From a virus, in IMG/VR virus record IMGVR_UViG_3300029309_000234, positions 1 to 29,687 of that record: a stretch of 29,687 bases of DNA. One strand, written 5' to 3'. Below are positions 1 through 29,687 of this stretch, in pieces. The position numbers were made by a program, and so were the translations under genes. Position 1 is the first letter of the stretch; each line of letters opens with the position of its first letter. The notes beneath the pieces were generated by a model. That model was not told where the DNA came from and did no database searches. It saw only the letters and a program-made list of their open reading frames with translations.

Positions 1-98
1 CACGGGGTAACCATCAAAGGCCCGGCGCACTCCGCAGGGGCTACATACACCCTCACCCTACCTGATGACGACGGCGCCGCGAACTCGGTTCTCAAGTC
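1..98. repeat. Left copy of 98-bp terminal direct repeat
   Basis: Bases 1-98 are identical to 29589-29686. The fibre reading frame passes through both copies in the same register, so joining the ends restores one continuous gene. This is the pattern left by a circular or circularly permuted genome that was assembled into a line. A true terminal redundancy of this length is possible, but it would be unusual for it to sit in the middle of a gene. Confidence 0.95.
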
Positions 99-615
99 CG
101 ACGGCTCTGGAAACCTTTCTTTCTCCAATGCGTTCAACGTCACGGGAGACCTAACCGGCAACGTTACTGGCAACGTCACGGGCGATGTAGTCGGCAACGT
201 GGACGGGACCGAGTTAGAAATCCAGACGCAAACCACTGCCGTCTATGCGGCAGGCGAAGCTGAGGGCACAGTCGTAAAGTTTGGGACGGGGACTCTTGTC
301 GCGGGCCAGGTGTACACTCACGCCTCCGGTGCTTGGGTCGCTGTCGATGCTGACGCGTCCACAACTACGGAGGGGCTTTTGGGTATGGCGCTTGGTACGT
401 CACCCACTACGCACGGGCTACTGGTTCACGGGGTCGGGTATTTGTCGCACAATCCCGGCGCGGCGGGGGATGTATTGTACGTCCATACCTCACCCGGAGA
501 ATTGAGCGCCACCCAACCCAGCACCACGGGCGACTTCGTGCGGGTGGCCGGGTACTGCCTCGCCGACAATAAAGTGTTTTTCTCACCCTCTCAAGACTTT
601 ATCGAGGTTGGCTGA
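1..615 (+). CDS. Tail fibre / fibre-like structural protein, C-terminal part (gene wraps round from 28518)
   Basis: The frame is open from base 1 and stops at 613-615. It is the continuation of the gene beginning at 28518, and the joined product is about 561 aa. This part starts in a T/G/D-rich stretch seen in many phage fibres (TYTLTLPDDDG), followed by a run of short repeats of the type TGNVTGNVTGDVVGNV, then a compact domain of about 135 residues rich in Thr, Gly and Val. That C-terminal domain (VVKFGTGTLVAGQVYTHASG onward) resembles the small beta-rich head or decoration domains of fibres, and its counterpart sits near the fibre N-terminus (KAVYISGAVGNDTTIALADN). The protein should be a trimeric virion appendage. 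The next gene starts 8 bp before this stop. Assignment to fibre is from sequence style; receptor specificity cannot be read. Confidence 0.8.
   Translation, partial: HGVTIKGPAHSAGATYTLTLPDDDGAANSVLKSDGSGNLSFSNAFNVTGDLTGNVTGNVTGDVVGNVDGTELEIQTQTTAVYAAGEAEGTVVKFGTGTLVAGQVYTHASGAWVAVDADASTTTEGLLGMALGTSPTTHGLLVHGVGYLSHNPGAAGDVLYVHTSPGELSATQPSTTGDFVRVAGYCLADNKVFFSPSQDFIEVG
148..204 (+). repeat. Short tandem repeat coding for TGNV units in the fibre
   Basis: Codons for Leu-Thr-Gly-Asn-Val, Thr-Gly-Asn-Val, Thr-Gly-Asp-Val and Val-Gly-Asn-Val follow each other, with the 12-base unit ggcaacgtyacg and variants. Such units are common in phage fibre shafts and can gain or lose copies by recombination. 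Confidence 0.7.
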
Positions 616-1498
616 TATAAGCAAAATCAACGCCGTCGCTCTCGCAAATATCGCGAAGATCGACGAAGTCACCGCTGCGAACATCGCGAAGGTTAACGGA
701 TTGGTGTTTGCGGCAGGTGCTGCAGTTTCTGCTCCAGCGGCGGCTTACTCTGTGCGGCTCTTAGGTAGTGCCGTTGGTGTGCCAACCTATACGGGCGCGT
801 GTATGCGCATCCGGCGCGATAGCGACGATAGTGAGACAGACATTGGCTTTACTAGCTCTGGCGACCTAGACACTTCAGCTATCGCAACCTTTGTCGGTAG
901 CGCGAACAATGGTTTTGTCTCCAAGTGGTACGATCAATCTGGTAACAGTAACGACGCCACGCAAAGTTTAGGCTCACGTCAACCGCAGATATACAACGGC
1001 AGTGCGGTAATTACTGAAAACGGCAAGCCAGCCGTTAAATCAGGAGCGAACATTGGGCTAGAAGCTCAGGTTGCAGGAGAGCTGCAAGGCTTTAGCGTTA
1101 GCTTTTTAAGTACTGCAAAAAGCGTTTTGTTTCACAGGTCACCAGTGATTAGGACTGGCGATATGTGGTTTTTAGCAGCAGAGGAAACAAGCTCAACCGC
1201 CATTATAGATGATGAGTACAGCAATATTGCAATACGTAAAAACGGGGCTGCATACAGCTTAACGAGCAAGACTAGACAGAATTTATATGACGACTTTTCA
1301 AGTCAGCACTTATTGCATTTTGATGCTGATATGAGTACAGGTTCAATCACTCAGTATTTTATCGGTTACAATTGGGCTGGAACTAATTGGACATATTCAA
1401 TGTTTAGCACTCAAGAGCTGATATTGTACCCTAGCACTAGCAGCCACAGTATAAGCGCCATAGAAACGGACATCAACGGGTACTTCAGCATCTACTAA
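608..1498 (+). CDS. Receptor-binding-like protein with lectin / AbfB-like domain
   Basis: The 296-aa frame has a TTG start inside the end of the fibre gene (ttggctga), so it is probably coupled to it; no ATG is available until well inside the domain. Residues 1-35 carry three imperfect copies of an I-x-K-I-x-x-V-x-x-A-N repeat. Residues 45-150 show a phage virion domain with RRDSDDSETDIGF, a G-D-L-D-T segment and the strongly conserved KWYDQSGNSNDATQ, resembling the arabinofuranosidase-B-like / concanavalin-like fold used to bind sugars. No catalytic residues are claimed. The product probably sits at the tip of the tail with the fibre. The 3' half is clearly AT-richer than the genes on either side (23 G/C of 60 at 1201-1260 against 39 of 60 at 1561-1620), suggesting that the distal domain was acquired or swapped. 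Confidence 0.72.
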   Translation: MADISKINAVALANIAKIDEVTAANIAKVNGLVFAAGAAVSAPAAAYSVRLLGSAVGVPTYTGACMRIRRDSDDSETDIGFTSSGDLDTSAIATFVGSANNGFVSKWYDQSGNSNDATQSLGSRQPQIYNGSAVITENGKPAVKSGANIGLEAQVAGELQGFSVSFLSTAKSVLFHRSPVIRTGDMWFLAAEETSSTAIIDDEYSNIAIRKNGAAYSLTSKTRQNLYDDFSSQHLLHFDADMSTGSITQYFIGYNWAGTNWTYSMFSTQELILYPSTSSHSISAIETDINGYFSIY

Positions 1499-1911
1499 TG
1501 GCCACAGTATACCTCCCTGTAAAGCCCATCGAGGGCATGGATTCCGCAGAACGCGCTGAAGCTTTAGACGCTGAGGTGTGGCGCCTGCGTAGACCCCTCT
1601 CCCTGCAATCCCCGCAGGACGTAACGAAATACTATTATCCCCGCATCACCCACCCCAACACGGGACAGGTGGCCATCGTAGGGAACACAACTGAAGAAGT
1701 ACGCATCAGCACCGACGTAGACCTTACCAATATGCTGGCCCTACTCCCTGAGGTGCCGCAGGAGGAGAAGGATATGCTGGTGCAATTTGTAAACGCCAAC
1801 CGCGGCGGGACGATTCCCTTTGGGCAGCTCATCCCCTCCACCTCGGAGCAGTTGACAGAAGAAGAAGCCAAGGCGATCGGATGGTTGCCCGACCCCATAG
1901 ACCCCAGCTGA
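1498..1911 (+). CDS. Hypothetical protein, tail-tip / lysis junction
   Basis: The ATG at 1498 overlaps the preceding TAA by one base (taatg). The 137-aa product is acidic and soluble, with no membrane segment or signal peptide. It has a Trp/Arg patch (EVWRLRRPLSL) near residue 30, a beta-rich middle (GQVAIVGNTTEEVRISTD), and an acidic C-terminal helix ending in a Pro-rich tail. I do not recognise the family. Its place between the receptor-binding candidate and the lysis genes suggests a small virion or tail-tip accessory protein, but this rests on location only. Confidence 0.7.
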   Translation: MATVYLPVKPIEGMDSAERAEALDAEVWRLRRPLSLQSPQDVTKYYYPRITHPNTGQVAIVGNTTEEVRISTDVDLTNMLALLPEVPQEEKDMLVQFVNANRGGTIPFGQLIPSTSEQLTEEEAKAIGWLPDPIDPS

Positions 1912-2117
1912 TGGACACCCTCACCGCCTTTGAAGTCATCACCCTAGCCGCCTCCATTGTGGGGGTCTACGTCAAGCTCACGGGAGAACTGGGGAGGCTC
2001 AAGGGCCGGGTGGTGGCCTTAGAAAAAACCGAAGGAGAGGTAAAGCAGATGTTAACCGAGCTACTCGCGTCGGTGCAGGAGATTAAGCTACTGCTCGCGA
2101 AGAAGGGCATCGAATGA
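1911..2117 (+). CDS. Small membrane protein with coiled coil, holin-like
   Basis: The frame extends upstream to 1881, but the ATG at 1911 overlaps the previous TGA (tgatg) and fits the coupling pattern of the genome. The 68-aa product has one hydrophobic helix at about residues 5-22 (FEVITLAASIVGVYVKL) and then a heptad-rich, charged helix to the C-terminus (LKGRVVALEKTEGEVKQ). One membrane helix plus a cytoplasmic coiled coil next to an endolysin suggests a holin or other lysis accessory. It could also be an anchoring protein; no specific family was recognised. Confidence 0.65.
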   Translation: MDTLTAFEVITLAASIVGVYVKLTGELGRLKGRVVALEKTEGEVKQMLTELLASVQEIKLLLAKKGIE

Positions 2118-2467
2118 GGTATTTTACCTACGACGAATTTGATTCTCCGGACCTGCCGGGATCGGGTGAGTTTATGGAGCAGCAGTTCCTCGACCTCCTC
2201 GACGACGCCCGAGACATTGCCGGCGTTCCCTTTATAATCAATTCCGGCTTTCGCACAGAGGGCCACAATAGAGCGGTAGGGGGCAAGGAAACCTCCTCAC
2301 ACCTTACGGGGTGGGCGGCAGACATACGGGCCACCACAAGCAACCGGAGGTACCTTGTCATCGCTGCCCTCTGCGGGGTGGGCTTCACTCGGATTGGAGT
2401 GGCGGACACCTTCGTCCACGTAGACCTAGACCCATCCAAGGCGCAGAATGTCATGTGGTTATATTAA
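2114..2467 (+). CDS. Endolysin, peptidase M15 (D-Ala-D-Ala carboxypeptidase-like)
   Basis: The 117-aa product is a single-domain M15 zinc peptidase of the phage endolysin type, expected to cut peptide bonds in the peptidoglycan stem and release progeny. The zinc motif is complete: SSHLTGWAADI gives His63 and Asp70, and FVHVDLD gives His102 followed by Asp104. A conserved NSGFRTEGHN precedes it at residues 43-52. There is no signal peptide or wall-binding domain, so export must rely on a holin, and three small membrane proteins flank it. The ATG overlaps the preceding stop (ATGA). Confidence 0.92.
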   Translation: MRYFTYDEFDSPDLPGSGEFMEQQFLDLLDDARDIAGVPFIINSGFRTEGHNRAVGGKETSSHLTGWAADIRATTSNRRYLVIAALCGVGFTRIGVADTFVHVDLDPSKAQNVMWLY

Positions 2468-2473
2468 AGAGTA

Positions 2474-2659
2474 ATGATTGGAATGATTCTCACTGAAGTC
2501 TCCGCGTGGTACATTGACCACATCTGGGAAATTCTGCTTGCTCTTTTGGCCTTCCTGAAAGTCATGGGTAACCTCATCCCCTCCGACAAGCCTCGTGAGG
2601 TGTTCGCTATCCTCGACAAGATTGTGAACGCCCTGGTCCCGGACAACATCAAGAAGTGA
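2474..2659 (+). CDS. Small membrane protein of the lysis block
   Basis: A 61-aa product starting 6 bp after the endolysin stop; a second in-frame ATG at 2483 is possible. One hydrophobic helix covers about residues 14-33 (IDHIWEILLALLAFLKVMGN), with a charged C-terminal tail ending in lysines. Size, membrane segment and position beside the endolysin suggest a holin, antiholin or spanin-like part, but no family is recognised. Confidence 0.62.
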   Translation: MIGMILTEVSAWYIDHIWEILLALLAFLKVMGNLIPSDKPREVFAILDKIVNALVPDNIKK

Positions 2660-2868
2660 AGTGGTCCCAGCTCTTGAAGGGGTTGGACATCACTGAAGCA
2701 TTCAAAACCAAGGGAGACCTTCGGCGGTGGAGCGCAAAGCGCACCGTGGGGGGCGTCCTTGCTTTAACTGCTTCAGAGGCTATCCTCATGCATGGTATCA
2801 GTTGGGAGGCCGTGGCCCTTGCTGGTGTCGCCGTTATACCCATCACGGCGTCCATGTTTGAGAAATGA
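2656..2868 (+). CDS. Small two-helix membrane protein, holin candidate
   Basis: A GTG start overlaps the previous stop (gtga). The 70-aa product has a basic N-terminal 29 residues (KTKGDLRRWSAKRT), then two hydrophobic segments at about 31-46 (VGGVLALTASEAILMH) and 50-66 (WEAVALAGVAVIPITAS) separated by a short turn. A hairpin of two membrane helices next to an M15 endolysin is a typical small holin layout, so this is the best holin candidate of the three membrane proteins here. The role is inferred from topology and context. Confidence 0.65.
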   Translation: MKWSQLLKGLDITEAFKTKGDLRRWSAKRTVGGVLALTASEAILMHGISWEAVALAGVAVIPITASMFEK

Positions 2869-3689
2869 AGCCCGTACAGGTCTATACCATCGACTACGAA
2901 GCCGGGGACCATTACCGGTGTCTCCTTATGTCTGACCTGCATTGGGACAATCCCAAATGTGATCGCGACCGCTTGCGGCGGGACTTGGACTACGCCGTCA
3001 AGAACGACCTGGATATCTTTATGAACGGGGATATCTTCTGCGCTATGCAGGGGCGGTACGATGGGCGCCGAATGAAGTCCGACATCAGAGAGGAACACAA
3101 CACCTCCACGTACTTGGACTCCTTGGTGGGTACTGCTATCGAGTGGTTCCTGCCGTACTCCCAACACATCCAGCTCGTGGGGTATGGCAACCACGAAACC
3201 AGCATCCTCAAGAACTGCGAAACAGATATCCTCGGCAGGTGGGTCGAGGGCCTCAACGCGCTCGGTGCCGACATCGTACTCGGCGGATATGGGGGTTGGG
3301 TGGTGTGGTCCTTTCGTCAAGAGTCCGGGAATGGAATGGCGTTCAAGATGAAGTATTACCACGGCTCCGGTGGGGGCGGTCCAGTAACAAAGGGGGCGAT
3401 ACAATTCCAGCGGATGAGCGCGATGATTTCCAACGCGGACTGCATCTGGCAGGGCCACGTCCACGAGAGCATGACCAACGTGCACATGGTCGAGCACCTC
3501 AACGGCAAGCACACCCAAGAGATAAAGGAGATACTCCATGTCCGTACCCCGACGTACAAGGAGGAATACGCCGACGGGCTGAAGGGGTGGCACGTAATGC
3601 GGGGCGCACCACCGAAACCGCTGGGGTGCTATGTTTTGGACTTGGAGCTTAGGAACAAGAAGGTCCGGGCGCGGGCCATGCCGCTATAA
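2865..3689 (+). CDS. Calcineurin-like metallophosphoesterase
   Basis: The 274-aa protein has all the metal-binding blocks of the family: SDLHWD (Asp24, His26), NGD (Asp56), GNHE (Asn109-His110), the His166 of YYHGSG, and GHVH (His198 and His200). It should be an active two-metal phosphodiesterase or nuclease in the cytoplasm. Phage members of this family act on nucleic acids or nucleotides, but the substrate cannot be read here. The ATG overlaps the previous stop (ATGA), and it is the last gene of the rightward late operon, followed at once by a hairpin terminator. Placement after lysis genes is unusual for a DNA-metabolism enzyme. Confidence 0.9.
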   Translation: MKPVQVYTIDYEAGDHYRCLLMSDLHWDNPKCDRDRLRRDLDYAVKNDLDIFMNGDIFCAMQGRYDGRRMKSDIREEHNTSTYLDSLVGTAIEWFLPYSQHIQLVGYGNHETSILKNCETDILGRWVEGLNALGADIVLGGYGGWVVWSFRQESGNGMAFKMKYYHGSGGGGPVTKGAIQFQRMSAMISNADCIWQGHVHESMTNVHMVEHLNGKHTQEIKEILHVRTPTYKEEYADGLKGWHVMRGAPPKPLGCYVLDLELRNKKVRARAMPL

Positions 3690-3698
3690 CGTAAAAGA

Positions 3699-3716
3699 CC
3701 CCCGACGTTTCGGGGG
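3699..3716. terminator. Hairpin terminator between convergent operons
   Basis: A perfect 7-bp stem (CCCCCGA / TCGGGGG) with a 4-base loop lies 10 bp past the phosphoesterase stop. It is followed by ccttg on the plus strand and by tctttta on the minus strand, so it may stop transcription from both sides. Confidence 0.85.
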
Positions 3717-3778
3717 CCTTGAACCAAAAAAATGCTTAACCTGACTTAGGCCTCAATACATGAGCAGGGACAATGTAC

Positions 3779-5950
3779 TTAAAACATCGCAGTCTGCAAA
3801 CGCCCCTCAATAGCCGCGGCACAGTTCCTCTTTGCCACGTCGAAGTAACTGGGCTTTAGCTCAAACCCTAGCCCCTTCCTGTTCATCTGCAAAGACTGAA
3901 AAACCTCTGATCCGATGCCCATAAAGGGAGTAAAAACAACGTCCCCCGGATTAGAGTACAAGTGAACCAGTCGCTCGATTGTGTCTAGCTGCAAAGGGCA
4001 AATGTGCTTCTCGTCGCGATTATCGCGGGCGGTTGTGTATTGCAATGTTCGAGTTTGGTTGATGTCCATCCACACCGGACTAGCGTACTTCTGCCACAGG
4101 TCTACCGGTAGCTCGGTATTGGCGACTGGATTATCCCGCTCTCCGTCTTTGCGGAATACAAGCACATAGTCTGGTAGCCCCACAGCCGACATGGTAGAGT
4201 CTTTCTTGACCTGCTTATGTAACAATTCAATGGCCTTGGTGCGCTGCATCTGAATCACCGGGTCCTTCCAAATTGTCACGCGGGAATGATATATAAACCC
4301 ATGCTTCTCAAAAGCCTCTCGAATCATTCCGGAGAAGTCGCGAATGCCCCGAAAGCCCTCGACGCCCTTTTTAATCATCAAGTCCATGCAGTGAACGGCC
4401 ACGTTTCTACCGCTTTGCGTGACCCTATATAGGTGCTCCACCAAGTAGTCAAAGTGAACAAGGAACTCCTGCCAGTCGGCACTGTTGCCCATGTCTTCGG
4501 CGTAGTCGGAATATGTGTAAAGGTCAGCAAAGGGAGGAGAGAATACGGAAAGTCCCACGCTCTCGTCCGGTACACTGCGGATTAATTCAACGCAGTCCCC
4601 GCGTCTAATTGTGTAGTCGTCGGTCACGACCTCCTCGATGTTATAGGTCACATCCTCCACCGGTTCCTCGCAGTTGATGGTATTGGTCATGGCTTCGTTC
4701 ATAGTATCGAATTGGTCTTGTTTTCGGTTGATGGATTGGATGACGTTCTCCATCGTATCGGTGGAGACGATGTAGATGTTGACGTCTTTCTTTTGTCCGA
4801 AGCGATAGGAGCGCCGGATGGCCTGATACAACCCTTCAAAGCTGAAGTCTAGAGACGCAAATATCTGATTCGGGCAGTGCTGAAAGTTGAGGCCAAACTG
4901 GGCAATCTTGGTTTTAGTGACCAACACTCTAAACTTGCCCGCCTTGAATTCAAGGAAGGCGTTTTCTTTCTGCTCTGGGGTCTGACTACCGGATACCTCT
5001 ACGGCGTCCGGGATGAGGTCTAGGATGAACTTCGCCTCCTCATTCTGTTTGACCCAAACGATGAACGGCTCGTTTGATGCCTTAACGATTTCGGCGGCGG
5101 CTTCCATCCTTGGAACTTTGGTCAACCGCAGTTCGGCGTTAAAGTTTGTAGCACTCACCGCGACCTCATTGAATAGCATCCCGTGGTCCCGTTGGTCTGT
5201 CTCAATCTGCCGCTCGTGAAAGTGCAGCGGCGGCAGCTCATGGTCTGCGTCTTCATATCCAAGGTCTGACGGCTTGCGGATGACCGAAGCCCATGTTCCT
5301 ACCCACTTATAAAACGACTTCTCCGCGTGTCCTTTGAGTCTCCATTTTTGAGTGCTGGCCCCGTCATGGATAAAGTAGGTTGCGCTCATCTCGGTACGCG
5401 AGAGCACGTCGAGAAACTCCGAATGGTTGCCCAGCTCCAAGGGATCGTTAGGACTGGGAGTCGCAGTACAGGCCAGCTTGTAGGGTATGTCCCGGCAGCG
5501 GTCCAGAATCATCTGCTTCATCTTGCCCATGAAGTTCTTGAGGATTGAGGACTCGTCCAATACAACGCCACCAAACCCATCAAGGTCCACTTTGTGAAAA
5601 CTCTCGTAATTGGTGATAATGACGCTATTTGAGTATGCGCGGTTCTCCTCCCACGGGACGACATGGATGCCAAACTTCTCGCCCTCGGCCACTGTTTGAG
5701 CGGCAACCGCAAGAGGGCAAAGAATAAGGACGTTTTGCCCTATGGCCTTTGTGACCTGGTGCGCCCACTCTAACTGCATGAGGGTCTTGCCTAGTCCGCA
5801 GTCCGCGAAGATGGCATACCGCCCACGGCGGCAAGCCTTTTGTACTATCTCCCGCTGAAACGGGAACAGGTGACGGTTTAGGTTTTGCGGTTCAATTCCT
5901 ACGCTCTGAGAGGACTTGACCTTATTCTCTATGAATTGTTCGTACTTCAT
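3779..5950 (-). CDS. SF2 (SNF2-like) helicase fused to N4/N6 DNA methyltransferase
   Basis: The 723-aa protein has two enzymes in one chain. Residues 25-410 are an SF2 helicase: ADCGLGKT (Walker A, 49-56), LDESS (motif II, 131-135), TATP (162-165) and QAIRRSYRFGQ (motif VI, 376-386) as in SNF2-type translocases. Residues 445-715 are an amino-methyltransferase of beta order: SPPF (catalytic motif IV, 471-474), then ICPLQL (motif X) and FTPFMGIGSEVF (SAM-binding motif I, 673-684). No target-recognition or nuclease domain is obvious. It should bind DNA, use ATP and methylate adenine or cytosine. It is the last gene of a leftward operon and its ATG overlaps the previous stop (ATGA). Likely roles are protection from host restriction or marking phage DNA; there is no restriction partner nearby. 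It is also the only clear helicase in the genome, so a role in replication is possible. Confidence 0.92.
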   Translation of the reverse strand: MKYEQFIENKVKSSQSVGIEPQNLNRHLFPFQREIVQKACRRGRYAIFADCGLGKTLMQLEWAHQVTKAIGQNVLILCPLAVAAQTVAEGEKFGIHVVPWEENRAYSNSVIITNYESFHKVDLDGFGGVVLDESSILKNFMGKMKQMILDRCRDIPYKLACTATPSPNDPLELGNHSEFLDVLSRTEMSATYFIHDGASTQKWRLKGHAEKSFYKWVGTWASVIRKPSDLGYEDADHELPPLHFHERQIETDQRDHGMLFNEVAVSATNFNAELRLTKVPRMEAAAEIVKASNEPFIVWVKQNEEAKFILDLIPDAVEVSGSQTPEQKENAFLEFKAGKFRVLVTKTKIAQFGLNFQHCPNQIFASLDFSFEGLYQAIRRSYRFGQKKDVNIYIVSTDTMENVIQSINRKQDQFDTMNEAMTNTINCEEPVEDVTYNIEEVVTDDYTIRRGDCVELIRSVPDESVGLSVFSPPFADLYTYSDYAEDMGNSADWQEFLVHFDYLVEHLYRVTQSGRNVAVHCMDLMIKKGVEGFRGIRDFSGMIREAFEKHGFIYHSRVTIWKDPVIQMQRTKAIELLHKQVKKDSTMSAVGLPDYVLVFRKDGERDNPVANTELPVDLWQKYASPVWMDINQTRTLQYTTARDNRDEKHICPLQLDTIERLVHLYSNPGDVVFTPFMGIGSEVFQSLQMNRKGLGFELKPSYFDVAKRNCAAAIEGRLQTAMF

Positions 5951-6186
5951 TTGGTTCGTGTTTTATACCATGGCCTTTGCAACTCCGCCTCAAGACGAAG
6001 CCACGCGGCGGGGTTCCTGTTGCGTAGTTCCTCGCAGCACATCGAGTAAAGCCTTTCGGTATACTCTCCGCGGTCCTTCCTTGCTATAGGGCGAATCAAC
6101 CCAATCAGCTCATCCCACGTCATGCGGGTAATAGCAATCTGGAGGGAGTCTTCTGGTAGCTTCTGAAGTTCTTTCATCAGGTTCAT
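5947..6186 (-). CDS. Hypothetical small protein of the helicase-methyltransferase operon
   Basis: The frame opens at 6243, but the ATG at 6186 overlaps the stop of the upstream gene (ATGA) and gives a 79-aa product beginning MNLMKELQKLPEDSLQ. It is predicted helical, with a W-D-E-L segment, a basic middle, two Cys (SMCCEELRN) and a Trp-rich end. No family recognised. Its stop overlaps the start of the helicase-methyltransferase, so the two are probably made together; it could be a partner or regulator of the fusion enzyme, which is inference from position. Confidence 0.7.
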   Translation of the reverse strand: MNLMKELQKLPEDSLQIAITRMTWDELIGLIRPIARKDRGEYTERLYSMCCEELRNRNPAAWLRLEAELQRPWYKTRTK

Positions 6187-6380
6187 CGGGTTTCCTTCCA
6201 GTATTGAAACTCCCACTTCACTTCCTGCCGGGACAGTCGGCACCCGTCGGCTATGGCTTCGAGGAATACCTTCGAGCCGCTGCGGAGCTGACTGTCAAAC
6301 TGTTGGCGCGTAATGGCCAGAGCCTTACACAGGGCCTCAATGCTACCGTATTGGGAGCGAATCATATCGTAGAAGTCCAT
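6183..6380 (-). CDS. Small helix-turn-helix-like protein
   Basis: A 65-aa product, start ATG overlapping the previous TGA. Residues 12-55 read like a compact XRE/Cro-type fold: SIEALCKALAITRQQFDSQL is a plausible helix-turn-helix, followed by helices ending in LSRQEV. It may be a DNA-binding regulator made from the leftward operon, opposing the 77-aa HTH protein of the rightward operon. The helix-turn-helix call rests on pattern only. Confidence 0.6.
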   Translation of the reverse strand: MDFYDMIRSQYGSIEALCKALAITRQQFDSQLRSGSKVFLEAIADGCRLSRQEVKWEFQYWKETR

Positions 6381-6640
6381 CAGATGTAAGAGCTAGAGTT
6401 AGAGCCATTGCGCCCGGTGTGGAGGGTGCATTCCTTTTCCTCTTCGAGGGAGCAGATATGGCCGGGAGATTGCCATGGGCTATCGGGGTACATGACAAAC
6501 CCATCCCCGACGTGATACTGCATGGTAAACCCAGCGTATCCGGTGCCCTCTATGAGGGAGATATCGCGGGGGTGGGTGCCCTTCTTCCAATGGTACTTGA
6601 TGGCCTGCCACCCGGAGTACGTTTCGCCGTTGTACATCAT
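6380..6640 (-). CDS. Hypothetical protein
   Basis: An 86-aa product beginning MMYNGETYSGWQAIKYHW, with start and stop each overlapping the neighbouring genes in the leftward operon. It is rich in Gly, Tyr and aromatic residues (GYAGFTMQYHVGDGFVMYPD), which suggests a small beta-rich fold. The C-terminus is Cys- and Ser-rich. The family is not recognised. The opposite strand has a similarly long open frame (6419-6670), but the overlap pattern on the minus strand favours this one. Confidence 0.6.
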   Translation of the reverse strand: MMYNGETYSGWQAIKYHWKKGTHPRDISLIEGTGYAGFTMQYHVGDGFVMYPDSPWQSPGHICSLEEEKECTLHTGRNGSNSSSYI

Positions 6641-6885
6641 AGCGAGACGAGTTCCTTGTGGATGGAGTAGAGGCTGCGGCGCTGTGCGTTGAGGCTGTGC
6701 ATCACCTTATCGTCTTCGGCGTAGATGCTTTGGCCCTGATTGCGCATCTTCTCCAGTTCGTCCCAACGCTCCATAATCTTGTTCTCTAGGTTGTCGATGT
6801 GGGCGCTTACGAGGCGCATGGCGTCGCGGATAGCCTCTGACCGTCCGATGTCGTGGTTCGCTTTTTCGATTTGTGTGAAGTCCAT
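6637..6885 (-). CDS. Hypothetical coiled-coil protein, first gene of leftward operon
   Basis: An 82-aa, highly charged, helical protein with heptad-like spacing (DNLENKIMERWDELEKMRNQ) and no membrane segment. It is the first gene of the leftward operon; its ATG lies 18 nt from a good Bacteroidota -7 box (TAGATTTG). It is probably an early product. No family recognised. Confidence 0.7.
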   Translation of the reverse strand: MDFTQIEKANHDIGRSEAIRDAMRLVSAHIDNLENKIMERWDELEKMRNQGQSIYAEDDKVMHSLNAQRRSLYSIHKELVSL

Positions 6886-6903
6886 TCGTGTGTTTGTTTG
6901 CTA

Positions 6904-6935
6904 CAAATCTACACACAATTTGCATTGCTGCAAAA
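6904..6935 (-). promoter_or_regulatory. Leftward promoter of the helicase-methyltransferase operon
   Basis: Read on the minus strand: TTTTG (6935-6931), a 19-bp spacer and TAGATTTG (6911-6904), an exact match to the Bacteroidota -7 consensus TAnnTTTG. It gives a short leader of about 15 nt before the ATG at 6885. The -33 element is one half of the palindrome at 6918-6935. Confidence 0.72.
6918..6935. promoter_or_regulatory. Palindromic putative operator between divergent promoters
   Basis: ATTTGCA-ttgc-TGCAAAA, an inverted repeat with 6 of 7 pairs matched. It overlaps the -33 element of the leftward promoter with one half and that of the rightward promoter with the other. The same palindrome with the same 4-bp spacer recurs at 10293-10310. 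A small HTH protein bound here could control both directions. Confidence 0.6.
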
Positions 6936-6951
6936 TGTAATTGTATCTTCA
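6919..6951 (+). promoter_or_regulatory. Rightward promoter of the replication operon
   Basis: TTTG (6919-6922), a 21-bp spacer and TATCTTCA (6944-6951), a weaker match to TAnnTTTG. An A-rich leader of about 20 nt (caaaacatcaaacc) precedes the ATG at 6972, as is usual for Bacteroidota, which rely on A-rich leaders more than Shine-Dalgarno pairing. Confidence 0.55.
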
Positions 6952-6971
6952 CACCGTCAAAACATCAAACC

Positions 6972-7205
6972 ATGACAAAATTTAGACAGTGGTTCGCAGA
7001 CGTGAACCGTGCAATCGTTGCACAGATGGCCGTTCAAAAGGTCACTCAGAAGGACCTGGCCGACCACCTTGGCGTCCACGCGGCCACAATGAACCGCAAG
7101 CTCCAAGACCCCGGCCTTTTTACGGCGGGAGAATTTGGTGCCGTGTGTGAGCGCCTCAACATTGACCTCAACAACCCCAAGAGCTATGGTGCAGGCGCAA
7201 GTTGA
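6972..7205 (+). CDS. XRE-like helix-turn-helix regulator
   Basis: The frame opens at 6888, but the promoter boxes lie inside that extension, so the ATG at 6972 (after an A-rich leader) is the likely start. It gives a 77-aa protein with a clear helix-turn-helix: VTQKDLADHLGVHAATMNRK at residues 21-40, then LFTAGEFGAVCERLNID. It is the first gene of the rightward operon and faces the leftward operon, the layout of a phage switch or an autoregulator. It is the best candidate to bind the palindrome at 6918 and 10293. No integrase is present, so it more likely times early expression than maintains lysogeny. Confidence 0.8.
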   Translation: MTKFRQWFADVNRAIVAQMAVQKVTQKDLADHLGVHAATMNRKLQDPGLFTAGEFGAVCERLNIDLNNPKSYGAGAS

Positions 7206-7620
7206 AAGCATACAGGGTAACGGTGACTGGAAGAACAAGTACGACGGGTCTACTATGTACAGCTTTGTCGTTTCGTTTGCCGACGGAACTGTGGGCGAAG
7301 CAAACTCCAAGAGCGAAACACCGCCCTACGCGGTTGGGGATATGGTGTACTACACCAAGACCGGCATGAGTCCCAAAGGAAATACAAAGCTGAAAATCTC
7401 TAAGAACCCACCACCAGAGGGAGGGTATCAGAACCGTCCACCCGCCCCAAACAAGGACAAGCAAATCATCCGCGGGATGTGCTTCAAGGTGGCGGGGATG
7501 GCGTGGGCCAATCAATACGCTCACAAGCAGTTCGAGCTTCCGCAGAGCGTCCTTGTCAAGGGCGTGATTGAGTTGGCCAAGGCGTATGAGAAAGCGTTCA
7601 ACGAATGGATGGAGGAATGA
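7186..7620 (+). CDS. OB-fold-like, possible single-stranded DNA-binding protein
   Basis: The frame opens at 7135; the ATG at 7186, which overlaps the HTH gene by 20 bp, gives a 144-aa protein starting MVQAQVESIQGNGDW. Residues 5-70 look like a beta-barrel (MYSFVVSFADGTVGEANSK, then VGDMVYYTKTG), followed by a Pro/Asn-rich linker (NPPPEGGYQNRPPAP) and a C-terminal helical domain (IIRGMCFKVAGMAWANQ onward). This layout is seen in phage ssDNA-binding or recombination-associated proteins. Position ahead of the replication initiator fits. The call rests on fold pattern, not on a diagnostic motif. Confidence 0.6.
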   Translation: MVQAQVESIQGNGDWKNKYDGSTMYSFVVSFADGTVGEANSKSETPPYAVGDMVYYTKTGMSPKGNTKLKISKNPPPEGGYQNRPPAPNKDKQIIRGMCFKVAGMAWANQYAHKQFELPQSVLVKGVIELAKAYEKAFNEWMEE

Positions 7621-7793
7621 GCTATGACGAGAAAGTGACCCGGATCATGTTCATTCGCGAACACCGGCGGAACCTGCTCACGGCGTACTGTGCCGAGGGC
7701 GTAACCAAAAAAGAGAAGCGGCACCTTAAGCGAGAGCTGGAACAGTGCCGGGCTTCCTTGCGAAAGTTGGACCCGGAGGGTATGTTCCCCTGA
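7617..7793 (+). CDS. Small basic hypothetical protein
   Basis: The start at 7617 (ATGA overlap with the previous stop) is preceded by ggagg, one of few Shine-Dalgarno-like sequences here; an in-frame ATG at 7605 is an alternative. The 58-aa product is basic and helical (FIREHRRNLLTAYCAEGV, KKEKRHLKRELEQCRASL). Function unknown; its stop overlaps the start of the replication initiator. Confidence 0.65.
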   Translation: MSYDEKVTRIMFIREHRRNLLTAYCAEGVTKKEKRHLKRELEQCRASLRKLDPEGMFP

Positions 7794-8446
7794 TGAGATT
7801 CTGGTTCGATAGCGAACACGCGCAGCGGTGGGGACTTCCTGCCGCTGCCGTATTTGCACACATTCAATATTGGATAGAGCGCAACGGCCACGAGACCGGA
7901 AGGCCATGTGTCACCCAACCCGTATGGCAGATGCAGTCATACCTCCCTTTCCTTTCCGAGAAGCAAATCCGCGCGGCCTTGAAGAAGCTGGTCGAGGCCG
8001 AAGCACTGACCAGAGAGCGGAATGGATTCGATGCCGTCTACACCTATTGCCTAAAAGGTGAAAATGGAGTGCCCAAAAAGGAAAATCCAATTGTACAAAA
8101 GGGACATCAGGAGATTGACAAAAGGGACATCTGTACGTATAGAAACAATAAAACAGAAGAGAAAACAAACGCGCGCGAGTGGGAGAGACCAAACGAGGAG
8201 GAGGTCATCGAGTACCTCCAGGAGATTGGAGGTTTTGATTTAGCCCATACATTGGGGCCGGCGTTCTTCAATTACTACGAGGCCAACGGGTGGATGGTCA
8301 ACGGAACCCCCATCGCCAAGTGGAGACCCAAGGCCCGGCAGTGGCTTACAACCGAGAGAAACAGACAGAGCAATGACCGACAAAAAGGATTTAACCCGAA
8401 GGGATTCACTCCAGAGGGCCTCAGGGACTTCATCGATAACGGGTAG
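7793..8446 (+). CDS. Replication initiation / replisome-organiser-like protein
   Basis: The ATG at 7793 overlaps the preceding TGA (tgatg); the longer frame from 7745 is not needed. The 217-aa product has an N-terminal winged-helix region (HAQRWGLPAAAVFAHIQYW, then LSEKQIRAALKKLVEAEALT) as in phage replication initiators, a charged linker of about 60 residues, and a C-terminal block NYYEANGWMVNGTPIAKWRP that is typical of DnaD/O-type replication proteins of phages. It should bind the origin and bring in the host helicase. The phage encodes no polymerase or primase of its own. The origin may lie within this gene, as in many phages, but I see no clear iterons. Confidence 0.75.
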   Translation: MRFWFDSEHAQRWGLPAAAVFAHIQYWIERNGHETGRPCVTQPVWQMQSYLPFLSEKQIRAALKKLVEAEALTRERNGFDAVYTYCLKGENGVPKKENPIVQKGHQEIDKRDICTYRNNKTEEKTNAREWERPNEEEVIEYLQEIGGFDLAHTLGPAFFNYYEANGWMVNGTPIAKWRPKARQWLTTERNRQSNDRQKGFNPKGFTPEGLRDFIDNG

Positions 8447-8933
8447 TACTCAGATACTCCTGCGCGGAGATAGTACAAATTTGACCCCTCAAAATGCGTG
8501 GGAGAACGGCACAAACATCCGCACGGCCCTACGACTTCACCCGCAAAGGGTCCGGGCGTGGTTTCTTGCGGAGCTGGGGAAACTCATCAAGTTCGTCGAC
8601 GCGACAAAAACAATCCAAGACGACGACGAGATGAAGGAGACGGCGCGCGCGCTCATGGAGGAGTTCCCCGCCTTTAAGCTCGAAGAGTTCAAACTCGTCT
8701 TCGAGGGCATCAAGCGCGACAAGTTCGGCAAGTTATACGGGCGGCTGAAGCTGGGGGAGATTATGGAGTGCTGCCGGAAGTGGGAAGGGATGCGGGCGGA
8801 GAGGATATTGGAGAGGGAGCATCGCCCAGAGTATGACCCCCACACACGATCGAGTTCTCGGATAGAGGAAAGAAAGGCTATATTGTTGACCGAGGAGGAC
8901 CTGCTGGCCCTCGGACAAATCAAGCCCAAATGA
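8373..8933 (+). CDS. Replication-associated hypothetical protein (helicase-loader position)
   Basis: A 186-aa frame overlapping the initiator by 74 bp; the true start could be later, for example the TTG of the TNLTPQN segment. The core (residues 50-160) is helical with the pattern FKLEEFKLVFEGIKRDKFG followed by KLYGRLKLGEIMECCRKW, which I associate with a family of Bacteroidota phage proteins of unknown function. The place right after the initiator suggests a helicase loader or partner. No Walker motif is present, so it is not an AAA+ loader. Confidence 0.7.
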   Translation: MTDKKDLTRRDSLQRASGTSSITGSTQILLRGDSTNLTPQNAWENGTNIRTALRLHPQRVRAWFLAELGKLIKFVDATKTIQDDDEMKETARALMEEFPAFKLEEFKLVFEGIKRDKFGKLYGRLKLGEIMECCRKWEGMRAERILEREHRPEYDPHTRSSSRIEERKAILLTEEDLLALGQIKPK

Positions 8934-9064
8934 CTCAAGGCATACTCGCCGCCATCGCCGTCCTATCCTTTGCGCAGCTGGGGGTGGAGTATTTCCAAGA
9001 GGACCAGGTGCGCATCTTCGGTCTAGTCATCTTCTTACTTGCATGCCTAGGAGTAGTCGCGTAA
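8930..9064 (+). CDS. Tiny two-helix membrane protein
   Basis: A 44-aa frame whose ATG overlaps the previous TGA (ATGA). It has two hydrophobic segments, ILAAIAVLSFAQLGVEYF and IFGLVIFLLACLGVVA, joined by a charged turn (QEDQVR). Its 3' end overlaps the start of the next gene by 22 bp. The overlap at both ends and the clean hairpin topology support a real gene. Function unknown. Confidence 0.6.
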   Translation: MTQGILAAIAVLSFAQLGVEYFQEDQVRIFGLVIFLLACLGVVA

Positions 9065-9459
9065 CACGAAAGAAGCTAATTCAAAAGCTAGATAGGGTTT
9101 TTTCGCAGTACGTGCGGCAAAGGTGCGCAGACCATAGAGGGATAGTCGAGTGCTACACTTGCGGGAGACAATCACATTGGAAGACAGTAGACGCTGGACA
9201 CTTTCAGAGCCGCGGAAAGTTTTCGACGCGGTGGCTTTGCGACCCGGAGGAGGGGTTGGTGAACGTCGCCCCGCAGTGCAAGAGGTGCAACGGATTCCGA
9301 TCGGGTGAACAATTCAAATTCGCCCGCCGCCTCGACGCCGACTTCGGGGAGGGCACAGCTGAGAAAATTGAGCAGATGAGTAACCAGACGCGGAAGTATT
9401 CCGTAGAGGAACTCGAGACGTTGATAGAAGTCTACAACCGCAAGCTCCGCAAATTGTGA
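9043..9459 (+). CDS. ninG: NinG/Rap-like recombination protein
   Basis: The 138-aa protein matches the lambda NinG (Rap) pattern. It has a basic N-terminal helix, a zinc site with CYTC (37-40) and CKRC (79-82), the segment VDAGHFQSRG with His53, and NVAPQCKRCNGFRSGEQF. In lambda the family is a structure-specific nuclease for Holliday junctions and D-loops. Here it should process recombination intermediates during replication or concatemer formation. Its stop is shared with the GTG start of the next gene. Confidence 0.9.
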   Translation: MPRSSRVTRKKLIQKLDRVFSQYVRQRCADHRGIVECYTCGRQSHWKTVDAGHFQSRGKFSTRWLCDPEEGLVNVAPQCKRCNGFRSGEQFKFARRLDADFGEGTAEKIEQMSNQTRKYSVEELETLIEVYNRKLRKL

Positions 9460-9992
9460 CGCTGAACCGATACCTCGAACGGAACTACACCGACCTATTG
9501 CAAGCCGCCGAAAGGATAGCCGGCAAGGATGGGCCGGACCTGCTCCACGAGGTTATCCTACAGCTATACCAAACCAAAGCCGAAACCCTCGACGGGCTAC
9601 TCGAAAGGGGGCAGATGAAGTACTGGGCCTTGAGGGTGATGGTCAACAACTACAACTCCAAGACTTCCCGATACCATTACAAGTGGAGGAAGGACATAGA
9701 GCGCCGGCGGAAGTTCTCCCGACAGATTCGGGACTGGTGGGATGGGGACGGGGTAGCTGCCCACCGTGACGAACTCCTTACCCATATCGAGACCCAACTG
9801 GCCGACCTCCCGTGGTTCGATGCGGAGGTCTTTGCCATATATTTCGAAGAGGGGCACACGCTGGATTCATTTGCTGAGGCCACGGGTATCTCTCGTCACA
9901 CACTATACACCACCATCAGACGTGTCAGAAAAAGAATCCAAGGGACTGGGCGACAAAATCGCGAAGCTCACCAAAGCAACGGGGATAGATAA
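9456..9992 (+). CDS. Sigma-70-like transcription factor
   Basis: A GTG start overlaps the previous stop (gtga). The 178-aa product has a region-2-like segment near residues 25-70 (GKDGPDLLHEVILQLYQ, then MKYWALRVMVNNYNSKTS), a basic stretch (YKWRKDIERRRKFSRQ), and a region-4-like helix-turn-helix at about 132-164 (GHTLDSFAEATGISRHTLYT then TIRRVRKRI). This is the layout of short, ECF-like sigma factors found in Bacteroidota phages. It may direct host polymerase to late genes; several structural genes lack a consensus host promoter. Confidence 0.8.
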   Translation: MTLNRYLERNYTDLLQAAERIAGKDGPDLLHEVILQLYQTKAETLDGLLERGQMKYWALRVMVNNYNSKTSRYHYKWRKDIERRRKFSRQIRDWWDGDGVAAHRDELLTHIETQLADLPWFDAEVFAIYFEEGHTLDSFAEATGISRHTLYTTIRRVRKRIQGTGRQNREAHQSNGDR

Positions 9993-10278
9993 GCTGGTCC
10001 ATGCCGTAGTAGAAGACTGCGGATGTGAGGACAGGCAGAAGAAACTCAATGAGATGTTTCCGGGGCGCAACGTGAAGATGAGCGAGAGAGACGCCGAGAT
10101 GTGGAAGCGGATGCAAATCTCCGTAAAGGGTGGACGCCTCAACCGCTCCGATGGAGCCGTCATGTATCAAATCTATAACCGGACCTTCAACGCTGCGGCC
10201 AAGCCTTGCAATTGCTCAGGCAAGAACGCGGACATGGTCAAGAAACTCCAGCGTGCCTATGAGCTAAGGTGCGAATAA
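9922..10278 (+). CDS. Cysteine-containing hypothetical protein
   Basis: The frame is open from 9766, but the part before 9922 is out-of-frame reading of the sigma-like gene. A GTG at 9922 gives a 118-aa protein starting MSEKESKGLGDKIAKLTKAT, overlapping the sigma-like gene by 71 bp. It has a Cys motif (DCGCEDR) near residue 32, a second one (CNCSGK) near residue 99, and between them a basic R-x-D-A-E-M-W-K-R stretch. The two CxC pairs could bind zinc. I associate it with a phage family of unknown function. It is the last gene before the promoter at 10294. Confidence 0.75.
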   Translation: MSEKESKGLGDKIAKLTKATGIDKLVHAVVEDCGCEDRQKKLNEMFPGRNVKMSERDAEMWKRMQISVKGGRLNRSDGAVMYQIYNRTFNAAAKPCNCSGKNADMVKKLQRAYELRCE

Positions 10279-10292
10279 AAAAAGCGCCAAGT

Positions 10293-10310
10293 ATTTGCAT
10301 AATTGCAAAA
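10293..10310. promoter_or_regulatory. Second copy of the palindromic putative operator
   Basis: ATTTGCA-taat-TGCAAAA: both arms are identical to the copy at 6918-6935, with the same spacer length and different spacer bases. It covers the -33 element of the promoter at 10294-10326. Confidence 0.6.
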
Positions 10311-10326
10311 GACGACCGTATATTTG
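10294..10326 (+). promoter_or_regulatory. Bacteroidota-type promoter, probably leaderless
   Basis: TTTG (10294-10297), a 21-bp spacer and TATATTTG (10319-10326), a full match to TAnnTTTG. The ATG of the next gene begins at 10331, only 4 nt beyond the -7 box, so the transcript probably begins at or very near the start codon. Confidence 0.78.
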
Positions 10327-10330
10327 GCAC

Positions 10331-10600
10331 ATGAACAACGCACAAAACATCCAGAAAGCTCAAGGCATCCTCAACCAGCATGGGGTTCAGGTATTGACAG
10401 AGATTGGTATCTCCCTTGCGAATACCGTGCAGGAAATGAAGGACAACATGGGCAACTTCAAGCCGGGCAGCAAACAAAGAAAAGAGCAGTGGAAGGAGCT
10501 TCATGCCGCAGTCCAGATGCTTCAGGCCTGCAAGCACGTCCTTGGCGACAAGGTGATTTTGACTCGCCCATACATTTCCTCAGAAGTGGCTCGGACGTGA
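10331..10600 (+). CDS. Hypothetical helical protein, first gene of middle operon
   Basis: The frame opens at 10295, but that part lies in the promoter; the ATG at 10331 gives an 89-aa protein, MNNAQNIQKAQGILNQHG onward. It is predicted almost wholly helical, with no membrane segment or known motif (residues 40-60 are K/Q-rich: FKPGSKQRKEQWKEL). Its position as first gene behind a strong, probably leaderless promoter suggests high early expression. Function unknown. Confidence 0.72.
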   Translation: MNNAQNIQKAQGILNQHGVQVLTEIGISLANTVQEMKDNMGNFKPGSKQRKEQWKELHAAVQMLQACKHVLGDKVILTRPYISSEVART

Positions 10601-11178
10601 ACCTTGGCCGCTTCGATTGCTCGACCGGAATCATTAAAGTCCTGTATCGTGACCCGGTGCGGGACTTAGTGGTTCGGACCAGCACGATACAAGACCAGCT
10701 TCTCGTGGACAAACTGCAAAAAGAGAACGCTCATGCAGTCGGATTTATACAGGACACCATCTGGAAGGATTACGTCTGGGGAGGCAAAAGAAATTTTGTC
10801 GTCCTCATCTGTGAGGTCAACGCCGACGCGGTAGGATATGTGCTAATAACGCCCGCGAGGGGGACGTATAGGTATGCCAAGATTCAACAGATAGCCGTTC
10901 GCAATGACGCCCGACGGCTACAATATGGACAGGCTCTGGTTTCTGTGTGTCGAGATTTCTGCGAGGAGTTTGGACGCCTCGGATTCACCTTGCGTTGCCG
11001 GACAGATTTAGAGTCCAATCACTTTTGGAGGTCTTTGGGCTTTACGCATTACGACACATGGCAGAAGGGGCGCATCAACCATGTAGGATTTAAGGCGTCC
11101 AACGACATCAACCTATGGAAGATAGAATTGAACCGCCGCCTTCCCACTCTATTTCAATTTGATGAAGCACGGATTTAA
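10597..11178 (+). CDS. GNAT-like acetyltransferase
   Basis: The GTG at 10597 overlaps the previous stop; the frame upstream of it is a shadow. The 193-aa product has the GNAT order: strand VVLICEVNADAVGYVLI (about 67-83), the central strand KIQQIAVRNDARRLQYGQAL with the R-x-x-x-x-G-like acetyl-CoA loop weakened to R-R-L-Q-Y-G (about 97-116), helix VSVCRDFCEEFGRLG, and the C-terminal ESNHFWRSLGFTHYDT (about 134-149). It may acetylate a host protein or small molecule; GNAT genes sit as accessories in many phages. The substrate is unknown. Confidence 0.8.
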   Translation: MNLGRFDCSTGIIKVLYRDPVRDLVVRTSTIQDQLLVDKLQKENAHAVGFIQDTIWKDYVWGGKRNFVVLICEVNADAVGYVLITPARGTYRYAKIQQIAVRNDARRLQYGQALVSVCRDFCEEFGRLGFTLRCRTDLESNHFWRSLGFTHYDTWQKGRINHVGFKASNDINLWKIELNRRLPTLFQFDEARI

Positions 11179-11899
11179 GACATACAGCGCCCCGCAGGGG
11201 GTGAGGAACAACGCCCGAAGGGGTATCGAACTCAATGAGAAGGTGGGCAATAAATGCGCCACCCAGGTCGGCAAAGTCCGGGCGCAACAACTCGCCAAGG
11301 GTGAGGGCCTTTCTTTCGATACGGTCAAGAGGATGTATTCCTACCTCTCGCGTGCGGCGGAGGACTACGACCCCAACGACTCAAAAGCCTGCGGAACTAT
11401 TTCCTATCTTCTATGGGGTGGCAAGGCTGGCCTCGCATGGGCGCGGAACGTACTCCGGGAGGAAGGTGTGGACCTGGCCGATGTAGGTCCGAAGGGTGGG
11501 GTCAAGCCATCCAAGAAGGCACCCAAGAGCGGCACGCCCAACCCCAACCCGAAGAGAGGATCGGACAAGAACAAGCCCGGCGCCGCAGCCTCAGAGGGAA
11601 AGGTCAAAGTCCCCGCCTCAGTAGAGAAGACCCTAAAGAGGAAGAGCGACGAATTCAACGAACGATACAAGGGAAAGCTCGGGTACGGCGTCACCCTTCC
11701 GAAGTTGCGGGTCGTGTATCAGCGCGGGGTGGGCGCTTTCCAGACTTCGCACTCGCCGAATGTGAAGAGCGCGGAACAGTGGGCACAGGCCAGAGTCAAT
11801 GCTTTTTTGTATCTTGTAAAGAACGGCAGACCGCAGAACGCCAAGTACGTTGGGGACAACGACCTTCTGCCCAAGGGCCATCCAAAGAGCATCAAGTGA
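11162..11899 (+). CDS. Two-domain conserved phage protein (DUF5824-like C-terminus)
   Basis: A 245-aa product from ATG 11162; a TTG directly before it would add one residue. Residues 1-92 form a compact domain with VRNNARRGIELNEKVGN, MYSYLSRAAEDY and ACGTISYLLWGGKAG, a block found at the ends of several phage proteins, often beside protease-like domains. A long Lys/Pro/Ser-rich disordered linker follows (about 110-160). The C-terminal domain has GYGVTLPKLRVVYQRGVGAF and ARVNAFLYLVKNGRPQNAKY, which I recall as the DUF5824 pattern. Role unknown; the two domains may bind different partners. No catalytic motif is seen. Confidence 0.75.
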   Translation: MKHGFKTYSAPQGVRNNARRGIELNEKVGNKCATQVGKVRAQQLAKGEGLSFDTVKRMYSYLSRAAEDYDPNDSKACGTISYLLWGGKAGLAWARNVLREEGVDLADVGPKGGVKPSKKAPKSGTPNPNPKRGSDKNKPGAAASEGKVKVPASVEKTLKRKSDEFNERYKGKLGYGVTLPKLRVVYQRGVGAFQTSHSPNVKSAEQWAQARVNAFLYLVKNGRPQNAKYVGDNDLLPKGHPKSIK

Positions 11900-12252
11900 A
11901 AATACTGACCGCCGCACAGCTTGACGGGTACCAACGCCGAAAGGACAAAACCGTTTCCGTGCGCTTCATCACCCAAGAGAAGACGAGCGGAGAGATAGCC
12001 GACATCGATAGGTTGGTGGATACCTTCGGAGTCCTCTACTTTCGAGGGGAGGAGAAGATGAACCGGGACGAGGTGGACGAGCTGGACGCAATTGAGCTAG
12101 ACCTGTATGATGAACCCAAGAGCCAGAGCCAAAGACTGCGGAACGTCCTATACAAGATTTGGGTACAAGACAAGGAAGGCAGCTTCAAGGAGTTCTACCG
12201 CCACGAGACGGAGCGCATAATCACCCACTACAAAAAGAAGCTAGAGCTGTGA
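11896..12252 (+). CDS. Hypothetical protein
   Basis: A GTG at 11896 overlaps the previous stop (gtga) and gives a 118-aa protein beginning MKILTAAQLDGYQRRKDKTV; the long open frame upstream is a shadow of the preceding gene. The N-terminal third is a mixed strand/helix region with many basic residues; the rest is a charged helical region (ELDAIELDLYDE, LRNVLYKIWVQDK, HETERIITHYKKK). No family recognised. It lies in the accessory part of the operon ahead of the terminase. Confidence 0.72.
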   Translation: MKILTAAQLDGYQRRKDKTVSVRFITQEKTSGEIADIDRLVDTFGVLYFRGEEKMNRDEVDELDAIELDLYDEPKSQSQRLRNVLYKIWVQDKEGSFKEFYRHETERIITHYKKKLEL

Positions 12253-12338
12253 ACCGCGAACAGTACGCAATAATCGGCGCATACATAGGAGCCATTGCCT
12301 TGCTTTATTTTATGCTATATTTCTTCTCGAATGGCTGA
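12249..12338 (+). CDS. Tiny single-pass membrane peptide
   Basis: A 29-aa frame with a GTG start overlapping the previous stop (gtga) and a TGA 8 bp into the next gene. After a short polar start (NREQY) it is one hydrophobic helix (AIIGAYIGAIALLYFMLYFF) with a short tail. It fills a gap that would otherwise be the only unused stretch in this operon, and its coupling on both sides is like that of its neighbours. Function unknown; a membrane-targeting phage peptide is plausible. Confidence 0.55.
   Translation: MNREQYAIIGAYIGAIALLYFMLYFFSNG
12295..12323 (+). promoter_or_regulatory. Possible internal promoter
   Basis: ATTG (TTG at 12295-12297), an 18-bp spacer and TATATTTC (12316-12323), one base off TAnnTTTG, lies 7 nt before the ATG at 12331. 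It falls inside the 29-aa membrane-peptide frame. It could add transcription for the terminase genes. Confidence 0.35.
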
Positions 12339-12561
12339 GTTCTACAAGGCAGTATTTACCTGCCCGGAATACAAGGAGAAAGAGGTGTGGTTCGTGTCCT
12401 CACGCAAACAGGCACAGGTACAACTAAAAAGGCAGATTTGCGGCCGATCGGATATCCTGAAGCGATACCGGGACGCAGAGTATGAGTTTAAAGTGACCCC
12501 CGTATTTGAGGGCAAAGGAGACGCTGGTTTGGACTCTTCACTGTTTGGACACCGTACCTGA
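12331..12561 (+). CDS. Hypothetical small protein
   Basis: The ATG at 12331 gives 76 aa starting MAEFYKAVFTCPEYKEKEVW; the upstream extension to 12295 belongs to the membrane peptide and promoter-like region. The first half is strand-rich, with VWFVSSRKQAQVQLKRQI, resembling the small phage proteins that carry one strand-helix unit. The stop is shared with the next start (tgatg). No function assigned. Confidence 0.65.
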   Translation: MAEFYKAVFTCPEYKEKEVWFVSSRKQAQVQLKRQICGRSDILKRYRDAEYEFKVTPVFEGKGDAGLDSSLFGHRT

Positions 12562-12740
12562 TGACACACGAAGAAGCCTTTAATCAGATTGTGAGCGCTA
12601 TGCCACACCTAGACCACAAATGCGCTGACGCACAAGGAAGGGTTTACGTAGAAGCTATGATTCAATTTTACCGAGACTCGGACACCGGTCACCTTACCCG
12701 TGCTTGGATTGCCCAAAAAGTGGACATCAAAGAGGTATGA
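12561..12740 (+). CDS. Hypothetical small protein before terminase
   Basis: A 59-aa frame that fills the gap exactly: its ATG overlaps the preceding TGA by one base and its TGA overlaps the ATG of the small terminase (ATGA). Product starts MTHEEAFNQIVSAMPHLDHK and ends WIAQKVDIKEV; helical, His-rich, no membrane segment. The double overlap is strong support for a real gene. Function unknown. Confidence 0.65.
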   Translation: MTHEEAFNQIVSAMPHLDHKCADAQGRVYVEAMIQFYRDSDTGHLTRAWIAQKVDIKEV

Positions 12741-13090
12741 ATCCGACAAATACGACGGACAAAAAAAAGGCCCTGTTGGAGGCGTTGGAGAAGTCGCTGG
12801 GCGTCATTACCCAAGCTTGCAAGATGGTGGGCGTTCATCGCTCCACCCATTACGAATGGATGAAGACGGACCCGGACTATAAGACCGCCGTCAAGGATTT
12901 GTCCGAGGTTGCCATCGATTTCGCCGAATCCCATCTCCACAAACTCATCCGTGACGGCAACCCCGCTGCAACCATCTTCTTCCTCAAGACCAAGGGCAAG
13001 GGCCGGGGGTATGTGGAGCGCCAAGAGATAGCCGTGGCAGAGAAGAAGCCGCTCTCCTGGTTCACCGATGAGAACGCCGACGTGAGTTGA
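12737..13090 (+). CDS. terS: Terminase small subunit
   Basis: The ATG at 12737 overlaps the previous stop. The 117-aa protein has an N-terminal helix-turn-helix (ALLEALEKSLGVITQACKMV then GVHRSTHYEWMKTDPDY) that would recognise phage DNA, followed by a helical region FAESHLHKLIRDGNPAATIF where small terminases oligomerise, and a short tail ending in ENADVS for contact with the large subunit. The large subunit follows at once, with its TTG start in this gene's stop codon. Confidence 0.88.
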   Translation: MNPTNTTDKKKALLEALEKSLGVITQACKMVGVHRSTHYEWMKTDPDYKTAVKDLSEVAIDFAESHLHKLIRDGNPAATIFFLKTKGKGRGYVERQEIAVAEKKPLSWFTDENADVS

Positions 13091-14223
13091 GGCAGCCCGC
13101 CACCTACTACCACGTCAAAGGGTGCGCCTCCCGTGTGCAGGTTCACCAAGGCGGAACCCGATCGGGCAAGACGTACTCTATACTCCAGAGCCTCGTCGAG
13201 CTGTGCTATCAGAACGAGAACTCCGGGGCGGTCATCACCATAGCCCGGAAGACATTCCCCGCGCTGAGGGCTACGGCCATGCGTGACTTCTTTTCCATCC
13301 TCGAACGGGAGGACGTATATACCCCAGACCTACACAACAAATCGGAAGCCAACTATGTCCTGTTCGGTAACCTTGTCGAGTTCATCAGCGTAGACCAGCC
13401 GCAGAAGGTAAGGGGACGCAAGAGGGAGATTCTGTTCGTCAACGAAGCCAACGAGCTGTCCCTGGAGGATTGGAGGCAGCTGCTGCTAAGGACGACGGGA
13501 AAGGTCATTATCGACTTCAACCCCTCGGATGAATACCATTGGATTTACGAGGAGGTCATCCCCCGATCGGATGCGTCCTTCTTCCGGACCACGTACAAGG
13601 ACAACCCATACCTAGACGCGGCCACCGTCGCAGAGATTGAACGCCTCAAAGATGCCGACCCGAACTACTGGCGCATATACGGACTCGGACAGAGGGGGGT
13701 AAATCAGGCGGCCGTCTTTACGTGGGAGGTTGGAGAGATAGCCGGGAAGCGCATAGGGACCGGCCTGGACTTCGGATTCACCAACGACCCCACCGCCGTC
13801 ATCGACGTATACCAAGACGGGCACACCCTTATCCTTCACGAAAGGTTGTATTCGACCGGACTCACCAACCCGGACATCTCCGAGGAGTTGGAGAAGCTGG
13901 ACTGTAAAACCATCATAGCGGATAGCGCCGAGCCGAAGAGCATAGAAGAGCTTTTCCGATTGGGCCACAACGTCAAGCCAGCAAGGAAGGGGCCGGATTC
14001 CGTGCGGCAGGGTATCGACATCATGCGCCGCCATAAGCTGCTGGTCACCGCCGACAGCACACACCTACAAAAGGAACTCAGGGCGTACCGATGGGAGCAG
14101 GACAAGAACGGTAGGAACCTAAACAGACCCGTCGACAAGGACAATCACGGGATCGACGCGGTGCGGTATGTGTGTCTCAACCTGCTCACCACGTCCCGGT
14201 CCGGGTCCTACTTCCTCGCATAA
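13087..14223 (+). CDS. terL: Terminase large subunit
   Basis: The start is TTG 13087, coupled to the preceding stop (ttga); no earlier ATG fits. The 378-aa protein has the ATPase motor with Walker A GGTRSGKT (22-29), Walker B ILFVNEANE (115-123) and the coupling segment IIDFNPS (141-147). The RNase-H-like nuclease has acidic residues at GLDFGFTNDPTA (Asp228), IIADSAE (Asp279) and KDNHGIDAVRY (Asp352, Asp357). All key residues are present, so it should cut and package the genome. It is at the short end of the family but complete. A PBSX-like type of terminase is likely; the packaging mode is not proven by sequence. Confidence 0.95.
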   Translation: MRQPATYYHVKGCASRVQVHQGGTRSGKTYSILQSLVELCYQNENSGAVITIARKTFPALRATAMRDFFSILEREDVYTPDLHNKSEANYVLFGNLVEFISVDQPQKVRGRKREILFVNEANELSLEDWRQLLLRTTGKVIIDFNPSDEYHWIYEEVIPRSDASFFRTTYKDNPYLDAATVAEIERLKDADPNYWRIYGLGQRGVNQAAVFTWEVGEIAGKRIGTGLDFGFTNDPTAVIDVYQDGHTLILHERLYSTGLTNPDISEELEKLDCKTIIADSAEPKSIEELFRLGHNVKPARKGPDSVRQGIDIMRRHKLLVTADSTHLQKELRAYRWEQDKNGRNLNRPVDKDNHGIDAVRYVCLNLLTTSRSGSYFLA

Positions 14224-14247
14224 GAGAGAAAAATATTTGCTTATTTG

Positions 14248-14278
14248 TTTGGCGTATTGATTTATTCCCCTATCTTTG
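14248..14278 (+). promoter_or_regulatory. Bacteroidota-type promoter of a mini transcription unit, probably leaderless
   Basis: TTTG (14248-14251), a 19-bp spacer and TATCTTTG (14271-14278), a full match to TAnnTTTG. The start codon at 14283 is 4 nt past the box, exactly as at 10326/10331. No palindrome is present here, unlike the early promoters. Confidence 0.75.
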
Positions 14279-14282
14279 AGGT

Positions 14283-14471
14283 ATGTACTACGAACAAAAC
14301 ACCACCGCTCAACAGCTCTACACCGGAGACGTTTTTATCTGCCTGACTAGCGGCAAGCAATACACGTTCGACGGGATTGATGGAGTGGACTTGTGGGTGA
14401 CCGACGAGAATGGCAGCACATTCGCTATTGACCCCACAGAATCCGTTCAGCATATCGCGTGTAATATCTAA
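14283..14471 (+). CDS. Small beta-rich hypothetical protein, possible accessory (moron-like) gene
   Basis: A 62-aa product, MYYEQNTTAQQLYTGDVFIC onward, with alternating hydrophobic pattern (YTFDGIDGVDLWVTDENGST) that suggests a small SH3-like or beta-barrel fold. It has its own promoter, whose -7 box ends 4 nt before the ATG, and lies with a 25-aa membrane peptide in a unit closed by a strong terminator. This independent expression between terminase and tail genes is the hallmark of a moron. Function unknown. Confidence 0.7.
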   Translation: MYYEQNTTAQQLYTGDVFICLTSGKQYTFDGIDGVDLWVTDENGSTFAIDPTESVQHIACNI

Positions 14472-14474
14472 GCC

Positions 14475-14552
14475 ATGAAAGACATAAGACCCATCCTCGA
14501 GACCTTCGCCTTCGCTTTGGCACTGATCGTCTTCGTCGGACTCCTCGCATAA
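14475..14552 (+). CDS. 25-aa membrane peptide
   Basis: An ATG 3 nt after the previous stop begins a 25-codon frame: a polar start (MKDIRPILE) then one hydrophobic helix (TFAFALALIVFVGLLA). The terminator starts 5 bp after its stop. Short length makes chance possible, but the composition and tight fit in the unit support a real peptide, of unknown function. Confidence 0.5.
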   Translation: MKDIRPILETFAFALALIVFVGLLA

Positions 14553-14557
14553 TTAAC

Positions 14558-14579
14558 AGGCCCTCCGGGGCCTTTTTTT
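14558..14579 (+). terminator. Rho-independent terminator of the mini-unit
   Basis: A 6-bp stem AGGCCC / GGGCCT with loop TCCG, followed by seven T. This is the clearest intrinsic terminator in the window. The next start codon is only 30 bp downstream. Confidence 0.92.
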
Positions 14580-14608
14580 ATGTCCTAGAGTTTCGTCTAT
14601 TTGAATAC

Positions 14609-15327
14609 GTGAAGAAGACCATCACAATACCGGAGGACTTGTACGATATCACTATCGACCAATACCGCCGCGTACAAGCCATACCCGAAGGGGACGAGCT
14701 GCGCCAAGTAGTGGAGACCATTTCCATTCTGTGCCACGTCACCAAGGATGAGGTGATGGCAATGGAGAAGAAGGATATCCAGCACATCGGGGGCGTACTG
14801 GGTGGCATCATCGACAAGTACGACGAGGACTACCCGCTCGAGCGCACCATCGAACTAGACACCCGCTACGGATTCCATCCGAACCTCTCCCGGATTACCC
14901 TTGCCGAATTCGCAGACATAGAAACCCTCTGCAAGGATTCCCTCGATACCCACCTGCCCCAGGTCATGGGGATACTATACCGCCCCATCGTAGAAGAACA
15001 CGGCGACTTCTACCGTATCGAAGACTACGACGGCGAGGACCGCTCCGAATACTTCAAGGAGATGAAGATGGCGCACGCACTCGGGGCAGCCGCTTTTTTT
15101 TTGCGTACCGGGACGGAATTAGCCGACGCTTTGGACAGCTTTTCCAAGGCGGTGAAGGATCCAAGCTATCCGAGAAATACGGATGGTTCGCCACGTTTGT
15201 CCATCTCGCAGGGGAGGACATTACTAAATTACCGCAGATTGAAAGGACGCACCTCGAGACGGCACTCGCGTGGCTTGCATACGAACAAGACCGGGCACTC
15301 ATCCAAAAGCAACAAGTGAACACATGA
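14609..15327 (+). CDS. Tail-assembly-chaperone-like protein, probable -1 frameshift at T9
   Basis: The GTG at 14609 opens a frame of 236 aa that stops at 15319. The first 165 residues look like a conserved Bacteroidota phage virion-assembly protein (YGFHPNLSRITLAEFADIET, VMGILYRPIVEEHGDFYRIE, HALGAAAFF). The last 40 codons of that frame are basic and low in order (RTLLNYRRLKGRTSRRHSRG), whereas the -1 frame over the same bases reads as an ordinary protein: SKLSEKYGWFATFVHLAGED, ITKLPQIERTHLETALAWLA, YEQDRALIQKQQVNT. It stops at 15325-15327, where that TGA overlaps the next ATG (ATGA) as elsewhere in the genome. At 15094-15102 there is a run of nine T that forms the canonical slippery heptamer T-TTT-TTT in the zero frame. 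I take the main product to be the -1 fusion of about 239 aa; a homopolymer error is the alternative. Confidence 0.75.
15094..15102 (+). promoter_or_regulatory. T9 slippery site for -1 frameshift
   Basis: Nine T in the frame gct-ttt-ttt-ttg give a perfect T-TTT-TTT heptamer. A -1 slip here joins AAAFF to FAYRDGISRRFGQLF and leads into the KYGWFATF domain. It could instead mark a missing T in the assembly. Confidence 0.6.
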
Positions 15328-15782
15328 GAACAGTTAACCAAATCCTCGACGAGCTGGAAGGCATTGCACTCGATCACCGCTTCATCAACTCCTTCAAGCA
15401 GGGGGAACTCTCCGAGGTAGATATCAAGAAGCTTGCAGGCAACAAGTACCCCATCTGCCACGCCGATGTCTCCAGCGCCACAATCGAGCGCGGGACGTTG
15501 GTGTATAGCTTGGACGTGCTGGTCATGGATATGATACTCCCCGGACAGACGGACGCACAGGAACAGTATTCGGACACTCTCCGCACCCTCATTGATATCG
15601 TCAGCCAATACGCGCAGGTATTGAGCGCACAGAGCGACGTGGACCGAGACGTCACGATCGAGCTACCGGTGGATTGTGAACCCTTCACGGCAAGGTTCGA
15701 CAACCTGCTCACGGGGTGGGTTGGTACGATTCGCCTTGTGACCTCCAACGACCTCGACCTCTGCGGGGCCGCTTTCGCGTGA
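15324..15782 (+). CDS. Neck / tail-terminator-like protein
   Basis: The ATG at 15324 overlaps the -1-frame stop of the preceding gene; the frame upstream of it is a shadow. The 152-aa protein resembles a conserved Bacteroidota phage family found between connector and tail genes: VNQILDELEGIALDHRFINS, YPICHADVSSATIERGTLVY, LDVLVMDMILPGQTDAQEQY, SDTLRTLIDIVSQYAQVLS and a C-terminal strand region ending in NLLTGWVGTIRLVTSNDLDL. It is probably a tail-terminator or head-tail joining protein, by family and position. It is followed by a terminator hairpin. Confidence 0.7.
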   Translation: MRTVNQILDELEGIALDHRFINSFKQGELSEVDIKKLAGNKYPICHADVSSATIERGTLVYSLDVLVMDMILPGQTDAQEQYSDTLRTLIDIVSQYAQVLSAQSDVDRDVTIELPVDCEPFTARFDNLLTGWVGTIRLVTSNDLDLCGAAFA

Positions 15783-15804
15783 TAGCCCCACATACAAACA
15801 GACG

Positions 15805-15832
15805 GCCCTGCTTCGGCGGGGCTTTCTATTTT
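15805..15832 (+). terminator. Hairpin terminator with TTCG loop
   Basis: A 7-bp stem GCCCTGC / GCGGGGC (one T-G pair) closed by a stable TTCG tetraloop, then tttctatttt. It ends only 5 nt before the GTG of the next gene. Confidence 0.85.
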
Positions 15833-15837
15833 AAGAC

Positions 15838-16416
15838 GTGAAGACCCACATAACCATAGACGGTACCCGCGTCCCCATGACCAACTCCATGAAGGAGATG
15901 GGCAAGATTGGCAAGGAGGTACGCCGCCGCGCCCGCATATCCCTCAAGGCAAGAGGCAAGGTGGTGACCGGCAACCTCTACAACTCCATCCGCTACGAGC
16001 AGGGAGTATCCAGAGACGAGAAGAGCCTGAACCTACGCTTTAGCTTTCCCGGTGCAGACTACGCGAAGTTTGTCGACGAGGGTGTACGGGGTGCTATGAG
16101 TAGCGCCAAGGCCCCGCGCTCCCCGTTCCGGTTTGGGTCGGGATCGGGTCCGTCGGGTGGGCTGCGTCCCGCTATCGATAAATGGGTGGTGAAGAAAGGC
16201 ATCGCGCCCCGTGGCGCTGGCGGTAGGTTTGCATCGCGGAAGGGCATGGTGTATGCCATCAGCCGCTCCATATATCAAACCGGCATCAAGCCCTCCTATT
16301 TCTTCACGAACGCCTACGACCGAACTCTAAAGAAGCACAACGCCAAACTGGAGAAGGCCGTGGGCGAGGATATCGGAAACGCAATAAAGACCCTACTCGA
16401 TGGCGGTACAGTTTGA
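15838..16416 (+). CDS. HK97 gp10-like neck / tail-completion protein
   Basis: A 192-aa product from GTG 15838. It has the hallmarks of the gp10-like family: a basic helical start (KEVRRRARISLKARGKVVTG), then NLYNSIRYEQ, the conserved ADYAKFVDEGVRG (about 73-85), a Gly/Ser/Arg-rich loop (FRFGSGSGPSGGLRPAIDKW), and the C-terminal ISRSIYQTGIKPSYFFTNAY. The family links the head-tail connector to the tail. The start codon comes immediately after a terminator, and the leader and first codons resemble those at 14595 (see findings). The next gene overlaps by 17 bp. Confidence 0.82.
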   Translation: MKTHITIDGTRVPMTNSMKEMGKIGKEVRRRARISLKARGKVVTGNLYNSIRYEQGVSRDEKSLNLRFSFPGADYAKFVDEGVRGAMSSAKAPRSPFRFGSGSGPSGGLRPAIDKWVVKKGIAPRGAGGRFASRKGMVYAISRSIYQTGIKPSYFFTNAYDRTLKKHNAKLEKAVGEDIGNAIKTLLDGGTV

Positions 16417-17776
16417 ATTCACCCCTTCCACGTTCAACTTCCAAAGCACAGCCGACCCGATTATTATTCAGGTGTCGGAAAGTACCGTGCAGACGTGGTA
16501 CAAGTACCGCTTCATCTTGCAGGTCCTCGACGAGGCGGACAATGTTTTGGCCAAGCTCAAGACGCACATGTTGAGTTCCACGAATCAGGTGGCCGTCTTC
16601 GACATTAGCAGAGTGGTCGACGACTACCTTGCGCCGACTCGGTGGAATAGCAGCGACACAGACGCCTCCGTGGTCACCGTAGGAAGAACCGGCCACTTTC
16701 CGGCGTTTCTTATTGGATTGGCTACGGAGCATAGCCCAGTAAAACGCATCTACTTACGCCTTGGATTTGAATCCGCAACGAGCGCAACGGCCGCCCCTAC
16801 TGAAACCCTGAACGTTGTAAATACCAGCGTCAAATGTTTTAGAAATGAGTTCATCAACGACGGCGAGAACTACGGAGACAGGGGCAAGGAGTTTCAATTG
16901 GCGCAGGCTACTTCAAATTTTATGAGTAGCGCCCCAGACCTCGGCGTGGTATCTGGTTGGGGTAGCGCCTTCGGCAAGGTGAGGCATCACAGAATAGGAT
17001 CGAATCAAGCGGCAGTCGTTACGTGGAGCAATGACGGCGGATCGGGCACATACATCCACGTGCGAGGGTTTGAGGCGGACGGGACTATAATAGGCAGCGC
17101 TAATATTGAAACCATATCCGTAGGCGGAACCTTAAACATAAGCCAAGACCACCAGCGGGTGTATTACATGGGTATCGGTCCGCTCAACTTGACCGAACAC
17201 GCGGCGGCAGCATCGAACTCCGACCTGACTACAATCATGACGAGCGCGAGTCTCGCCTATTATGAAATCTACGCATCCAATACGACCGCAGTAGCGAGCT
17301 CCTTCCAGGACTCTATCGTCCACCGCTGGACCATCGACGACGGATGCAGCAAGTACCCCCGCGTACAACTTATGTTCCAGAACCGCCACAGCGGATGGGA
17401 CTTCTTCAACTTCGACCAAAGGAGCGAGGAGAAGCTAACCAAGATTGAGCGCAGCCAATACAACCGCCCGCGCGGGAACTGGGACAGCGTCACCACCTCG
17501 GTCGATTGGACGTACAACGGATGGGAGCGGGGAGTCACCACCACCGCAGTAAAGGCAGAGAAGGAAGTTCGAGTCTCGACGGACTACATAGATGCAGGCT
17601 TTGCCGACCACTTGCGGGACATTGCGCTTTCTCGCGCTGTGTTTATCGTAGACGGGGACAACCTTATCCCGGTCGTCGTGACCGACTCGGAGTACCTCTT
17701 CAAGACTTCGGTGAATGACAAGCTCGTCAGCTACTCCTTTACCTTGCAGTACAGCAACCGACCCCGCACCAAGTGA
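16400..17776 (+). CDS. Tail structural protein (baseplate / distal tail-like)
   Basis: A 458-aa product from ATG 16400. The N-terminal 130 residues are beta-rich (FEFTPSTFNFQSTADPIIIQ, YKYRFILQVLDEADNVLAKL), followed by a long beta-rich domain and a distinct C-terminal half: RVQLMFQNRHSGWDFFNFDQ, ERSQYNRPRGNWDSV, VRVSTDYIDAGFADHLRDIA and LIPVVVTDSEYLFKTSVNDK. I recognise this C-terminal pattern from Bacteroidota phage tail proteins. It lies with the tail-hub candidate ahead of the tape measure, so a place in the tail tip is likely. No enzymatic motif is seen. Stop and start of the next gene overlap (gtga). Confidence 0.75.
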   Translation: MAVQFEFTPSTFNFQSTADPIIIQVSESTVQTWYKYRFILQVLDEADNVLAKLKTHMLSSTNQVAVFDISRVVDDYLAPTRWNSSDTDASVVTVGRTGHFPAFLIGLATEHSPVKRIYLRLGFESATSATAAPTETLNVVNTSVKCFRNEFINDGENYGDRGKEFQLAQATSNFMSSAPDLGVVSGWGSAFGKVRHHRIGSNQAAVVTWSNDGGSGTYIHVRGFEADGTIIGSANIETISVGGTLNISQDHQRVYYMGIGPLNLTEHAAAASNSDLTTIMTSASLAYYEIYASNTTAVASSFQDSIVHRWTIDDGCSKYPRVQLMFQNRHSGWDFFNFDQRSEEKLTKIERSQYNRPRGNWDSVTTSVDWTYNGWERGVTTTAVKAEKEVRVSTDYIDAGFADHLRDIALSRAVFIVDGDNLIPVVVTDSEYLFKTSVNDKLVSYSFTLQYSNRPRTK

Positions 17777-20631
17777 TTCGCCTTGTAGCCCTCGACCAGA
17801 CCACCAACACCCAGACCACGCTCGAACTGGAGGGGTCTCCGTCTATCTCTCTGAATTTGGCCGTGGCTAAACCGGGGGAGACGATGCAACGCCACGCGCC
17901 GTACTCGCAGACCTTCCGCCTCCCGTTCACCAATACGAATAACCAATTCTTCGCGCACTTCTACGAGGTCACCCTTTCCGATGGGGACTTTGACCCTACG
18001 CAGAAGACGGAGGTGGAGCTGTCCGAGGACGGGGTGCCGGTGATGCGTGGCTCGATGCAACTGCGGGCCGTGCGACTTATGGCGGAGGTGTACGAAGTCA
18101 ACGTCTTGAGCGACGTGGGCGACCTCTTTGCGGAGATGGGGAGTAAGCTATTAGAGGCTGCATTCCGGGACGGAGATACCGACTACGTCACGATTTTTGA
18201 CTACACGCAAACGGCGGCCAATATCGTCACCTCCCAGACGCTGACCAATAACATCTGCCAAGACACAGACGCCACAGATAATGGCACGGTCATCGTCCCC
18301 CTAGCCGACCACGGCCTGAGCGTGACACAACAACCCATCACCGCCGACGACGGGTACGGGCTTCTCGATAGTGGAATATCAAGCGCGGCCACGGTCACGC
18401 CGGAGATGCTCAAGCCGGCCATCAGACTCAAGGCGGTAACCGACCGCATAATCGAGCAAGCCGGGTTCTATTACTCGTCTACCTTCTTCAGTTCTGCGTT
18501 CTACGAGAGTATGTATATGACCCTCGCCACGGAGCAAGAGCGAACCATATTCAATCCGTCGCATCGATGCCTCGCCTACCTGAACACGGCGCAAACGGTC
18601 AACTCTGACGGCCTCACACTCATCACCATCAACACCGACTCCGCGCTGGATGGGTTCGATGAGAACAACAACTTCAACACTACGACGAGCAAGTACACCA
18701 CGCCCAGCGTTGGCGCGTACACCTTCACGGCTCAGGCCAAGCTCACCCTCAGCGGGGCCACTTCATTCAGCATAACGGCAGCCCTGCGAATTGTCAGCGC
18801 CCAGGGCGTAATTGCTGCACAGGTCTTCGACTTCGAGTTGATGGACACCAACCCCGTCATCGTCACGGCTACAAATCCCCTGCCGGTAGTGCTGCCGGCA
18901 AACACGGACGTCTTCGTTCAATTAGGTGTCGAAGGTTTGGGGTCTCTGACTATTGAGGTAGATGGCATCGACGGGGGCACCACCGGGCCGACCTTCTTCC
19001 GATGTACTGCCGCACCGGAGCAGGCGGTAAGCGTACCTGCCAACCTCCCGCGCATCAAACAGAAGGAACTCTTCGCCGACCTCTGCCAAAGGTTCAACCT
19101 CGTAATCGAAGCCAGCCCCGACGACCCCAAGAAACTCCTCATCGAGCCTTACGCCGATTGGATTGGTACGGGGGTCGATACCTACTGGACGGATAAGTTG
19201 GACCTAGACAAGGAGCGCACCCTCTCGCCTACCTCCTCCATCAAGTCGGCCCGAATCAAGTTCTCCGATTTAGACGCATCCGATGTAGGCAACGCGAACC
19301 GGACGGACTCCCTAGGCCGCGTCTACGGCACTTTCGACCAAGACATAGACGACGACTTTGCTACGGGTACCCTATCCAATGCGCCCGTCTTCGCTCCGTA
19401 TTTCGTGTACTCGGTGCCGACCCTTGCGGGCGATCCCGCCACAGCACTCCCCAACCTACTCATCCATAGGTCATACGCTACCGACGCCGCAGCGGTAAAG
19501 CCGCAAGCCGGACCGCCGAAGCTGTTCTTCGCGCTGGGCAACCAAACTCTGTCGCAGTCGGTGTACATCAATGACACGGCGCTCACAACGTACCAATTCT
19601 GTAGCCCGTTCTCAGAGACGCCGGCCGACTCGGACACGCAGACCCTGCAATGGAACAGTTCAGATACGACCTTCATGAACCAGCACCCGCTCCTCGGTGC
19701 GGTGCCTCCTGTTGGCTTGCATAGGACGTACTGGAGCGCATACCTCGCAGACATCTACGACGCTGACGCGCGGGTATTTGAAGCGCATTTTTACCTCACC
19801 CCTTCCGACATCCGGAACCTCCGATTCAATGACCGCTTCCATATCCTTGGGGCGGCCTACAAATTGACTGAGGTATCGGGCTATGAGATAGGCACGGGAG
19901 AAAGTACACTGTGCAAGTTCCTCCGCGACTTGGGCAGGAGTACGGTAGGGGCCTGTCAGAACATCCCATCAGTATCCAACATCAACGGCGTGGTGAGCTT
20001 CGTCAACGCAGCCGGGGCTGTGGTGGCCGACCCCGGTCGAATATGCTGTGAGGCGTTTGGGTATTACTACGATGCCACGACCAACACCTGCCGATGGGAT
20101 GTCGATGGCCCGACCCCACCCGCACCACCTCCGCCCGCCGACTTCGTCAACCCCATCCCCAACTTCGATGGGAGTTTGCCGCGACCTGTTTCGCCTACCG
20201 GAGTACGTACCCGCACTATAGATCGCACCTCCGGGGGGCAGGCCTTGGTGGATACGTTTGTCCTGATGGTACAAACCACGGACGCCTCAGCTACGGCTCT
20301 ATCCAGTCCCGATGGGCGAAGCATTCAAGTAGACTCCAATACACTGGCCTCTGGAGTCATTCACTTGAGCTGTGCCAATGCCCAAGCCACGGACCGCTTT
20401 GAGAGCAAGATGGAGACCTTCCGCTTCCTTGCCAATGGTCACGCCGGGACGGTCACCATTTCGGCCACGTCGGGCACTTCTGAGTCTTCCGGTTCTCCTG
20501 GCACTCGCCGACTGACTGCGGCCATAGCAAATGGGGTTCTCACTATCAGCGCGAACGGCGACGCTTCGACCACGATTCAATGGATAGCGCACGTGGAGAT
20601 GGTGAGGATATACACGCAGGCAGGAACATGA
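17773..20631 (+). CDS. Large tail / baseplate-hub-like protein
   Basis: A GTG start overlaps the previous stop and gives a 952-aa protein, the largest in the window. The N-terminal 130 residues have the conserved ISLNLAVAKPGETMQRHAPY, SQTFRLPFTNTNNQFFAHFY and YEVNVLSDVGDLFAEMGSKL pattern of a Bacteroidota phage tail family. The middle (about 420-720) contains LPRIKQKELFADLCQRFNLV and further hub-like beta segments (TYWTDKLDLDKERTLSPTSS). Near residue 760 there are two Cys (RICCEAFGYYYDATTNTC), then a proline-rich linker (PTPPAPPPPAD) and a separate Thr/Ser/Gly-rich domain of about 160 residues that could bind a surface sugar. It probably forms the tail tip; the C-terminal domain may vary with the host. 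Confidence 0.75.
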   Translation: MIRLVALDQTTNTQTTLELEGSPSISLNLAVAKPGETMQRHAPYSQTFRLPFTNTNNQFFAHFYEVTLSDGDFDPTQKTEVELSEDGVPVMRGSMQLRAVRLMAEVYEVNVLSDVGDLFAEMGSKLLEAAFRDGDTDYVTIFDYTQTAANIVTSQTLTNNICQDTDATDNGTVIVPLADHGLSVTQQPITADDGYGLLDSGISSAATVTPEMLKPAIRLKAVTDRIIEQAGFYYSSTFFSSAFYESMYMTLATEQERTIFNPSHRCLAYLNTAQTVNSDGLTLITINTDSALDGFDENNNFNTTTSKYTTPSVGAYTFTAQAKLTLSGATSFSITAALRIVSAQGVIAAQVFDFELMDTNPVIVTATNPLPVVLPANTDVFVQLGVEGLGSLTIEVDGIDGGTTGPTFFRCTAAPEQAVSVPANLPRIKQKELFADLCQRFNLVIEASPDDPKKLLIEPYADWIGTGVDTYWTDKLDLDKERTLSPTSSIKSARIKFSDLDASDVGNANRTDSLGRVYGTFDQDIDDDFATGTLSNAPVFAPYFVYSVPTLAGDPATALPNLLIHRSYATDAAAVKPQAGPPKLFFALGNQTLSQSVYINDTALTTYQFCSPFSETPADSDTQTLQWNSSDTTFMNQHPLLGAVPPVGLHRTYWSAYLADIYDADARVFEAHFYLTPSDIRNLRFNDRFHILGAAYKLTEVSGYEIGTGESTLCKFLRDLGRSTVGACQNIPSVSNINGVVSFVNAAGAVVADPGRICCEAFGYYYDATTNTCRWDVDGPTPPAPPPPADFVNPIPNFDGSLPRPVSPTGVRTRTIDRTSGGQALVDTFVLMVQTTDASATALSSPDGRSIQVDSNTLASGVIHLSCANAQATDRFESKMETFRFLANGHAGTVTISATSGTSESSGSPGTRRLTAAIANGVLTISANGDASTTIQWIAHVEMVRIYTQAGT

Positions 20632-20819
20632 AGCAATACCTCGACGACATAGGGCAGGCGGTGCCGCGGGTGCTGACTATCGCGGCAGAATACGAACTCC
20701 GCGGGTGTCCGGATTGCCTTTTGTTATATGGATATTATGAGTGGGGTCGCCCGTGGTGGCGCAAAGTCCTGCTCGGAGTAAGCAATGGCGCAGGACTACG
20801 AAATAAACGTAAAGGTTAA
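20628..20819 (+). CDS. Small CxxC protein between tail hub and tape measure
   Basis: The ATG at 20628 overlaps the previous stop (ATGA) and gives 63 aa; the 3' end overlaps the tape measure gene by 35 bp. It has a short helical N-terminus (YLDDIGQAVPRVLTIAAEYE), a CPDC motif at residues 28-31, and an aromatic-rich part (LLLYGYYEWGRPWWRK). Size and place suggest a small tail-assembly or tail-tip part; CPDC could bind zinc or be redox-active. Family not recognised. Confidence 0.6.
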   Translation: MKQYLDDIGQAVPRVLTIAAEYELRGCPDCLLLYGYYEWGRPWWRKVLLGVSNGAGLRNKRKG

Positions 20820-22518
20820 AGGGGTCGACACGGCCAAGGCTGAGGTCGACGGCCTGACCGACAGCGTTAGCAACGTCGGCAAATCCACCGGGGCATTAGA
20901 GGGACAACTCGACAAGCTCACCGGTGGGGCCATTTCCGGGTTCAAACGTGCGGCCCAGGGGACCAAGGCTTTTGTGACCGGTCTCAAGCTCACCCGTGCT
21001 GCCATCATTGCCACCGGGATTGGGGCGCTGGTGGTTGGGGTCACGGCATTGGTCGGAGCCTTCACGAGCACCCGCCGCGGAGCTCGGCAGCTTCAGGTGA
21101 TTATGGCCGGCCTCGGCGCTGTGGTGGAGCGCACCACCGCGCACTTCCAAGCGGCTGGAGGTTTCATTGTAAACCTGTTCAGCAAAGGACCGAGGGAAGC
21201 CGCCAAAGAATACCGCGCCGAAGTAGACAAGTTGCCGGGGTCCATGTCGGAAGCGGTCCGCGCTACGATGGAACTCCAGAAGGCCGAACAAGCCCTTCTC
21301 GATACGCGCCGGGAGTTGACCGTAGCCGACGCTAAAGGGAGGCAGGAAATAGCGCGTCTCCGTCTTGTGGCACGGGACAGAAGTCGAGACACCGAGGAGC
21401 GTATTGACGCGGCAAAGCGGGCTATGGCCATAGAGCTGGACCTCGTAAAACAACGGGAGGATGCAGCGGCTGAGGAGCTGCGTATTGCCCAAGAGCGCGC
21501 CGCAATGAGCGACACCTCCGATGAGGACCTGCAACGTTTGGCCGACCTTGAGGCCAACCTTATTAACATCCGCACTCAGTCCTTCATGACGCAACGCCGC
21601 CTCCAAGAGGAGGTCCAAAGCGTGGAGCGCGAAGCCACGGCAGAGCGAAAGGCGCAGGAGGCAGAGCGCACCAAATCACGGGAAGCCGAAGCCAAGGCCG
21701 CCGAAGATGCAGCCGCCGCAACCATCAAAGCCGAGCAAAGCGTTGTCGACGAATTGGACAAGCGTAGCCGCGCCAGCCTAGACGCGCGGACGAAGGAAAT
21801 ACTGGCGCTCGAAGACTTCTACAACGCGCAACTCGACAAGGCAGTAGAGAACGCAGAACTGCAAAAGGAAATCGAAGAACAGCGGCAGACTGAGCTGTTG
21901 GCTATGCGTGAGCGCTTTCGGATGGAAGACGCAGCAAAGGCAGAAGAAGCCCGACAGAAAGAAGCCGAGGCCAATCAAAAAGTCCGAGATGAGGAGCTTG
22001 ATCGCGAGCGCGCGTCGTTGCAAGCTGAGATGAGCTTAAAGGAGGAGATGACTTCAAACGCCTTCTCTATTATCTCCAACCTTAATCAGGCTTTTAGCAA
22101 GCAAGGAGAGCAGCAATCGAAAAAGAGCTTTGAAAGGACCAAGGCCATCAGCATTGCGGAAACTTTAGTGTCCACCTATCTATCTGCTCAAAAAGCGTTT
22201 GAGTCTCAATTCAAGCCTTTGTCTACAGTTGACAGCCCTATCCGTGGCGCTTTAGCCGCAGGCGCTGCGGTTGCCAGTGGTTTGGCTCGTGTTGCCGCTA
22301 TTAAGTCACAGCAGTTTACCGGAGGCGGCGGGACAGGTGGCGTCGGGGGCGGCAATGTGTCTGGCGGGGGCGGTGGCTCCGTCGGTGTAGACGTCGGATC
22401 CCTCGTACCCAATACAGCAACGCCAACACCGGAACCCGTTCGGGCATATGTAGTATCGAACGAAATCAGCAACCAGCAGGCCCTCGACAGAGAGCTGCAA
22501 ATTCAGACAACGCTATGA
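20785..22518 (+). CDS. Tape measure protein
   Basis: The 577-aa protein begins MAQDYEINVKVKGVDTAKAE, the usual tape measure start, then has a hydrophobic stretch near residues 70-95 (AAIIATGIGALVVGVTALVG) and a long charged coiled-coil of about 300 residues (ELQKAEQALLDTRRELTV, KAQEAERTKSREAEAKAAED). It ends with the block typical of Bacteroidota tape measures (AISIAETLVSTYLSAQKAFE, GALAAGAAVASGLARVAAIK) and a Gly-rich tail. At about 1.5 angstrom per residue the tail would be near 85-90 nm, a rule-of-thumb inference. No lytic domain is embedded. The stop overlaps the protease start (ATGA). Confidence 0.92.
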   Translation: MAQDYEINVKVKGVDTAKAEVDGLTDSVSNVGKSTGALEGQLDKLTGGAISGFKRAAQGTKAFVTGLKLTRAAIIATGIGALVVGVTALVGAFTSTRRGARQLQVIMAGLGAVVERTTAHFQAAGGFIVNLFSKGPREAAKEYRAEVDKLPGSMSEAVRATMELQKAEQALLDTRRELTVADAKGRQEIARLRLVARDRSRDTEERIDAAKRAMAIELDLVKQREDAAAEELRIAQERAAMSDTSDEDLQRLADLEANLINIRTQSFMTQRRLQEEVQSVEREATAERKAQEAERTKSREAEAKAAEDAAAATIKAEQSVVDELDKRSRASLDARTKEILALEDFYNAQLDKAVENAELQKEIEEQRQTELLAMRERFRMEDAAKAEEARQKEAEANQKVRDEELDRERASLQAEMSLKEEMTSNAFSIISNLNQAFSKQGEQQSKKSFERTKAISIAETLVSTYLSAQKAFESQFKPLSTVDSPIRGALAAGAAVASGLARVAAIKSQQFTGGGGTGGVGGGNVSGGGGGSVGVDVGSLVPNTATPTPEPVRAYVVSNEISNQQALDRELQIQTTL

Positions 22519-23261
22519 GGACAGTTGAGCTATTGATTGACGAGGAACAAGAGGACTTTGGAGTGGAGGCCATCAGCCTCGTGAAGTTCCCCGCCATCGA
22601 GGAGAATTTCGTGTACTTCAACAAAGAGCAGAAGTTGACGCTCGCCAAAATCGACGAGGAAAGGCAGCTCTTAATTGGCCCGGCGCTGATTCCGGATAAG
22701 ATGATTCCGCGCTATGACGAGCAGAACGAGGAAGAGTTTGAGGTGTACTTCTCGAAGGAGACGGTCGAGCAAGCCGCGGAGCTATTCATGCGCCAGAAGA
22801 GGAACGACGAGTATACCATCGAACACAAATCCAAGGTCGATGGGCTGTCCATCTTCGAGTCTTGGATAGTGGCCGACAAAGACAACGACAAGGCCAGCCT
22901 GTACGGATTCAATGTCCCGGTTGGTACTTGGATGGTATCGGTCAAGGTCCACAACTCCGAGGTCTGGATGGATGTAAAGGACAAAAAATACAGGGGGTTC
23001 TCTATCGAGGGGTATTTCATTGACAAGCTCATCAAGATGGAAGACGTCACAGTGGAGGCCATAGCCGAAGCTATTCGTGAGGTATTGGAGCCGGTGGCGT
23101 TTCTCGATGGAAAGCCCCTCTTTGAGACCCCGCTTGAAGCTAACCTAATGGCCGAGGCCCTCGGATGCGAGGGACACCACAAGCACCAAATTAATGACAG
23201 GGTTATGTATATGCCCTGCAAGACCCACGAGGAGCTGGACCCGCTCCTTGCAAATGAATGA
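22515..23261 (+). CDS. Prohead protease, XkdF-like
   Basis: A 248-aa protein matching the XkdF-type phage serine protease pattern: ISLVKFPAIEENFVYF near the N-terminus, the conserved YTIEHKSKVDG with His near residue 101, ESWIVADKDNDKASLYGF, VPVGTWMVSVKVHNSEVWMD and the catalytic-type RGFSIEGYF (Ser near residue 163). It should cleave scaffold and capsid during head maturation. It lies just before the scaffold and capsid genes, the usual order. The C-terminal part (CEGHHKHQINDRVMYMPC) has two Cys and several His and could bind a metal. Confidence 0.87.
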   Translation: MRTVELLIDEEQEDFGVEAISLVKFPAIEENFVYFNKEQKLTLAKIDEERQLLIGPALIPDKMIPRYDEQNEEEFEVYFSKETVEQAAELFMRQKRNDEYTIEHKSKVDGLSIFESWIVADKDNDKASLYGFNVPVGTWMVSVKVHNSEVWMDVKDKKYRGFSIEGYFIDKLIKMEDVTVEAIAEAIREVLEPVAFLDGKPLFETPLEANLMAEALGCEGHHKHQINDRVMYMPCKTHEELDPLLANE

Positions 23262-23958
23262 AAATCCAATATATCCCGCATTGAAACCCCGACCCATGTC
23301 CGTGATTGAAAAACTAAAAGAGGCCGTCCGTTCCGTAGTACAGGAGCGCCAGGACCTCTACGCCGAAGCCCGCCTTAATGATGGTCGGGTAATTGCTACC
23401 GAAGCCGAACAGTTCTCTGCCGGTGCCCCTGTCCGAGTTTTGAGCGACGACGGAGAGGCCGCCCCGCTGGAGGCCGGAACATACGAACTCTCCGACGGTG
23501 GAGAGGTAACCGTAGACGCCGAGTCTCAAGTGGTGGAAATGGAAGAAGAGGAGAAGAAGGACGAGGAGATGCAAGAGGAGGACAAGGACGAAATGGGAGC
23601 AGTTAAAGCCGCCCTCATCGAAGAGTTCCAAATCTCTGAGGATGTCGCCGATCAAATTATGGACGTCATCAAGGAGGCCATGAAGCCTGCAAAGATGGAA
23701 GAGGAGAAAGAGGAGGAGATGGAAGAAGAAGAAAAGAAGGAGGAGATGCAGCAGGTCGAGATGGCCGCCGTCACCGACCTCACCCACGAGATGGCCGTGG
23801 CACTCGAAGCCATCAACAAGCGCTTGGAGCAGTTGGAGTCTGCACCCGCCGCAAGCCCCGACCGAGTGCTGCCTAAGCACAACCCAATCCCGAAGGCCGA
23901 CAACCCCCGGTCTTCGTCTTTTGACAACGCATTCAACATCATCAATTCATTCAAATGA
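23254..23958 (+). CDS. Scaffold-like head protein
   Basis: Two starts are possible: ATG 23254, which overlaps the protease stop and gives 234 aa, and ATG 23296 (MSVIEKLKEAVRSV), which gives 220 aa and would leave an unusual 34-bp gap; I list the longer. After a helical N-terminus comes a beta-like region (VLSDDGEAAPLEAGTYELS), then two acidic blocks of Glu, Lys and Met (about residues 90-115 and 145-170) separated by an EF-hand-like length of helix (ALIEEFQISEDVADQIMDVI). A coiled-coil (MAVALEAINKRLEQLES) and a basic/polar tail ending in NAFNIINSFK follow. Acidic low-complexity helices directly before the capsid gene are typical of scaffolds. Confidence 0.78.
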   Translation: MNENPIYPALKPRPMSVIEKLKEAVRSVVQERQDLYAEARLNDGRVIATEAEQFSAGAPVRVLSDDGEAAPLEAGTYELSDGGEVTVDAESQVVEMEEEEKKDEEMQEEDKDEMGAVKAALIEEFQISEDVADQIMDVIKEAMKPAKMEEEKEEEMEEEEKKEEMQQVEMAAVTDLTHEMAVALEAINKRLEQLESAPAASPDRVLPKHNPIPKADNPRSSSFDNAFNIINSFK

Positions 23959-24932
23959 TCCCCGCAAAATCTAAGAAGTACGACTTCGACATTACGGTCA
24001 ACCCAAACACCTACGCCGGTGAGTTGGCTCTGCCGTATGTAACGGCTGCCATCCTCGGTGCCGAAACCATCAACAAGGGCCGTGCCCGCCTCATCGAAGG
24101 CGTAGTCCACAAGGCCGTTATTAACGCCCTCGACTACGACGGAGGCCTCTTGCAGGCTGCCGGTTGTACATTCAACGACGGTGCATCCATGACGCTCTCC
24201 GAGCAGGTGGTAACGCTCAATGACTTGATGGTCAACGAAGCCATCTGCCGTGCTACGGTCTTCCCAACCTTTATGGCCGCACAGGGTCGCATGGTTCGGG
24301 ACGGTCAAATCCCACCAAACTTCACCGAGTTCCTCCTCGCCACTACCGCAGAGCAGGCAGGCAAGTCTCTCGAGTCCCTGATGTGGGCCGCCGATTCTGG
24401 TTCCGTTTGGGGTCTGGGTCTGCTGTCTAACGACGGAGTCATTGACGAGGCCGGAATCGACGCTTCTGCTATGGCAGATTTCGCTGAGGCCGTATGTGAT
24501 GCAACCTTCAGCAAGGCCAACATCCTCGCCAACCTTGACGCAGTCTTCGCCGCTGCATCCGCTACCCCTGGCATCCTCGGAAAGCCCGGAGTCGGATTCT
24601 ACATCTCTTACGAAGCTTACGCTTTCTTCCAGCAAGCTGTCGCCGACAAGGGAACGGAAGGCAACTACAACAAGGACCTCAAGGAGGTGACGTACTTGGG
24701 TTACCCAGTGTACCCCACGAGCGGCATCCCTAACAGTGCCGACGCCATTGTCTTCACCTACCCCGATAACATCGTGGTCGGAACCAATGCATACACCGGA
24801 AACGAGGCCGCAAACCTCATCCCCGCATACCAGTACGACGGAAGCGACAACGTGAAGGTCACGATGAACTTCGCCGTAGGTTGCAATGTCGCCGTCGCCG
24901 CTGACGGTGTGGTTGGATTCGCATTCACCTGA
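23955..24932 (+). CDS. Major capsid protein
   Basis: The 325-aa protein follows the scaffold with an ATGA overlap and has the sequence style of HK97-fold capsids in Bacteroidota phages: YAGELALPYVTAAILGAETI, LLQAAGCTFNDGASMTLSEQ, LNDLMVNEAICRATVFPTF, GKPGVGFYISYEAYAFFQQA, LKEVTYLGYPVYPTSGIPNS, ADAIVFTYPDNIVVGTNAYT and VKVTMNFAVGCNVAVAADGV. The segment with surface residues is rich in Ala and Gly, as expected for a dense shell. Size and neighbours (protease, scaffold) support the call. A very different antisense frame over this gene is a codon-bias artefact (see rejected items). Confidence 0.92.
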   Translation: MIPAKSKKYDFDITVNPNTYAGELALPYVTAAILGAETINKGRARLIEGVVHKAVINALDYDGGLLQAAGCTFNDGASMTLSEQVVTLNDLMVNEAICRATVFPTFMAAQGRMVRDGQIPPNFTEFLLATTAEQAGKSLESLMWAADSGSVWGLGLLSNDGVIDEAGIDASAMADFAEAVCDATFSKANILANLDAVFAAASATPGILGKPGVGFYISYEAYAFFQQAVADKGTEGNYNKDLKEVTYLGYPVYPTSGIPNSADAIVFTYPDNIVVGTNAYTGNEAANLIPAYQYDGSDNVKVTMNFAVGCNVAVAADGVVGFAFT

Positions 24933-24935
24933 TAC

Positions 24936-25544
24936 ATGGCTTGTACTATTACCCTCGGCCGCGCGCTGGATTGCAAGGACGCCCTTGGAGGTTTGACGAA
25001 GGTCTTCTTCGTCAACAACTTCTCGGACGGACTTGTGACCGCCGCGGGGACGGGTAACGGCACAGCAGGAACGGCAACCGTAGACGCTACCGGAGGGAAG
25101 ACGTTTACGATTACTGACCTCCCTTCGATGACTGTACTTCAGTACGACCTTCGTCCGGACCTGTCGAGCTTTACCATTAACGTCCAATCTGATCCCGCTA
25201 CCGGCGCCTCTCTTTTTGAGCAGACGCTGAACGTGGTACTTCAGAAGCACCAAGAAGCAGATCCAGAGCAAATCCGTCTCATCAGCCGGAACCGCATGCA
25301 AATCTTCGTCTTGGACAACAACGATAACCTCTTTCTCTTTGGTGCCAGCCACGGCATGGACTTGAATGGAGGAACGCTTACCAGTGGCGCCGCCCGCAAT
25401 GAGATGAGCGGACAGACCTTGACCTTCGCCGGTCGTGAGGCTGCTCCTTATTATCTTGTAAACGGTACTGCTGGAGTCGGCACCGCGAAGTATCCCTTCG
25501 ACGGAATCACTACCGACGCAAATATTACCATCACAACGGGCTGA
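24936..25544 (+). CDS. Major tail tube-like structural protein
   Basis: A 202-aa protein starting 3 bp after the capsid stop. The pattern CTITLGRALDCKDALGGLTK, VFFVNNF, then DPATGASLFEQTLNVVLQKH, IRLISRNRMQIFVLDNNDNL, LFLFGASHGMDLNGGTLTSG and MSGQTLTFAGREAAPYYL matches a virion family found directly after the capsid gene in many Bacteroidota phages and thought to form the tail tube. The gene lies in the head block rather than with the other tail genes. A capsid decoration role is an alternative. It ends near the terminator at 25572. Confidence 0.72.
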   Translation: MACTITLGRALDCKDALGGLTKVFFVNNFSDGLVTAAGTGNGTAGTATVDATGGKTFTITDLPSMTVLQYDLRPDLSSFTINVQSDPATGASLFEQTLNVVLQKHQEADPEQIRLISRNRMQIFVLDNNDNLFLFGASHGMDLNGGTLTSGAARNEMSGQTLTFAGREAAPYYLVNGTAGVGTAKYPFDGITTDANITITTG

Positions 25545-25571
25545 GGACCGTTATTTGTTCGTGTGTTTGGG

Positions 25572-25600
25572 AAGGGGCTGCCGAGAGGTGGCCCTTTCTT
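25572..25600 (+). terminator. Long hairpin terminator after capsid and tail-tube genes
   Basis: An 11-bp stem with loop GAGA: AAGGGGCTGCC pairs with GGTGGCCCTTT (three G-T pairs), followed by ctt. It would end the transcript of the abundant capsid and tube genes. The next ATG is 14 nt further on. Confidence 0.85.
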
Positions 25601-25613
25601 ATATGTCTATTTG

Positions 25614-26153
25614 ATGATTGTCGTGGTCAAGAATAACCCCGGAAGCGTACAGAATACCGTGTACCTGACGCCGAAGGAAAAGCGAGGAGCGGCAAATGTC
25701 GCGCTCTATGGGGCCACCATTTCCGCCCTGGGGATGGAGCTGAAGAGCCTGACCACGGATAAAACGGCGATGGTCAACGCCCGCGTCCTGACTGTAACGG
25801 ATAGGTTCACCACCTTCGTCTTCGATGCTCAGGTGCCGACAGCCGATACCAGCGTCGACCTATCCGGACCGTCTTGGCCGGAAGGGTATTTCCAGTACCG
25901 CATCGTAGAAAGAAGCTCCTCTTCTGACGTGCAGGCTATCTCTTCCACGGACGTAATCTTGGAGGAGGGCTTGGGCTATCTTGTCCGGGGACTACAGACG
26001 GGAATCCTACTCACCGAATCCGGCGACAACCTCACCACCGAGGAGCCGGGAATGATACTCAAAGAAGATGCCACGGCGACGACAGAAGCATACCAAGAAA
26101 CAACCTACGCAAGCCACACAGACGACTCCTCAACCTTTACCTTCTATGAGTAA
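25614..26153 (+). CDS. Virion-associated protein, unknown
   Basis: The ATG at 25614 gives 179 aa (MIVVVKNNPGSVQNTVYLTP); an open frame upstream to 25563 crosses the terminator. The first 130 residues are beta-rich (VNARVLTVTDRFTTFVFDA, FQYRIVERSSSSDVQA), and the C-terminus carries repeated LLTESGDNLTTEEPGMILKE motifs that occur at the ends of several phage virion proteins. It resembles a small Bacteroidota family often next to tail genes. Likely a tail or neck accessory. The start follows directly on tctatttg. The stop overlaps the portal start by 8 bp. Confidence 0.68.
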   Translation: MIVVVKNNPGSVQNTVYLTPKEKRGAANVALYGATISALGMELKSLTTDKTAMVNARVLTVTDRFTTFVFDAQVPTADTSVDLSGPSWPEGYFQYRIVERSSSSDVQAISSTDVILEEGLGYLVRGLQTGILLTESGDNLTTEEPGMILKEDATATTEAYQETTYASHTDDSSTFTFYE

Positions 26154-27912
26154 GCACGAGTTCAACGTCTATGGGTTGCCTACGCACGAACTGCCCCTCT
26201 TCCAAGAGAAGCCCGGGCGGGAGTACGTCGATTACGGCTACGACAACGCATACGGGGACTACCTCCGCGACCTCTACCTCGGCTCAAGTATCCAGAGCGC
26301 CGTCGTGAGTGGGGTGTCGGAGATGATTTACGGAGAGGGCCTAGACGCTACCGATAGAGAACAGAAGCCGGACCAATGGCTGAAGACCCAGCGCCTCCTC
26401 GAAAACTCGGACGAGAACATCCTGAGACAGCTGTGCTTTGACTTGAAGCTATACGGCCAATGCTATGTCCAAGTCATTTGGAATCGCGTAAGGACGGAGA
26501 TAGCAGAGCTTCGGTTCATCGCCGCGCACTCGGTACGCAGTGGGATAGCTGACGCACAGGGCCGCGTCGATTCCTTCTATGTCTCCCCTGACTGGAGCCG
26601 GATGCGGGAGAGCCGCTACGCCCCGGTCAAGTATCCCTTTTTCAATTTGCAGGACCGCACCGAACCCGCTTCGGTGTATCAAATAAAGGCATATCAGCCC
26701 GGCGTCTTCTACTATGGTTTGCCGGACTACGTAGGCTCTACGAACTACATCGAGTTGGATCGAGAGGTTTCTACCTTCCACCTGAACAACATCAAGAACG
26801 GCCTCTTCCCGTCCATGCTTTTGTCCTTCAACAACGGCGTCCCCAGCGACGACGAAAGGAGGGCCATCGAAAGGCACGTAAATGAGAAGTTCAGCGGCTC
26901 CAGCAACGCCGGGCGCCTGCTCATTTCGTTCAACGACGGCAGCGACTCCGCGCCACAACTGACTCCCGTCAATCCCAACGACAACGACGGGATGTATGAG
27001 TTTCTCGCGACGGAATGCACGACCAAGATTCTCGCCGGCCACCGCATCACCTCGCCCCTTCTCTTCGGTATCCGTGGGGAGGGCAATGGATTCGGTAACA
27101 ACGCCGACGAGCTGCGCGATAGCTTCAGCCTATTCCAGAACACGGTAATTCAACCCTTCCAACGGACTCTATTGGAGGGCCTAGAGCCACTCTTCGCAGT
27201 CAACGGAATCGACCTAGACTTATACTTCAAGACCTTGAAGCCTGCCGACTTCATCGACGTGGACGCCGTACAAGCGCAAACCGCAGACGAGCAGGAGAAG
27301 GAAGGACTGGAGAAGGACGAGTTTAGCCGCCCACACACGCCCGACGCTACCGCAGACCTGCTCATCGCCTTGGGAGAGGACGAGGACGAAGAATACGAAC
27401 TCATCGACGAGCGGGAGGTGGACTATGACTTGGAGGAGAAGTTCGATGCTGTGTGGACTTTTGCCCGTGTGCCCTCGTCCAACCCGAACGGAAAGAGCGA
27501 CCAAGACACCGACCTTATTAAGGTCCGGTACAAGTACGCTCCCGACGTAGTGAAGGACAACACCCGCGAGTTCTGTCGCAAGATGATACAGGCCGGCAAA
27601 GTCTACAGGAAGGAGGACATTATGGGCGCCTCTGGCCGTGCCGTGAACCCGGGATGGGGACCGCGCGGAGCCGATACGTACGACATCTGGCTGTACAAGG
27701 GCGGGGGGTCGTGCCAACACTTTTGGCAACGTAGAACCTACCTGAAGAAAAACAACAAGCGCATCTCCGTCAATGAAGCCCAGCGCATCATCCGCGCCGC
27801 CGGACCCGATGCGGAGCGACTCCAAACCAACGACCCAAAGGTGGCGCAGCGCCCGCGCGATATGACGAACCGCGGATTCCTTGACCCCCGCAACTTCACT
27901 ACCCCGAAATAA
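26146..27912 (+). CDS. Portal protein with extra C-terminal domain
   Basis: The frame opens at 26068, but the ATG at 26146 fits the genome's overlap habit and gives 588 aa. Residues 20-420 have a portal pattern: GYDNAYGDYLRDLYLGSSIQ, MLLSFNNGVPSDDERRAIER, AGRLLISFNDGSDSAPQ, CTTKILAGHRITSPLLFGIR and DELRDSFSLFQNTVIQPFQR. An acidic linker follows (LGEDEDEEYELIDEREVDYD, about 440-470). Residues 485-575 are a second domain (VRYKYAPDVVKDNTREFCRK, YRKEDIMGASGRAVNPGWGP, DIWLYKGGGSCQHFWQRRTY), Cys/His-bearing and reminiscent of the MuF-type minor head module. So this is a portal fused to a domain that is often a separate protein, which may be packaged or help assembly. Confidence 0.88.
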   Translation: MSKHEFNVYGLPTHELPLFQEKPGREYVDYGYDNAYGDYLRDLYLGSSIQSAVVSGVSEMIYGEGLDATDREQKPDQWLKTQRLLENSDENILRQLCFDLKLYGQCYVQVIWNRVRTEIAELRFIAAHSVRSGIADAQGRVDSFYVSPDWSRMRESRYAPVKYPFFNLQDRTEPASVYQIKAYQPGVFYYGLPDYVGSTNYIELDREVSTFHLNNIKNGLFPSMLLSFNNGVPSDDERRAIERHVNEKFSGSSNAGRLLISFNDGSDSAPQLTPVNPNDNDGMYEFLATECTTKILAGHRITSPLLFGIRGEGNGFGNNADELRDSFSLFQNTVIQPFQRTLLEGLEPLFAVNGIDLDLYFKTLKPADFIDVDAVQAQTADEQEKEGLEKDEFSRPHTPDATADLLIALGEDEDEEYELIDEREVDYDLEEKFDAVWTFARVPSSNPNGKSDQDTDLIKVRYKYAPDVVKDNTREFCRKMIQAGKVYRKEDIMGASGRAVNPGWGPRGADTYDIWLYKGGGSCQHFWQRRTYLKKNNKRISVNEAQRIIRAAGPDAERLQTNDPKVAQRPRDMTNRGFLDPRNFTTPK

Positions 27913-28475
27913 TGGCGAACCTCATTCTCTTCATCTCCCCGGCGAAGCTCAAGAAAGAGACCGCCCTCGGTGGGTCCGTAGACGACGAAATCCTACAGCC
28001 CTATATCCGCCTTGCCCAGGAGCTGCATATACTCCCCGCCTTGGGTCAGTCCCTATACGACGACCTGAAGACGAAGGTGGGGGCCGGCACTATCTCCGGC
28101 AACGACGAGACGTTGATGGAGGATTACATCGCGCCGGCTTTGGTTCAGCTGGCTTTCTCCGAGGCTTTGCCTTTCATCCGTGTGCGCATCGTAAACAACG
28201 GAGTGAGCGTTATGGACTCCGAGCAATCGACGGCGGCAACGTATGGCGATATGAAGCCGCTCATGAACCGCTCCAAGGATTTGGGGCTGTTCCATATCGA
28301 GCGCCTCATGGACTACCTCGACAACAACCAAAGCACGTTTACGGCATTGGATGCGGAGACGAGTGGGCAGTTGTGCCGCACCCGCAGGAACTACACGCAG
28401 GGCCTGAACCTGTACCCCAGCACAGACGACAAACTAGTGGAGCGCATCCTCCGCGATTACGGTATCAAGTATTGA
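27912..28475 (+). CDS. Head-tail connector (DUF6712-like)
   Basis: A 187-aa protein, start ATG overlapping the portal stop (taatg). Residues 1-70 contain LILFISPAKLKKETALGGSV, then DDEILQPYIRLAQELHILPA and a LGQSLYDDLKTKV helix; the C-terminal part has APALVQLAFSEALPFIRVRI and KPLMNRSKDLGLFHIERLMD. I recall this as a DUF6712-type head-tail connector found after the portal in Bacteroidota phages. It should form the adaptor ring under the portal. Confident as a conserved virion protein; less on the exact ring. Confidence 0.8.
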   Translation: MANLILFISPAKLKKETALGGSVDDEILQPYIRLAQELHILPALGQSLYDDLKTKVGAGTISGNDETLMEDYIAPALVQLAFSEALPFIRVRIVNNGVSVMDSEQSTAATYGDMKPLMNRSKDLGLFHIERLMDYLDNNQSTFTALDAETSGQLCRTRRNYTQGLNLYPSTDDKLVERILRDYGIKY

Positions 28476-28621
28476 TGACACCCGAAGAGAAACTCGCAGA
28501 CTATATCCAAGAGAGAGATGGCAAACAGCAAGATATCAGAGCTTACAGAATTGACTTCCGCCGACAGCGCGGACGTGCTGGCAATCGTAGACGCCTCAGC
28601 AAGCGAGACCAAGAAGATTAG
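28475..28621 (+). CDS. Doubtful small ORF overlapping the fibre start
   Basis: An ATG overlapping the connector stop (tgatg) opens a 48-aa frame (MTPEEKLADYIQERDGKQQD...). The first 15 codons look like a normal helix, but the remaining 33 lie antiphase to the fibre gene and are Arg-rich, as expected of a shadow. It may be a real short peptide, a leader that couples the fibre to the connector, or nothing. Confidence 0.3.
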   Translation: MTPEEKLADYIQERDGKQQDIRAYRIDFRRQRGRAGNRRRLSKRDQED

Positions 28622-29687
28622 CTTCGCTAACCTGACCTCGTCCATTACGGTCGGCAGCGCGTCAGAGTTACAATTCACCGGAAAGAATAACACCGGCTCC
28701 ACCATCTCCAAAGGAAAGGCCGTCTATATCTCCGGGGCTGTGGGCAACGACACGACTATTGCCCTAGCTGATAACGCCTCGGCCTCTACTATGGCCGCCT
28801 TCGGAATCGTAAAGGCAGACATCGCCAACGGAGATTCTGGTATCGTGGTCATGTCCGGCAGCGTTTCGTCCATCAACACCGCGGCATTCTCTGAGGGCGA
28901 CGAGCTATACGTTAGCACCTCCGGCGACTTGACTACAACCAAGCCCACCGGGACGGCACTCATACAGAAGATTGCCAAGGTAGCCAAGGCCGCCGCCTCC
29001 GGTTCGATTGTAGTGGCCGGCGCAGGGCGCACCAACGATATCCCCAACATCGCACAAAACTACATCTGGAAGGGCAACGCCTCCGGGGTGCCTGTAGCGG
29101 TAGAGAACAAATTCACCGAGCTAACCGATACCCCCGCTTCCTTGGGTAGTGCGGGGCAGGTCGTCAGCGTCAACTCCGGCGGTACGGCTTTGGAGTTTAC
29201 GACGGTGGCGGGTACGGGAACGGTGACCTCTGTCGATGTAGCCGGCGGGACGGGCCTTACTTCTTCCGGTGGTCCGGTCACGGGATCGGGAACCATTACG
29301 GTCAACCTTGACGATACCGCTGTAAGTGCCGGGTCATACACCAACGCGAGTGTAACGGTAGACGCCCAAGGACGCCTTACGGCGGCCAGTAGTGGCACCG
29401 CAGGCATCGCCAACGTAGTCGAGGACACTTCGCCCCAATTGGGTGGAAATTTGGACGTCCAAGCGCGGGAGATAGACACCTCCACCACAAACGGGAATAT
29501 CATCCTCACCCCCAACGGGACCGGATTCGTAGAGGTCAAGGGCAACACCAACCCCGGCGCGGTGCGTTTGAACTGCGAAAGCAACTCACACGGGGTAACC
29601 ATCAAAGGCCCGGCGCACTCCGCAGGGGCTACATACACCCTCACCCTACCTGATGACGACGGCGCCGCGAACTCGGTTCTCAAGTCG
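28518..29687 (+). CDS. Tail fibre / fibre-like structural protein, N-terminal part (continues at base 1)
   Basis: The ATG at 28518 opens a frame that runs off the window end and joins in phase to 1-615 across the repeat. The N-terminal part starts MANSKISELTELTSADSADV, a virion-attachment style start seen in many phage fibres. It continues with KAVYISGAVGNDTTIALADN and FGIVKADIANGDSGIVVMSG (a small beta domain), then GTGTVTSVDVAGGTGLTSSG, VSAGSYTNASVTVDAQGRLT and DTSPQLGGNLDVQAREIDT, all common fibre shaft blocks, and NGNIILTPNGTGFVEVKG. These phrases occur in many unrelated phages, and fibre assembly is the safest reading. It is expressed with the connector operon. Confidence 0.85.
   Translation, partial: MANSKISELTELTSADSADVLAIVDASASETKKISFANLTSSITVGSASELQFTGKNNTGSTISKGKAVYISGAVGNDTTIALADNASASTMAAFGIVKADIANGDSGIVVMSGSVSSINTAAFSEGDELYVSTSGDLTTTKPTGTALIQKIAKVAKAAASGSIVVAGAGRTNDIPNIAQNYIWKGNASGVPVAVENKFTELTDTPASLGSAGQVVSVNSGGTALEFTTVAGTGTVTSVDVAGGTGLTSSGGPVTGSGTITVNLDDTAVSAGSYTNASVTVDAQGRLTAASSGTAGIANVVEDTSPQLGGNLDVQAREIDTSTTNGNIILTPNGTGFVEVKGNTNPGAVRLNCESNSHGVTIKGPAHSAGATYTLTLPDDDGAANSVLKS
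29589..29686. repeat. Right copy of 98-bp terminal direct repeat
   Basis: Identical to 1-98. The last base of the window (29687, g) differs from base 99 (c); this is a third-codon position and both codons are serine, so the difference is silent. Either the assembly kept one stray variant base at its end or the sampled phages vary there. Confidence 0.95.

Follow-up and report, generated by a model that had tools for sequence, protein, structure and literature searches.

What function can be assigned to an inverted repeat that lies between two divergent promoters of an uncultured phage and recurs, exactly, over a third promoter farther along? The window analysed here is the whole stretch of 29,687 bases of a virus genome, and its promoters are of the Bacteroidota type (TTTG / TAnnTTTG). 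Positions 1-99 and 29589-29687 form a terminal direct repeat that is identical at 98 of 99 bases (one mismatch) and joins the first and last open reading frames; since the ends repeat over these 99 bases, this is probably a complete genome, assembled as a circle. It has no DNA match to named phages, and its terminase is at most about 40% identical to theirs, the best matches being Phocaeicola phages. The host search found no relatives of the terminase or of the regulator XRE77 in genome contigs. Relatives were gathered by terminase and XRE77 searches, which gave more than 100 loci, some of them overlapping, and 28 relatives of XRE77 in viral contigs. As far as searched, no description was found of an early-gene operator for this Bacteroidota-type phage family, which lacks a close named relative. 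The comparisons below suggest that the repeat probably serves as operator for a Cro-like autorepressor that the phage encodes, most likely XRE77, which would occlude both early promoters as well as the accessory promoters that carry the operator.

The preliminary description had reported ATTTGCA-N4-TGCAAAA at two places (Table 1) and had taken its halves for the -33 elements of the leftward and rightward promoters. Both 18-mers are exact. A first-order Markov model predicts 8.8e-5 copies of this sequence in the genome and 1.4e-3 copies of the form with 6-base arms, and two are found in each case; with three mismatches allowed there are eight matches against 1.7 +/- 1.3 in shuffles. The promoter parts in the sequence agree with the role given to the halves: the rightward promoter has its -33 in the TTTG of the left arm (6919-6922), at a spacing of 21 bases, and the leftward promoter has its own in the CAAA of the right arm (6931-6934), at a spacing of 19 bases. 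Because the rightward -33 opens the left arm and the leftward one closes the right arm, the two promoters interlock in the layout CAAAnnTA-N9-TTTGCA-N4-TGCAAA-N9-TAnnTTTG. The rightward -7 box TATCTTCA has four of six consensus bases, most relatives having TATCTTTG, and the leftward one is kept as CAAANNTA in 22 distinct relatives. Both promoters have the parts of a Bacteroidota primary-sigma promoter (TTTG at -33, TAnnTTTG at -7, spacing of about 19-21), the consensus being that of PMC6847099. If transcription starts 4-5 nt beyond the -7 box (PMC6847099), the starts would lie near 6899 (leftward) and 6956 (rightward), an estimated 56-59 bp apart, with the operator centre about 28-30 bp upstream of each (-28 to -30). 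A reading of the repeat as an RNA hairpin or terminator was rejected, since it precedes both start sites and is not followed by a T-run.

Table 1. Positions of the regulatory elements and genes discussed, in the coordinates of the window.
Feature	Position	Strand	Basis or remark
HTH65, 65-aa HTH-like protein, alternative ligand; third gene of leftward operon	6183..6380	-	conserved synteny with XRE gene
82-aa protein without assigned function; first gene of leftward operon	6637..6885	-	
-7 box of leftward early promoter, CAAATCTA (TAGATTTG on minus strand)	6904..6911	-	sequence
Candidate core operator, ATTTGCA-TTGC-TGCAAAA	6918..6935	none	exact match; arms are the interlocked -33 boxes of both promoters
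-7 box of rightward early promoter, TATCTTCA	6944..6951	+	sequence, alignment of upstream regions
XRE77, 77-aa XRE/Cro-type regulator, proposed ligand; first gene of rightward operon	6972..7205	+	family and fold matches
Candidate satellite operator, ATTTGCA-TAAT-TGCAAAA	10293..10310	none	exact match; left arm supplies the third promoter's -33
-7 box of third promoter, TATATTTG	10319..10326	+	sequence
89-aa ORF (MNNAQN...), first gene of accessory cassette	10331..10600	+	
GNAT acetyltransferase, accessory gene behind satellite operator	10588..11178	+	PF00583, E 9e-9; in 3/54 genomes
Class II promoter, TTTGGCG-...-TATCTTTG	14248..14278	+	19-base spacing, no operator; negative comparison

In relatives the repeat occupies the same place, between the divergent early promoters and upstream of XRE77. 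The comparison set comprised 25 distinct upstream sequences and 22 distinct XRE77 proteins. Each of the 25 upstream regions agrees with the arms at 9 or more of the 12 positions, and in 10 of them the agreement is complete. Across the set of 22, the arms and both -7 boxes hardly vary; the stretch between the operator and each -7 box is largely free to do so. The 4-base spacer between the arms occurs 25 times in 625 kb of family loci (the copies of this genome included), and the same arms with spacers of 0-3 or 5-10 bases are absent from the same 625 kb. The bidirectional 50-bp pattern CAAANNTA-N9-TTTG-N8-CAAA-N9-TANNTTTG is present in 20 stretches among all viral contigs, 19 of which belong to the XRE77 phage family. 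Within the family, one subgroup (L153-L162) has the inner bases of one arm altered, TGCAAA becoming [TA]CCAAA, and retains the -33 core TTTG/CAAA; therefore, part of the conservation of the core site reflects promoter function. In two near-complete relatives (28.6 and 27.7 kb), a site was absent even with one mismatch allowed.

This conservation within the family is the evidence for the repeat; the collection-wide count does not separate signal from background. Among viral contigs the spacer-5 control pattern is as common as the spacer-4 pattern (57 stretches against 56), and these counts were dropped as evidence. The spacer-5 stretches are mostly within long ORFs and never on both strands; a reversed-arm control gave 5 across the collection, a number that is low partly because the reversed arms contain CpG. 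L008, a match of 42% over 37 aa, was also dropped, a comparable upstream site being absent. Contigs of the L093 type matched the pattern and were set aside as an unrelated family with TTTGCAA repeats. In this unrelated phage group (L093, L094, L096, L110, L118, L129), repeated TTTGCAA motifs (ACTTTGCAACTTTGCAAAAACATGCTATAGCTTTGCAAAG) stand upstream of a protease-like gene. Two further unrelated viral contigs (L117:449, L127:4040) have similar repeat-plus-promoter sites beside different HTH genes.

At 10293 the repeat covers the -33 of a third promoter, as had been proposed. No leftward -7 was found at this site, which has a rightward promoter only; its start is predicted to fall on the A of the ATG (10331), which would make the transcript leaderless (TSS spacing from PMC6847099). 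The surroundings were surveyed in 54 genomes, the present one included, that have both flanking genes (the 100-aa gene at 9976-10278 and the 246-aa gene). No gap separates the two genes in 46 of them, and the satellite operator is absent where there is no insertion. The operator-promoter is present in all three genomes with GNAT (the present genome, L237 and L250) and was not found in the five that have another insert between the flanking genes. The third site is an add-on gained with the insertion, not part of the core. The earlier idea that one regulator acts on all early operons stands to the extent that the divergent and third promoters share a site that is kept in relatives; it does not stand for the third promoter as a core early operon, the promoter and repeat having arrived with the inserted GNAT gene.

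Promoters chosen only by TTG, spacing and a TAnnTTTG-like -7 form two classes in the family. Class I promoters have a spacing of mostly 20-21 and retain both arms, and they include accessory promoters without a leftward partner (10294 in the present genome, L015, L034, L037, L113, L052 and L246). Class II promoters begin with TTTGG, have a spacing of mostly 19 and lack the second arm. The promoter at 14248 was correctly described as lacking the repeat; since it belongs to this repeat-free class, which is found across the family, its unit lies outside the shared site, in line with the separate control suggested for it. Class I modules occur before a Mom-like gene between terS and terL (L015-L017, L034), before a small ORF and/or a C5 methyltransferase after the 246-aa gene (L246, L064), in a TTGTA variant after the same gene (L030, L055, L071, L075, L082) and, after the 170-aa gene, before a small ORF (L052). 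Several of the genes behind them are DNA-modifying (Mom-like, C5 methyltransferase) or GNAT, and the same Mom and C5 methyltransferase genes are also found elsewhere without the operator. The satellite promoters may share ancestry and are therefore not fully independent. We tentatively raise the possibility that the operator-promoter is a plug-in module, by which incoming accessory genes at several insertion points would join the early regulon, others escaping through the operator-free class II.

Could the repeat do without a regulator, if it is no more than the -33 boxes of two back-to-back promoters interlocked as TTTG-N8-CAAA, so that polymerase bound in one direction excludes the other? 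The arms do coincide with -33 boxes at the core site, overlapping footprints would yield mutual exclusion regardless, and the L153-L162 subgroup retains TTTG/CAAA and loses the inner TG of one arm. However, the inner CA and TG of the arms lie outside the -33 consensus, yet they are kept in 16-20 of 22 relatives, and the -33 element itself shows weak conservation in F. johnsoniae (PMC6847099). The two promoter classes point the same way: one-way accessory promoters keep both arms although just one is a -33 and the other serves no promoter there, and class II promoters, in these phages too, have TTTGG and lack the second arm. The -33 box alone, which the preliminary description had considered as the possible source of the similarity, is not enough to explain it, and we regard the regulator-free account as unlikely.

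A regulator that recognises the repeat could come from the host, the phage borrowing it, and the similar promoter repeats near other HTH genes in some unrelated viral contigs (L117, L127) would fit such a factor. The site nevertheless closely tracks the XRE77 family, and the sole host motif compared, that of the Bacteroidetes SOS boxes (CTAA-N5-TTAG and GGA-N5-TCC; PMC8565304), is a different one. A host factor appears very improbable. Within the phage there are two candidates. XRE77 matches the transcriptional repressors of PHROG 4583 (E 1.8e-7), its Pfam matches being below curated cut-offs. Its AlphaFold model (pLDDT 82.8) has helix-turn-helix helices at 26-33 and 37-45, and its Foldseek neighbours are C.BclI (top), 434 Cro, P22 c2 and HipB, with probabilities up to 1.00 and none below E 0.1. 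The predicted five-helix fold with its helix-turn-helix is that of Cro/C1-type (XRE) regulators, a prediction of fair confidence; the Foldseek E values are about 0.1 and above. HTH65 is as conserved as XRE77, being syntenic in almost every XRE77 locus that has enough sequence, and two regulators in opposite operons around a single operator make up a classic switch layout; HTH65 might thus be the ligand itself or compete with XRE77 for the site as CI and Cro do. On the other hand, it is the third gene of its operon and has weak family matches only, whereas XRE77 adjoins the site and scores as a repressor, and a part for HTH65 at the operator seems doubtful. Proximity and family score favour XRE77 as the most likely ligand without proving it, the choice staying short of proof because HTH65 is equally conserved.

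With XRE77 as the autorepressor, a dimer would bind the two-fold symmetric site of 16-18 bp, over and between the -33 boxes, and would keep host RNA polymerase from the two divergent early promoters simultaneously. We infer repression rather than activation, and also the timing that the word early implies. The core operator would govern the genes from 6885 to 3779 leftward and from 6972 onward rightward. Accessory genes inserted farther along the rightward operon can bring the same operator-promoter and would be turned down simultaneously, the GNAT cassette at 10293 being the putative case in the present genome.

The arrangement found here, a two-fold symmetric operator that adjoins the gene of a small one-domain helix-turn-helix protein and overlaps divergent promoters, is that of the Cro-type switches of lambda, 434 and PY54, and the predicted fold of XRE77 neighbours 434 Cro and P22 c2. 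PY54 has a single 16-bp palindrome as its Cro operator (PMC4488713); the Cro of that phage is thought to repress cI and not itself, unlike the autorepression proposed here. Unlike the known Cro cases, the operator arms here are the -33 boxes themselves, and there is one operator rather than the three of lambda-type systems, plus satellites at accessory genes. No S24-type (CI-like) repressor or integrase was found among about 30 proteins scanned of the probably complete genome; therefore, a lysogeny repressor is a poorer fit than a lytic autoregulator, and membership among lambda-type lysis/lysogeny switches (CI/S24 repressor with integrase or plasmid maintenance) is not claimed. The system is most likely a familiar kind of phage switch in an unusually compact, symmetric form.

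Restriction-modification controller (C) proteins have a similar small XRE fold, as the top match to C.BclI indicates, and a palindromic site over a promoter, but no cognate restriction enzyme gene was recognised beside XRE77. C proteins usually activate as well as repress. The bidirectional promoters of E. coli share a -10 region, whereas here the -33 boxes interlock and the starts are an estimated 56-59 bp apart. Those promoters are alike in having a pseudo-symmetric sequence at which one bound polymerase excludes the other (PMC12825309). The stoperators of cluster A mycobacteriophages (PMC6550527) likewise repeat a single operator away from the main switch; they occupy many intergenic places, whereas a genome of the present family has at most one extra copy, at the promoter of an inserted accessory gene.

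The locus offers a compact, testable candidate regulator-operator pair built into Bacteroidota promoters, and possibly a tool part for hosts in which E. coli promoters fail. The relatives form a natural series of accessory genes entering or escaping the phage regulon.

Some further observations concern the promoters and their genes. At many accessory promoters (10319-10333, 14271-14285 and many relatives) the ATG is exactly 4 nt past the -7 box, as it is at the leftward early promoter in relatives; leaderless mRNAs are therefore predicted, whereas the mRNAs of most F. johnsoniae genes are not leaderless (PMC6847099). Unrelated accessory ORFs share the start ATGAACAACGCACAAAACA (MNNAQN), at 10331 here and at L016:3714, L009:8982, L024:10485 and others, as if promoter and first codons travelled jointly as a cassette. 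Class II promoters at accessory-gene slots (14248-14278 here; after terL and after the 170-aa gene in relatives) have a conserved TTTGTTTGGTG and 19-base spacing, possibly a control element of their own. A palindrome just after terL (L004, L026, L028, L029, L038, L039, L077) was left out of the operators, since the stop region of terL (CTT GCA TAA) makes up one half and there is no -7 at promoter distance. The sequence TTGCATAAATGCAAAC spans the terL stop codon, with a class II promoter downstream, in five relatives (L004:7697, L026:1195, L028:6012, L029:3638, L038:3862). In the leftward operon, a helicase is fused to an N6/N4 DNA methyltransferase in one protein of 723 aa (3779-5950). Elsewhere, a 178-aa sigma-factor-like protein (9456-9992; PHROG 1740, E 3e-10), highly conserved in relatives, is a possible late-gene activator.

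Follow-up and report, generated by a model that had tools for sequence, protein, structure and literature searches.

A conserved run of at least nine T joins two reading frames of a putative assembly gene in a diverse phage family, probably through slippage by RNA polymerase

The tail genes of tailed phages are a textbook case of ribosomal -1 frameshifting. In the tail assembly chaperone genes of lambda (G/GT) and P2 (E/E+E'), one start yields two proteins with a common N-terminus by means of a -1 shift. The P2 site is rich in T (TTTTTTG), and no hairpin accompanies it (PMC3091744). In the lambda G/GT type, tails need the short and the long product in a fixed ratio. Two products can also arise from slippage of RNA polymerase on a homopolymeric run. 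On the A11 run of tssM1, a gene of a tail-like machine in Citrobacter rodentium, such slippage gives truncated and full-length forms that are both needed in a certain ratio (PMC4256274); tssM3 of Yersinia is a second case. Similarly, the polymerase slips on a run of nine T/A in dnaX of Thermus thermophilus, and two products are made (PMC5009743). Nine A or T in a row suffice for efficient slippage in vivo (PMC5009743), the frequency of one-base insertions grows exponentially as an A/T run lengthens (PMC5574713), and the E. coli RNA polymerase slips more on poly(T) (PMC6260861).

Here we describe a phage gene, referred to as the slip gene, that appears to share features with both groups. Like G/GT and E/E+E', it would make two proteins with a common N-terminus from one start through a -1 shift, and like tssM1 and dnaX it has a poly-A/T run within the gene. 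It differs from the lambda and P2 genes in lying after terL and not after the major tail gene, in having no clear homology to the known chaperone families, in the conserved run of at least nine T that may stand in any phase, in the long overlap of the two frames (16-86 codons) and in the existence of unbroken homologs. In Citrobacter the A11 run concerns one gene, tssM1, whereas a run of T9 or more is found here across a very diverse phage family, with slippage being putative. The dnaX gene is unrelated, and in the phage gene it is the unslipped mRNA that would encode the short form, the long form being in the -1 frame.

The window, which is the whole stretch of DNA that we analysed, is a 29.7-kb virus record (29,687 nucleotides) carrying a tailed-phage structural module. 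The terminase genes terS (12704) and terL (13087-14223) are followed by one small ORF and then by the slip gene. Further downstream are the gene next to the slip gene (15324..15782, plus strand), a neck/tail-completion-like gene (15838), two large genes, the tape measure (start 20785; phrog_9483, E 1e-11), a protease (22515), the probable major capsid gene (23955) and the portal (26068). Across 12704-28475, the order is terS-terL-tail-tape measure-protease-capsid-portal, and siphophage-like modules do not usually have their portal gene downstream of the capsid genes. Elsewhere in the window, at 3779-5950 on the minus strand, helicase-like and DNA methyltransferase parts are fused in one protein (phrog_16, phrog_67).

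The slip gene starts with GTG, and its zero-frame ORF (14609..15319, plus strand; 236 aa; phrog_32199, E 3e-10) comprises an N-terminal domain and an alternative C-terminal tail, which together would be the short-form product. The T9 slip site (15094..15102, plus strand) reads GCT TTT TTT TTG in the zero frame, and contains the heptamer T_TTT_TTT (15094..15100, plus strand). After the run, the zero frame continues for 72 codons to a TGA at 15317-15319. Over the same bases the -1 frame (15100..15327, plus strand) encodes FFFAYRDGISRRFGQLFQGGEGSKLSEKYGWFATFVHLAGEDITKLPQIERTHLETALAWLAYEQDRALIQKQQVNT, a C-terminal domain with a KYGWF motif, and ends in a TGA at 15325-15327. This stop overlaps the ATG of the next gene (15324-15326; ATGA), located 5 nt past the zero-frame stop. 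The zero-frame part and the -1 part together make a 239-aa fusion. No other T9 or A9 occurs in the window, where 0.21 is expected from shuffles. Folding was done separately for the zero-frame product and for the C-terminal domain. In the AF2 model of the former (pLDDT 77), residues 199-236 are disordered and a long helix (residues 154-183) spans the slip at residue 163.

The initial annotation had described the nine T with their in-frame heptamer, a zero frame staying open for about 70 codons, the overlap of the -1 stop with the next ATG, and a position just after the terminase unit and far ahead of the tape measure. We recovered all of these, the last with five predicted ORFs up to the tape measure. 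The search of the -1-frame peptide against phage proteins that it had proposed gave phrog_38404 (E 2e-4), and its impression of a well-formed -1 protein was borne out by the frame-specific conservation described below.

Our preferred reading, to which we assign a probability of about 0.7, is that programmed slippage of RNA polymerase at the T9 lets one start give rise to two proteins. Most mRNAs would carry nine copied U and give the 236-aa zero-frame product. In a fraction of the transcripts, the polymerase would slip on the run and add one U. Since one inserted U leads to exactly the -1 frame, ordinary translation of these mRNAs would then yield the full-length protein of 239 aa, which includes the conserved C-terminal domain. 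From evidence that is comparative throughout, we infer the transcriptional nature of the slip, the ratio of the products and a role in virion (probably tail) assembly.

We surveyed the relatives of the gene as follows. When IMG/VR was first scanned for the zero-frame protein, 61 relatives came up, and all of those reaching the site had exactly nine T. Stepwise profile searches extended the set to clade B (∼37% identity), to L308, to the Nonlabens phages P12024S/L and to ∼75 more distant contigs, most of them with 25–33% identity to the Nonlabens phages. Altogether 193 related genes were examined, down to ∼25% protein identity, and were thinned to 57 representative lineages; the scans counted about 300 or more further relatives beyond the 193 loci read. 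The phages of this T-run family are mainly marine, and the family is large and very diverse. Judged from the hosts of relatives, its hosts are probably Bacteroidota. Neither the slip gene nor TerL had a relative among the GTDB genome contigs scanned, and in Bacteroides and Phocaeicola phages with a related TerL the gene following terL was unrelated.

An uninterrupted T run was present at the homologous place in 193/193 loci covering it (T9 in 183, T10 in 9 and T12 in 1), drawn from many metagenomes and isolate genomes, with loci within a clade not being independent of each other. The C-terminal domain, with its KWGWY-type motif, was in the -1 frame in every one of them and in-frame in none. 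In clade B and the Nonlabens phages, the zero frame stops 21–25 codons past the run, leaving an obvious short product; in P12024S/L the two parts are gp38 and gp39. Rare exceptions in layout were an in-frame TAG near the -1 end (L012), an indel near the end (L013) and an early zero-frame stop (L047).

These data bear directly on two alternatives. Long homopolymers are generally error-prone, and the initial annotation had named a homopolymer error as its alternative to frameshifting. An error of sequencing or assembly, or a decaying gene, is refuted by the comparative data and retains a negligible probability, as 193 loci from many sources agree in keeping the run, none of them is in frame, and purifying selection acts on each half in its correct frame. 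Homopolymer tracts also often mediate phase variation, by which the run length would vary within a population and the long form would be switched on and off at the level of DNA. We consider this hardly credible: none of the 193 loci has a run length that joins the halves in frame, and the T10 and T12 variants retain the -1 relation.

Selection on the two frames was followed in an ungapped alignment of 54 genes. Before the T9 run, the zero-frame third codon positions varied most (0.244 versus 0.061 and 0.033), while after the run it was the -1 third positions (0.146 versus 0.011 and 0.028), so selection follows the fusion. The -1 protein downstream of the run was almost invariant, and the last part of the zero-frame tail was variable. 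A frame switch further downstream than T9, which had been the first impression from LRTGTELADALDSF, was ruled out, as the variation at -1 third positions starts directly after the run.

Next, we consider which features of the run are conserved. Its length never falls below nine T, whatever the phase, and the only odd states among the 193 loci are longer (T10, T12), never T8. The run starts at codon position 3 (phase 2) in 118 loci, at position 2 (phase 1) in 72 and at position 1 (phase 0) in 3, and on the tree the phase or length state must have changed 10 times or more. The two T outside the heptamer can both be on the right (0+2), one on each side (1+1) or both on the left (2+0). When the flank sides were shuffled, 11.5 of the 57 lineages were expected to have fewer than nine T, against 0/57 observed, in a test that ignores phylogeny. 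In the phase-2 loci, the run opens on the wobble base of an Ala, Asn or Gly codon, and its ninth T occupies the wobble position of a Phe codon in the -1 frame. The first of these bases is always T, though the same genes freely use GCC/GCA/GCG and AAC, and the codon of the ninth is always TTT, though TTC makes up 36% of Phe codons. Both of these silent escape sites are fixed in 118/118 phase-2 loci, an argument that is partly confounded by local synonymous constraint beside the slip; some T of the run are also fixed by amino acids (Phe, Leu). Two features expected of poly-A/T slippage were observed: an uninterrupted run of 8–9 or more at a frame transition under purifying selection (193/193), and a phase that drifts through 0, 1 and 2 while the length is kept. 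A run of at least nine in any phase, without a common RNA structure, points to a length-dependent and phase-independent process, that is, RNA polymerase slippage.

The initial annotation had proposed a programmed -1 ribosomal frameshift. The shift into the -1 frame at T9 is strongly supported by the 193 loci, and the ribosomal mechanism is the weaker reading of it, as it is the run of at least nine T in any phase, not the heptamer alone, that is conserved. By this mechanism, paired tRNAs would slip back by one base on T_TTT_TTT (or T_TTT_TTG) and give the same fusion. The heptamer, which is of the X XXY YYZ type, does stand in the zero frame, at the same codon position, in 57/57 representative lineages, and P2 E/E+E' provides a precedent at TTTTTTG without a hairpin (PMC3091744). 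However, the T_TTT_TTT heptamer needs only seven T in its own phase (eight or nine with flanks in the other phases), and yet the run is never shorter than nine, on whichever side the additional T are found.

We also looked for a conserved stimulator of ribosomal shifting, either a 3' hairpin or pseudoknot or an upstream Shine-Dalgarno-like site, and neither was seen across clades. In the 80 nt downstream of the run, the mean z was -2.8 in the window clade, where the stable structure speaks for the ribosomal reading, and 0.2 in clade B, which is unstructured. In the window clade, RNAalifold on 26 sequences found no compensatory or covarying pair and a column-shuffle test gave a z of about -1; an Rfam search returned nothing relevant. 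The stable structure, restricted to this clade, may still be an RNA element. Bacteroidota, the probable hosts, rely little on Shine-Dalgarno pairing, which also weighs against the ribosomal reading. A stimulator is not universal for -1 ribosomal shifts, as P2 is without one (PMC3091744). Altogether we regard ribosomal frameshifting as possible but unlikely. Any T9 run includes an in-frame heptamer and both features are invariant, so that both mechanisms could act on the same run; nothing indicates that two are needed, and we consider this combination very improbable.

The zero-frame tail itself is probably not neutral, as judged from its openness and from the suppressed synonymous variation after the slip. 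In the 57 lineages the zero frame stays open for 46.6 codons on average, compared to 19.4 in codon-shuffled controls (P<0.05 in 35% of lineages). In clade B, synonymous variation in the new frame was low at codons -1 to +17, the stretch of overlap with a 22-codon zero-frame tail; in the window clade it was low at about +9 to +50 codons after the slip. In the window, this suppressed stretch (15124..15258, plus strand), with -1-frame third-position diversity mostly 0.04–0.45 of the upstream level, may reflect overlapping zero-frame coding or an RNA element. The tail may be a second, overlapping C-terminus. Alternatively, an early zero-frame stop may be disfavored, as it would break translational coupling and shut off the next gene, which in the window has its ATG 5 nt past the zero-frame stop. 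The zero-frame tails of a large subgroup (L391-L461) look alike (NL..EL....YL ... KNG.GINQF ... LQDLKISLN*), which suggests real dual coding and more than an open frame. Clade B (e.g. L284) has another patch of low synonymous variation, far from the slip, at codons +54 to +63 (ESAFTYLAYE region).

A terminator-like hairpin with T7 (14558..14579, plus strand) lies upstream of the slip gene, and a second one at 15804-15823; the two bracket the slip gene and its neighbor, which may form a separate two-gene transcription unit, given these flanking hairpins. The upstream hairpin is also present in L018, L048 and L053.

With the zero-frame model as query, Foldseek picked out Flavobacterium phage 6H, through which we reached Duneviridae, Leef, a Microcystis phage and Bacteroides phage BT-TP2. 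In the latter four, the homolog is one uninterrupted ORF of 259–301 aa. The fusion and the single-frame homologs could be aligned end to end by profile-profile comparison (hhalign probability 98.3, E 1.5e-13). The proteins of phrog_25418 (Duneviridae, Helgolandviridae: Flavobacterium 2A, laban6-1, Cellulophaga Ingeline, Polaribacter Leef) are homologous over the whole fusion. They differ from the slip gene in being single ORFs without a run of nine T, and only a T6 is seen at the homologous FF codons in several of them. As the unbroken homologs align along the entire -1 fusion, the fusion corresponds to the whole protein, and the zero-frame product would be a short form made in addition. In the tree, a branch (support 93/92, with a long-branch caution) separates the T-run family from the other sequences. 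Thus, the full-length form is probably ancestral and still unbroken in other phage families, and the T run would add the short form, setting a ratio of the two. In phage 6H (L321, 10352-10927, minus strand) the homolog is broken and a stretch of ∼25 nt differs, while its sisters 2A and FPSV-F7 carry one ORF of 293 aa at this place; the break may be a genuine lesion or stem from an error in the deposit.

What the protein does was addressed by fold and family searches. The gene had been called chaperone-like in the initial annotation, and this is plausible but weakly supported. Foldseek gave weak matches to two annotated tail assembly chaperones (E 0.035 and 0.16). A Pfam search gave no match, the PHROG families matched are of unknown function, fold and sequence searches against the PDB gave nothing useful, and the gene position is non-canonical. 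As in lambda G/GT, a single start serves two overlapping frames that a -1 shift connects, but the gene follows terL and does not lie between the major tail protein and the tape measure; in phage Ingeline, two genes separate the homolog from the tape measure. We therefore do not class the slip gene, which would work like the G/GT pair, as a member of that group, given its position and the lack of a recognised family. A role in tail assembly is our best guess, with about an even chance of being right, based on the surrounding morphogenesis genes, the two products and the weak fold matches to annotated chaperones.

Taken together, we find it rather probable that selection keeps the length (at least nine) and not the codon phase of the poly-T run in a large and ancient family making a virion-assembly protein of two lengths via transcriptional slippage, and that the zero-frame tail is kept open in many lineages, as a second C-terminus or against polarity on the next gene. 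The T9 frameshift was previously unannotated, and the full-length product has been missed by gene finders and databases. This explains a misannotation, in which the C-terminal half sits in databases as small orphan proteins (such as P12024S gp39, phrog_38404). With T9, T10 and T12 in three phases, the family provides a range of natural slip sites on which slippage in Bacteroidota could be calibrated, and the question of the dual product is directly testable in the cultured Nonlabens phages. If our reading is true, a whole phage family would reach through RNA polymerase slippage the same two-product outcome, so that the dual-product logic would be possible at another level, and for phages, polymerase slippage of such age and spread would be unusual.
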